NCBI GenBank assembly: GCA_001599975.1
Contig: BCIO01000002.1
Location: forward strand, 3,793,883 to 3,857,882
From: Cystobasidiopsis lactophilus
Taxonomy: Eukaryota > Basidiomycota > Agaricostilbomycetes > Agaricostilbales > Chionosphaeraceae
DNA: 64,000 nucleotides
Reading direction: 5' to 3'
Position numbers and translations under genes: made by a program. The notes below the pieces were generated by a model. That model searched no databases. It was not told the origin of the DNA and was given only the letters and a program-made list of their open reading frames with translations. Positions within the stretch are counted from its first letter, which is position 1. Each line of letters opens with the position of its first letter. Positions 1 to 64,000 of the stretch are shown in pieces.

Positions 1-1563
1 CTGATCGGCGTGCCTCTCCTGGAGCATAGCTGCTCTGAGTGCTCTTGCGTTGCGACGGGGAGGTTCGTCCGCGTCCTCGTCGTGGAAGAGCTGGTCAACA
101 TTTCGGGCTCGGAAAAGGCGGTCGTCGTCTGGGAGACGGAGTGGCGCTGGGCGAGGGGCAGCTGGGGGCGCAGCTGCTGCTCCGGCAGGTGCACCGCCGG
201 CGCCAGGGAGCGCGCGCGCGTTGGCGGCCACGGCAGCATCAGCGACGCGGCGGGCGTCTGCGGCGTGGTTCCTTCCAGCTTGAAGGGCTGCCCATTGGGC
301 AAAAACCCCTTCCCTGGCCGGGCGGGCTTCGTCATCGGCAGCCATGTCGGCGTCTGCTACGACGGCGGCTAAGACGTCGGGGAAGAACTGGGGAGCAGGT
401 CCAGCTCCTGGTCTGGGTGCTGCATTGTCCCCAGCCTGAGGAAGGGGATCAAGAATGTTAGCCAGTCGCTGGACATAGACGATATAGAGGGCGCGGCGCA
501 CTGGAGCTCGACCCTCGAGGCCTTCGAAGCGGAATTGCACACGCCTGCGAACTCCACGAGGCTCCTGTAGGCGGGCCTGCTCCTCATCTGGGATCAGCGC
601 ACCATTCCCACGAGGAGGCAGAGGAGCTGGGTGCCTGACCTGGTTGTTTCCAGGTGGATTGGCAGCGGCTGGGGCGGCGGGCGCAGCGGCGGCAGCAGCA
701 GCAGCGCGGGCACGCTGCTCAGCCAGTCGCTGCTGGATGGCGAGGTTGAAGGCGCCTCCGTCGAAGGCGATGCCGGCCAGGCCGGCCATGCCGTTGCGCA
801 GGAACGCCTCTTGCAAGGGAGCTGGCAGACCATGAGGCAGGTAGCGGCGTCGCTTGGCCTCCTTGGCGGCCTCGTACTCGGCCTCTTTTTCACGCCGCTT
901 GGTGGTGGCCTCTGCTACCACCGTCGCCCGCTCCTCGCGCATGCGCTTGGCCGCCTCAGCATCGCCCTGAGCCTCCAGCAGGTCGGCCTCGTGCGCGACG
1001 TAGTGCTCGACGATGCGCTCGAGGTGGAGCGAGCGGCAAGGCCGGGTGTCGGACTTGGAGTTGCAGGTCGGGCAAACTTTGATCTTTTCGGGCTGGTTGG
1101 TCGACCAGTCGAGGTGGCAGAGCATGCAGAAGGTGTGGCCGCATGCTGAGAAGTGGACTGGGACGACAAAGAACTCGTAGCAGATGCTGCAGGCGAGCTC
1201 GTCGGTGATGCGCTTGTCCAACGGCTGGACCTCCTTGGCTGGGGGCGCGGCTGGGGGCGCCGACGACGCTCTGGGCGCGGCGCCAGAGCCAGAGGCGGTT
1301 GGCAAAGCGGCCAGCACGGCCTCGACCTTGATCATCGAGGCCTGGCGCTTCGCCGGAGGGCGGTCGACGACTTCGACATCGGACGAAGACGAGTCGTCCA
1401 ACGAGACGACAGAGCGCTTGCGGCCCAAGCTCTTGGGCATGTCGACCGTGTCGCCTTCGTCGACGCCGTCCACTTCAATGTCGGAGACGTCGTCGTTCGG
1501 AGCAAAGGGCGCTTCGACTTGGTGGATTTGAGGATCTTCGTCGACTTCCATCATGTGATCCAT
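1..1563 (-). CDS. RING-finger protein, probable E3 ubiquitin ligase (C-terminus beyond window edge)
   Basis: Reverse-strand reading from the ATG at 1563 stays open for 521 codons and runs off the left edge, so the C-terminus is missing. Residues about 125-167 form a C3HC4 RING: CSIC, then SACGHTFC, MLC and finally CPTC, with normal spacing. An acidic, serine-rich N-terminal stretch with basic KRQ and RKR patches precedes it. A charged Ala/Lys/Glu/Arg segment likely to be coiled coil follows, then a low-complexity Ala/Pro region. RING domains recruit an E2 and transfer ubiquitin; the substrate here is unknown. No intron is needed in the visible part. The next in-frame upstream codons give no better start. 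The RING is certain; the ligase role is inferred from the family. Confidence 0.85.
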   Translation of the reverse strand, partial: MDHMMEVDEDPQIHQVEAPFAPNDDVSDIEVDGVDEGDTVDMPKSLGRKRSVVSLDDSSSSDVEVVDRPPAKRQASMIKVEAVLAALPTASGSGAAPRASSAPPAAPPAKEVQPLDKRITDELACSICYEFFVVPVHFSACGHTFCMLCHLDWSTNQPEKIKVCPTCNSKSDTRPCRSLHLERIVEHYVAHEADLLEAQGDAEAAKRMREERATVVAEATTKRREKEAEYEAAKEAKRRRYLPHGLPAPLQEAFLRNGMAGLAGIAFDGGAFNLAIQQRLAEQRARAAAAAAAAPAAPAAANPPGNNQVRHPAPLPPRGNGALIPDEEQARLQEPRGVRRRVQFRFEGLEGRAPVRRALYIVYVQRLANILDPLPQAGDNAAPRPGAGPAPQFFPDVLAAVVADADMAADDEARPAREGVFAQWAALQAGRNHAADARRVADAAVAANARALPGAGGAPAGAAAAPPAAPRPAPLRLPDDDRLFRARNVDQLFHDEDADEPPRRNARALRAAMLQERHADQ

Positions 1564-2893
1564 GGCAGGCGTGACGCGTCGGATAAAGATCGGCGACTAT
1601 CTCCTTCTACGTCGCTCGTGAAATGAGCTACAATAGACCGGATATGGTTAAGACTAACTCAAAGGCCTATTATACGCCTTCTGAGCTGGGCTTCTTTAGC
1701 GCCTAATACAAGATGGTAGGAGTAGGCTCTCTGGCCAGCAGGGAGGAAGGGGACGGGGATCTACGAGGGGTGATAAGCGGTTCCTGCAGGAAGCCGTTTG
1801 CCACCGTCGTTAAATCGAAGGTTGGACGAGGGAAAGAGGGGTAGGGACGCTCTTCAGAACTCTTCTGCAGCGCTACAGAAGAGTGGAGAAGGCAAGGGCT
1901 GAGGACGAGCTGGGGGATTCTGGGAAAGGGCAGGGAAGGACGGGCGAGTTCGTCGAACGGGAACAAGAGTTGAGAAATCCTTTTATAGGCAAAGGGGGTC
2001 TCAAAGGGGGTCTCGCGCGCGGAACCGAGCAAAGGAGGCTGTGCAATGACTCGAATACGCTGAAAACGGTTCCAGAAAGTGGTCGAGTGGGGTCGAGTTA
2101 GGTTGCACTTGCTCGTTCGAATTTTGTAAATTATGCCGCCATCACAGGTCGTTTCTACTGGTCTCTTAGAATCGTTCAGTGCGCCTAAAGAAGAGGGAGC
2201 TTCACCTTGCAATTTCGATGTTCAGCGCACCAAAAAAGAGTTGGCTCGAAGTGGCGACTTGATCAATTTACACAACTTCGGCAAGGCTTTGAGCGCTTTG
2301 GCCCCTCGATATGATGGCTTGAGAGTATAGACAAACTTCTGAAGGTAGCTAGAGCTTCCAGGAGCACAGAGTCGAGCAAGTTCTTTTCACGTGCAAATCC
2401 GGTGGGCAACCCGGCGAAGTCGGCGAAGGGTCGCTCTTGAAATGGCCGGTTGGCGCGATGCAAGCTAGTGTGCATAGCGTCAGTCCAAGAATGGCATGGC
2501 AGCAGTTTTGGAGGGAAGGCACGTTGGATTCCAGCCGCGCGAAGCAAAGGGTGACTTGTCGAAATTTTGGGTCCAACCAAGCTGAGCCGAGAGAGGTGTA
2601 CACAAGTTACAGTAGGGAAAGCTCCAGCATCACAGTCACTTGATGTTGCAGTCACTTGATGTTGGAAGAAGATGCACAGGCACAAGCAGTCAAAGGCGAC
2701 CTCCGAGTCTCGAGAACATCGCAGGCTGGCCGAGAAATTTCACAGTGGGCTGATGCAGTCAGAATCGCACCAAGGCCAGTCGCAGTAGACATTCAAAGTG
2801 GCCAAGGAGTGTCAAGGGCTAGACTACAGGATTTGCATGGTCGCCCTTTCTGAAAGCCTGCTCGCCGCCTCCTTTTGCCAGAACAAATCCCCA
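1564..2893. other. Intergenic, upstream of the RING gene
   Basis: No gene is supported here; the ORFs are short, overlap in conflicting frames and match nothing I recognise. Two direct copies of a CAAAGGGGGTCT motif lie near 1985-2010, about 430 bp upstream of the RING start. They contain AGGGG cores like those bound by stress-response zinc-finger factors; this is a suggestion only. A tandem 16-mer is listed separately. Confidence 0.5.
2633..2664. repeat. Perfect tandem 16-bp duplication
   Basis: The 16-mer CAGTCACTTGATGTTG occurs twice back to back. It lies in non-coding sequence just past the 3' end of the small NTF2-fold gene and looks like a replication-slippage duplication. Confidence 0.9.
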
Positions 2894-3321
2894 TCACTCG
2901 TATTTGTGGTAGATCTTGGCGATGACCTTCCATTCTCCACCAGGGACTTTGACGAGGGAGTGGTAGTCCGTGAAGAACGGCTTGTCGGTTTCGACTTTGG
3001 CCACGGCGGTTCTACAGAGATTCGGTCAGTCGCTCCCGTCGACCTTCGAGATGAACTGACATACGTTGGGGTCATGTCCAGCACGTCAATACGGCCGGTG
3101 CATTCGGGCAGAGCGCCATTCTTCTCAACAGATGCCCACAGGTTCTCCATGCCGCCCTCCTTGAACCGTCCATCACTGTAGCCGTGCATGGTGGCCGTCT
3201 TGTAGAATGCGCCCTTGACGAGTTCCAGGTTGCCAGTCTTGAAGCCGGTGAGGTAGTAGTCGCGCAGTACGGCGACAACAGCCTCGTATTCCTCTAGCGG
3301 CACTGGCCTGGTTGCAACCAT
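2894..3321 (-). CDS. Small NTF2/SnoaL-fold protein (lumazine-binding-like family)
   Basis: Two exons (3065-3321 and 2894-3011) are separated by a 53-nt intron with donor GTATGT and acceptor CTGTAG, giving 124 aa. The sequence resembles putative lumazine-binding or NTF2-like proteins. It has an early helix (VVAVLRDYYLTGFKTGN), the pattern GAFYKTATMHGY, a middle LDMTPTTAVAKVE strand, and an ending TDYHSLVKVPGGEWKVIAK followed by IYHKYE. These cone-shaped alpha+beta proteins are cytosolic and bind or turn over small ligands; the ligand is unknown. Length is normal for the family. The start is the only ATG ahead of the conserved region. Confidence 0.85.
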
Positions 3322-4998
3322 CTTTGTATTCGGGCGGTGTGTGAGAAGAGGAGTCGGGAGAGCAGTAGGTCGTTTGGGTGCAAAGAACTGAGTCAGTCAG
3401 GCAATAACTGAGGTGCTGACTGGTTGTTGCTGCCAAAGCAAGATAGGGCGCTTAAAAGGCGCGTTGCGCGTGACCTCGATCGCTTTTGGCTGCCCGAGTG
3501 CTCATTTCGGTGGCGCGATGTAGGGCTTGCGCTGAGGCAGCACACAGCGGGAGTTAGTCACTGGGAGTAGCAGCAAAAGTAAACGCGCAACGCGACTGTC
3601 ACATTTCGAGTTCAAACATTGATAAAGGGTGAAAACGCTTAGGTGCAGCTTGCACAACAATGGTTTTAGAGGCATGAATTTTCTGGGCACCGATAGTAGG
3701 CGATGGCAGTGGTGGAAAAGCGGAACACTGGGCATAAGATGGTCGAAGAGACAGACGACAAGTTCTTGCCGAAAAGAACGAGGACATTGAGGGACGACAG
3801 GGAATGCTCCGAGAAAGAGGGCTTCTTAGGCGAGGAGGAAGGTGAAGCTACTTGCATGCCAGCAGACGGCCGGAAGAAGAGGAGGGCCAGAGACGCATCG
3901 GCGACGACTTCCCGGGAGTGACGGGATCCCGCGCGCAAGAAAGAGAGACGGCAAGCAGACAGTTCGGCAAAGCGGTGCGTTTCCGTCAAGGGTGGGTCGC
4001 AATTTGTGGCCAGAGCGCGAGAGAGGGAGGCTAGGATGGCATCGGTGGCTTCGGTGGCAATCTTGATCACCTCGGTGATATACCAGAAGTGCTGGTCAAC
4101 GCAAATCCTGTGCGTCAAAGCTCCGAGTCAGCTCTTTTGGTATGATATGTCTAAAAGAGGTCACGCACGGGCGTCGTACAGGCGCGCGGGTCAACATAAA
4201 AATACTGTCCTTGTCCAGGCTGTAATCCTCGTCCAGCTGACCCGCCTCCTCCTCGTCAAAATCATATCTGTCTAAGCTTTTAGAATCAACCTATACAGAG
4301 TATGTCGTGCTTCACTTACCCTAAGCACTTGCCACCGGACATGACGCTCCATCTTTGCTTGTTCTCCCGGGGCAGAGCAAAGAATTCCGCGGCCTGCATA
4401 TATTATGAGGTACGGACTCGCAAGAGTTTTGAAATGCATACGGCTTTGAAAAGAACATCCATGTAGCTGAAGAGAGGCGTCGACCTGCGGATACAGTTTC
4501 GCCAGTGAGCTTTGGGAACAAATTCAAGGGCATTCGCCTCACTCATCAGGTGGCTTGGTGTAGCCCCGAAAATCCAAATAGAAACATCCCAGTGTTTGAG
4601 AAGCCGAGAGGACGGCTTTGTCTGCCTTAGACCGCAAGGAGTGGATGGGAGAGACCAAATCCCTCATGAGGACACTGGGGCAAGCAACTACGGCAGGTTT
4701 GACTGGGGGTACGAGGGGAGCATGCATTGTGAGGCCTGTGGTCATTGGAAAAGGAGAAAATTCTGCGGGGCGAAATGCAGGCAAGACATCCCCGAGCTGT
4801 GCCAAGGGGCAGCTGGGGAAGGCGACTTTGCAGTGCTCAGCACCTCGCAGTGAACAGCAATCGACTTGCATCAAGAAGAACAGCAGGGTTCAGGCAAAAT
4901 GGTAAAGCAGAGAGCGGAACCAATAGCGCTGTCCGACGTGGCATGCCGGCAGGGTTGACGGAAACGGAAAGCGCTGAGCCTGCTGAGCTGTGTCCGCC
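3322..4998. other. Intergenic between the NTF2-like gene and POLI
   Basis: These 1.7 kb sit between two divergent genes. ORFs of up to 150 codons exist (for example on the minus strand at 3666-4118), but none has recognisable domains or coherent splice structure. A short dyad, ATCACC-TC-GGTGAT, lies near 4066-4081. No RNA gene was recognised. Confidence 0.45.
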
Positions 4999-7089
4999 AT
5001 GTTCGGCGGCAGCGCCTCGAGAACAGACCAGCGTGTCATACTTGCTTTCGACCTCGACAATTTCTATGTGGCAGCAGAGCGGCGACTAAACCCCAGTCTC
5101 AATGGGAAACCAGTGGGCATCCGGCAAAAGACCATTCTAGCGACGTGCTCGTACGAAGCGCGGGCCATGGGCAGGTTCTTTCGAGTCTCATCTATGCAAT
5201 GGGGCCGCTGACGCAGAAGAGTGCAGGGGTCAAGAAGCTCGGGTTGGTCGGCGAGGCCAAGAAGATCTGCCCAGATTTGATCATCGTGAAGTGGGTCCCA
5301 TCGCGTGTTGTGGTCGCTGCATCAGCCTTTTTGATCTCTTCTTGGGCAGTGGCGAGGACCTGACTAAATACCGAGCCTTCAGCCGCAGCATCTTCAAGCT
5401 GGTTAAGAGTCTTGTGTGGACCTGCCCGGTCGAGAAACTTGGTGAGCAGGGCGTCAAATGCACGTCGATGAGCACATCTTAAGCATTGTGGAAAGGCATG
5501 GATGAACTTTTCGTAGACGTGACGGCGATCATAGAGGCTCACCTCAAAGATCTGGCGGCGAACAGCGCCAGCTCTTCGTCCAATCGATGCTTCTTCAACC
5601 TCAACCAGGGCAGGACCGAAATTGGCGATCAGAGTAAAGGATTCTACTACGAGTCGGGCACCCTGGCCGGCTATGGAGTGCCGAATGAGGCTCCAGCCTC
5701 CGCCTTGGATCGCCTGGCCATCGGCTCGCATTTGGCAGACTACATTCGTGACTCCATTCTAGCAGAGTTAGGCTTCACCACTTCCTGTGGGTCTAGTCTT
5801 TTATCGAGCTGGCCGTCTTATTCTGATTGGCTTGCAGGCGGCATTGCTCCAAACAAGCTACTCGCCAAGCTGCTAGCCTCGATCCACAAGCCTTCGAAGC
5901 AGACATGCTGGCAGTATTCAAGTAATGATGCGTCTATAAGGAAACAAGAAGCGGCCGACTTCTTGGCATCGTACAAGATCGCGTCAATACCCGGATTCGG
6001 CTTCAGGACGCAAAAGGTCTTGCGCCATCACATCTTTGGCGAGGCACCTCCAGCTGCAAATGCCCACTGGACAGATGCACCGGAGGGCACCCATCCCTAC
6101 GATACCTCGCACACCGGCGTCCAAGAATTGGAAGGGGAGGAGCGCGACGAGGAGCAGCCGCTAACCGTCGCCCTTGTCCGCGAGCACGCTACGGTGCCAA
6201 TTTTGTCTCGCTGGTTTGATGCTAGACTTGGCCAAAGGTGAAGTACCGATGTTTCAGTCACTGCTCCACCTTGACTCCAAGCTGACGATAACGTGGGTCA
6301 GGCTGTTTGATCTCCTGTATGCGGTCGATAAAGAGGCAGTCACCATGGCGCCAGATTTTCCAGCCACAATATCGGTCGAAGACTCGTTCATTGGCTTCGA
6401 GAACGAGGCTGCCGCTCTACAGCAGGTTCAAGTGCTAGCCTTCTCGCTTCTCTCGCGGCTGGAAATCGAGCTTGTCGAAGAACCTGCTGCAGAGTTTGGA
6501 TCAAAGCCTGACAAGTTTGTGCGGCATCCGACTCAACTCCGGCTCAGCCTCAGATTCGGCCGGTCTGGGCGAGAGTCGCGCTCGGTCCAAGCTCCCGCCG
6601 AGATCTTCGACCTTGATATTCCACGTCAGGCTCGAGCTGAATCGCTTGTCAAGTCGACTCTGGAAGGCCTGTTCAAGCAGATGGCTCGAGGCAAGGACAT
6701 TGGCGACTTGCGCATGTGCGTCCTGGCCCATCCTTCCGTGCTCCAGCAACGGGCTGATCAACCAGCGGGGCAGAATCAACATTGCCGCCGTGAACTTTGT
6801 CATTGAAGCGCCCCCGAAAGACGTCAGGTCCTTGTTCTCGAACCCCTCTAAAACCAAGAAGCGGCCGGCGCAGTGGGTCGACCTCCAACCCAACAAGGTG
6901 GACCAGTGAGTTTCATACCTTAGTTCATATTCTATTTTTGACATGATGCCCAGGTCTGTGTTGGACGAGCTACCGGAAGACATTCGGAAGGAGCTCCTGG
7001 CGCAACTTGGTGGCGGGGCCAGCACGTCTAGCAAGAAGCCAAAGAAAAACAGCTTGGACTCTTACTTTGCAAAGCCTTGTATGCACTGA
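4999..7089 (+). CDS. POLI: DNA polymerase iota, Y-family translesion polymerase
   Basis: Eight exons (4999-5170, 5227-5290, 5350-5441, 5496-5786, 5838-6237, 6302-6715, 6774-6905, 6954-7089) give 566 aa. It is a lesion-bypass polymerase that inserts nucleotides opposite damaged bases. Motif I is FDLDNFYVAAERR (Asp18, Asp20), followed by ATCSYEARAMG. The catalytic pair lies in MDELFVDVT (about residues 111-119). SCGIAPNKLLAKLLASIHKP and the helix-hairpin-helix IPGFGFRTQ (near 257) match Pol iota better than eta or kappa. The little-finger domain follows. Near residues 522-540, VLDELPEDIRKELLAQL is a ubiquitin-binding UBM, and the extreme C-terminus KNSLDSYFAKP is a degenerate PIP box. Intron 1 (5171-5226) appears to be GC-AG; it restores the family sequence ARAMGVKKL. 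In-frame stops lie just upstream of the chosen ATG. Confidence 0.92.
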
Positions 7090-7220
7090 AGTCCTCTGCG
7101 AGCTCCTAGAAGTCTGTTTTCGTGACGATCGATTGATCATGCAGCTCATCGATAGAACACCTTCTTTCTCTCAAAATTTCGCACCTTCTTTCTTGCGCTG
7201 TCACCACCACCTCAGCAACC

Positions 7221-8625
7221 ATGGGATCATGCATCTCCAAGAGGAATGCTGGCTACCAGAGCCTTGACGAACCCGATGTCGAGAGGCCGCGCAGCATCTT
7301 GGTGTTGCTTGACATCAACCACTTTGTCGCACGTTGTCCCTCCCTCATCCACGATGGACTACCCATCTCATGGAAGAGTACGAATAACCTGCAGTTTCAC
7401 TCGGATTACCTCTTGAAAGGCGAAGAAGGCGGCAAAAGAGCGGCCAGGGATCTCGAGCTGGCTCTGATCTCTCAGACACACGGCTCCAGCTTGCTGTGCA
7501 TTGCGGCCGTCGACAAAGGCAGGGCACTTCTACCAAACTCTGACTCTGTTCCATCTAACTTCAAACGAATGCGCAGTCGGCCTGGCCAAGAAGCTCTTGC
7601 TCACCATCCCCGGCCGCGCTCTCGACGGCTTCATCAAGGGCTTCAACTCCGGCGACACGCCTTCCGCTTCTTTTTTGCTCTCCGATTGCGGATTGCAAAG
7701 TGATCAGTACCTTAAAAGTGCGCTCACTCCTTTCATCCTGAGCCTCGTTTCACTGAAGTCCGGCGATAGAAATGATGGCGTTTGCTGTCCAGTCTAAAAG
7801 CGTCCGCACAGTCATCGTCGGCGGCATTGGAACCCAAAACAGCTTCGACGCCCATCTCTGCCGCGCGAGCCAGCACCTCGATGTTGCCATCCTCGACGCC
7901 AAATCCACCTCGGCCCCGCACGAACTGGCGCTGCCCAGGCTCAGTGTGCCTTCCCTGGTCCGCTCAGACAACCTCTTGCCATGTGTCAGCTACGCTCGCA
8001 CCGGCCAATGCGCCGTCAAAGCTCCCGCCACCTGCGAAAAGTCCCACTATAACTTGACGGAGGAGCAAAAGACGAATTTGACACACAGCAAGAAGCTCGG
8101 CGGCTCCGCAGTGCGCTCCCCTACTTCAGTCAGCGACACCTCGGTCGAAGAGTCTCTTGTCGAAGTCTCGACTCATCCCCACCGTCCTCTCACCCAGTCG
8201 ACCTCTTCCTCCGCTTCTCGGTCGCCAATCAAGCCGCCCTCGCACCCGCGCTTTACCGGCACCATTCCAGAGGTGTTTCTCCCCTTGGTCGAGGCTCTGC
8301 GCGAGCTGCAGCGGCAGGGCAAGGACAAGCCTTATCGAGGATTGGCGCAAGAGCTGCTGCTTAAAGCCCGAGGCAGGGGTAGGCCCTCCTTTGTGCACTT
8401 TCTTCGGTCCTTATCTCATTAGTCCTCACAGGATTCTACCCCATCGGTAATTTCCAGAATTTCACCCAGTACGTCGAAGCGGCAGCCCAAGTATGTGCCT
8501 TCCCATCGCAGCGAGCGAAAGCTCCCACTCAACATGGGCTTCTATCGTGCGCACAGTTAGGCATCATCAAGTTGGGCGTCTTCAACCGGATCCAAGGCAA
8601 AGACTGGATTCAGCTCAATATTTGA
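7221..8625 (+). CDS. DUF7923-like / CCCH zinc finger / LOTUS-like (OST-HTH) protein
   Basis: The model has exons 7221-7325, 7395-7518, 7577-7706, 7759-8378, 8432-8490 and 8557-8625 (368 aa). The N-terminal third resembles the DUF7923 family of fungal zinc-finger proteins: ILVLLDINHF, then a DYLLKGEEGGKRAARDLE helix, then RTVIVGGIGTQNSFD. Residues about 192-216 hold a CCCH-like finger (C-x8-C-x7-C-x3-H). From residue 288 to the end it resembles an OST-HTH/LOTUS winged helix (VFLPLVEALRELQ, then FQNFTQYVEAAAQLG, then a final DWIQLNI). These domains suggest RNA binding. The N-terminus MGSCIS fits an N-myristoylation/palmitoylation signal. Intron 2 (7519-7576) looks GC-AG. The first intron has a weak GTCGCA donor and is itself in frame, so 23 extra residues may be retained. 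Confidence 0.75.
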
Positions 8626-9037
8626 AAGCGGGCATTTTTGGGCGTTCCGGGTTTGTTTGCACTTTTTCTGTCAAGGGTCCCAAGCGAGGTGGTTGGGCCG
8701 GCACCGGGGCCACAATACAATATTGCAAAAGAGCAAAAAAGCTCCCCTTTCCTTCATTCTTTCCTTTTACAATCTTAAAACCTTGGAAGAGGAGGTTCCC
8801 CAGCCCTCCTCAAGCCGCGCAAGAAACGGTTGTTGCCCGCCGAGAGTGCTGTTAATGTTTGAAAAGAGTTTGTGAGGAAGACCGCGTTCTGCTGTGATGA
8901 CATCCTTGCTGGTGGTTGTGCGTAGAAAAACGAAGAAGAAAGACGACATGGTTGAGGATTCGTTAGAGGTTGCTTCGTGAAGCTGAGGTGGAGAGGCGAG
9001 GCCTATTATTCGACCATCCAGGCGGCTCCTCGCTTGG
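8626..9037. other. Convergent 3' spacer
   Basis: This 412-bp gap separates two genes that end towards each other. It is pyrimidine-rich and presumably holds 3' untranslated regions; no gene or clear terminator structure was seen. Confidence 0.6.
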
Positions 9038-12000
9038 CTATCCATAGGTAAAACTCCGATGAGCCTGATGCCGCCAAAGACGCAAGTGAAATTCAAACGA
9101 ACCATGACGATCGAGTAAGATGCCAAGGTCGCGCATGACGAAGCGCAAGACGACTTTGGCGTAGAAGTCGGACGCCCGCCGCAGCCGGTTTTCGATGCTG
9201 TTCCGCACCTCGGGCGCCAGATCCGGGTACGGCGAGGGCTGGATCTCGCCTGTGATCAAAGCCAAGTGCCGGTCTGTGGACCATAAAGTTCAACTATTCG
9301 TTAACGAATAGGGCGTAGAACCAGACCCACCTAGTACCTGAGACTCGGAGCAGAGCTTGGACAGGGCCTCGCAGTAGATGACTTGCGCGTCGGCTGACTT
9401 GGAGTTAGTCATCTTCTCTAGCGATCTTGATAGCTTCGGCAGTAGAGCTCCAAAAGCGTTCTGCAAGAAGATGCAAACCAACAATCAGCTCCATGTTGGA
9501 GACGATCAAGCCAGTCGGTCTGACGTACCTGGCCACGCTTGCCATTGGCTGGCTCAATGAAACCCAGCTTCTTGTTCAAGGTACCCTGCACGCCATCCAG
9601 CAGCACCTCGAACCCATCGAGCTCCTTTAGCAACTTGGCGCTCGCTCCCCGGCTCACTCCCGGCTGATCCACTGCTCGCGCCACCAGCAAGACTTCCCCC
9701 GATTTCTCAATGCTCTCCAAGCCAGACAACAAGAGGTCGAGGCATTTGATCTTGGTCTCCAAGGCGGTGAGCTTGGTTGAGGTGGCGGACCATACGGCCT
9801 TAGAGGCGTAAATGCGAGGGGTGATGTAAGACCCTTGCTGCAACGAGAGCCGAAGACGCTGCAGCACCTGAAAGGGCCTTCTGAGAGGAGAAACGGGGGC
9901 GAAAAGGGCTCGGGGCGCCACCGGCATGGGAGTGGCCAGAGCGGCTGGCGGTGGAACGGCTGGCAAAAGTGGAAAGTTGGAGGAGGTCGGCGTCCCCAAT
10001 GCTGGGCCAGAGCCGGCCGAGAGGAATGAAAGGTCGGCAGCAGTCGTAGCTGGCGAAACGGATCGCGAGTTGCCAGCCGTTGTGGTGAGCGTCGAGCCGA
10101 GGTCGGACATGGACGAGTCAAAGTAGCCCGATCTCGCCATGATGTCCGGTGTCGGTGGCGACGATAGAAAGCTCGTGCCCGGCGAAGGCGCAGAGACTTT
10201 TCTGCCGGCGATGCCAGATTGGGACTGGCGGGGCAAGAAGGCCGACGCAGACTGCTGAGGCGGCGTGTTGATAGTTGGCAGCTCTTCAGCAGAGGACGAG
10301 TAGGTGGAAGGCCGCTTGCCAGGCTGGGAAGCCGACCGGTTCCTCCCCACGCCAAAGCCATCCTCATCCCGCATCGGCACTGAGCCAAAAGCGCCACCAG
10401 GAGCGCCGTAGACGGACTCCCTCGTCCCTACTTCGAACCCTCCTTGATCCGGGTTAGGCGACTTCCGACGCTGCGAGATGGTCCCATCCTTTGTCGTCGG
10501 GTTGATCAACTTCGCAGCGGACTGCTTCAAGAAGGCCGACGACTTCTTCTGCAGGGTCGAAGCAGTGCCATTGGCCGATCGGGGCAAGATGGACTCGGCC
10601 AAGGATGGGCGCCTTCTGGATGAGAATTGGGAGGAGGAAAGATTGGAAGACGAAGAGGAAGTAGCAGTGCCAGGCTGGGATTCGGGGGATGAAGGGGTAG
10701 ATTTGGGCGGTGGAATAGGCGGAGACGGCGAGATGGGCGTCGAAACGGAGACTGGTAGTGGTAGAGGAGCGGCAGGCGAGCTAGGAGGCCGCGGTGTGGT
10801 GGTAGATTCAGAGGAGGTACGCCTCGCTGCTGCCCCTGCCGCGCCGATGCCCAGAGTGGGCCGTTGCGTGAGCTCCTCCTCTTCTGCGCGATAGAGCTCG
10901 TCTCTGATGTCGAACGATGTCGAAGGCTTTGACGCGCGATAGCCCAAGGCGGCAGCGTCCGCGTCCGACAGCCAATTGGCGCCGGCGTCGTTGTTGAGGG
11001 TGAAGCCCATATGGTTGCTGTCATCACTTGCGTAGGCCGCGTACGGATGCTGCTCTGCTTCTAGAATCTCCTCGTCTTGGCGGTGGTGGACGTCAAGCGT
11101 GGGCTCGGGCGCCGTTGGCGATTCAGGTGGGAACTCGAAAGCCGGCGACTCGGAAATGTCCACCTTGAGCTGGTAGGAATCTCGCTCTTTCTTGTCCCTT
11201 TCTAGTTTCTCGTCCACGCCCGAGGAGATTGGAGGAAGGACGGAGGGTGCAAAAGGGAAAGAAGCGGAAATTGGTCGCGGCGCCGGTTGGGAGGAGGAGG
11301 ATGACTGTGACATGGCCAGATCTGGGCTAGAGAGATCGGAGTAAGGCGAGCGCAAGATATCCGCAGTGTTGGGAGAATGGTGGCCGTTGATGCCCCAAGA
11401 GCCTGGGGGTGAACTTAGGCTTGGCCTGGTTGCCTCTTGATATTGCGAGGCCGACGGCGGGGGCGAGTAGTGGGGTTGGTGTGAAGCCAAGTAGGATGGT
11501 GAGGTGCTACCAGGATTGGAGGGCGTGATGGTGGACATTGAAGCTCTGGAAGCCGACTTTCGAGCGGCGGCCGTTAAGCCGTTCGGCGAGGCCGGCTCTT
11601 CCAGCGCCATGGTTTGTCGATAGGCTGAAGTAGGCAGCATGACGTCTTCCCCTTCTGAGTCGTCTGACACTGACCCTCCTCTGGGACCCGAATCCTCCTC
11701 CGAGTCTGAAGACGGGCCATTCATGCTCGTGAGCATCTGGATCCGCTCCAAGTACGTGTCGTGCTGTTCAATCAAAACCCAGACTTTTAGGACTTTCTTG
11801 AACGTGTCAGCGAGCGTAAAGTGGACGAACGATATTCTTGAGCCGGCGTCCTTCCTCGACCCTCGCCCGCTCTCGCTTCTCGGCTTTCTCCTCCCGCTTT
11901 AGCCTCTCCCGCCTTTGCTCCGCTGTCTCGCCTTCCTCGCCACCATACGCACTGGCAGCTAGCGCCTTGGCATCCTCGCGCGCCTTGAAGGACGCCGCAG

Positions 12001-12580
12001 ACTCCTCGACGCGGGCCATGACCTCCCGCAAGAGTCGAACGGACTGAGTGTAGGCGGCCACGGCGGCGGGTACGTTGTTCGCGCTGTCGAGGAGCACGGC
12101 GGACTGTGCTTTCTGTAGGGCGATGGTCAGCACCGACTTGGAGGACTGGCCCCGCGAGCTGCTGTTGCTCATGCTAGGCCTGGTGTTTGTCGTAGACGTG
12201 GACGAGGTCGAGGCGTGCCCGGGGCGACGCGGCGGCGGTAGTTGCTCTGTTCGAGGTGTATAGAGTCAGTGCAGAGCCTAACAAACGCAAGGCAGACGGA
12301 GCCCAGTCCACGAACCGGGGGAGGGAGGTTGCCCGCCAAAATACTCGGACGCTTCGTTCATGCTCGACAGGGAGCTCGACGCATACGGGTGCTGAGACCT
12401 TGGCGACGAGACTGCATTATAAGAGAATGGTGTCGGTGTTGAGGTCGATCCGGCTGAGGTCGACCCTGTTGATGTCGAGAGCGGCGCTGGTGTTGGGGGC
12501 AACGCTGGCAGAGGGGCCGAGGGAGGTGGGCCGAGCGGAGGCAGCGACCGGCCGGCCATCAACGACACTCGACTGCTCAT
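9038..12580 (-). CDS. Large MIT-domain protein of a conserved fungal family, function unknown
   Basis: Five exons (12316-12580, 11831-12246, 9529-11763, 9331-9460, 9038-9273) give 1,093 aa. A MIT domain (three-helix microtubule-interacting-and-transport fold, which binds ESCRT-III tails) spans about residues 125-195: KSVLTIALQKAQSAVLL, then AAYTQSVRLLREVM. A Lys/Glu/Arg helix and the motif IHDTYLERIQML follow. A long Ser/Pro-rich disordered region (roughly residues 240-830) leads to a conserved C-terminal helical domain across the last three exons (LLDGVQGTLNKKLGF, NAFGALLPKLSRSLEKM, EVRNSIENRLRRASDFY). The domain order suggests an endosomal adaptor, but I do not know its role. Splice phases agree throughout. 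The last exon could end differently. Confidence 0.85.
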
Positions 12581-13476
12581 GGCGAAGGAGGCTGATCAGT
12601 GCATGTCGGACGGCGGAGAACAGCGTTTGTTTGGAGCCTTGAAGCTTCCGTGAACAAAGACACTTTTGGGATGCAAGGGACGCGTTTTCTCAAGCGAACT
12701 GTCAATCAATCTACGCTACTGCTCTGAAGATATCCAATCAACGGTTTCAACAGGAGCGCCCAAGAGCCTGGGAGATTCGGGCGGAAGAGCGTGATAAGGA
12801 GGCTCAGAAAAGTGCCCGTGCTCCGAGAAGCATGAAACCCGCCAACAACGAGATCATTGCTGCAGTGGACTGATATGAGCTCTGTCAGAGGAGAGATCAA
12901 CAGATCCGTGAGTTGAGGCTGTCAGAAAGGCAAGGCAGCTTGTACGAAACGCACAGCACACGGAGGCGCAAGGGCCGGCAAGGCGGAGCCTTTGGTCATG
13001 TGTGGTTAGGACCAAGAGCATCTGTGATTCTGCGTTTACTCAGGCTGGCGTGTCGAACTTCCGTAACAAAGGGGTCCCACCATTTCTGTGAATGTGGCGG
13101 CCTAATCTATGCCGAAGGTCTGGGTCCTGGCGACCACATTCCAACGCTGTAGGAGCAGCGGATGATATCTATTTTCGAAGGAGACGTCAAGTCAGACCGG
13201 CAACCCGAAGTTGCGCGTGTTGCGAAACCCACATTATGATGATCTGCGATGGCGAAGTTCAAGAGATTGCTGCAAGACGCCTGGCGTGCTATCCCCGAAG
13301 TAACACTGTAAAATAGACGCGCGAAAGCTCAGTCAGATATGAGAACTGTACGGCAGGGCGTTTTAACTCACATGCTGTATTATTGCTCGGCGAAAGGTCC
13401 TATCTGTGGGCGGAGTTATCAGTCCCGGTTGCTCTGAATACTTGTATTCACGCGCTGGCACTCACATCGAGCAAGC
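12581..13476. other. Intergenic, upstream of the MIT gene and downstream of SLX4
   Basis: No gene is recognised in 896 bp. It should carry the promoter of the MIT-domain gene and the 3' end of SLX4. ORFs are under 85 codons and have no family resemblance. Confidence 0.5.
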
Positions 13477-15517
13477 TCAAGCCTTTGGTCCTCTCGGCCT
13501 CCGGCCCTGCGCCTTCTTCTTCTTGCCGCCGCTCTTGGCCGAAGCCGCCCGCTTGGCGAGCGCTGTCTCTTGGTAGAATGCAATGCTCTCTTCATCCAGA
13601 AACCGTCTTAGGCCGACTAAGGACACTTTGAGCTCGTTGTTCTGAGCCAGGTCGACCAGCGCTTCGAAGGCTATCGGCTGTACGACCATGGCATCATTAG
13701 AAACGCCTGATAGAAATCTAGGGCAGGAAACGAACCTGATATCGAATAAGCTTGCCATAGAGCCCGGCATCATTGCGGATCAAATCGCGGAGCGACTTTT
13801 TGATCGCACCAGCCTTGTCCAATTCCTCTTCTGACATCTCGTCCTCCTCCAAGAATTCGCCAGCAGAGGCCATAGAAGCTGTTGACGTTCTTGGCTTAGC
13901 GCCGGCCTTTCTTGCCTTCTTTGGTGATCGAGTGGCAAGCGGCTTCGAAGACGAGGAGGAAGACGACGATGATGACGAAGATTCCCACTCTTCTTCCGGC
14001 TCCGTCTCCGGTATCAGCTCTTCATCTTCTTCCATCGGCGTACAGGCCGGGGGTGGAGACGAAGCGGAAGGTGAAGGCGGTTCCAAAGCCAGCCACACCT
14101 TCTCCAAAGTCTTCAAGCACGAGCCGACCGTCCCCGAGGCCTTGTATCCGTATTTCTTCTGCTCGGCTTGAAGCTGCTTGAGGGTGAAAGTGGAGTAGTC
14201 GGGCTTCCTGCTCTTCTTGGCGGCCGTCTTCTTAGTTGGTGAGGGAGGACGAGGACGAGGAGCGGTGGCGCTTGATGAAGGACGAGGTGGCGGCTGGGAA
14301 GGAATCGAGGATGAGGTGGCTATTGGATCGCTTGAGGGTGCCGCCAGAGTTGGAGTAGAGCTGGGGACGTCCTTGCACCGCATCAACTCTCAATTCTTCC
14401 CTAGTGCAACAGCGCGATAGGAGAGCAGAGGACATACGGAGGACGCCGAGCGCGATATCAAAAAGCTGGTAGAGGCAGAAGCAGCGGCCAATTCCCACAT
14501 GGACGATGCTTTAGTAGGGGCGGCCTTGAGCTTCGACGCCAAATTGGACTTGGCCAAAGGCTGGGTTGATGGTGGCAACCGGGAAACCCATTCGATGCTC
14601 GAGTCTTCTGTAGATGCGTCCAAAGAAGTGTCGTCGAGGCAGATGACCTGCTTGGGCGTCTTGGCTGGAGAGACCTCGACGGTGGGCAAGGCAGCGATCG
14701 TCCTTTCCGCCTTTTGCACCAGGCGGTTGGCCGTCTCCGAGTATGGCCTCAAGCTTCCAGCTTTCACGGGTTTCGAAGACGAGGTCGAAGCGGTGGCGGA
14801 AGAGGTGGAAGCGGTGTCGAGGAATTTGAGAGCCTTGCCGAGCTTGGAGTTGGCCGCGACCGGTTTGGCGGCGAGCTGTTTCTTGTCTCTCTCGAGCTCG
14901 TCGTGGATCTGGGTCAAAGACGAGGTCTCCCTGGTGGAGCCGCCCTGAGTGGAAGCAAACACGCCGCCGTCTGTGTCGATGCCGACGACTTGAGCCCCAG
15001 CCTTGAGCCTGCTGGTCTTGACCGCGGCGCCCGGCCTGCCCACGACGACTTGCTTGAACAAGGTGGTCTCAGACGCCTTGGCGGCGGTGGCATCGAGGGC
15101 GGCCTGCTGAGCCTGGCGCACTTGCTTCTCGAGCACCTTGTGGATCGTCGGCAGCGCCCAGTCGTTCTTCTCCGCGCAAGTGGTGACGTGCTTGGACTTG
15201 GCCGACGTCGTCTTCTTGTCCGACCACTGCTGACTGCAAACTGGGCACTGGACGGCGGGTGCGAGCAAGAGCAGGTTGAGTTTGTTGTCTGGGGCTCCAT
15301 CAGCCGCTTTTGCCTTGGCTTTGCCCTTGTTCAGCGAATCGGCCGTGACCAGAGTGACTTTTGGCAGCGGCTGCTCGTCGTCGTCCGCGCTGGGAGCGAC
15401 ACTGGAGGAGCTGGATCGGGCAAAGTAGTTGGTGGGCTTCATCGTCTTTTGCTGCTGCTTCTCCAGCGCGGCGGTCTGCGTGGCCATCAAGCTGCGGGCC
15501 GAAGTGAACTCGCTCAT
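13477..15517 (-). CDS. SLX4: Structure-specific endonuclease scaffold subunit SLX4
   Basis: Three exons (14438-15517, 13736-14371, 13477-13677) give 638 aa. SLX4 binds the nuclease SLX1 to cut branched DNA during recombination and crosslink repair. The C-terminal SLX1-binding domain is clear: KKSLRDLIRNDAGLYGKLI, then PIAFEALVDLAQNNELKVSL and VGLRRFLDEESIAFY. A SAP-like segment (STFTLKQLQAEQKKYGYK, near residue 417) precedes it, as in fungal SLX4. A UBZ4-like C2HC finger (CPVCSQQW, then H-x4-C, near residues 89-115) lies in the N-terminal part; ubiquitin binding there is known from animal SLX4. The first intron's acceptor is uncertain: GCAAG at 14372 and a GAG nearer the donor both keep frame. 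An in-frame stop with no ATG lies upstream of 15517. Confidence 0.9.
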
Positions 15518-15829
15518 CGTCGTGGCCGCCCTCCAAAGACTGCGACCGCCCAAGACTAGGCGGGCCAGCTTGGAATCCTCGTGGAGCTGGCCGACTTTGT
15601 TTTGCCACTCCGTGCGCGTCGATCGGTCGATTTATGGGTTCGGTGGCGTCAATCCTCAACTTCAGCATCCAGCACCAGCGCAGGTCTTAATCAAGCTGCT
15701 CAGGCGCGCAAAACTGAGGTAGTGAGGTGGGATGCAGATCTGGTTGAATCTCGAGCATCGCTCCCTCTACGTACAGAGGTCGTTGACAAATACATTTCCC
15801 TGTTCTTCCCTGGCGGCCCGTGAAAGACT
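15518..15829. other. Spacer upstream of SLX4
   Basis: This 312-bp spacer lies between SLX4 and the 3' end of the secreted-protein gene, both on the minus strand. Nothing else is seen. Confidence 0.5.
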
Positions 15830-16662
15830 TCACTTGAGAGGATGAGGTCGGACTTTCCTCGGTCGGCGATGCAGAGCGCGCTTGGCGTAAGTTGGGAAGA
15901 CGGGCTTGAAAGTGGGCGTCGGCTTCGTCAGGAAGGACAAAGCGGCTTGTTGGGCTCTGGACTGAGCGCTGGCTAGTGAAGCAGCAGCTGCGTCGGCTGC
16001 AGATTGCGCGGCGGCGGCTTGCGAGGCTGCGAGGTCGATGGCCGATGTGGCGACTGACGCCACCAGAGAGAGCGGGTGGTCAGCCACGACGACTGGCTTG
16101 ACTTCAGTAGTGAGGGTGGGTGATGCTGTGGAAGAGGTGGAAGTGCGGGAGAGTTTGACGTTGTGGGGACGTTTGACATTGTGGTTTCTGGCGCGCGAGC
16201 TGGAAGAGGAAGAAGCTTTGGGAGGGCAGAGCGCAGTCAGATGCTGTCCTTTGTACTCGGTATGAGATGTGAGTTGTTGACTTACAATCATCGTCGCGCT
16301 TCCAAAGACCGTGGACCTCCAGGCTCGGCAGCAAGGTTCCTGACTCGCTATCCGCCGTCACTTCCAGGATGATATTCGCAGCTATTTCAACGTCAGACGG
16401 CCATCTCAAATACATGCACTAAGAATCGTCACTCACGATCGACATCGTCGCCTTGAATGATGCCCTTGATCGCCGCCTTGTGGTGGTGACCCTTGGACGA
16501 GTCTGGAGAGGCGGTGGCCGTCTGGAGAGCTGCAAGGAAGGACTGGACGTCTTGAGGTGCTCCGCTGTCAGTGATGTAAATCTCGTGCGCAGTAGACAAG
16601 CGGGCAGCGGCGGCAAGTATGATGAACGCCGCCAGTGGCGAAGACGTGTATTGGGAAAGCAT
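15830..16662 (-). CDS. Small secreted protein with alanine-rich C-terminal half
   Basis: Three exons (16437-16662, 16286-16381, 15830-16215) give 235 aa. The N-terminus is a clear signal peptide (MLSQYTSSPLAAFIILAAAA, cleavage probably after STAH or nearby), so the protein enters the secretory pathway. A probable small fold follows (EIYITDSGAPQDVQSFLAAL, then ANIILEVTADSESGTLLPSL). A serine-rich basic linker comes next, then an alanine/serine repeat-like stretch around residues 155-200 and a very basic end (KRALHRRPRKVRPHPLK). No GPI signal or transmembrane tail is seen. I do not recognise the family; an effector-like or wall protein is possible but speculative. The strong GTGAGT and GTAAGT donors support the exon chain. 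Confidence 0.75.
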
Positions 16663-17481
16663 GTTGGAGGGCGCTGTTGTTAATGTGCAGCGAGAGCACG
16701 AGTGTGAGAAGAAAGAGTGTGCTGAAGAGTGTGCTCGGTTCGAGGGTCAAGTCGTGTGGCAAGGGTCGGTGCTTCGTTTTTCGTATGGTGTTAGAAAGAG
16801 AGCAAGAGCATGATAATTCGACATGGATTACTACTTGGCACAGGTGCCCAAAAAGCTGATACAGGGCAAGTCCCTATGTCTCATCCACAGAAAGAAGGGG
16901 CAAGGGCGCAGGGGGGCCGAAAATCGCCTTTTGCGGACATTGGCTTTTCGAGAAAGGGAGGAGCGAGCGGACCGGCACAGGTCAGCCAGGGCGATCACGT
17001 CTTGATCGCGGCTCGTCTTTTTGGGAAGATCGCGGAGGGTAGATCTGCAAAAAGCGCGAGGGGCAGGAGGGCAAGTGGCAAAGCGGCTGTAGGTTGGGCA
17101 AGGTGGTGGCGAATTTGCTCTAGTTTCGGTACAAGCACGCGCGCAAGACACTTTCGTAACATTGTGCAATTGAAAAGGCAAGCGAGAGACGGAGCCACTT
17201 AGGCTGGCAGCAAAGTTCAAACAGCAGGTCTGGAGTTGTGGACGGCTCTGAGCTGGACGTGGGCATCCAGCAGAATCTTTAATCGATCCAGACGAAATCA
17301 ATGGACCATGGAATTAAGTGTGGACAAGAACCAAAGCCAGCAAGAGCGTAACAAGCGAGCGCACTGTTCATCGCCCAAGTCCAAAGTTGCATGAACGCAA
17401 GGCCTTTTGTCCGCTGTCGGCCTTGTGTCTTCGTATACCCCGGGGCTGCGTGCCTCTCCTGCTGGAGCTGCTGCATCGACG
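16663..17481. promoter_or_regulatory. Divergent promoter region
   Basis: This 819-bp gap lies between two divergently transcribed genes, the secreted protein (-) and the giant zinc-module protein (+). It presumably holds both promoters; no unambiguous TATA box or dyad was identified. Confidence 0.5.
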
Positions 17482-20400
17482 ATGGCGGCTCCAAGCTCTT
17501 CCGACCTGTCGTCGCTGCCCACCTCAGAAGCGGAGCTTGACAATCAGAGCCCGCCGGCCGGTGCGTGCTCTGGCAATTTAAGAGCTTTGGGCTTTGATTG
17601 AATCTTGTCAAACAGCTGCCAAGACCCGCCCAAGCAAGGCGTCGACCCGTCCTAACGCAACAAACAACGGGGATCGCACCAAGAAACCTCGAAACAATAA
17701 TGCGCCCGCCGTGACAGCTCCGGCTGCTGCCACTCCAAAGGCCAGCCCGTCTCGAGCGTCGACCTCCAAAAGTAGATCTACGACCGCCAAAAGCAGAACG
17801 AGGAGCGGCGCGAGGCGGCCGGACGAGGAGCAGATCATGTATGCCGCGCCTGCAATGACGCCGGAGCAGGAGGCCAAGGAGACGCAGGACGTGGCCGACT
17901 TGTTGATCAGCCCGAGTGCATGCCCAATCGCCGCTTCCACCTCTACCTCCTCCCCGACCCAGCCGCCGTCCTCTTCCGCCTCGTCAAGCGCTGGTGCCGG
18001 CCCCTCCTTGCGCTCCCAGCTCAACAAGCTCAGGATCAAGAAAAGGGCGCCGCAACAGAAGGCCTACCCTCCTTGGGGCAAGCCCGATACACCGCTGCCC
18101 GAAGAAGAGCGGTCGCTGGGTCGCTGGCCCACTCCTCCACCTCCTGCGCTGCCTCTGCCCGGCCCAGCTGTTCAAGTCGGCCCACCATGGGGCTTGCCTG
18201 AAGACGAGCACACTGGCCTTCCTGTGGTCCAGCAAGAAGTGGAGGAACCTAACCCCGAAGCGGCGGAAGCGGTGGCGGAAGTCAACTCTGGCCCGCCTGC
18301 CCCGGTCGTTTCCACTTGGCCACCCATGGAGCCTGGCAAGACTCCGCCTACTCCAAGACCTCCCACTCCGCCGCCTGCCTCCCCTCTGTCCACTATTGAC
18401 TTGCCGCCTGTTCCGCCGAGGACGCCGTCTCCGCTGCCACCGCGAGCTCCTTCGCCCGAGCCGGAGCAGCTCCCAGCCGAGCCGGCCTTGCCACCTGCTG
18501 CCATCGAGCCTCCTTCCAATATTGAACTCATGCCAGAACTTCTGGAGCCGGCTGTCGAATTGGACGCCGAACCAGAGGCCGACCTTCCACTGCAAACTCC
18601 ATCCCCAGAGCCGCAATCGTCCCAGGCCGACCCACCGTCGTCGCCGCCGCCTGTGGTCGAGCTTTGCTCTCAGCCTGAAAGCGAGACCCCTTCCCCAGAT
18701 GAAAGTCAGAAAGAGCCAGCTGCCGATTCCGAGGTGGACCCCCAACTCGAGGCTGTGGTCCCACCACCATCACCCAAAAGTCCTTCGCCGCCGCCGGAGC
18801 AACCGCCCCACCAAGACACCCCTCCCTCTTTCGAGGCCGCCGCCGCTCAACAAGACGCTCTTTCAGAGCCGCCTGTTGAGTCGGCCATCCGGTCCACCCT
18901 CGATTCGGACGAAGCGCCGCAAGACCTCGCCTTGTTGTCGCCCTTCGCCGCTCCTACTCCTTCGCCAGAGCTGCCGCCGGTCGTCGAATCTGTTGAGCCG
19001 CCAGAAGAAAGCCTGGCACCTCCAGTCTCCGCGCCATCTCCGGCTTTGTCGGAAACCGCTCACCAAGAGCTGGACGACGAGGACGATGAGATGGAGATGG
19101 TTGCTGCTGCTCTTGCTCCAAAGGCTGCCTCGACTGTGGAGGAGGTGGCGGAAGCGACGCCTGCTGCTCTCGAAGGCACCGTTCACGCCCATGTGGCCGA
19201 GGACAATGCTGAGCCGGACGTGGCCAAGAGCCCACCAAAGGTGGCGCGCGGACCAAAGAGCAGCCGCAAGTCAGTTCCTGCGGCACCGAAGCGTCTCCAT
19301 CCTCCCTCAGCGGCAGAAGCGCCAGTGTCGACTGCCGAATGCTCCGCCGGCTCAACACAAGCTCCAGTTTCCCTGAAGTTGAACTTGGCTCCCCCGTCGC
19401 GCCGCAAATTGGACCAACAGCCTTCTGCACCCGCGTCATTGTCGGCAAGACCTGTCGGAATGGCCGTCGACGAGCCAATGGCCGCCGGTGAAGCTGCCGG
19501 CCCTTCTTCCTCCACCCTTCGCCGCCCTTCTTCCGCTACCACGCCCGAGACTTCGTCCACCTCTAAGGCAAAGCTATCCATCAAGATCCCAGTCAAAGCA
19601 GGGCGCAAAATGCCGCAGGCGCCAGCGGTTCAACGCTCCGATGTCGCACAACTGTTAAGCTCGGACGACGTGGAAGACAGTGCACCTTCCGATACCAAGT
19701 CTTCGCCGGCAAAGCGTAAGAGGCCGGTAGAGGCGAAGAAGATGAAGCGTTTTAGCGGTGCAGACCATCCCCGTTTGTCCTCCGACGCTCCTTTGCCGCG
19801 TGTTGCCAGCACCTCGGCGGCCCTTCCAGCTTCCACTCAAAAGGAAAAGGCGAGGGCCAAAAGTGCTCTGTCGAAGGGCAAGGCTAAGTCGGATACTGTC
19901 CGATCTTCGGAGGTTCACCCAACTGCTGGTCGCCCATTGCAAGGGTCTGGAGCAAGGCGAAAAGGGGCATCTACCCCTGCACCACCCAACGACTTCTCCA
20001 TCGCCTCAACGGACGACGAGGAGCAAGAGGTGGACATGTCAGCCATCAAAGGCAAAGGTCGAGCATCGGCCAAGGGCAGCCTACCAAATACTGGCAGCAT
20101 CGACAAATCCGCCTCGACCGCCTCACCAACCAAGCCATCGAAAGCTATTCCGTCTGATTCTGCCGGCCCTGAAGCCTCGTCGTCCCGGTTCGACGCAGCC
20201 GCCTATCGCAATTTTCTCAACGGCGACGTCGGTGCTCTCGACAAACGTCCGCCTCCACCCACAGCTCCGCCTACCATGCTCATTCTTCGAAGCCAGCCTC
20301 CTCCTGAGCTTCCGAAATCACAAGTACTCCACGTCAAATCCTTTCACGCCCCTCGGGCGACGAACGAGGACGAGGACGATGCCAATCGCCAAGACTCGGA

Positions 20401-23400
20401 GACTGAAGACGATGTGCCTCAGCCACCTAAGAAGAGGCACAGGACGAGCCGACACGACGTCGTGTCCGACGAAGACGACGAGGAAGAGGCAGCGCGACCG
20501 TCTGCGAAGATGAAGCGCAAGGTGACTCGCGTGGACCCGGAAACGGACGAAGACGTGGCTCTACCCCAGGCAAAGAAGAAGAAGCTCAAGACGACGCACG
20601 GGGCCTCGTCCGACAACGAAGTCGTGCAGCAGCAGCAGCCGCCGCCGCCGCCCAAGAAGAAGCCCAAAGTCGCGAGCACAATGCCAGCCGAGCTAGCGCG
20701 GATGAAAATTGGGGTCAGTCCCGCTTTTCATTGTCTAGGTTTGACCTGAAGGCGGATCGTTTTACAGAGGCTGGGTAAAGGCGAGCAGCCCACCACCTTG
20801 GCCGCGTCGATCCTTTCAATGCCAAGCCGCAAAGAGAAGACGCCGTACGGATTTTCTTTTTGTCTATCGCATGCCTGGCTGATTATGGTTGGTTTGCGTC
20901 AAACAGAGAGCCAGCTCCACTACCTCCCGAAGAAGACGAGGAAGACTACCGCGGAGTGGACACCCTTGGGCACAGCGTTGCTCACTTCAAAGAAATCCAG
21001 AAGATGCGCGCCAATTACGAGGCGAACATTGGGAAGTCTGGTCCGCAAAATGTGAGCGAACCTTGCGTCCTGGTTTCTGTTGCTGACGTTTGCTTTGGGT
21101 CAGAACGAGTACAACTGGCTCGCACCCGAGGACATTATGAGCGGCTGGGTCAACTCGTACAAGGTGCAAGTGAACGGCTACAACGCGTACCTTCTGCAGC
21201 AGCCTGTCCAAGGTGTCCCCAAGCCTGGCTTGGAAGAGCACTGGGAGAACGATCCGTGGAGTTTGGACCCGGACGAAGATTTCGATTATGAACCTCACCA
21301 CCTCTTCACCCGCCCATACGCCTATGGCGCTTGGTGTGAGTCGTTCGATAGCAGAATCTGAAGTTTTCTGACGGGACACCTCTCAGTCTGGAATACCGGG
21401 GGCATGGAAGACTTCTACACTTATGAAGACATCGAAAAAGCCCGAAAGGAGCAAGAAGAGCTGAACAAGGCGCAGAAAGCAAGGGAGCTCGCGGAGGAGC
21501 CGTCCTCTTCCCATCCAGCCGAGCCCCGTGCTCTGGCGCTCGAACCCTCCAACGCTCGCCTATACTCTGTGCGAGCCCAAGCTTCTTCGCTGCCGTCTTC
21601 TGCGACGCCTTGGTCGAATACGCTGTCTTCTTCACAGCAGGATGGGCCTGACTCCCAGCGCCCAACGCCGCCCTGGGGACCCCCTTCTGTCGCTTTGCAA
21701 TCGCATCGCCCTTCTGTCTCTGCGCAGCTCTCCAGGCCTCCTCTCCCTGTTCCGGCCTGTCCAGAGCGGCCGCTACCTCAGATTGCTCCGGGAGCACCGA
21801 CCAAGTGCGCAATGTGTCTGAACGACCCCGATGGCCCAGGCTGCGGCGCTGTTCGTCCAACACTTCCAACGCTACTGCCCGGTCACAGCATCCCATTCGG
21901 ACCGCCTCTCGATTCGAAACCCTCGCCCGGCATTTGCTTTTCCTGTCTTGGTCGCGACCACACGAATTTTCAAGACTGCCCAGGAGTTCAAGTCATTGTG
22001 GATGTTGGCCCTTGTGACTGGTACATCGCAGATCGCTCTCGCACCTGTCGCTATTGCCAAACCCGCTCCACTGCATTGGTGTGGTGGGACCACGCCCGAG
22101 CGGACTGCAAGAGACCACGTCCTTGCGAGAAACACAATACCAGAGACCATGTTCCCTGCGAATGGTGCTCTGACTGCCAAGAGTGGGGTCACCAGAAGCG
22201 AGAGTGCGTTCCGCGGCCACCGCGGCGCTGCGGCTTGTGTGACGAGTCCGGTCATGAAGCGGAGGAGTGCACTCTTACCAAGCCGATTTCGCAACCCGGC
22301 AAGCCCGACTATCTCCAACCTCAGCGCTTGACCTGCGATTTCTGCAAGAAGAAGCAAAATCCTGATTGGGAGCGCCACGACCGCATCGCGTGCCCTGTCG
22401 CCCCTGCATGCGACATGCACGGCACAACCGACCACGACCCTTGTACCTGGTGCAAAAACTGCTTTAAATCGGACCACTTTCTCAACGACTGCCCGCTGGC
22501 CAACACCTGCGCCGCCTGCCGCAAGGACGGGCACGTCAGGTCCGAGTGTTTGTGGGAAGAAGTCGAGGCCAAGGATGGCAAGCCGACATACCTTGTTCTC
22601 AGAAGGAACGACTGCAGCTGGTGCAAGGCTGCTGGCCGGGCCGACTGGACCGACCACGCTCGGCGAGCTTGCCTGCTCGCTCCCCTTTGCCCTCTCCACG
22701 GCACCCACGACCACGAGCCGTGCCCTGGTTCTCAAAGATGCCACAGCTGCGGCAACTCCGGGCACACCTACAAGGAGTGTACCGACCGGCCCAAAGACCC
22801 TTGCGCCGTCTGCGGCAAGCTCGACCACCTCACGACCTTTTGTCTGATGGAGTGGGTTCGGCCAGCTGACGGCAAGCCTGATTACCTGAGAGGCACTTAT
22901 TCTCACTGTTTGTGGTGCAAAACCTTCAACCATTCGGACTGGCGAGCCCACGCTAGAAAATATTGCACTCGGGCCGAACTTTGCAGTCTTCACGGCACCC
23001 GCGACCACAAACCTTGCGGCAGATCCAGCAAGTGTTATGCTTGCGGGGAAATGGGTCACCTTTCTGCGGCCTGCCCACAGACCGAAGCTTCGCAAAGGGA
23101 CGCCGCCACCAACTCGACTTCCAACCTCCGCCCCAGCGACCACACGCCGCGCGCAGACTCTTTTAAGTGTCACAGCTGCGGTCTTCCTGGACACACCTAC
23201 AAGGAGTGTACCGACCGGCCCAAAGACCCTTGCGCCGTTTGCGGCAAGCTCGACCATTTTACGGCCTCCTGTCCGATGGAGTGGGTCCAACCAACCGATG
23301 GCAAGCCTCGCTATCTCAGAAACAACTATGTCCACTGTCTGTGGTGCAGGAATGACGGCCGGTCGGATTGGCGAGAGCATGCTCGAAAGGACTGCTGGAG

Positions 23401-24984
23401 GGCTCAGCTTTGCGTCGATCATGGCACCCGTGATCACAAGCCCTGCAACCAATCCAGCAAGTGCTATAACTGCGGAATTGCAGGTCACCTATCGGCCGCT
23501 TGTCCACAGAGATCTCGGCAGAGCGAGGGCAGCCCGAAGTGCTTCACCTGCTACGGCTCCGGGCACGAAGCCCTAAATTGCCCCAACAGCGCTCACTCCA
23601 AACTTGACGACCGCCACAGCCAAGGCCAGCCTGACATGGAGCGCAATCGACCACCGCGCCACAGCAGCGAAGCTCGTCGAGCTAGCCTGGACTTCTGTGC
23701 TGCCTGCGGCTCATGGGAGCATGTCACCGAAGGCTGCCTCCACGAGGTGATCTACACCAAGGACGGCAAGTCAGCATACTTGCGAGGCAAATGGGCGACC
23801 TGTCTGGCCTGCAGAGACGAAGGCCGGAGCGATTGGCGCCACGCTCGCAGGGACTGTCAAAATGCACCTCTGTGTCTTTTACATCAGACCAGGGACCACA
23901 GGCCATGCGATAGCACCCAACTTTGCTTCCTGTGCGAAGGAAATGGCCACATCGCCAGAGAGTGCCCAAATCGCGCCTCTGTGGTCTGTGGTTACTGCAA
24001 GAGAGGGGGTCACAACGCCAAGGAATGCAGCCGCTTCTCAGACCGTCTTCCCAATTCCAGCTCTTTCCGCCGCGAAGGCCGCCTTACCGGCTTTGAGGAC
24101 CGACATTGGCAGCCCTCCCATTGGCCTTCCGACCGCCACCATGAACGTCCTTGGTCTCAGAACAACTCGAGGCGAGAGCGTGACGAATTCAGTGAAGGAC
24201 ATCAGCCCCGGGAGACTGTTCGAGACGCATCCCGCGGCCGCGAACGTCAATCCCACAACAGGTCCCCAGAACGAGGCCGATCCTACTCCCCCAATCGTCA
24301 GGCTCGCCCCCTCGAAATCAGGCGCCACCGCTCACCCAGTCGTCCTCGCAACCTGCTCAACTACAAGTCAGACGCGGAAGACGACGACCTGGTGCTCGTT
24401 GCTGTCGCCCGCCGCCGCGAAAGGTCTCCGTCCTTGGTCCTTCTACAGTCTGCACCGGCTGCTCGGAGGCCGCGCTCCCCTTCTTTGGTTCTTTTAGAGT
24501 CGGCACCAGCTCTTCTGCAACTGCCTGCCTCCGCTGAAAGAGAGACTTGGGAAGAGAGGATGGCGCTGGCCACCGCAGTGCCGTCGCCTGAAGGTCGGTC
24601 TCTCATTCTCAAAGAGGGAAGCACTGCTCGACTCATATGATCGCGCCAGGCTCTCGGGGTCCGGCAAGCTCTCCATCCAAGGCCTATTCAGAGCGTGTGC
24701 CCTCGCCCGGAGAGGCCGCGGCCGAAGCGGCTGAAGAGTACCCGCCATCTGTGGACGCCGGTCTTCCCCAAGTGGTTGAGACCCTTCAAGGTGAGCTTTT
24801 TCTGCGTCGTACTAATCGCCTTGATCAATCTCTGAAGGGTCGGCTTTTGCTGCCTGCAGAGCATCAAGTCGAAGCGGGTCACAGCACCTCGCCGTCCATT
24901 GCCGCCCAGTCGGCATTGGATGCGACAGACCGAGAGGGCGCCTACGACTTACCCGATCTGGAAGATGGGGAAGAGGTCGAGTAG
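17482..24984 (+). CDS. Giant protein with six composite Cys/His zinc-binding repeats and CCHC knuckles
   Basis: Eight exons (17482-17560, 17616-20713, 20768-20844, 20907-21051, 21104-21335, 21387-24593, 24650-24790, 24860-24984) encode 2,367 aa in consistent phase. Residues 1-1040 are disordered and rich in Pro/Ser/Ala/Glu, ending in acidic and Lys-rich blocks and a Q/P tract. Residues about 1060-1240 form an unknown conserved-looking domain (WLAPEDIMSGWVNSYKVQV, then FWNTGGMEDFYTYEDIEKAR). Residues about 1350-2092 are an array of zinc knuckles (C-x2-C-x4-H-x4-C) alternating with two further Cys/His motifs, six times over. The tail to about 2230 is RS-like, followed by an acidic end. Knuckles of this type bind single-stranded RNA or DNA, so a nuclear RNA role is inferred. 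Two genes rather than one cannot be fully excluded, but the splice chain is unbroken. Confidence 0.8.
21930..24035 (+). repeat. Six-unit zinc-module array within the giant gene
   Basis: Each unit has a knuckle, a GKPxYL-type linker, a C-x2-C...DWxxHxRxxC motif, then C-x2-H-x-T-x-DH-x2-C, then another knuckle. The C-x2-H...DH-x2-C motif occurs near 22124, 22408, 22689, 22982, 23412 and 23874, so units are about 280-460 bp apart. Near-identical DNA is shared by about 22745-22835 and 23175-23265. Confidence 0.9.
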
Positions 24985-25170
24985 GGTGGTCGGTCTTTGC
25001 TCAGCACGTGGCAAGAGTTGGCACTGGGCTGGGAGAGCTTCTGGGATCCTTTTTACCATTCATCGAATGAGAGACAAATGATGTGGAACCCTGCATCGAA
25101 CAATTACAAGCGCCCAACAGTAAACTTTTGGCAGAATGACTCCCCCTTCCGCCGACAGGCCGACATTTGA

Positions 25171-26218
25171 TCAGGGGATTGGGTAGCCCTTCGCATGTCT
25201 CCAGTGCAGAGCCGCGGTCTTGCATAGCTCCAGCATGAGAGCTGCATCAGAGAAGAGTTGAGTGTTCGAAAATTGCTGAAGATTCGGCGGAAGAGTGGCG
25301 GCCGATCTGGCGAACAGCAGATAAGCCGGCACAGCCAAGGAAGGACCGACTGCGGAGCCGTATTGCCAGAAACCCATCTCTTGAGTCTGCATCGTCCACA
25401 CGCCTTGATCTAGGTGGTTGGTGTAAAGCGTGAACTCCATGCGCGGCTGCTCGTGAGTTCGACAGCGCGGGCGGTTCTGGACGTCAACGGTGAAGACAGC
25501 CCGAATCTGCGTCTTCAGGAGTCAAGAAGCTCCAACCGACTGCGCCCCTCAAAGTTCACCTTACATGGGGAGCAAGAGCCATTGTCAGGTACTCTTTCGC
25601 CACATCCCTCAACGAACCTTGATCCTCCGACTGCCCTATCTCAATGATGAGATCAGGAGGCAATCCGATTGCTTTTCGGCAATCGGTATATGAGCAGTCT
25701 GGAAGGCGTTCGATCGCGGTGCCGTTCGCTCTGGCACCCGCGAACAGGGCTATTTGAGATCAGCATGGGCTTGGAGACGACGGTGTGAACGTTGACTTAC
25801 TTGCAGATCCAGTGAGGGTCAGGTGGTGTACCAGGTTGGGTATCGAAGTGACTTGTAAGTCCAGATGGCGGACCAGGATCTCGTGGGCCCGGGTGGGCAT
25901 GGCTCGCCCAATCATTCCCTCTATCCCCCCCACGGTAGCTGGGTCCCACTTGAGAATGTCAACTTTTGTTCCCAAAGCCTCAGCGACAGCGTAGAGATCG
26001 GCCGTTTTGAGGATGGGCAGAGGGAGGAATAGATTCTTGGTATAAAGGCCTGTTTCGTAAACAGTGGCCCGGCAAAAGTCTTGAAGTTCTTGAGGCGTCA
26101 TCTGTGTGGCTATGCCGGGCATTGTAGTAGCGAGAGACGAGGGAAGAGATGAGGTGGCTGGAGAAGACGTGCGGCTCTGCCTGGACTGTGCAGAGCTGGC
26201 AGAACTACCTCTTGCCAT
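25171..26218 (-). CDS. Possible PD-(D/E)XK nuclease-fold protein, uncharacterised
   Basis: Three exons (25801-26218, 25565-25749, 25171-25506) give 312 aa. The core PDLIIEIGQSED, a helix LRDVAKEYLTMAL and a strand IRAVFTVDVQ follow the order seen in restriction-endonuclease-like folds (D, then E-x-G, then a helix). The presumed metal-binding residues are Asp in PDLIIE and Glu in IIEIG; the lysine is not obvious. An N-terminal helical part (TPQELQDFCRATVYETGLYT) precedes the core. Many fungal lineages carry families of such proteins without known function. It lies head-to-tail with another uncharacterised minus-strand gene 147 bp upstream. The start ATG at 26218 leads a Ser-rich N-terminus. 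The fold assignment is tentative; the gene model is strong. Confidence 0.7.
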
Positions 26219-26365
26219 AGTGGCCGCGCGTGCGCAGGTGGTCTGATTGAACCGGCGTCGACGCCTCGCTCGGGGATGGGAAGAGGGACCAGAGGGGAAA
26301 ACAGTCAAAACAGAACCTCCAGAAGAGGTCTCGGTGGAAGTTCAGAGGCAAGAGGCGGGAGCTCG

Positions 26366-27198
26366 TCAAGCGAGCCGGGGGGATGCCGGTTCAGGGCTGT
26401 GGTACAAGGGAGTAATTTCGGGCTGCAGCATGAGGCCTAAGCTATCAAAGAGCAAATGGAGAAGAGGCCTGAGCCGGCCATCCATGTCGGTATTCCCCTC
26501 GTCGCCCATTCCGCCACCGAAGACAAATAGCTCCTGAGCCTCGCGCAGGTACAGCGCCAACCGCTTGAGAGAAGGTACGTCGGCCATGGAGAAAAGGTTT
26601 GCGATAGGGCAGGGGCTGTGCGTGATGAGTTCGAACTATCTTGCGTTAGCAAGATCTGCCAAAAGCGAGCGGGTAAGGGCCTGAAGGTGAGGGTGTTGGC
26701 AAGCGAAGAGGTGGGCCTCCCATTTAGGGGCAAGGTGGCAGAGGCGGCAGGAGGATCGGAGGACCATTGAGCCCGGTAGCGCAGGCCGAGCGTAGGACAT
26801 GACTTCCAGGACGGAAGCGGAGGAGAGTAAGACGGTTGCTGAAGTCGAGCAGCGCTAAACGGCCGGCAGAGGAGAACCAACGGACCGAATCAAAGCAGTG
26901 GTAGAGGGAGAAATGTGTAGTGAGGCTCGTCCTGTAAAGTTCGTCCAGGCATTCCCGCTTGATGCCGTCCATCAGCGACTCTTCGTACATCCAGACGAGC
27001 TCTTGTACTGATGCTATGTGCGTCGCACAAATGAGCAGCAGTCCGGAGGGCGATAGAAGGGCGGGGCTCACTTGATCTCGCCAAATTGGTGACGAGCTCG
27101 ATCGATTCTCGTCCGTAGTCAGCAGCCTTTGAGGGCGGCAGCCTGGCGTATGGCGAAGAGCCGTGCTGATAGCGGGTACGATCACGATCACGAGCCAT
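26366..27198 (-). CDS. Uncharacterised small helical protein
   Basis: I do not recognise this gene. A four-exon model (27072-27198, 26882-27007, 26681-26838, 26366-26635) keeps frame for 226 aa. Exon 1 carries ADYGRESIELVTNLARS, exon 2 QELVWMYEESLMDGIKRECL, exon 3 WEAHLFACQHPHLQ and exon 4 VPSLKRLALYLREAQELFVF. The helical, hydrophobic pattern looks like real coding sequence. Intron 2 is short (43 nt). The last junction is problematic: exon 3 runs in the same frame into a TAG at 26636-26638, which also serves as a good acceptor behind a GCTAAC branch site. No GT donor exists upstream within range, so a 45-nt GC-AG intron (CAG/GCCC) or a true stop are the two options. Confidence 0.5.
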
Positions 27199-27299
27199 TG
27201 TGAGCGCCGGGGAGCAAGAGACTTGCATTCAAGGGCGCGCCCGGCTCATCGCACCACTGGCTCAGAAGACTTGCGGTTTCAGGTGGTCAAGCGTGAGTC

Positions 27300-27950
27300 G
27301 TATCAGTCGTAGCAATGCACTTTACAGAAGCTATGGGAACTCTGAAGCCTTGCCGAGCGCAACGTCTGGGCACAATTTTGGGCGGCAACGGCTGCAACGC
27401 TACTGCGGCCCACCGCCGACGACATCGATGATTGAGCCCACAGGTCGCATACTTCAGCAAGCAAAACAAGGCAGACAGATGGGCAGTAAGGCAGTGAGGG
27501 AGCAAGGCAGTGAAAGCAGTGAGATCAGGAGGGCACATGAGGCTTGCCCCAAGATTTTACAGCCTGGACTTCAACCTAGCGACTGACAAAGCTTGCGCCC
27601 TGCCAGTGCTTCGGGATCCTTACCAACCTCCTGATCTCGGTGGTTCAGGAGCAAGAAAATTCAGCTCACCACCTCAACCGACGATTTTGCCCGAGCCTTT
27701 CTGCCAACGTTTTTGCCCGCATAACGGTCGATGTCGTCATCAGTGACGGGCTCATCAGAAGTAGGCGGACACACTGAATGCCAGCTCTGCATGATAGAAC
27801 GCAATCCTACCAAGACAACAGGCGAAGGAGCGGACGGTGGTGGCGGGCGACTGTACTCGTCGAGAGGAGACACCAAGTCCCGCTTCACTGAGCCTCAGCG
27901 CAAAGGATTAGAAATCATCGCTTTGCTGCGACAAGAGCAAAGTTGAGCGG
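27300..27950. repeat. Tandem duplication, copy 1
   Basis: This first copy is a direct repeat of about 650 bp, matched by 28010-28670. The most similar block, from ATTTTGCCCGAGCCTTTCTG to the AATCATCGCTTT end, runs about 27692-27925. It holds an ATG-started 71-codon plus-strand ORF (27731-27946) and a 75-codon minus-strand ORF (27661-27888); neither is recognisable or clearly conserved against the other copy. Confidence 0.8.
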
Positions 27951-28009
27951 CGGCGCGCTCGCCACACTCAAAGGACAATCGCGGTTTTGAAGGGTCGAGC
28001 AGCAATCAA

Positions 28010-28670
28010 TTCAGATATCACAATACACTCTACAGAGGACTATGGGAGCTTGTTGAAAGCATCGTTCGGACATCCGTTCAGGCCGTGGCCGGTGTCGGCA
28101 GCTGCAGCGCGCGCCGCGTTCAACTGCAACGCCACCGTTCACCAGCGACATTCTTGACGATAAAATAGGCATTCCAGTACACCGGGAGAGCGATAAAGAG
28201 GACATGACGGGCAGCAGCTAGGCAGTGAGGGAGCAAGGCAGCGAGCAGTGAGTCCGGGGTAGGGCAACACGGGAATGCCCGTGGGTTTTACAGTCTGGCC
28301 TCTACCTAGCAGCCAATGAGCTTGCGCTCAATGGTGCTTCGGGAGCCTTCCAAACCTCCCGGACTCGTTGGTGAGGAGCAAGAGAATTTTCTCGCCACCT
28401 GAAGCACCGATTTTGCCCGAGCCTTTCTGCCAACGTTTTTGCCCGCCTAACGGTCGATGTCGTCATCAGCGACGAGCTCAGCAGAAGTAGGTGGACATAC
28501 CTGAATGCCAGCTCTGCATGATAGAACGCAATCCTACCAAGACGACAGGCGAAGAAGCGGACGGTGGTGGCGGGCGACTGAACTCGACGAGAGGTGACAC
28601 CAAAACCCGCTTCACTGAGCCTCAGCGCAAAGGATTAGCAATCATCGCTTTAAAGTTGATAGTGCTAGTT
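28010..28670. repeat. Tandem duplication, copy 2
   Basis: This second direct copy matches 27300-27950, with the best block at about 28412-28652. The left part has diverged further but still shows paired landmarks, such as the CTTTACAGAAGCTATGGGA-like segment and a run of CAAGGCAGTGAG units. A one-base length difference relative to copy 1 shifts the plus-strand ORF, which argues against selection for that frame. Confidence 0.8.
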
Positions 28671-29381
28671 GTAAGCGCTTGATGATTTGGCCGATCTTGA
28701 TGGCTGCAGCACTTGAAGCGAGATCACCGGCGGTGGACCCAACAACTCCCCCTAGCAATGAACGCGACGCATGCCTTCTCTCAAGTAAGCAGCCAGATAG
28801 GGGTTTGTGTGCCAAGGCAAGTTGCAGAAAAGGCAGTCTTTTTGTGCGATCAATCGAGTGGCGCAAAGGAGATCACAGCGGGAGCCGAAACCAAATGGCC
28901 ACATGAAGACTCGCTTGATAGCCTGCACTATTGATTTCGAACCAAGAACCAAGAAATGGAGACCAAAAGGCAGATTTGAGAAGACAGCGGCGGCGACAGA
29001 CTTCAAAACTGCGCCATCGAGGCCGACGCCACCAAATCCTCTAGGCACTTTCCTGGCTTTCGATAAGCGAACAGGAAGATCTGTCTCCCGTGGGACTTTG
29101 AGTGCGCTTGTGCTTCCAATCACTGAGAGATTGCCTCTTTCGGCAGCCAGCCGCGGTACGGTCCAGACATGAAAACGAGAGGCCTTGAAATTCTGGAGCT
29201 CTGGCCCACGTCGGTGCTCCTCAAACTCGACGGCGCATTAGACAGAGCACAAGCCGATGACCATCACGACCGTCGTTTGCGCAAAACCAACATCAAAGGC
29301 AGCAAGGCAGCGGGCCGGACGACGTCCCCAAGCGTTCCCACGCGATTTGAGGGCGAGCATGAAAGGGCTTGGAGCACGACG
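28671..29381. other. Intergenic, upstream of the FHA gene
   Basis: No gene is supported. An open frame from an ATG at 29169 runs in frame into the FHA start region and could be an extended first exon; I regard it as 5' leader. Confidence 0.4.
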
Positions 29382-32170
29382 ATGGCGGCTCCCGAGGCTG
29401 AAGACGGTCCTGACGGGCCCAGGCGTGCGTTTTAAACATTTCGCTGCTCAGCGCCCACCAGCTGAAACGGAAGCAGCCTTCGGAGGGAGCGCGGCCAACA
29501 ACCAGCAGCTCTCGCGGCCAGCGTCGACGTCGATGCCAGCCAGGTCCATCTCCTCCCCGTCGCCAACAGCGCCCGCACCGGTGCCAAAGGACAACACCAG
29601 CACGACGAGCCTGGCCGCTGCAACGCCCTTGCCCCCGCAGCCGGCCGAGCTGGGGCCTCTGCCCACGCAACAGCCCAATTGGCCGGCCTTACACCTCTTG
29701 CCTCTGAACGACACCTTTGTGCCCAAGCAGATCTCCCTCCTGCCCCCTAGAAGCCGCGTCAAGATTGGCAGGCAGACCAACGCCAAGACGGTGCCCGCGC
29801 CGAACAATGGGTACTTTGATTCCAAAGTTCTCTCTCGCATGCACGCCGAGGTCTGGTTCGAGCCCGCCGACCCGCAGCAGCAGCAGCCACCGTCTCAGGA
29901 TGGGCAGGCACCGGCGAACGGGCAACAGCAGCAGCAGCAGCCGTCACAGGCGGGCAAAGTGTTCATCAAGGACGTCGGCTCCTCCAATGGCACCTTCATC
30001 AACGGCGAGCGCCTCTCGCTCGAGTCAGTCAAGTCGGACGTGTTTGAACTGCACACGGACGACATCGTCGAGTTCGGCATCGACATTGCCTCGGAGGACA
30101 ACCGGACCATCCTGCACCACAAGGTCGCGACCAAAGTCCACCTAGCTTTGACCCAGGACGAGGCGGCCAGCCTGGCCCGCCAGCTGCCCGCCTTCCACCA
30201 CCAGCGCATCAACTCGGAGATTGGCATGCGCCGCATGAGCCGGGCCGGCATGTCCAGCTCGGGCGTGTCGTTTGAGCACATCATGGCTCGCCTGCAGGTG
30301 CGTCGTCCCCTCCATTTTAGCGGTCATTGTGGTGATGGCAGATTATGTGCCCACAGAGCGAGCTGGCCAAGTCGCGCGAGACGGGCTCCGAGCTGGGCCA
30401 CCTCAACAACACCATGTCTGATGTTCACGCTACGTTGGGCGGCCACATCCCTCCGCCGCCCCTTCCACCCTATGCGCGCGTCCCACCGCTCCACCAAGCT
30501 TCACCTAATGCCGCTCCTTATCCCCAACTCCAGCCCGGCCAACAACATGACGGCGTCAACAAGGCCGGCGGCGGCATCCCGCCTCCACCCTCCATGCTTC
30601 CTCCTAACGCGGGCAACCCACACCAGCAAGCGCAGACCATCGCCTACCTCCAATCCCAGCTCGCCGATGCCCAAGCCAGCTTTACCACCCACACCGACAA
30701 GCTCAAGAATTTGGAGGGCCTGCTCGAGCAACACGAGGCCGTCAAGGCCCAAGTCGCCGACCTCCAAGAGGCCATGCGCATCGCCAAGGCTGAGATCGAC
30801 CTAGTCATCTCCGCCAAGTCGTCCACCTCCCCTTCCAAGCGGAGTCTCCCGCCCCAGTCCGCCTCCTCTTACGCCACCACCACCCTCAAAAAGCCGTCCG
30901 GCCTCGAACTCATGCTCCAGCCAGAGGACGAAGAGGAAGAAGACGAGGAGGACGACAACCGGTCAATAGCATCGGTGGAGACCATCAAAGGGAAAGGCCG
31001 GGCCGACGGCGAGGTGGAGGAAGACGAAGACGAGGTGGAAGATTGGGCGCCGTCGTCCGCTTCCAAAGACCTATCGCCGCCTCGGAAACCTAACGGCATC
31101 CACGTCAGCCCTTTGTTAAAGACCGTCTCCGGCGGCGTTCAGACGGACGACGCGGCTGCATCGGCACTTTCAGCGAGCGAGGCAGCGGAAGCCGCCCTTC
31201 TCAAGTCGCAGAACGCAGCACTATCGGCCAAGCTCGAGGAGGTCTCCGCCGAGCTCGAGTCAGCTACACAACTTGGACAGACCCTTAAAACCCAGCAGGC
31301 GGAAGCGACCTCGCTCCTTGCCGTTTTGGAAGAGCGCATCGTCAGCTTGGAGTCGGCCGTCCAAAACCAAGCCGCCTCCTCCTCTTCGACCGCCGTTGCA
31401 GCAGTAGCCTCACCTCCGGCCAAAAGCTCCAGTCTCGTAGAAGACAAGTGGGAGACATGGAAGTCGGCCTTCGAGTCGGCGTGGAAAAAAGATAAGGCTG
31501 ACTGGGAGTCAGAACGGTCCAAGCTGCGCGAGGTCATTGCCACCTGGGAAGCCAAAGAAGCGGCGCGGGTAGCTGCAGCTAAAGCGGAAGAGTCGGTGTC
31601 GAAGAGCCGGGGAATGAACGGCGTCCTCAGCTCGGAGGGCAAGGCGGCCAAGCGGCGGTCGCGGTCAAAGAAGCAACGGAAGCCGGGCTCAGACTTGGCA
31701 CCTGGCGCCTCTCGCTCCACTGGCTCTGGTTCATCATCGTCTGAAGGGTCGGACAGAGACGAGCAACAGGATGTCGACGAAGACGAGGAAGCGCTCGACT
31801 CGCCCACCGACTCGCTCCAGACTTCGGTCGCGTCCACCTCCAAAAACAATCGCCTGTCCGGCTCCTTCGGTCGTCGAGGCACTATAACGGCAGACAGTGT
31901 GTCCTTGCGCCGACAGCAGTCGACCGGCAGTGGCCCCGCCACCCCGCCCGGGCCTGGTTCCACCCAAGGCTTTGCCCAGGAGCCATCCTCAGGCTCTGCC
32001 TCACGGAAACGTAGCGTATCTCCAGCGACTTCTAATGTGCGTATTCCATTCATGTGGCTTTGAGACTGGGACTTACCGTTCAATCGCAGGCCGCCTTCAC
32101 GACCTTTGGAGCCATCGGCGTCGTCGCTGTAGCCTTTGCAGCGTTTCACCTAGTCAACAAGGACTCCTGA
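29382..32170 (+). CDS. FHA-domain, tail-anchored protein (SLMAP/Far9-Far10/HAM-4-like STRIPAK subunit)
   Basis: The model has exons 29382-29424, 29462-30297, 30357-32036 and 32090-32170 (879 aa). The FHA phosphothreonine-binding domain spans about residues 95-225: VKIGRQTN, SRMHAEVWF and DVGSSNGTFINGERL hold the key Arg, Ser-x-x-His and Asn residues. Q-rich insertions sit between its strands. A Pro-rich segment, predicted coiled coils (FTTHTDKLKNLEGLLEQHE, then ALSAKLEEVSAELESA) and acidic, serine-rich linkers follow. The last exon encodes a C-terminal membrane anchor (FGAIGVVAVAFAAFHLV). FHA, coiled coil and tail anchor in that order match STRIPAK SLMAP-type proteins of the ER and nuclear envelope. 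The start is uncertain: the 37-nt first intron is very short, and an unspliced start at 29359 also keeps frame. Confidence 0.82.
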
Positions 32171-32756
32171 CTATATGACAGCTCCTTAGTATCTCGATTG
32201 ATGGAGGAAGACGGCAAAGGCTCCCAGCTTGCTCGGTGGCTGTTGCTATGGGTTTATCGCCTGCTGTTCCTTCTGTGTCGCTGGTAGTAGCATTACTTCT
32301 TTTGGCCTTCGACTTCTCATCATGGCTGTTTGAATGTTCATCTTTGATTTTACGATTCTCTAGCCACTGCAGGCTCATCATCATATTATTCACTTTGGGT
32401 CATTGCCTTCGCGCCGCTTGAACCCATTCGCCTTGCGACTCTGAGAGATGATTTCCAAGACTTGTGAGCGTGTCTTGGAATGCTTGCCAATCGCCCAAGA
32501 CGATTTCAGCTGTCGACGTCATGCTCCACTTCGGGCGGAATCTCGACGCCTCGAACATCTGCATCTGAAAACACGTTGGTCAAGTCCAGCCACCTCGCGT
32601 TATTAGTGACTTTGTAGCCAGCCTCTGCACAGTCTCCTAGAGTTGTCCAACCAAGAACCCGTGCTCTCCTTTGCTGTTCAACCCAATCCTTTTCTCTCAC
32701 GCCCTCGACGTTATCGCTCCGAAACCCAGCTTGCTACGAATTTCCACTAGGACACG
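32171..32756. other. Spacer between FHA gene and alpha-amylase
   Basis: This 586-bp stretch is AT-richer than its surroundings and presumably holds the FHA gene's 3' end and the amylase promoter. A 64-codon minus-strand ORF at 32506-32700 lacks an ATG start and was not called. Confidence 0.5.
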
Positions 32757-34862
32757 ATGGCATCCAAAGCAAACGAGGTGCACTCGCACCGCAAGAACCA
32801 GAATTACAGTTCGTTTGGTTCTCTGAGCATCTTCTTCTTGAGAGCTTCTAGTCATCATGATCATTGGACAGCCATGCTGCAGGGCTTCAACTGGCATTCG
32901 GTCGGCGGAGGCACGCACTGGGATAGATTGAGCGACAAAGCCGAAGAGCTGGCGGACATGGGCATCACGTTTGGCTCCATTCCACCCCAAATGAGCTTTG
33001 TTGACGTCGGGACAGTGCCGTTTGGATCCCGCCTCCCCAAAAAGGCGGCTCCGCCGACTCGACCGGCTACGATGCTTATGATCGTGGGCACTTTTCTTGC
33101 TGGCTGTCGAATCGAGTCTAAGGGTTGAATTACAGTCTGGGACCTGGGTGAATTCAATCAGAAGGGAACGCAAGTCCTTCTGAGCCTTGATCTGGAGGCC
33201 ACATCTGACTTTTCCGTTCGCAGCGTTGCGACCAAATACGGCAACAAGGACCAGCTCGTCAACGCCGTCAAGACGCTCAAGAAGGCCGGCATCGTCACTT
33301 ACATTGACGCCGTCCTCAACCACAAGGACGGAGCCGACGAGACGGAAACGTTCAAGGTCAAGCAGGTCGACGAGGAAGACCGCACCAAATTCATCAGCGA
33401 CGAGTTTGAGTGCGAGGGCTGGACCAAATTCACCTTCCCGGGCCGCCAAGGCAAATACTCGGACATGCAGTGGCACTCTCATCACTTTACTGGCATCGAT
33501 TTCGACCAGCGCACTGGCAAGAATGGTATCCTCAAGATTATGGGCCAGAACAAGGACTGGGGTGACGTGAGGAGCAACACCCCATACGAACTAAGCACCT
33601 CTGATTTCCGAGGGCACAGGCCGACACCGACGAGAAGGGCAATTTTGACTTCCTCATGGCCGCGTGAGTTTTTTCAGCTGTTTGAAAAGATGCATGGCGG
33701 TAGCTCACCTACTTACAGAGACATTGACTTGCGCCACCCTGAAGTGCTCAAAGACATGCACAGCTGGGGTGTCTGGATCATCAACGAGCTGGACGCCGCC
33801 GGCTTTCGCTTCGACGCTGCCCGCCACATGGACCAAGAGTTCCTGTGCAACTTCATCGAGCACGTCCGCAAAGAGACCGGAAAGGAGCTCTTTGGCGTCG
33901 GCGAGTTTTTCACGGAGAACCTCGATTGTGAGCTTCCCTCGGGTTGCGGCGCCCTGTTAATCCTGACTCCCATGGCCAGCGCTCAACAAATACTTGGACA
34001 CCTTTGGAGCCCAATTCTCCCTCTTTGACACGATGTAGGGCCATTTCTCGATGCGATGGGCTGTGCAATTGCTAAAGCAGGCCGTAGTCTCCATGCCAAT
34101 TTCCACGAGGCCGGCGAAGCAACGAACTCTTACGACCTGCGCAAGATCTTTGACGGCACCCTCGTCCAGAGCCGCCCCGTCGACGCCGTCACTTTTGTTG
34201 ACGTTGGTTTATGACTATACGGTTCCCATTATGACGCTGAAAAGACTGTTTGCAGAACCACGATACCCAACCCGGCCAGACTTTGGAGTCTTGGGTCAAC
34301 CCCCAGTTCAAGCCCCTCGCCTACGCTCTGATCTTGCTGCGCAGCGAGGGATACCCTTGCATCTTCGCTGGCGACTTGGCAGGCATCATCGAAGGCGACA
34401 AAGCCGATCCCATGACCCAACTCTCTGACTTCGTCAAAGCACGTCACTTCTACACTTACGGCGAGCAGCGCGACTACTGGGACCACCCCAACACTTTGGG
34501 ATGGGTCCGTATGGGCGATTCCAACCACGATGGGTGTGCTGTGGTCATCTCTAATGGTGACGAGGGCTCCAAGCGCATGGAAGTCGGCAAAGAGCGCGCC
34601 GGCGAAAAGTGGACTGACCTGCTGGGCTGGCATCAGGGCGAGGTAGGCTTTTTGACGCTCTTCAGACTTTTCAATGCTTACTGAGACTCAACACAGATTG
34701 AGATCGGCGAGGACGGTTGGGCCGAGTTCCTCTGCCCAGTGAGTAGCTTCCTTGTCTTGCTATTGTACGGCTTCTAAATCACCATGTTAATCTCAGGGAA
34801 TGAGCGTCTCTATCTGGACCAAGTCGGATGCTCGAGGACGCGAGACCTTCAAGAAGGAGTAG
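32757..34862 (+). CDS. Alpha-amylase, bacterial/intracellular GH13 type
   Basis: Twelve exons give 503 aa: 32757-32808, 32872-32968, 33016-33083, 33136-33169, 33224-33566, 33620-33663, 33719-33927, 33980-34034, 34088-34202, 34256-34642, 34697-34738, 34797-34862. It hydrolyses alpha-1,4-glucan. The sequence tracks bacterial liquefying-type amylases: TMLQGFNWHS, AVWIPPPQKG, YDAYDLWDLGEFNQKGT, YIDAVLNHK, then the nucleophile in GFRFDAARH, the acid/base Glu in FGVGEFF and the third Asp in FVDNHD. There is no signal peptide, so it is cytosolic and probably acts on glycogen. Intron 4 (33170-33223) is GC-AG with donor GCAAGT. The GPI-protein gene ends 100 bp downstream in the opposite orientation. 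Confidence 0.93.
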
Positions 34863-34962
34863 AAGTAGAGAAGCGTAGAGGTTTTAGATTGGACTCTCAA
34901 TACACGGCCGGATACCCACACATGCACAAGTATTCACAAGCGAGCAGCTACACGTAGAAGAA

Positions 34963-35597
34963 TTACAATAGGAAGGCGACAGCCCCGCCGACGAGGCCGA
35001 GAATTGAGCCCGCAGCCAGCAAGGCCGAGGCATCGGACGAAGCGGAGCCGGTCGGCGCAGCAACAACGCCGGAGACCGTAGCCAGAATGCTAGTCATAGC
35101 TACGTTTTGGCTGGAGACCATGGCGCTGATGCTGCTGATGTCGGCGGTCTCGAGGGCTGCCGCTTCGGAGGTGGGAAAGGGAGAAGCTGAAACCGACAGA
35201 ACACTAGCGCAGAGTGCATTGAATTCTGGAGAGGCAGTGCTCATTAGCTACGGCGGTAGTCAATGGTGAAGTTGGAAACACGTACGACTGACGCCCTGGT
35301 CAAGTTGAATTAACATGTCCGCGTCGAACGCCGGGTCCTTGACGGAGCAAGCGCTGCAGTCGTTCAGCTGCTTCAGATTGGCAGTAGTGCAGGTGCACTG
35401 AGCGAGCTGGGACGGTTGAGCCGTGCAGCTCTGAGAATGGGCGCACTTGTCAGCGGGTGGCGAATGCGCTAAAGTTTGCTTACGGAGACCGCCATCTGCA
35501 TGTTCATGCAAGTATTGACACATGCACTGTTCTGAGCTGTAGTGACAGAAACAAAGACGGCGCCGATGATGGCAGAGGTCGTGAGAGAGACGCGCAT
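34963..35597 (-). CDS. Cysteine-rich GPI-anchored secreted protein (CFEM-like)
   Basis: Three exons (35484-35597, 35286-35430, 34963-35225) give 173 aa. Residues 1-20 are a signal peptide ending at about TTAQ. The mature N-terminal part has about eight cysteines (CVNTCMNMQMAVSSC, then CTC, then DCSAC, then NALC), a spacing close to fungal CFEM and related wall proteins. A Ser/Thr/Ala-rich spacer follows. The C-terminus is a GPI signal: small residues at GSASSDAS, then a hydrophobic tail AAGSILGLVGGAVAFLL. It should sit on the plasma membrane or cell wall. Heme or iron uptake and adhesion are known roles for CFEM proteins, but the assignment here is only by pattern. All three splice sites fit. 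Confidence 0.85.
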
Positions 35598-36919
35598 GCT
35601 AGTTGTGACGGGGTGGGGAGAAGGGCGGGTCGTTTATTGAGGGAGTGGACGGGTCAAATGAGTGTGGGATTTAAAGAGAGTGAAGGGCTGTGGTCACGGT
35701 GGCTGCTGTAGGAGAAAGACTGGACTGCCGGCAAATGAAAGTTTTGTTGGCTTGAAATTCTATCAAGTGATCGACAGTCGGCTTTAATCCCGCGAATCTT
35801 GGCAGCCGCGTCCAGAGCCCGAGAGAGACTTTTGTCCGTGTCGTCGGACGCCTATGAGATAAGCATGGTCGGGGAAAGGCAGAAAGTCAGAAGCCGGGTG
35901 GCGAAGTCGACACCAGTAGTTGTCGGCGCTTCCCATATATCCCTCATGCCTTCACGGCACCGCTGAAGAATGACTCAACCTTCACGGAGGAGAATTGCGA
36001 TGGGTTCAGCGGGAGAGAATGGCAGTGAGTCATCAACGGCTGGGAACCGAACGATCGTTGCCATCGTTATTTTGTGTGGTTTCGACCACCAGCTTTTCCG
36101 CAGAGGCCGCAAGTCAGTAGCCTCTTCTATACTCCGCCAGTGGCTTAGCGCCGGCACAATCAGAGCACCATGGTGTCAATGTATCACCAGCCCTACGTGG
36201 CCAAAACCAGGCCATCGCTGAAGCAGACTTGGGCGTGCAGCAATCCGAATCAGTTTCAAGGAGCCAGGCGCATCATGCTTGAGCAATACTTGAACTTCAT
36301 TCAGATCCTCAAGCTCAACAAGGCCAAAGCGGAAAGCGCACGCTCCATTGCTCGACACCAGGCCACAATCAGACGCTTCTCGCGGGGCAACGGCAACCCA
36401 ATGGAACACTTGGGTGGAGGCCCAGGTCACATGGCACGCATATGCAATACAGAAAGGCGCTATCTGAGAGACGAACAGGAGTGGGCGGCCGGGGTGGACG
36501 CGATGCTGGCGGAGGCCTGCTTTGACCTGATCATGGCCACTCGCAGCAATCCGGGACAGGGCTTTGTAGCAGTTTAATTTGAAAAAGAACCACAATCCAT
36601 TGTAACCAGTAGGAGAGCGAAGGAATTGGGCATCTTCGGCGTTCGACGACCAGGCGCAAAGAGCAAGTTGGACCCCGCGACGACCTGCTGTCCCAGCCGA
36701 TCTTTGCTCCTTGCTCGAGCCGTGACTGTGGTAGTACTAAATTTGGTTAGAGCCAGCTCTGGGCATCTTCTGATTAGCAGAGCCGCAGGACGACGCCTCC
36801 TTGGCAACGTCGCAATTTAAGCAAAAGCCGTCGAAGCCGCTCCAGAACCGCCTGCACACGGAGCGAGCCCCATCATCGCATTGAACTGTGCCAAGGCAGC
36901 TCAGGAAGATCCACAAGCG
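35598..36919. other. Intergenic with one weak candidate ORF
   Basis: This holds the promoter of the GPI-protein gene on the left and the first F-box paralogue's upstream region on the right. From about 36640 the sequence is similar to that upstream of the second paralogue (about 38440-38723). Confidence 0.5.
36170..36577 (+). CDS. Weakly supported hypothetical protein
   Basis: This ATG-started ORF of 135 codons has a good start context (ACCATGG). Its translation contains plausible helices (RIMLEQYLNFIQILKLNKAK, then DAMLAEACFDLIMA) but nothing recognisable. Upstream ATG-containing segments near 35970 could be earlier exons. It may equally be a chance ORF. Confidence 0.25.
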   Translation: MVSMYHQPYVAKTRPSLKQTWACSNPNQFQGARRIMLEQYLNFIQILKLNKAKAESARSIARHQATIRRFSRGNGNPMEHLGGGPGHMARICNTERRYLRDEQEWAAGVDAMLAEACFDLIMATRSNPGQGFVAV

Positions 36920-38224
36920 ATGGCGAGACTGCAAGAGCTGCCGTTGGAGCTTCTCTGCAAGATTTGGCGGCAGGTCTTCTGCACGTCCGACACCTTCTGC
37001 CGTCATTTCATGGCCGCGCTGGACAATCCGGCCCGCGATTATGTTGGACAAGATGAAGTGGCGTTGGTGGCTGGTTGCGCGGCTCTCAGCAGAAGCCTAA
37101 GGCCGGCGGTGTTGCAAGAGGGCTTGAGAAGAGTCTTGGTTTCGCTCAAGAGGCGAAATGACACCGCCCAAGGCATCAGCAGCCTTACCACCAACCTTCA
37201 GCAACAGGCGGCGAGGGCCTCGGAGCTGGCACCCTTTCTCAGCTTTGTGTCGCTCCACGCGGCTTCGGTTGGCACGCTCGAGCTCCTGCTGGATTGCCGA
37301 TACCATCAAGTGCAGTCGCACCTGCTCGATACACTCAGTCTGAACAGCTTTGCTGCCCTCCACCTCGCTTTCTACGTGGACCGCAAATCACCTTCGTTGT
37401 CCAACTTGCCCACCAACTTGCCCACCTCTCGCATCACCGAATTGACCGTCTTCGATAATATCTACGATTCCTCGGCTCTATCGCCCACCAACAGCTACTT
37501 CGAGTTCTTCAATGGCCTCCAGCTCGATGCTTCTCGTGTCCGAGTCGTCAACCTCTGCACCTCCGTCGACGAATTTGAGAGCGCGGGCGCGTCGTCTACG
37601 CTGCCTCTTTTTCCCAACCTCGAAGAAGTTCATATGGGATCAGACTTCGTTTTCACCATGCTCAATAAGTCTCTCGCCAACCCGGGCGCCAAAATTCGCT
37701 CCATCGACATTGTGAACAGCAGATTCCCCAAACTTTTCGACCTCTTGCCACGTCGTCTCGATCGATTAAGTGTCAGCGATGTGGATTACGAACACCTCGA
37801 TGGATGGGATCCGGAGGCCCTCCTCAAGACTCTCCACGACCTGCAGATCCGAGATCTCGCTCTCAACGCCACCAATTGGTCACACCCAATCCCCGTTCGA
37901 AGGATCGTCAGACGTTTGTTCAATCACACATCTTCTATCAAAAGCCTTCAGCTCGGCTGCAAACAAATCGCCGATGTCGACCTCAAACGCTTGACAACGT
38001 TTGTGGCGCGACAGCCAATGGCCGACGATCGCCGCTTATTCTTCCAGCCTCTCTTGGGTGCTTACTCAGATGAGTTCTGGGAAGCAGCCGAGATGCTAGA
38101 GGACGTGGGAGAGCTGCAGGGGATCGACCTACAGTTCGTCGACAGCATCCCGGAGCTCACAGACCCACTTGATTTCCAACGCTACCTTTCGAACTACTTC
38201 TTGTGCCGAGATGACCGCTATTGA
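36920..38224 (+). CDS. F-box-like protein, tandem paralogue A
   Basis: This intronless gene encodes 434 aa. It opens with LQELPLELLCKIWRQVF, which fits an F-box core (LP-x-E-L-L-x-x-I); F-box proteins link substrates to SCF ubiquitin ligases. The rest resembles the degenerate leucine-rich-repeat type common in basidiomycete F-box families, with segments such as LFPNLEEVHMGSDF and LPRRLDRLSVSDVDYEHL. A paralogue of exactly the same length lies downstream. The lack of introns is striking beside neighbours with up to 17 exons. An upstream in-frame extension lacks an ATG. The substrate is unknown. Confidence 0.75.
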   Translation: MARLQELPLELLCKIWRQVFCTSDTFCRHFMAALDNPARDYVGQDEVALVAGCAALSRSLRPAVLQEGLRRVLVSLKRRNDTAQGISSLTTNLQQQAARASELAPFLSFVSLHAASVGTLELLLDCRYHQVQSHLLDTLSLNSFAALHLAFYVDRKSPSLSNLPTNLPTSRITELTVFDNIYDSSALSPTNSYFEFFNGLQLDASRVRVVNLCTSVDEFESAGASSTLPLFPNLEEVHMGSDFVFTMLNKSLANPGAKIRSIDIVNSRFPKLFDLLPRRLDRLSVSDVDYEHLDGWDPEALLKTLHDLQIRDLALNATNWSHPIPVRRIVRRLFNHTSSIKSLQLGCKQIADVDLKRLTTFVARQPMADDRRLFFQPLLGAYSDEFWEAAEMLEDVGELQGIDLQFVDSIPELTDPLDFQRYLSNYFLCRDDRY

Positions 38225-38723
38225 TTTCGAGCCTGCCTAAGTGAGCGCTACTGCCGCCTTCTTGCTTGTGGTTTTATGCTCAATGATAACGCAAGAGCAG
38301 TTTTGCAAATCTCTACCGTTCTTTACTTTATACTATTTGCTCAACACCTTGTAACAATGTAACAGTACAACAGATAGGAATGTGTATAGCGGAGCAATCA
38401 CTTTGAAGCACGGACCGTCACGCTGCACGCCTCTCTGGCCGATAACAGCTTGGTCCCGGCGGCGACTCGACCTTTGTTCTTAGCTCGACCTGTCGCTGTG
38501 GTAGTACCAAGCTTTCTCTGCTGCGAGTTGTGCCCCTCCTGACGAAGCACGTCGCAGGACGGGCATTCAGTCTTCAGGAATTCGCTGGAGAGCGGCGAGC
38601 GAACTCAGAGCTCAGCTAGCGACTGCCATCTCCCGGGCCTTGCGCTTCAGAACCACTTGCACACAGATCGAGCCCCATCGGCGCATTGGACTGTGACAAG
38701 GCAGCTAAGGAAGATCGCAAGCG
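38225..38723. other. Spacer between F-box paralogues
   Basis: This 499-bp spacer holds the 3' end of paralogue A and the duplicated promoter of paralogue B. Confidence 0.6.
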
Positions 38724-40028
38724 ATGGCGAGACTGCAAGACCTGCCGTTGGAGCTCCTCTGCCAGATTTGGCGCGAGGTCTTTTGCACGTCCTGCAGCTT
38801 TTGCGTCCATTTCATGGCTGCATATGACAATGATGTTGGCCAATATCTTGGGCAGCATGAAGTTGCGTTGGTGGCCGGTTGCGCAGCTCTCAGTCGGGGC
38901 CTCAGGCCGGCAGTGTTGCAAGAGGGCCTGAGGAGGGTGTTGGTTTCGCTCAAGAGGCAATCAGACACGGAAGAGGACTCCAGAAGTATCGCCGTCGAAA
39001 GCCATCGACAGCGAGCCAGGGCCTCCGAGCTGGCGCCTTTTCTCAGCTTTATCTCGCTCCACGCCGCTTCGGTTGGTACGCTCGAGCTTCTGCTGGACTG
39101 CCGATATCATCGCGTCCAGTCACGCCTCTTGAGGGCAATCGACCTGGATTCCTTTGCCGCTTTTCACCTTGCTCTCTACGTGGACCCCGAATCGCCTTCA
39201 GAACCCCACTTACCAGCCAGCTTTCCAACCCGCCGCATAACCGGATTGAGTATCGTGGACAGGATTTACGAGTCTTCAGAGTTGTCGCCTTCCACGACTT
39301 ACTTCGAGTTCTTTGATGCTCTCCACCTCGACGCTTCTCGCATTCGAATCGTCAACTTCTTGACCTCCGTCGTCAATTTTGGCACCTCTGCCGCCCTGCC
39401 TACGCTACCGCAGTTTCCAAACCTCCAGGAAATTCAAATGGGATCGGATTTCGTTTTCCTCATGCTCAGCAAGTCTCTCGCCAACCCCGGCGCCAGAATC
39501 CGCTCCATCGACATTGCCTATCAAAACTCTCCCACCATTCTCGATTTTCTTCCAGTTTCTCTCGATCGGCTTTACATCAGCGAAATGGATTACGTGCATC
39601 TGGGAGCCTGGGACGCAGAGGCTCTGCTCAAGACCCTCCAGGCCAAACACATTCGGGAGCTCGGCCTCAACACAATCAACTGGATCCATCCGATCCGAGT
39701 CAGTACGATCGTCAGTCGGCTGTTCAGTCACACTTCCTCTATCGGAACCCTTCGCCTCGTGTGTCGAGAGATGACGCTGGGCGACCTCACAAGTCTCAAA
39801 ACCGTTTTGGCACCACAGCCAGTGACCCCTGAACGCCGCTTGCTCTTCGGCACTTTGCGCGCAAATGTTGAACCTGGTTTCTGGGAAGAAGTCGAAGCGT
39901 TGGAAGGATTGGGGCAACAGAAAGGGGTCGACCTGCGCTTTGTTGGGCCGCGTATTTTGGAAGTCGACAGTGTGCTCGATTTCCGATCATCGCTTTCAAA
40001 CTACTTCTTGACTCAAGATGATGATTGA
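38724..40028 (+). CDS. F-box-like protein, tandem paralogue B
   Basis: This intronless gene encodes 434 aa, the same length as paralogue A. It begins MARLQDLPLELLCQIWREVF and aligns with A from end to end without large gaps. The N-terminal 150 residues are strongly conserved (GCAALSRGLRPAVLQEGLRR, then SLHAASVGTLELLLDCRYH), while the C-terminal half differs more. That pattern fits a constant F-box/core part and a diverging substrate-recognition part. Both reading frames are intact, so both copies are probably functional. The duplication seems old enough for clear divergence. Confidence 0.75.
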   Translation: MARLQDLPLELLCQIWREVFCTSCSFCVHFMAAYDNDVGQYLGQHEVALVAGCAALSRGLRPAVLQEGLRRVLVSLKRQSDTEEDSRSIAVESHRQRARASELAPFLSFISLHAASVGTLELLLDCRYHRVQSRLLRAIDLDSFAAFHLALYVDPESPSEPHLPASFPTRRITGLSIVDRIYESSELSPSTTYFEFFDALHLDASRIRIVNFLTSVVNFGTSAALPTLPQFPNLQEIQMGSDFVFLMLSKSLANPGARIRSIDIAYQNSPTILDFLPVSLDRLYISEMDYVHLGAWDAEALLKTLQAKHIRELGLNTINWIHPIRVSTIVSRLFSHTSSIGTLRLVCREMTLGDLTSLKTVLAPQPVTPERRLLFGTLRANVEPGFWEEVEALEGLGQQKGVDLRFVGPRILEVDSVLDFRSSLSNYFLTQDDD

Positions 40029-40527
40029 TTTTTCGTGCTATGCCTTCAAGTAAGTCGCGCTGTTGAACTCTGTGCACTGAACTTAATAACAGACGTCGCA
40101 GCCTTCGCGATTCTCCCCGCCTATCACTCTCGCGCGCGCATGAATCATTCCACCTGGATATATGCTCACGCACCGTCGCAGCAGACGGAGAACTGCTGGG
40201 GATGGCTTAAGCTTAAGTTGGCGGGCTTCCCAGAAGAATAGCTTCAGACCATGCATCTTCGATTGTCGTCATTGATTCCGCACTGTCTCTGGGTCACTTC
40301 TACACCAGCCCGAGCAAATATTTGAGAGATGCGCCCGAGGACTGGCGCCCTCATTTCGCCACCGTTCTTCCCGGCGGACCACGAAGGCCTCCTTGCTTCA
40401 AGCCAACCTCGCTCTTGGAAGCCTCCATTTGACTGTTCTTATAGCTTACAAGTCTACTGCGAGCTCCTAGCTGCCCTTGCCTGCCTCTGCGCCCTTGTTT
40501 AGCCGCTATCACACACCTGTCCAAAAA
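40029..40527. other. Spacer upstream of the MBL-fold gene
   Basis: This is 499 bp with no recognised gene; it presumably holds the 3' end of paralogue B and the promoter of the MBL gene. Confidence 0.5.
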
Positions 40528-41790
40528 ATGACTGTGGAAGAAGAGAACGCTGCCTTGGCGGCTTTGCCTCCTGCTACCTGGGATGATCTTGGTCTTCCAT
40601 TCAGTCAGTTTCCCTTCCAGAGCACCGAGCCGCATTCCTATTGCGCTCTAACACAAGTGGGCCACCAGCTCCGATTCCGGATGGCGCGATCGCCAAATTG
40701 ACTCTCGTCCGAGCTGGCACCTTAGTCATGCCCATGCGTTACCTCCTCCGAGATGTCGACTACGACCAGACCATCCCGGATCACGTCTTCCTCATTGAAG
40801 GCCCGGGAGGCCGAAAGATCCTCTGGGATTTGGGCATGCGGAAGGACTCGACGGCGCACAAGGAGCTGTATGAGATGCTGCGCAAGTTGTTTGGAGGGAA
40901 AGCTCCGGTGGACGCCGCTGGCATGCTGGAGAAAGCCGGCGTAGCGTTGGACAGCGTGGAGGCGGTTTGCATTTCGTGAGCGCGCTTCGTTTCTTGCCCT
41001 CTCTGTCCTTACTTAAATTCGTTTCGTCGCAGTCACTTGCACTTTGAGTAAGTTTCCTGCCCCTTTCTGGACTGAGAATCCGCACTTAGAGGTATACCCA
41101 TCAGCCACTTGGGGGACGTGACCTCCTTCCCGCCCTCGACCCAACTTCTCTTGGGCCCCAAGACGCCCTCTAGCACCTCTGAGCTGGCTGATCTACTCGA
41201 TGTTGACCCGGCCGAACTGGGCAAACGGACCGTCCGGATCTTGGATTTGGAAAAGGACGCATGGGCGCCAGTGGGCAGCTTTCCAGCGCACGACTACTTT
41301 GGCGATGGCTCGGTTTACATCTTGTCTTCTCCTGGTCGTATGGTCCTCTTCATTTGTCCCTTAGGCTTGGAGCTGAAGTGGTCGTGAGACCAGACACGCA
41401 CCACCATATCTCGTGCTTGGTCCGAGTCGCTCCTTCTACTTTCTACCTTCTAGCTTCAGACAGTAAGCCACTCCCCTGCCTCTATCCCATTCGTGGATTC
41501 ATTTGGATGTACGGTTCGCAGCTTGCCACCACTGCTCCTTCATCCACTCGCACGGCGTCAAGTTCGGCCTTTTCAGCTGGGACGACACCGGCAAGCTGCA
41601 CGCCATGATGGAAGACCCCGCCGAAGCGTACCGCTCTATTGCCAGGACGCAGCGGATGGAGAAGGAGCCCAACGTGTGCGTGTGGATCGCGCACGATCCC
41701 ACCATCGACGCCATTGTGCCCGAGGGGGACGTGGTGGAGATCGAGCCAGGGTTGTTTGACAAGTTGAAAGGGAGGAAGTTGGCTCTGTAA
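40528..41790 (+). CDS. Metallo-beta-lactamase-fold hydrolase (lactonase-like)
   Basis: Six exons (40528-40603, 40669-40975, 41033-41047, 41105-41334, 41394-41462, 41522-41790) give 321 aa. The zinc-binding motif SHLHFDHLGD (HxHxDH, near residues 128-137) is assembled across a 15-nt exon. Before it lie the usual strands (VFLIEGPGGRKILWDLGMRK). Later DTHHHISCLVRV supplies the family's next metal histidine, and WIAHDPTIDAI gives the third. This layout is typical of fungal MBL hydrolases related to N-acyl-homoserine-lactone lactonases; the true substrate is unknown. There is no signal peptide. The 40604-40668 intron could use other acceptors; the one chosen follows a CTAAC branch site and keeps frame. 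Confidence 0.87.
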
Positions 41791-42186
41791 AACGGGCACT
41801 TATTGGCTTGGAAGTTATGTTTGGGCAAAGTGGATTAATTTTGCACAGAGTAAAACGGTTCATGGTCGTCAGATTTGAGAAACAAAGGGCTTGCAATGCT
41901 TCTAAAGGGATTTTGTTTGGAGGGTTGTGTTGGGAGGTAACAAGGTACGCCACCCACCACCTTTGGAAGATGGTGAGCGCCGCCGCCCGTTCCGCGGGAA
42001 AGTCCACCGTCTCTCTCGCCGCCCCTTTCGTCGCTCTCGTTATCTCTTTTCGTTGTGGTCCGCTGCTCTTGAGGTTGGGCGGGACCAGGTTCACGATGGC
42101 AGCTCGAACTTTTGCCCCTTGAGGACCCTGTAGTGTCTCACTGGTTACAACTGACCCCACAACAATGGATAATGGAGACCAAAGAC
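41791..42186. other. Convergent 3' spacer
   Basis: This 396-bp gap lies between convergent genes (MBL hydrolase and ERD2). Nothing else was seen. Confidence 0.6.
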
Positions 42187-43101
42187 CTACTTGTTGTAAT
42201 AGATCTGTGGCACGTCATTTCATTCAGACAACATTTTGTCTAAACGTGAGGAGAGGCAGCGCACCCAAAAGAAATCCGAATACAGCGCGGTCTGGACCAC
42301 GCCGGCGACGATGGCGATGGCGTCCACCGTGTCCTCTGTGAAGTACCTATAGATCCAATTCGGGATGTACAGCGCGCGGTAGGCGCCCAAGGCGAAGAGG
42401 TAGTGCGTGGTGATGGTCTCTGCCTCGCCGGTGCGCTGGAGCATGAACAGCTGGGGTAGGATGGCGATGGACTCGAGGTAGATGGAGAAGGCCCATAACA
42501 CTTCTAAGAACTCGCTGTTCGACCACGCGTACGAACCATCAACTTGCGAACGCGCGGATTGATGGAAGGAAGGGCAAGGACGAACAAGCGATAGTTGAAG
42601 ATCAAAGCCAACACGGCGCAAGGACCAAGGAGGTACTCGAGGCGCAAAGTGTCAATGGCCGGGTCTTGGGTGGGGCGGAAGCGGAAGCGCATCATGTACA
42701 GGATGTAGCCGGACGAGCTGATGAAGAAGATCTGTTTCGCGCCATTCACTCCCTCAGCCCTGGACTCGTGGCTATTGGGTACGGCAGCGATACCTTCATG
42801 AAGACGTTGTAGAGGGAGTACCAAGGACCGGTGAGCAGGTCGAGGTAGCGGGTGGCGAAGACCAAAGCGTAGAGCAGCTGCGACTTGAACGAGATGCCGC
42901 GACATGACCGGCTCTTGGTGATCTGTGGCCGTCCATCAATGCGAGAGCACTCCATGTGCAAAGGTAGGTGGACACGCACCTTTTGAATGAGGATGAGGAT
43001 GGAGGCCAAATGGGCCATGTCGCCCAGTCTGCTCGTCCACACATTCAGCGCGACCGCCCAAATGGCAAGGGGACGAGAACGGACAGCCGGAACAGATTCA
43101 T
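42187..43101 (-). CDS. ERD2: ER lumen protein-retaining (K/HDEL) receptor
   Basis: Six exons (43085-43101, 42980-43028, 42794-42922, 42586-42731, 42265-42514, 42187-42204) give 202 aa, close to the usual 210. This seven-helix Golgi receptor returns ER-resident proteins bearing C-terminal HDEL-type signals. Diagnostic sequences include [58 protein letters not shown] and [19 protein letters not shown]. The first coding exon is only 17 nt and the last only 18 nt, both set by homology. The C-terminal tail after DFFWIYYNK is shorter than in yeast or animals. Its start is 313 bp from the divergent VPS55 start. Confidence 0.95.
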
Positions 43102-43414
43102 CCTGTGAGCATTCACACAGCCCCTGCTCTAGGGACTATTCAAGCGGGCTATTCGACGGGTGATGCTGGAGCTGGAGCAAGGAGCGCGCCGAGCAGGTCG
43201 ACGTCGAGCCCGCCGAGGAGAGTGGCTGGTGGTGCGCTCCAAGCATTTGGGGACGCCGCGCTCTTAGACTTGGTTTCCAGGTGGCGCTAGCATCTGAGCA
43301 GTCTGTTGAGACCAACGACAGCCACAGGCAGCGAGACCGGGCCCGACCCGAGCGCTCACCACCTTCGAAGCCAGCTCTCTGACCCTGACAGCCAGCTTCG
43401 CTCACTCGGCAGCC
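43102..43414. promoter_or_regulatory. Short bidirectional promoter ERD2/VPS55
   Basis: A 313-bp gap separates the two divergent start codons, so both genes must be driven from it. No TATA box is evident. CAGACC- and CGGGTGATG-type sequence is present, but no element can be named with confidence. Confidence 0.6.
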
Positions 43415-44004
43415 ATGCCTCAATCCACCGGCGTCCGCAGTTCGTTGTCTTCACTTATTGTATACTACAAAGTATGGCATGTGCTGAGACAAAAGAACAG
43501 CGGTCATGTCGCTCTCCTTCGTGCTGGCCATCGGCTTCCTGCTCGTCATCCTCTCCTGCGCCCTGTTCGGCAACTGGCTGCCCATGCTCGTCGCCCTGTC
43601 CTTCGTCCTCGCTCCTCTGCCCAACGCCGTGTTTGGCAAGTGCGCGGGGGCCGACGATTTCTCGACTGACTACTCTTCGTTGCGTCCTTCCCCTTTGCTT
43701 CAATCTGTGACAGGGCTGATGAGCGCTGCTGGTGTCCAACAGGGGACCGGTGGATCTCGGGAGGTTCTTGACCGCCATGACCGTCGTCACTGGGTTCGCG
43801 CTGCCAGTCGTGTTGAAGGAGGCAGAGGTCATCCACCCAGCGGCGTGCTGGATGAGCATGTCCGGCGGCGCGCTGGTCTATGGCACTAGTTCGTCCTCCT
43901 GCCTTACACTATCAGTTGCTGTGGTGCTGATATCCGGTTGGTGTTCATGAACAGTCATCGTGTTCACCCACTTCTTCTCAGTGCCCGCCGACGAGTTCTC
44001 ATAG
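43415..44004 (+). CDS. VPS55: Vacuolar protein sorting protein Vps55 (LEPROT/OB-RGRP family)
   Basis: Four exons (43415-43439, 43501-43678, 43743-43888, 43955-44004) give 132 aa. Vps55 is a four-helix endosomal membrane protein that works with Vps68 in late endosome-to-vacuole traffic. The family signature LSFVLAIGFLLVILSCAL is followed by NWLPMLVALSFVLAPLPN, then LTAMTVVTGFALPVVL and HPAACWMSMSGGALVYGT. The short first exon (MPQSTGVR) is supported by the fit of GVRTVMSLSF to the family N-terminus. It shares a short divergent promoter with ERD2 and ends 94 bp from the convergent hydratase-HAD gene. Confidence 0.93.
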
Positions 44005-44098
44005 TCCGCGCCTTCGGATGGGGACATCTTGCAGCGAAGGGAATGCAAAAAGGGGTTTTCTAGGTTGATTCCATGTAATACTATAGTCCCTCACACAC

Positions 44099-46578
44099 TT
44101 ACAACTTGGCCCGGAACGAATGGTCCCCGACCAGGTCCATCCCTACCAGCTCGCCCAATTGCCTCAGAGCCGAGACTGAGTCGTTCATATGGACCTCTAA
44201 TCACACTTCGTCAGTCCTGTTCGGGCCAAAAGAAAAGGAAAAGAAAGCGTACGGATAGTCTTCATCCCCAACTTCTCGCCCGCTTTCAAATTACTGCCCG
44301 CCACCTGTGAGTCTGGGGCGGCAAAGGGGAAGGGAAGAGGAAACGGACACTCCGATGTCATCTAGGAAGATGCACTCTTCCGGCTTGACCTCCAGCACCT
44401 TGAACGCGTGCTGATAGAACAACGGGTTCGGCTTGCGGTAGCCGACTACGTGGCTCTCGATATACTGTTCGCACCAACAACACATGATAAGCTCAGAAGA
44501 AGAAGGAGCTGCAAGAGGGGAAAGGAACGAACGAAGTCAAAGTGAGGGCGAAGCACCGAGTTGTTCATGCCCGCCACCGGCTGGCCGGGAGGTGGGTCGG
44601 CAGTGTTGTTGGTTAGCGCTGCGACTTTGTACAACCCAGATTCTGTGCGATTATGCCCTTTTCAGTTCAAAGGTATAACTGAGGGAGGGTAGCGAAACGC
44701 ACCTCGGAGCTTGCGGACAGCGTGGATCATTAGCGGGTCAATGACGGAAGCCGCGTTGTCCATTCGGTCAGAGAGCTGTGAGTGGCGTTTTGAACACATG
44801 TTCTCCTCGAAAGAGGAAGGCATAAGGTAGCAGCGCCAAACTCACAGTCTCCCCGCTGACTTTGAGCTTCTTAGGCAATAATGGGCAGGCTGTGATCATC
44901 GCAAAAAAATCAGCTTCAACAAAAATGAGGCTTGGGGGAGGAAAGACGGATCACCTTTGCCCTTCTTCTTGCAATAAGCCTCATAAGCTTTATTGCCCCT
45001 CTTGACCTCGCTCAATTCCGTCCCGAATCGTTCTGTCAGCGGCAATTAAACTTCACTTAGCCAAGTTCTGGCTAGTGTGGAGGAGGGAACACTGACTGCG
45101 AAAAGTCTTGCGGTCGATCTTGCCCAGCTCGTACTGCTGGAAAGCACCCGACCGCCCGAGGTCGGAGATGGACACGTTGATGTACTGAGGCGGCAAGCCC
45201 AGCTCCTTCTCGTATCTGTTCTCATGTCAGCCTTTGAAAGGGAGAAGAGGGAGAAGAGGAAGTTTACTGGGCAATAGCTGCTAGTGGTGAGCCGACCACG
45301 ACCTATCACGCAGGTTGGGCGTTTGGTAGGATAGGAACACGGAAACCGCTTACACCACCCATGTCAAAGATAACAGCTTTCACAACTGCGTCCTTCTTCA
45401 GCGGCGCTGGGTTTTGCCACTTTGGCGCTCGTTTCTGTTCGTCTCGACACCTTCAAACTTGGAGATCAAGTTCAAGGGTAAAGGGCACAACGAACCTCTC
45501 CAAAAGCAGTCAGGCCTTCCAAGATGTTCGAGCCCGCGTTCATGGCTTTGAAGCGGGGCAAGGCGACCGCCTGGCGGACCGACTCGTTGTTGTTCAGCCC
45601 ACCGAAAGAGGCCAGGTTCAAGGCCGACTTGGTGAACTGCACCGCGTCCGGGCTGTTGGCTACAATGGTGTTGGCTAGCTCCAAAGCGGCAGGTAAGACT
45701 TGGTCGGCCGCTGTTGGACATTAGGTGGTGAGACCAGACAACGAGAGGTGGGGAGAAGAGGGCTTACGGACGACTTGGTTGGCTAGTCTAAAACGATCCC
45801 TGCATTCTAGAGCGGTGAGGTTGCGACCGGTGAACAGCATTTCGGAGGCCAGCATCCGCCCGGCCAGGCGATACAATCGCGGTATGCCACCAGCGGCCGC
45901 CGAAACACCTGTTCGACCTCAACAAGGTCCAAAATGGCGACAAGAAGCTGAACTCACCTCGTTTGACTTCAGGTAAGCCCATGACAGCATTGTCCGCCAT
46001 GACAACCATATCGCACTGGTCACAAATTAGGCAAAGACCAACCCAAGATCAAGGCGGACCCACATTGAGGACGATCTCGGTGCCTCCGCCATAAGAGCTT
46101 CCATTGAGAGCTGCAATGATGGGCTTAACGGACTCCCGGAGTGAGACGCCCGCGAATCCGGTTGGGTTCCGCTCGCTGGCCCACTCGACGACCTGCTCCT
46201 TCTTCTTGCCTGACGATTGGTCCTGCTTCCACCCTGCACCGAGCCAAAGACTTAGATTCTTGAATTTGAATCTCGAATTGAAGGCGAAAGTTCAATACCT
46301 ATGAGGTCGGCTCCAGCGCAGAAGCATTTCCCTTTGCCAGTGAGGATGGCGACCCAGAGCGACGGTTGCTCTTCGAACCAGTTGAACACCAGATTTAGAT
46401 CAGTGTTGAGCTATTGGCCGCCAAATGAGCCCCAAAACCCAGCAAAATCGACGGGAGCAAGATTCACTTGTTGGGAGAGCGCATTCATCTTTTTGGGCCG
46501 GTTCATGGTGACCAGCAGGACGTGCTCGGCCGGGAACTCGACCAGGACCTCATCTGAGAGCTGGAACGGCAGCTTCAT
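44099..46578 (-). CDS. Enoyl-CoA hydratase / HAD-phosphatase fusion protein
   Basis: Sixteen exons give 536 aa: 46468-46578, 46299-46410, 46064-46233, 45958-46015, 45768-45908, 45496-45710, 45354-45434, 45268-45302, 45097-45215, 44955-45032, 44846-44889, 44703-44775, 44533-44642, 44351-44464, 44253-44304, 44099-44196. Residues about 1-270 are a crotonase: KGKCFCAGADLIGW forms the oxyanion hole, and both catalytic glutamates appear present (GGGTEIVLNCD and MGLPEVKRG). Residues about 285-536 are a HAD hydrolase like the N-terminal part of ACAD10 or soluble epoxide hydrolase: VIFDMGGVVV, then LTNN, then GYRKPNPLFYQHAF, then IFLDDIG. The joint (EKRAPKWQNPAPLKKDAVVK) lies within one splice chain. 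Hydration of an enoyl-CoA coupled to a phosphatase step is inferred. No peroxisomal SKL-type C-terminus is seen. Confidence 0.88.
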
Positions 46579-47082
46579 GGTGGAAATTGTCGCTGCTGGG
46601 GAGCAAGCCAGCTCCGTCGGCTCGAGGTCACCCCGCCCTCCTCACGGCGATCGCCGCTTGCTCTCGCCGGCGACGAGGGTCATCACCATTTTGCCTAATT
46701 TCATGCATTGTCGTGTCTGTTGGAAGCGGGTCTGAGTGTTGCAGGAGTGCCCCAATGGCCCCTGCGCTTGCTGGCCTAGAGAACGATTTGACAAGAGTTC
46801 TGCAAAGTCGACTTGCGCCACTGCGCCTTGTGACTGCCCATTCTGTTCGTGCGAAACCCTTCCTGGATGTCTTTTGAATGATGCGTGCGCCTTAACGACG
46901 GACTGGACGCGGTTTGGTGGCCAGCTACGCGAGTCATGCGACCTTCATTAATCTGACCAGGCGCGCCTCGCATTCTGCGGCTGTTGATGCCACACTCACC
47001 ATGGTCGATGACTTCTCAGCGTGCCAATGCGTTTTTTGGTCGATAAGTGGATGAAGAGTGCCTTCGAAAGGTGGAGAGCATT

Positions 47083-47100
47083 GACCGGCTAGACCGGCTA
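47083..47100. repeat. Tandem 9-mer with CGG cores
   Basis: GACCGGCTA is repeated twice with no spacer. It places two CCGG/CGG cores 9 bp apart, about one helical turn. It is a candidate regulator-binding site. Confidence 0.6.
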
Positions 47101-47435
47101 GTTTTCAAGCCTGACAGAAACAGGCGAGAGTAGACCAAGAACCACAACTGGACAAACTGTGGCACTAGACAGGCTTGCAGAAGACTTCGTTCATAGTGGC
47201 AGAGCAGGCGGCCAAAGGTTAGTCAGCCCGAGCGTCGTTGCGGGTCAGTTTGCCTCGCTGCCCACAGCTGACTGATCTAGCTCGGGGTTCCTTGCATGCC
47301 GTGACACTGACTGACTTCTCAAAGCCATGGGTTTCGAGGTACGCAGCTGGCCGACCGCAGGATTTGCCACTTCAAAAGTCGGTCACTCGTCGCCGTTCTC
47401 TTGCCGTCTGTTCGGCTTTCTGTCGGGGACCTTGC

Positions 47436-47442
47436 TATATAA
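47436..47442 (+). promoter_or_regulatory. TATA-like box
   Basis: TATATAA lies 197 bp upstream of the MFS start codon, at a distance compatible with a TATA box and a long 5' leader. Confidence 0.5.
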
Positions 47443-47638
47443 CCTGCTTCTTGCTCTCCTATTAGCTTGCTCTCCTCTTATTGTTCTGTGCTAGTTCTTT
47501 AAATACACGCGACTGAAGAACTTGGTCAAGCTCCTTGACAAATTATTTTACCCGAGCCGGCCGACGCTGCCTGCCGAACCCACCAAGGCAAGATCCCACG
47601 TCTTTAGCGTGCAGCCATCGTCCTGTTGGCTACCCAAA

Positions 47639-50283
47639 ATGGCGCCCTTCGACCTGGAGAAGCAGAATGAATCGACGCGGCTGGAGAAGCGGTCCACCGC
47701 CATGAGTTTGGAGGAAGCGATCGCAGAGAGTGCGGAACGTCAATTGGCCCCTGGAGGGGAAGGCGACGGGGACTCGAGGACATTAGCATCGGGCAGCGTG
47801 GGCTCAAACGAGAAGGAGGAGAAGGACCCATTCGCGGTGGACTGGGATGGGCCGGACGACAAAAAGAACCCAATGAACTGGTGAGCGGACGATGATGCTA
47901 TTTGTGCACTCGCACCCCTAGCCACTTTTGCTCACATTCACGCTTCGTTGATCAGGACAATGCGATACAAATGGCTACTAACAATGATGGTCGGCTCCCT
48001 GTTGTTCAACGTCACCTTCGCGTCCAGTGCGCCGGCCGGTATTGTGCCCGATCTTATGGAATACTTTGGCTTCAGTGGCGAGGTTGCGACGTTGACAATC
48101 TCAGTAGTACGTCTTGTGTTCACCATCCGCTACCTATTATGCTGCCCAAGATCCTGATGAGCTTTCAAATCCACAGTTGTTTGTGTCCTCCCCGCACTTG
48201 TTTACCTTCGATCACACCTGACCATTTGTGTTCCTTACAGCGTTGCTGGCTATGTTGTTGGACCTGTGAGCGTTTTGTCTCTCGATCTTTAGTGATGGTA
48301 GAGGTTCTGACTTTATCCAACTCAGATTCTTTGGGGGCCGCTAGCAGACAAGTGCGGATTTCCTCATGACCTTTGTTCTGCCCTTGGGCCTTCCCTGACG
48401 CTCATCTGCTCTCCTTGACCAGAATTGGGAGAAGACCAAGTGAGCCCCGCCCTTCGAATCTTTGAGGCCGATTTCAAACTTACTCTTCCCTCAGTTTTCC
48501 TATGGTCCTTCATCCCTTACACTGGCTTTCAAGTCGGGTGCGTTTCCTCCCTTATGCTAGCACTTCCTGTGCTTTCCTGATCCGGAATGCTACAGATGCG
48601 CCTTGAGCAAGAACACAGCGTCCATCATCATCTTCCGGTTCTTGGGTGGTGTGTTTGCAGCAGCTCCCCAGAGTACCGTTGGTGCAGTTGTGCGTGTGCT
48701 GTTTTGACTACAGACAACATTGTCTAAAGCGATTCGAACCGCACAGATTGGAGACATTCATGGCCCGGACACGCGAGCCACAGCCATGGCCGTCTTCTCC
48801 ATCATGCCTTTTGCCGGTAGGTTCCCCGCTTCATTGATTCAGAGCAGCAAATCTGATCTTTCGGCTCATGTAGGTCCGGCTATTGGGCCGATTGCTTCGT
48901 TCGTGCCCTCGCTGTGCTTTCGCCCCCATCAACTAACAATGCGCACAGCGGCTACATCTCCGTATCTGGGATCACCTGGCGGTGGCTCTTTTGGATCCTC
49001 ACCATGTTCGCTGGCGTGTGCTGCGTCTTCATCCAGTTCTGCATCCCAGAGACCTACGCGCCAGCGCTACTCGAAGCCAAGGCCAAGAAGCTGCGCAAGG
49101 AGACCGGCGACGACCGGTATCGCTCTGTCAAGGAGATCATCAGCGACAAGTCGGTCGGCAAGGAGGCGTGGCATTTGCTGTCCAGCCCGTTTGTCATGCT
49201 GGTCGAAGAACCGATGTTGCTGGTCACGTCGATTTACATGGTGCGTGGCGGTCACTACCCTAATCTCTAATCTTATTGAGATTCTGCCATCATGACTCAC
49301 GTACAGGCTTTCGTCTATGGCTGCATCTAGTACGTTTCCGTGTGTGGCGCACAAGCTGAACCACATCTAACTCTATCTGCCAGTCTGCTATTCGAAGCTG
49401 TGCCCATCATCTTTGTTGAGTGCGCCACTCTCTCCCCGTCTAGCCTTGTATGGCCGCTGAATACTCTGACGAGCACAGACAACACGGCTGGAACCTTGGA
49501 CAAGAAGGCCTCGCATTCTTCGGTCTCCCCGTCGGCGGCTTGATAGCTTGCGCCTCTACCATCTGGTACTGGAACCCACTCTACATGCGGCAATCAGCAG
49601 CGTGCAAGCCCAACCGACCCGAGGCCGAAGTCCGACTGTACGTGACGGCGTTCGCCGCGCCGATTTTCGTCGTCGGCTTCTTCATCACCGGATGGACGGC
49701 GTACCCGCATCTAGTTCCTGTTGGACCCATCGTCGTCAGTGACCTTCTTGTTGCTTCGTTGAAAAGGGAGCTGAGAGTTTGGGTGGCGCTGGCAGGGGAT
49801 AACGATGATTGGCTACTGCTCGACCGCGCTCATGCTCAGCATCATGGGCTACACTGTTGAATGTTATCTTCCGAAAGCAGCGACGGCTCTGGCTGCCAAT
49901 ACTATCGTGGGTCTCGGGCTTGCGTTTGCCACCGCCGGGCTTCAGCTCATTTTTGTTCCGCCACAGCTTCGGAGTACATTCGGAGCGTATGTCTTCTCTC
50001 ACATTGCCCATGACTACTACTCACGATGGCCTACAGAGCCTTCCCGTTATTCGCCACTCAAGTTCGTTTCCACTCTCTCGTTTCTCGCTGCCCTCACTGA
50101 CATTCGCTACAGATGTACCGCAAACTGGGCGTACCTTGGGCTTCCTCCCTCTGCGGCTTCATCGCTCTCCTACTAGCTCCGATCCCGTTCATCTTCATCA
50201 AGTACGGCCGGCGACTCCGAGCCATGTCCAAGAACGCCGTCGTTTTCCCTGTTGCGCCAACACCAGCGGCTGGGAAAGTCTGA
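47639..50283 (+). CDS. MFS multidrug:H+ antiporter, DHA1 type
   Basis: Seventeen exons give 564 aa: 47639-47880, 47956-48106, 48177-48184, 48241-48265, 48326-48351, 48423-48439, 48495-48537, 48596-48689, 48747-48816, 48874-48898, 48949-49240, 49307-49329, 49384-49419, 49479-49734, 49796-49986, 50037-50061, 50113-50283. The acidic cytosolic N-terminus ends DPFAVDWDGPDDKKNPMNW, which is typical of DHA1 exporters. Motif A is GPLADKIGRRP; APAGIVPDLM, PAIGPIASGYIS and YLPKAATALAANTI mark later helices. It exports drugs or metabolites across the plasma membrane; the substrate is unknown. The third exon is only 8 nt. The donor before it could be GTACGT (used here) or GTAGTA three bases upstream; both keep frame. 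Confidence 0.9.
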
Positions 50284-50401
50284 TTGGGAATCTTGTGTAC
50301 ACATCTTAGATCGTTTCACTTATAGACACCATGAATCGCATGAATTCAGCCTTCGAGCCACCACGTCACCAAAGACCGGGTTGGAGGTCAACAACGAAAC
50401 G

Positions 50402-52072
50402 ATGAGCGCAGCGGTCCCGGCTGAGCTCAAGCCTGCTGCTGCCTTCCTGGCGCGGGCGAACGAGCTGAAGGGTAGAGATGAAGTTATGCGCTTCTGGTGT
50501 GCGTCCAAGAGGCCCGCGTCAAATGCCGCTGCTGGGCTGTATTGATGTTGGGTGGAGGAACACAGGCAGCTATCATGCGACTCAAGTGGCCATCAACCTC
50601 AAGCCTCAGCAAACCGAGTCCAAGCTGTTCTTGCTCTCGTTGCTCGATGATATGGAGCAGGTCAGTCGCTGCCCTTGCTCTCACAGCACGCAGAATTGCT
50701 GATGTATAGGCAACTCTGACAGATGAAGGCTGCCCTGTCGTTCGTCCCCATCTCCCCCTTAGCTCCCTCGAGCTAGAGTAGACTGGGGCTGTGAACAGAG
50801 ACAACGAAGCGGTGACAGAAGAAGTGGCCGGCTCAGCTTACGTCCAGAACTTCTGTGACGCCGTGTTCGCTGGCGCCGACAACGAGGACCGGGCCGGCCA
50901 CGCTACCAGGTTCGCTCACCTCCATCCCTCATACCATCGAGTATGTTCGGGGCTTAGCATCGAACAGAGCTACGGCGAAGAAGTTCATGGCCGCCGCGAA
51001 CTTTATGGAGGTGCTAGCTGATTTCGAGGGCGCCCTGGATGACGAGGTTCGTTCTGCCCCCTTTTCTGCACATCCACTCCAAGAACATGCTGTAAGGGCG
51101 GCATGTGAACAGCGAGTGCAAAAGATCAAGTACGCCAAGTGGAAAGCGGCGGACCTGGCCAAGGCTTTCAAGGAAGGCCGCACGCCCGTGCCCGGTCCTC
51201 CAGGCGGCGAGAAGCCCGCCACTCCCCTCGCACCTCCTTTTGAAGATGTCACCTCGAGCCAAGCGCCGCCGCCGGTGGAACTGGGCGAGTTTGATCGGGA
51301 TGGGCCGACGCCTCACCCCGAACTGGACGTCCTTGCTGTCCCCGCCACCGAGCCAGAGCAGGAGCTGGCGTCGATAATTGCTTCCGAAGGCGCCAACGCG
51401 GCAGAGACAGACCCGAATTTCATCCAGCGGGCCAGGTCGCCTTCCTACCCGTTTCCCGAGACCCAACCACCACCTTCAGAATCCATTTCCTCCCAGCTCG
51501 ACTCTCCGGCCGACCAGTTCTCCGTGCCAGCGTCGGCAGCAGGGGTCTTGCCGCCTCCCGCCAACCCTTCGGCTCAGCCCTTCGGAAACGCCGTGCTGCC
51601 CACCGCCCCTCCCCTCCCAATCTCCAACCTACCCCAGACCGACGCCATCCCACCTCCTTCTCCCCTCCCTCCACTCTCGCTCCCTCCTTCCGCTCCGCTG
51701 CTAACGACCCGCTCGCACTTCTCCCCTTTGGCAACCACCCCTCAACCCCAGCCCCAACCGCAACAAGCTCCAGCGGTGGCGCACCACGAGAGGTTCTACC
51801 ACGCCCAGAATCCAGCTCAGCATGCACCCATCCCGATCGATCTGCCGCACCCGAATGGGGGAGCAGAGGAGTACTCGGCTCAGATCGTCGCGCAGAGCCA
51901 GAAGCACGCCAGGTTCGCCGTGTCTGCGTTCGTGCCCCCGTCTTCACTCTAGCTATCTGACAAGAAGAGCTAACTTGAAGGCTTGTCGAACAGGTTGAAT
52001 TACGACGATTACCCGGAAGCGAGGAGGCAGTTGAAATTGGCTTTGGAGCTCATCGGAGGAGGGGCGGTCTAG
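50402..52072 (+). CDS. VTA1: Vacuolar protein sorting-associated protein Vta1 (LIP5)
   Basis: Seven exons (50402-50498, 50566-50660, 50724-50740, 50799-50909, 50968-51046, 51113-51927, 51994-52072) give 430 aa. Vta1 dimerises and stimulates the AAA ATPase Vps4 that disassembles ESCRT-III. The tandem MIT-like N-terminus reads VPAELKPAAAFLARANELK, then WCSYHATQVAI, then FLLSLLDDMEQ, FMAAANFMEVLADFEGAL and KIKYAKWKAADLAKAFKEG. A long Pro-rich disordered linker follows. The C-terminal VSE dimerisation domain reads KHARFAVSALNYDDYPEARR and QLKLALELI. It starts 119 bp after the MFS gene, on the same strand. Confidence 0.93.
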
Positions 52073-53061
52073 GTGCCCAAGGTCAGACCTTCCCCACATT
52101 ATAGCTGCTGTTTGAAACAGGATGCTAAAGCTCGCAGGCTTGACAGGCTTTAAGGTTTGATGGATGAACGACGAATGCTTTTTTGTGGGCAAAGCGGAGG
52201 AGAGGTCAGTCTGACTTCCTCATTTTAGCTGTCCGTCAAAGGCCCACAGCTTAGGCAGCGGTATTTCTGACAGAGTCAAGAATGGTGTTCTACGTTCTCA
52301 CTGATTCTGGCTTTCTTTTGGTAATGACAAGACGTGAATGAACACCACGTCAGTTCGCTTTCCTTACTTTAGCTTTGCTATCACTGAAGTGCAAAATGGC
52401 AGTCTGCAAGGCTGAAGTCCGATTTGCAATTATGAGCGGTGGCCAAAAGTGCTGGGCGACACGAAGTCGTTTCTGGCGCGAGAGTGGCGATCTGAGCAAG
52501 TGTCAGTGCCTGCAACTTTCCTTAGCTTTGGCGGATTATAAGCTAAGTCTTGCAGGGACCCGACAGGTCGAGAACAAGCGAATCTAGCCAATTCATTCGC
52601 GGGCACGACCCCCCAAAAAGCGATTCTCTTCGACCCGAGTCATCTACATCGATTTCGCTTCTTAATGCTCTCTTCATTTTCAAAAGGCGATGAGGACTCA
52701 GGGGCAATGGCCACTCGGTCGTGGCAAATTGTAGTCACACGCGCTTTCTGTTCGAGTGGCTTCTTAAGGTTTTGCATTCAGACCTCTTGCTCTGCTGCTC
52801 CATTCACTTCCAACGTGCTCGGGTCTAGAAACCACGGTTGCATGAACCGCAAGGAAGGCGCTCTCAAGCTCGCCGCGCTGGTCTTTTGACGGCGACGACT
52901 CATTGAGTAGCTCTTGCAGAAGATTTCTCACCTTCGACGCGCTTTCGACCCTTGGCCACTGCTGAAACGACCAGATCTACTGTATTCAGCTTCAGCTTCC
53001 GCCCTTTCCAAAGCTGGATGCTTCGAGCCAAGGAACCAGGGCATCAACGGAGGATCTTGAA
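52073..53061. other. Intergenic between VTA1 and the ENT transporter
   Basis: In 989 bp only ORFs shorter than 80 codons occur, none recognisable. It presumably holds the VTA1 3' end and the promoter of the nucleoside transporter. Confidence 0.5.
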
Positions 53062-54942
53062 ATGCTGCCGGTGCTGGCCAAGCACGACCGCCCTGGCGTC
53101 ACACCGGTAGCAACAGACGCTACGGCAGTGGATCCAAGGGATGGAGAGGCCGAGCCGCTGCTGTCGGACGACCAGCCTCAGCTTGGAGCTGGCGGCCTCG
53201 CGCCGGCAAGAGCGCCAACGCAGTTGGAGGCCAACCTCACCTATGGCCTCTTTTTCCTCCTTGGAGCAGTTGTGCTCTTACCTTGGAACACTCTCATCGT
53301 CGCCTTGCCTTACTTCTCTCTCAGACTGGCCGGTTCTCGGTTCGCCTCCTCGGCCGCCAGCTGGCTCTCCCTGACCTTTACTGGCGTCAATTTCCTCTGC
53401 TTTGGGCACGCCACAGCCACGCAAGCCAAGTCAAATCCTTTGATCAGGACTGTCGCCTCGATCGGCTTGATCACTTTGGTCCTCTTCGCCCTGTGCATCT
53501 CCACCAACTTCCTCCACATCCCGAGCGAACTGTTTTTCTGGCTTCTAATGGCTCTTACGGTTCTGGCTGCAGTTGGTTCGTCCTACTTGCAGAATGCGGT
53601 GGTGGCTATGAGCGCTATCTTTGGGTCGCGTGGGTTCCTTTAGTACTCAAGCAACAATCCTCCGTGGCTCAAGTTGCTTGCGAACTCACAGACTACCTAC
53701 AAGGGATTTTGTCTGGCCAGGGCGCCATTGGAGCAGCAGGTGCGCACCATTTCTTATCAGGTTCATGCGGCAGACACCTGACTTCGGGTGGATTGGCAGT
53801 CAGCGTGGCTCAGTTCATTGCCGCCTTAAGTTCAGTTGCACCTGGGTCGCCGTTAAAGCGACAGGCTAGACCCATTGAAGATTACCAAGCCGGGATTCGA
53901 CGCTCGGCCTTCATCTTCTTTCTGGTGGCCACCATTGTGAGTCGTCTTCGCTTGGACATAACAGCTGGCCTGACGTTTGAGTCTGATACGCACAGTTCAG
54001 CGGGACGGCTATGATCGCACACATGGGATTGATCCGCATGCCTTTCTACCGCCTTACCGTGGTCAACTTTGAGGCGTCAAGAGCTGGGCTAGCAGTCAGC
54101 GAGAAGTCGGCCATCCGCCGGGTCGAGCGCAAGATCCGGATACTAGGACTCACCGTCTTCTTCGTTTTCACGGTGACGCTCTCCGTCTTCCCCGCCATCA
54201 CAAGTGCCGTCCGAAGCGTCAACGAGGCAGTGGTCGCCAGCGACAGCATCTTCGCCCCGACACTTTTCATCCCCTTGGGCTTTCTCATCTTCAATGCTGG
54301 AGATTGGCTTGGCCGAGCCCTACCCCAGATGCCTCGCTTCATCTTTGGCCAGACCAGATGGCTGGTGACGGCCAGTGTATGCCGACTCGCTTTCATCGTG
54401 AGTGCTCTGGTCGCTCGTTGAATTATCAATCAGCTTACAGACATCTTTCGCAGCCTCTGTTTCTTTTGTGTAACATTGGCGGGACATCAGCAGTCCTCAA
54501 TTCCGATTTTGGTCAGTTTCTCCATCGCGCTGGCTCGCATTTGCAGGCTGATTCGAACGCGCAGTCTTCCTAACGCTCATGTTCCTACTGGCCGCATCCA
54601 ATGGTTATGTTTCAACATTGACCATGATGGCCGGTGTCGGAACTTCGACACTGGAGAAGGAAGAAGTCGAGTGCGCTTTCTACAGCCCGATTCAGTATAG
54701 AGTTTTCGCTTACGGGTACTGGTGGCTCAGCTTGGCAGCGACTTGCATGACTTTCTACCTGATTCTTGGGCTGGTCGGAGGCTCCATTCTGTGCGTTTCC
54801 TCTTTGGCCTTCGTGGCGAAGCTGAACAATCTCTCTAGGAGCTTCGTCAACCGTGCCTTGTTGTGCCATTGTGTGAGTTCGTTGACTTTCAATCCTTTAC
54901 AATACTCAAAGCCGTCTGCAGAACCCGTTTGTCGAACCATAG
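53062..54942 (+). CDS. Equilibrative nucleoside transporter (SLC29/ENT family, Fun26-like)
   Basis: Eight exons (53062-53629, 53692-53739, 53800-53936, 53996-54397, 54454-54511, 54565-54790, 54839-54872, 54922-54942) give 497 aa. ENT proteins move nucleosides across membranes; the yeast member Fun26 is vacuolar. The first helix FFLLGAVVLLPWNTLIVAL has the family PWN motif, followed by SSYLQNAVVAMSAIFGS and YLQGILSGQGAIGAAVSVAQ, the conserved GQG helix. Later IFPLGFLIFNAGDWLGR-type sequence matches helix 8 (FNxxDxxGR). About eleven membrane segments are visible. The acidic N-terminal tail contains EAEPLLSDDQP, a possible dileucine sorting signal towards the vacuole. The end ALLCHCNPF is typical of fungal members. 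Confidence 0.93.
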
Positions 54943-55194
54943 AGCTAGGGTCATATATCATATAGATCGCTCTCACAGGCTCCGAACCTGCAATCGTCGT
55001 GCTGACGTTTTGCCCGGGTTCTCGCCGACCATATTGCTGAGTTGGAGCTCTTGAGCGAAATCCACACCACAAGCATAATCACCCCGCGTTCTGCCCCGGC
55101 GAAGCCGGCAAGCCGCTTCTCTCTCCTCCAAATCGCCGGAAATTGAGTTTTTCGCGACAACCGACTTGGTAGCGGAAGGCATCAAACCAGAAGC

Positions 55195-57672
55195 ATGTCT
55201 CAAGCTCAGAAGCGAGGTATACATCCTTTGGGAGGAAAAGCGGATTGATTCTGAGAAAGAATGGGCCCGCAGTCTCGCAAGTTCAGCAGCACCTTGCGCC
55301 TGGCAAGGCTGTAGATGCCGCCCAATTCCGCCCTTTGCTGCCCAAAGGACTTTCAAAAGACAACACGCCCCTCAATGTGATCTCCTTCTTGCTCAAGGGC
55401 GCCTCAATCCGCCCTGATCATCCTGCGCTCGTTCAACGCGAGCGGGGCCGAGAGTGGACTTACAAAGAATGGTCGGCTTTGCTCTCTGCGCCTTACGGCG
55501 GTCTATAGGAGAGCTCAGACCTGATCACTGTGACTCGACAGGGCTATTCGGGTCTCTAACTTGGTCTATGCTCTGCGGGCCAGCGGCATTGGGCCGGGCG
55601 ATAAAGTGCTCGTCGTGGCTCCCAACACGCCTCTCATAGCCGACGCTCTGCAGGCTGTGCCCGCTATGCAAGCCATCGTGGTGCCGATCAAGTGAGTCTT
55701 GCCATTCACGGCGCTCGCGGTCGCCAAGCCTGACCCCATGGTTCTGCAGCACTCGCCTCACGCCTTCCGAAGCCATGTACCACGTCGAGCACTCTGGTGC
55801 TAAGATCATCCTGGTCGACTACCAATTTGAAAATTTGGTGCAGGATGCTAAGATCAAGACGGTGGTGTGCAAAGATACCGGCGCGGCTGACGACGACTAC
55901 GAAGCCTTCCTCCGCATGGGCGCAGAGGAGGATCGCAAGGCTGGCAACCTTGGCTGGCAAGGGATCGAAGTGGGCACCGACGAGTATGCCACTTTGTCCA
56001 TCAACTACACGTCCGGGACGACCTCTCGGCCCAAGGGCGTGGAGATCCATCACCGTGGCAGCTACCTGGCTGCTCTGGCCAACGTTATTGAACTAGGCAT
56101 GAACCACGACACACACAACCTCTGGCTTCTGCCCATGTTGGCGACTTTTGCTATCAGCATTAGCTCACAAGCTGACAGCGGCCTCGCGCAGGTTCCACGC
56201 CAATGGCTGGTTCATTCCATTCGCATGCACAGCAGCCATGGCCACTCAGTTCTGTCTACGACAAGTCGGAAATTACGAGTGGGTGATTTCCAGGACAAGA
56301 GCTATAGCAGCTGGCTTACAAATATTTCGCCGCCCAGTGATGTCTGGCACGCGTTCCTCAACGATGGAATCACCCATTATCAAGGAGCGCCGACTGTGCA
56401 CCTTTCGATCATCAGCCACCCTCACGCCAAAAAATTGACTAAGCCCGTCACGGTGTCTGTGGCCGGGAGCGCTCCAACGCCCACCTTGATTCGAGGACTG
56501 GAAGAGCTCAACTTTAACGTTGTGCATGTTTATGGATTGACTGGTATGCTTGTCGCTTTGACCGGACCCTGTGGGCGCGCGCTCATTGAGTTGATAAAGA
56601 AACCTACGGCCCTACTACCCGAACCTACTTCCTGGATTCGAACGACCCGGATTACTTCCTCAAGAAAGCGCGTCAGAGTGCCGCGTTCCTGACTTCGGAC
56701 GACATCCGCGTGATCAAGCCGGTCACTGACGAAGAGGCTCAGCGGATGAAGCCGGAAGATGTGCAAGAGGTCGCATTCGACGGCAAGGAAGTTGGAGAGG
56801 TCGGTTCTCTCTCCTTCGCACTCCGCGTGGACTGTCTCACTTTGCTGTGTGAAGATTGTTATGCGCGGCAACATCGTAATGAAGGTAAGCTCCGACCGAT
56901 TCCTGTAGCTCGCAAGTCTAACGATGATGACCGCAGGGCTACTACAAAGATCCTGAAGCTACGGCGTGCGTTCTTGACGTAACCTGTGTTACTCCAGTTC
57001 TGAACAGTCGGACACAGGAAAGCGTTCGTTGGCGGTTTCTTTCGATCGGGCGATCTGGCCGTTCGCTTCCCCGACGGGTCATTCGCAATCCAGGACCGAC
57101 AGAAGGATCTCATCATCAGGTTCGTTTGCTCGCAATCCTTGGCTGATGAGGGCATTTACTGACTCCTCGCGAACAAAAGTGGTGGCGAGAATGTTTCGAG
57201 CCTTGCGGTCGAAAACACCATCAGCATGCACCCAGGTGACCAATATTGACCTGAATCTCTCCTGTTGTACATCGTACTGAATGGCAACGCCTGATTCAGA
57301 GGTGCACGAAGTTGCGGTCGTTGCCGAGATGCATCCCAAATGGGGCGAGAGGCCACAGTGCGTCTCTCTTCATTCTCTACGGCTTCTTTTCCACTCATAT
57401 TGACCTTCTTTTGCAGCGCTTTTGTTGTGTTGAAGCCCGAAAGCAAATGGCAGCAGAAGCCAAAGGACTTCCACGAAGAGCTCAAATCGTTCTTGAAGCC
57501 CAAGCTAGCCGGTTTCGCCATTCCAGAGCATACCACCGTCGTCAAAGAGCTAGAGAAGACATCAACAGGAAAAGGTACGCCTGTGCGCTCCCTGCTGCGA
57601 AACTGCGTCTCACATGAACGAGCAGTGTCGAAGAAGACTTTGCGGGACCAACTGAAGGCGCAGCAGAAGTGA
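55195..57672 (+). CDS. Acyl-CoA synthetase / AMP-dependent acid-CoA ligase
   Basis: Fourteen exons give 576 aa: 55195-55216, 55273-55471, 55542-55691, 55750-56136, 56192-56278, 56338-56543, 56600-56799, 56855-56884, 56937-56965, 57018-57119, 57180-57235, 57300-57357, 57417-57574, 57626-57672. It activates a carboxylic acid with ATP to an acyl-AMP and then an acyl-CoA. Signatures are YTSGTTSRPKGV (phosphate loop, near residue 210), VYGLTETYGPTTRTY, SGDLAVRFPDG, QDRQKDLIISGGENV and the C-terminal catalytic lysine in TSTGKVSKK. It resembles short/medium-chain and plant acyl-activating enzymes; chain length cannot be read from sequence. There is no PTS1 at the end (QLKAQQK). It ends 46 bp from the convergent monocarboxylate transporter. 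Confidence 0.93.
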
Positions 57673-57718
57673 AGGGATGGGATATGAGGTCTCCACCGTG
57701 TTACACTATAGATTGCAC

Positions 57719-59560
57719 TCATACTTTGGCGCTGAGCCCCCCAACAACAAATCGATTCACAAAGAACAGTACTGCGCCTGAGGTTGGCTGAGCGGAGTTG
57801 CCAGGTCATCACACGAAAGAGGGACTTACTGGCGGCGAGAGTGGCACCAGTATAGTAGGTCAGGTCTCTAAAGGGGTTGTCGCCACCCCTGTAGTATGCG
57901 TTCGCCAGCAACTGTCAGGTGGCGTGTCAGTTGGGCCCTTCAGCTTCGGCAACAATTGAACTTACACGCCCACTGATGGGACCACATCCCAACGCTCCAA
58001 ACGACATGATAAGGGTACAAAGGCCCTGGCGTGGCATAAGAAAATGGTCAAATGGACTTGAGATAAGGCAACACACCACGTAGGCGCCACCGCTCCGTGG
58101 GTCTTTGACTCTTCGAAGTACCATTGGAGTCAGAGTAGACAACAAACCACCGCTGCTGAAGTATGAGCGGATGCAGGAGCAAGAATGGAGCGGAGCTAAC
58201 GCACGAGGCAAAGCCGTATAGGCAGGCAAAGGTAATGATCGTGGCGTTCGACGTGCACAAGGGCCATGTAAAGGCAAGGGCCGACGAAGACGCAGCCGAG
58301 AATATGGCGATGTTGGACAAGCCGAGGTGGTCTGCGAGCAAGCCACTCGTCCACCTGCCGAAGAAGGACGACCCGTTCAAGATGCTCGCCATGTAGAAAG
58401 CCATCCGTATGGAAGAGCGCCTGAATAAAGCGTAATCCCTGTCGACAGCGCCCTTTTATCAATTTTGTTCTACCGCTCAAGTGCGCGACTCACGAAATGA
58501 AGAAGAACGGAGAGTAGAGCCCAGCATTGGACAGAAGAGCGGCAGGAATGACGGTGAGGTAACCGAGGTCAGTGAAGATTTCCTTCAATGGCGGCTTGGC
58601 CGCTATGTGCTTGAACCTCGAATTGATGAGAGCAACGCCACAGCCCAATGTGGCAGCGAGAGCGAATCCGACGGTTCGAAGTGCCCATTCAAACGAGACA
58701 CCGTCTAGAGCCACAGTTCAAGTCAGTGTAGCTTCCTTCTTGTGCAAAGAAGAGCTGCCCACCCTTGTTTAACAGTTCGTTGAGTGCGATCGGCCACACT
58801 ACACCGCCAACACTGGAGCCCGACAATGCCAACGCTGCTGCCAGCGCGCGCTTCTCTCTAAAGTAGTAGCTTGGCGCCGTCAGGGCTGGGACCAGAATGA
58901 GGCCCATGCCGATAGCTGAACAGATTCCCGATAGCAAGAACTGCCAGTAAATCTTGCACACGCTGGTGGTGAAGACCCCTACTAGCAGCAAGATGGAACC
59001 AGCGGCGACCGGAACTTTGGCACCAAAGCGGTCGAGGAGGAGTCCGGCGGGCAGGCCGAACAGATAACAGCCACAGAGCTGGATGGATCCGATCCACGCA
59101 ATGGCCGAAGCGGTGGACGTCTCCAGTTGATGCTGAGCGTACCACGCTTGTAGGACTGAGAAAGAGTTGACCCAACCAAACCTGAAGCGCATTTGGGCAC
59201 TTGTAAGCAGGCGTGAGAGCAGAGCGAGAGGAAGAGGACACACGATGCAGTCATGAGCAAGAAGCCTCCGAGCACACAGCTCCAAGCTGCCAGCCCACCA
59301 TCTGGGAACTGAATGGACGGAGGGGGCATATCGGCCGGCTTTGGCGGGAACAAGGCAGTGGGCGAGGCCATCTGCTTCTCGAGGTCCATACTCTCTCCAT
59401 GCTTCTCTCCGTCGACACCGTCTCCTGGTTTCTCTCCTTCCCCATTGGACATGTGCGAGGCGACGGTGTTCAATCCAAAATCCTGGGGAGATAGTGGCGA
59501 GGGAGCAGGTTCGGCTCCTGGGACCAGCAGCAGAGATGGTGGTCTTGATCCAGACTTCAT
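57719..59560 (-). CDS. Monocarboxylate-transporter-like MFS permease
   Basis: Eight exons (59244-59560, 58763-59181, 58494-58704, 58205-58438, 58077-58155, 57966-58025, 57830-57911, 57719-57771) give 484 aa. The MCT signature DGGLAAWSCVLGGFLLM opens helix 1, then FGWVNSFSVLQAWYAQHQLE, IAWIGSIQLCGCYLFGLPAG and LLLDRFGAK. Helices 7-12 include MAFYMASILNGSSFFGRWTS and MSFGALGCGPISGR. Fungal MCH/MCT members import monocarboxylates, riboflavin or related acids; the substrate is unknown. The cytosolic N-terminus of about 85 residues is acidic. The gene is tail-to-tail with the acyl-CoA synthetase and divergent from the Zn2Cys6 factor. Confidence 0.9.
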
Positions 59561-60686
59561 GGTCGTTGTCAAGGAGGGAAAGCAGCCACCTTGGTCTAGC
59601 AATCAGGGTAGCATGCTCTTAATCGAGGGGCACACAAAGAGTCGATGATCAGCATTTCGGTTTTCCGCCCAGTTCTGGGGCCATCCCTTTTGGTGCGCTT
59701 CGACCACAACAAGCGCAATCATTATTTGACATCAGCATCGGCAGAGAGTAGCAGTTTGCGGAGGTCAAGGGCAGTTCATCAAGCTGGTGGCGAGCGAACA
59801 ACCTGAGCCACCGCGACCAAATTGGCTGGACGCGCGCGCACATCATCCTTGTGCTACTCTTCCAACTCTGCTGCTGCTTCGATGTATGCCCATTGCCCTG
59901 CATGTACTATTTCTGGATGCGGTCCTGCTGCCCCAGTGCGTGCTTCAGCTGCCCGAGGCCAGCCACTGCCCCTATGGAGCCTCCACAACACACTGCTGGG
60001 GCGAAGGTGGGCTCCACCCGCATCAAGTTTCTGGAGATCCAAATGTTTATGCCCTCTTGTGCTTGGCGAACACCAAAAAGTGAGCTAGCATGGAACGATA
60101 GCGGGCTGGCGATCTCCCTGTCTGGTCTCATCATCTCGACCCAACATCTCGAGACACAAATGCGGGAGCATCGCCGCCTGCCTCCGCATTATTGTGACGG
60201 CTGCTCTTCAGTAAAGCTGCGAGTGCGGACTGCGTCTTGTGCCTGGCAAACTCGAGTCGCGAGCTGGCCGAAAAGCCTGTGTCGAGCTGCAGCTCAAACG
60301 CCAATGCTTCAAGGGACCAACTCAAAACGGGTATTCTAACAAGGAGCTTGGCATCAATGCATCATAAATGGCAAGGCAGACGTCGGAACGATAGGGCGGA
60401 TGCACCCGAAACGCCCTTAAAGACTGCACATGGTCGCTGATTTTCTGGTGATCGCGGGAGAGACAGGTGGGCGCCGGCACCCTTCACGCTCGGAAGAGAT
60501 CACGGTGGGCGCGCCTTGGCCTCGGCTATCATCATGTAAGAGGGGGCATAAGTCGACATCATTTTAGGTTTTTTTGGAGGAGAGAAAGCGACCCGTCCGT
60601 ACCTGCAACGACGAAACGCAGGATGCCTGCAGATCGTTTCTTAATTTCTGGCCCGTTATAGTTGAGAACACTCTTGGCATGGAACC
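59561..60686. promoter_or_regulatory. Divergent promoter, MCT permease and Zn2Cys6 factor
   Basis: This 1.13-kb gap lies between two divergent genes. Only short unrecognised ORFs occur. It probably holds both promoters and a long 5' leader for the transcription factor. Confidence 0.5.
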
Positions 60687-63458
60687 ATGGAGCAGCAACA
60701 ACGCCACCAGCACCATCATGAGTGGGCGAATCCAATGTACGCCATTGGCAGCTTTGCGCTCCCGAACCGCCATCAAGCAGCGCCCATTGCGACGACGAGC
60801 CATGCGCCTGCACCCAGCATGAGCGAGTCGCAGCACCAGCCCGTTTCAGCGCCTTCGCCGCCGTCTGGTGCGCCGCTCAAAGGGCGCAAGGGCAGGTGCG
60901 ACTCGTTTCGGGTCAAGTTTTTGGAAAACAACAGCGCTAATTGCCGAGCTTTTGCTGCTAGATCTCGCAAGGACAGGTGGGCTCCAGCTGCTTGATTGAC
61001 AATCAGGGACAGCTGATGCTCAAGAACCCGGTTGCAGGCCATGCGATGCTTGCAGGAAGCGCAAGGTCCGATGCTTTTTGGAGGTCCGTCGCGGATTGCC
61101 AGTTTGGGCTCCCTTCCCCTATTGACTGATGGCGTCCTACAGCCTGGGCAGTCTGCCTGTGCTCTGTGCCGGGCTGAGAACATGGCCTGCACGTTTGACC
61201 AGCCGGCCATCAAGCGCAAGAAGGCCACCAAGTCGCCGGGCGACGCCGACGAATCTGGCCTGCTCGAAGCCCTGGACCCGCCTGTCAAGAAGGAGACAGA
61301 GTACAACATTGACCCCAACCTCCTCCAGAGCAGTACGGCTGGCTCGGCGCACCCAGAGAGCTCGCTGCGCATGTCGACCAACCCTAATGCGCCCAGCCTG
61401 ATTCGCTACAATGGCAGCGTGGCCTTCGTTGGGGATGGCGGGGACAAGTTCTTGGGAGGTCTAGGAGACGAGCTGCCGGATTTCCCTGGCTTCAAGCACG
61501 CACCCCGCGACGCCTCATCCCAGCGGGACGTCGCCACCAAGGGCTCCCTCTCCCCCGCTTACGCCACTTTGTCCGACCTTTTCAATCTCGTCGGCCAGCA
61601 CGGGCGGCCTCTTTTGGACACCTACTGGCAGCGTATTCACCCCATCTGGCCAATTGTCAATATTCGGCGGGCGATGGACACCCTCTCCACCCTGCTGGCC
61701 GAGTCCCAATTGGAGCACGACACGGCTGTTGCGCCCATGTACGCCTGTATTTTGGTCTGCGCTGCTCACTGGCTCGAAAAGGAGCCCAACTTGTCCACGC
61801 CTCTGCCGGACTTGACGGTGGTGCGCGACTATGTTCGCCGAGTGTGAGCGGAATTTTGGTCCTGCTTGTCGCCCATTGTCTCCCACTCAATCAATCTATT
61901 CAATGCAACAGGACTGCCATGGATATCCGCCTGCCGAGACTCGTCCTCATACAAAACATCCTCCTCCAGTACACCTTGCTCTGCTTCGAGTCGCCGGCCT
62001 CTAGCTCCGAAACCTGGTCCGCTCTGGCCTGTGCCGTGGCCTCTGCACAGAACCTGGGCCTGCACGTCGACCCCGGCACTTGGCGGCTCGAACCGTGGGA
62101 GACGGGCATCCGCCGCTGTTTGTGGTGGTCGCTCTTCGTCGCCGAGAAGGCCATGGCACACGCCCTAGGTCGAATCAGCTTGATCCACGACGATGACTTC
62201 ACCGTCCAGCCCCTTCAACAGTCCGACTTTGCCGAGCCGACACACGCTATGCTCCTTATCCAATGGACGCAGCTCACCCAAATCCTCTCCAAAGTGATGA
62301 CTACCCTCTACTCGCCTCGCACCGTCAAGCAATTATGCCAGAGCCCGGAAGAGTCGAAGGCGCTAGTGGCGCCGTTGATGCAGCAGCTCGAACGCTGGAA
62401 GGCTGCTCTGCCGCCCTACCTGCTCATGAGCCATTCTGTGCCGGACCAGTACAACTCGAACGGACCCATCCACCTCTCGTACTACGTCACCAAAATATCC
62501 TTGCATCGGGCGCTGATGCGATCGAAGGCCGACGGCCGGCAAGCTGCGGTCGAGACCGCTCGCGCGGTGGGCCAATGGGCCGAGGGTGTGTTTCCCACAT
62601 TTACCTTTGCCACGTCGCCCTGCTTACGAGCACTTTCTTATCCAGGCCTCACGACCAACCACATGCTTGGCGTGTGGCCAGTGCATTCCACCTACGATCT
62701 CAGCATCGTGTCCAGCTTCATGCTCGCCATCCTGTTCACCTCCAGGACTGAGGACGAGTTCCAAGGCATCTACCGCATACTGTACACCTATCGCTGGACC
62801 CTGCACCGGCTTTCCAAAACTTACGATTCCCTCGTTTCGCTGGCCCTCCGGCGTTTGGACTCGTTCACCACCAACGGGATCGAAGGTCTGATTGCTCTTG
62901 TACGTCTCACTCTGCCCATATGTCCATCTGCTCGAGCTGATTCGAATGTGCGCACAGTGGAGGAGAAGGACTGAACTGGCCGTCTACCAGTACCAACCGC
63001 CGCAATCGAGCCCGCGAGTTGCAGTGTGCGGCCCTGCCCAAAGCCCATCCCTGTCTTCCTCGATGTCAGGATTGGACGCCAGCTATCAGCGCCGGCCAAA
63101 TCCGGCTCCTCTAGCCCCTGATCTCTTTCCCTTTGGGCCTTCGGTTCCAACACCTCCCCCACCAACATCTCACATGGGGCCACCGACCAGCTATCCGTCG
63201 CCTCAAATGCGCAGCAGCAGTGGTCCAATTCCCCAGCGTGGGCCTTCACCCACCAACGTGCAAGGCTCGCCGTATCGGGTGATGGACCGAACACTGCCGA
63301 CGCCGGACACCTTCTTCTGGCAGGATACAGTCGCTTCCAACGGTCAGCCATACGGCCTTTGGCATCCTGCTAGCCAAGACCAGCGGTCGCCTTTTCAAAT
63401 TGGCCTCTCCAATCCCCAAGACCCTCCACCTCATTCTTCTTCTCCCCATCTTCAGTGA
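60687..63458 (+). CDS. Zn2Cys6 fungal transcription factor
   Basis: Five exons (60687-60895, 61038-61083, 61143-61843, 61912-62899, 62958-63458) give 814 aa. The binuclear zinc cluster is assembled over exons 2 and 3: PCDACRKRKVRC, then CALC and MACTF (residues about 71-102, C6 spacing C-x2-C-x6-C-x8-C-x2-C-x6-C). The regulatory middle homology region (Fungal_trans) follows: LLDTYWQRIHPIWPIVNIR, then ESPASSSETWSALACAVASA, QNLGLHVDPGTW and TGIRRCLWWSLFVAEK. The C-terminal 170 residues are Pro/Ser-rich and probably activating. The first intron is 142 nt, unusually long for this window. A second in-frame ATG at 60819 is an alternative start. Its neighbours suggest control of carboxylate-use genes. 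Confidence 0.9.
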
Positions 63459-64000
63459 AGCTCGCTACCGCATTGTTCACTTTTCACGTTCGTCTCTTTT
63501 ATGATGCTGGAACAAAGTTGGCTGTGCTGACGCCGTACGCTTCACCTGCAGCACGCATCAACCCATTCACTCAACCTAATTCGACAATCATTTGACTTGA
63601 GAAGCCATTTGTACATATAATTTCGCATGCTTGTTGAGAGGAGATATACCTCGAACTTGGAGATATCAGAGAAATTTCCCACGACTCGTGTGCTCGATAG
63701 TTTACCGTCTCGAGCTTCCGCTGGAAGACCATTGACTCCTCCCACCAACAACCGCTCTGCAGCGATGAGCCTGAGCCAGTCCGACTCTGACCATGCAGCC
63801 TTCGTCGAGAACAGCGAAAACGAGAAATAAGCCTTGGATTCAAAGCGTCCATGCCATGACCTTGCTCGAGGATTTGCGGCTGTCCCATGAGAGCGCCGAC
63901 AAGAGCGACCCGACGGGCCTGCGAAAACCCGAAGATGCTGACAGCAAGCCACCCGAGCATCAGCGTTGGCGCCAAGCAGCCGAGAAAGCTCTGGCTACGT
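63459..64000. other. 3' flank of the transcription factor; possible end of a further gene
   Basis: No gene can be supported. A minus-strand frame from 63975 contains a hydrophobic stretch (MLGWLAVSIFGF) and could be the 3' part of a gene beyond the window, but it has no clear family. Confidence 0.3.

Follow-up and report, generated by a model that had tools for sequence, protein, structure and literature searches.

In CNBP/Gis2 the CCHC zinc knuckles are arranged in tandem, in SR proteins with a knuckle the CCHC motif is combined with an RRM and an RS region, and Gag proteins typically carry knuckle pairs. In Air1 and Air2 of TRAMP the knuckles follow each other in series; the two C-terminal knuckles of Air2 (4 and 5) contact Trf4 (PMC7305330), and the linker that joins knuckles 4 and 5 contains IWRxY, the Trf4-binding motif of Air1/2 (ELM; PMC10767929). 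A survey of one fungus reported proteins with one to seven CCHC boxes each (PMC8619310).

Here we describe a gene of Cystobasidiopsis lactophilus (genome of 22.1 Mb, 8 contigs) from the window C2:3793883-3857882, that is, the whole stretch of 64,000 nucleotides analysed. Its protein is similar to zf-CCHC proteins (PF00098), having 14 canonical sites and a Pfam score over the cut-off, but 12 of its 27 motifs are C2HC or CHHC motifs with other spacings, and the middle pairs formed by these fall outside the knuckle profile. The number of motifs is far outside the range in the above survey, which covers one species. With Air1/2 the protein shares the serial knuckles, AIR2 giving the unit profile its best hit among PDB sequences, whereas the six composite units, the large low-complexity front, the central block and the Arg/Ser-rich tail are differences. 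Composite units and long flanks also distinguish it from CNBP/Gis2. It resembles SR proteins with a knuckle in combining CCHC motifs with an Arg/Ser-rich tail; in the parts scanned with Pfam, namely exons 2, 4, 5 and 6 together with the spliced central block and the tail, no RRM was found. What is new here, judging by sequence, is a pair of paralogs in which half of a putative four-part unit, namely the middle pair, matches no named family.

Results

Gene structure

The gene comprises eight exons encoding 2,367 aa (Table 1), as had been proposed in an earlier sequence-only reading; the exon model rebuilt from the splice sites gave the identical length. The introns are 51-69 bp long (n = 7). 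If the final 69-bp intron is retained, the ORF is unbroken, and the translation has 2,390 aa. Introns 2 to 5 are matched in position and phase by the paralog described below, which supports the eight-exon model independently of RNA-seq; this support does not extend to introns 1, 6 and 7.

The Pro/Ala/Ser-rich N-terminal half is presumably disordered, as suggested by its composition, and contains the basic clusters KRKR, KKMKR, KRHR and KKKK (motif scan). The RS content of the tail is modest (RS/SR dipeptides, n = 9 in 275 residues).

Table 1. Features of the six-unit gene (window coordinates) and position of its paralog (contig coordinates).
Feature	Coordinates	Strand	Basis
Eight-exon gene, 2,367 aa	17482..24984	+	Spliced translation; introns 2-5 at the positions and phases of the paralog
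Exons	17482-17560, 17616-20713, 20768-20844, 20907-21051, 21104-21335, 21387-24593, 24650-24790, 24860-24984	+	Splice sites
N-terminal Pro/Ala/Ser-rich half	17482..20713	+	Composition and motif scan; exon 2 without Pfam match
Central block, residues 1099-1233, spanning exons 4, 5, 6	20947..21454 (introns counted in)	+	Paralog comparison
Zinc unit 1 (CCHC with x5, C2HC with one residue more, CHHC, CCHC)	21935..22207	+	
Zinc unit 2	22229..22492	+	
Zinc unit 3	22508..22780	+	
Zinc unit 4	22802..23074	+	
Spare CCHC knuckle, gap between units 4 and 5	23168..23209	+	
Zinc unit 5 (72% identity to unit 4)	23231..23503	+	
Spare CCHC knuckle, gap between units 5 and 6	23540..23581	+	
Zinc unit 6 (C2HC with one residue less, W to H)	23696..23965	+	
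Spare CCHC knuckle after unit 6	23987..24028	+	
Arg/Ser-rich tail, acidic end	24029..24984	+	Sequence, composition/motif scan
Paralog	ATG ~C2:3889.9 kb, stop 3884558	-	

Composite zinc units

Exon 6 contains 27 zinc-site motifs (15 CCHC, 6 C2HC and 6 CHHC) at 21935-24028; the interval 21387..24593, to which the array had initially been assigned, does enclose it but is the entire exon. The spacing C-x2-C-x4-H-x4-C, canonical for the knuckle, is observed in 14 of the 15 CCHC motifs, the remaining one having x5 before the last Cys. The C2HC motifs of the six units jointly follow the form Cx2C-x7-8-W-x1-2-HxRx2C, and the CHHC motifs the form Cx2HxTxDHx2C with Pro in the last x2 (Cx2HxTxDHxPC). All six units have the same order, CCHC-(21 or 22 residues)-C2HC-(5)-CHHC-(2 or 5)-CCHC, with the link between C2HC and CHHC always being 5 residues. 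In their alignment 23 columns are invariant, including all 16 ligand positions.

The six-fold composite repeat was thus recovered by the motif scan as six regular units, and its odd motifs are absent from shuffled sequences: when the residues of exon 6 were shuffled 2,000 times, neither the C2HC nor the CHHC pattern occurred (0 vs the observed 6 + 6), and the canonical CCHC had a mean of 0.02 and a maximum of 1, vs the observed 14. Two details of the initial description need to be amended. The strict motif DWxxHxRxxC holds in four units; in unit 1 (VWWDHARADC) VW replaces DW with one additional residue before it, and in unit 6 (DWRHARRDC) one residue is lost between W and H. Further, rather than including one CCHC knuckle, each unit is flanked by knuckles on both sides, and three extra knuckles lie outside the units, between or after them.

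A one-unit paralog

On the same contig, approximately 66 kb from the end of the six-unit gene and on the opposite strand, we observe a paralog whose zinc region consists of one unit instead of six. We positioned its splice sites by visual comparison with the window gene, and the model is partial (1,450 aa), with further tail exons lying outside it and the last residues possibly including an intron; the first exon junction has no clean phase fit. Introns 2 to 5 are situated alike in both genes: after MKIG, after KTP, after SGPQN, and after the W preceding F/Y-W-N-T-G-G. The order of domains is also common, with a Pro/Ala/Ser-rich front (Pro content 17.1 and 17.6%), the central block, the zinc region, an Arg-rich tail and a similar end (LEDGEEVE in the window protein, LEEGEEAE in the paralog); basic clusters accompany the Arg-rich tail in both (motif scan).

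The paralog unit comprises two upstream knuckles, C-x2-C-x6-H-x4-C, 5 residues, C-x2-H-x4-H-x2-C, 5 residues and a CCHC knuckle, hence retaining the 5-residue link. In the second upstream knuckle W occupies the position of the ligand His, and the middle motif C-x2-C-x6-H-x4-C is two residues longer than the canonical knuckle and four shorter than in units 2-5. When the paralog unit is aligned with the six others (seven rows), all eight middle-pair ligands stay constant, and the same holds for a single G, R, T, D and P residue each. This conservation bears on whether the protein could be a Cys-rich zinc buffer or store with a capacity of up to 27 zinc ions. Such a role would agree with 75 of the 83 Cys of the protein falling within the site motifs, but it would presumably demand neither constant spacing nor conservation of the non-ligand G, R, T, D and P in all seven middle pairs, and we find it hardly credible.

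The genome searches score the best candidates only, and a more diverged third copy could escape them; within this scope, both most of exon 6 and exon 5 used as queries gave one other place, the paralog, and unit 5 gave the six units and the paralog. By these searches, the genome has two genes of this family, of which the window gene is the one with several units. A zf-CCHC search of the genome yielded at least nine matches (27 candidates scored), three of the nine being the window gene. By eye, the others are a CNBP/Gis2-like piece (L024), a GRF-finger protein (L025), a branch-point-binding-protein-like piece (L026), an RRM-plus-knuckle gene (L027), a Rat1/Xrn2-like exonuclease (L028) and a locus with several knuckles (L029). 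Ordinary knuckle proteins thus seem to be separately present in the genome.

Conserved central block

The central block is shared by the paralogs: 90 of 135 residues are identical without gaps (ungapped count), and exon 5 alone as a query finds the paralog with E 1.2e-31 in the genome search. The homology is based on the pairwise alignment, the genome search and the ungapped count, while the blastp table showed the zinc region only. No Pfam family scored above the cut-off on the block, and the best match in the PDB sequence search had E 1.1. SURF2 over a part of the block (14.3 bits, cut-off 25) was judged to be a chance match, and an AlphaFold2 model of exon 5 from two sequences was unreliable (pLDDT 53.5) and set aside.

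Relation to named families and structures

The knuckles are the sole part of the unit that matches a family above the cut-off (exon 6 against zf-CCHC, PF00098, in Pfam: 49.3 bits, cut-off 20.8). For the middle pairs, scanned singly (n = 7), no family reaches the cut-off in Pfam, where matches were examined at E up to 1, or in NCBIfam, a prokaryote-oriented library. In Pfam four pairs had no match, two matched DUF4187 (16.1 and 18.8 bits, cut-off 29) and one Zn_ribbon_3 (17.4 bits, cut-off 27). The DUF4187 matches, covering 14-15 residues, were judged to be chance, and so were three beta-lactamase models from NCBIfam on unit 1 (11.5-15.6 bits, cut-offs 430-600) and a PRP40A chain on the DGKPxYL stretch (PDB sequence search, E 0.061). 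Neither PDB sequences nor PDB folds gave a significant match to the middle pair. The earlier proposal that the whole unit lacks a named family therefore stands among Pfam, NCBIfam, PDB sequences and PDB folds. The structure model of one unit has moderate confidence (pLDDT 71.4, pTM 0.51).

The best match of the unit profile among PDB sequences is AIR2 (E 2.3e-4; one knuckle, 18 positions), followed by HIV-1 nucleocapsid (1.4e-3) and TUT7 (1.4e-3), with LIN28 also among the best. The first of these matches would fit a TRAMP/exosome adaptor of the Air1/2 kind. Yet neither IWRxY nor an arch-interaction-like pattern occurs in the window protein or in the modelled portion of the paralog, and there are 27 motifs vs five knuckles; the absence of IWRxY weakens this reading, and with it a specific link to RNA surveillance through Air1/2, and we regard it as improbable. 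The HIV-1 nucleocapsid chains, in turn, could indicate a domesticated Gag-like protein of a retroelement with multiplied nucleocapsid knuckles. This, too, is improbable: Pfam finds no capsid, protease or reverse transcriptase in the parts scanned for an RRM, the gene has seven introns, four of them common to the paralog, and the genome searches, with the best candidates scored, found two genomic places in all. No reverse transcriptase was seen among the 10 window ORFs scanned for context.

The distance from the His of C2HC to the first Cys of CHHC, H-x10-C, equals the spacing in the first Nanos finger. The Nanos zinc finger was a weak best match (profile E 1; fold search E 0.13, probability 0.41, TM 0.25), and the Pfam matches (E up to 1) obtained with the seven middle pairs include no Nanos family. 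With these scores, membership in Nanos was dropped.

Among proteins of 0.55-1.75 times the query length, with fungal proteins represented, perhaps thinly, exon 6 residues 130-900 gave no match at E 1e-5 (2,068 candidates), and residues 715-1155 of the partial spliced paralog gave none at E 0.01 (6,548 candidates). The control query, the neighbouring ORF 9421-11898, found two proteins at E 1e-5 among 7,988 scored: a Phenoliferia sp. protein with 33% identity across 35% of the query, and one of Gymnopilus dilepis with 32% across 14%. Given the length window and the perhaps thin fungal sampling, absence outside this genome is weak evidence, and a narrow distribution of the family, as read from these searches, is provisional. 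Unit 5 had no tblastn relative in viral contigs (one word-pattern stretch) or prokaryote contigs (eight stretches). Titles and abstract openings of the articles, among the matches listed (e.g. the best 8 of 578), contain no description of the protein or the composite unit.

Evolution of the units

The highest identity between units, 72%, is that of units 4 and 5, while the other 20 pairs, including those with the paralog unit, are 29-49% identical, which suggests that the expansion is mostly old. A 47-bp stretch is identical at 22763..22809 and 23192-23238 (plus strand), and this may be due to local gene conversion between knuckle cassettes.

The dN/dS ratio is approximately 0.17 (0.233/1.383) for exon 5 between the paralogs and approximately 0.11 (0.214/1.944) for units 4 and 5 (estimated dS about 1.9), the ratios being rough, as dS values exceeding 1 are unreliable; for many unit pairs there was no dS estimate (value -1). 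These substitution ratios suggest purifying selection on exon 5 and on units 4 and 5. At the same time, the knuckle with W for His and the shorter middle motif in the paralog point to unequal constraint across sites.

In one of the two genes, tandem duplication probably raised the number of units from one to six; as no outgroup was found, this direction is inferred, and loss from six to one is also possible. Since the middle motif of the paralog exceeds the canonical knuckle by two residues, and that of the six-unit protein by more, C2HC and CHHC may be altered zinc knuckles now working as a fixed pair rather than unrelated modules.

Discussion

Zinc binding, a two-zinc fold, nucleic-acid binding and nuclear location are what we infer for this protein. 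The best reading of its sequence, to which we would assign a probability of about one half, is a scaffold in the nucleus that binds RNA or ssDNA multivalently. The products of both paralogs would probably be nuclear, largely low-complexity scaffold proteins, their nuclear placement being read from the basic clusters and the Arg/Ser-rich tail, and the conserved central block would likely dock on a partner. Each unit would provide four sites, two CCHC knuckles around the rigidly spaced C2HC-CHHC pair, which probably folds as a single two-zinc piece. With six units instead of one, single-stranded RNA (or ssDNA) could be gripped at many points, and such a multivalent grip would result in higher avidity, or in the binding of long or repetitive transcripts.

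The main rival is a protein-protein scaffold, where the zinc sites would be docking surfaces for partners and nucleic-acid binding would be minor; we consider it possible, if rather unlikely. The long low-complexity stretches flanking the conserved central block do look hub-like, but most of the best PDB matches of the unit profile (nucleocapsid, LIN28, TUT7) are nucleic-acid-binding knuckle proteins. Docking by knuckles has a precedent in knuckles 4 and 5 of Air2, which dock Trf4 (PMC7305330, PMC10767929).

Returning to the nucleic-acid-binding scaffold, it is conceivable, although doubtful, that the C2HC-CHHC pair adopts a new two-zinc fold, maybe an interleaved one, and that the six-unit protein is a modular RNA reader, derived within a single fungal lineage from an ancestor with one unit. 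In the interleaved version the His of C2HC would pair with the first Cys of CHHC, as the Nanos-like H-x10-C spacing would suggest; in the modular reader each unit would take one stretch of bases.

If the units served protein docking only, the two genes would still represent a family that has no name, seems narrow and contains a conserved central block of unrecognised fold. If, as in the nucleic-acid-binding scaffold, the unit binds RNA, its two-motif zinc element would join the small zinc folds, and the six-unit and one-unit paralogs would offer a natural experiment on how the number of modules affects RNA-binding affinity and specificity.

Identical stretch within the zinc array

Two knuckle cassettes share 47 bp without a mismatch (window 22763-22809 and 23192-23238), while dS between the adjoining zinc units 4 and 5 is estimated at ~1.9; the identity may come from a recent gene conversion within the array.

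Other genes

Domain-bearing and neighbouring ORFs, with one zf-CCHC locus outside the window
Feature	Position	Strand	Basis
RING-type zinc finger ORF	1-1596	-	Pfam scores above cut-off
826-aa ORF	9421-11898	-	protein-database relative in Phenoliferia
Two ORFs adjoining each other and the zinc gene	13718-15631	-	motifs by eye
FHA-domain ORF	29242-30801	+	domain scan, E 7.4e-11
F-box-like ORFs, side by side	36821-38221; 38709-40025	+	similar starts, by eye
L028 reading frame, Rat1/Xrn2-like	G000:C2:4013500-4018500		by eye

The RING-type ORF scored 26.3 bits with zf-RING_UBOX (cut-off 25.2) and 25.9 with zf-C3HC4 (cut-off 21). The 826-aa ORF had no Pfam match itself; its Phenoliferia relative (33% identity over 35%) contains an MIT domain (PF04212). 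By eye, one of the two ORFs adjoining the zinc gene carries a zinc-like motif, CPVCSQQW...H..C, without a match in the Pfam scan, and the other a SAP-like stretch; the pair looks SLX4-like.

The side-by-side ORFs begin alike (ARLQ-LPLELLC-IWR-VFCTS) and are probably tandem duplicates. Their starts look F-box-like; the Pfam scan of the first ORF gave no match. By eye, the L028 frame resembles a 5'-3' exonuclease of the Rat1/Xrn2 type and has an internal CCHC knuckle.
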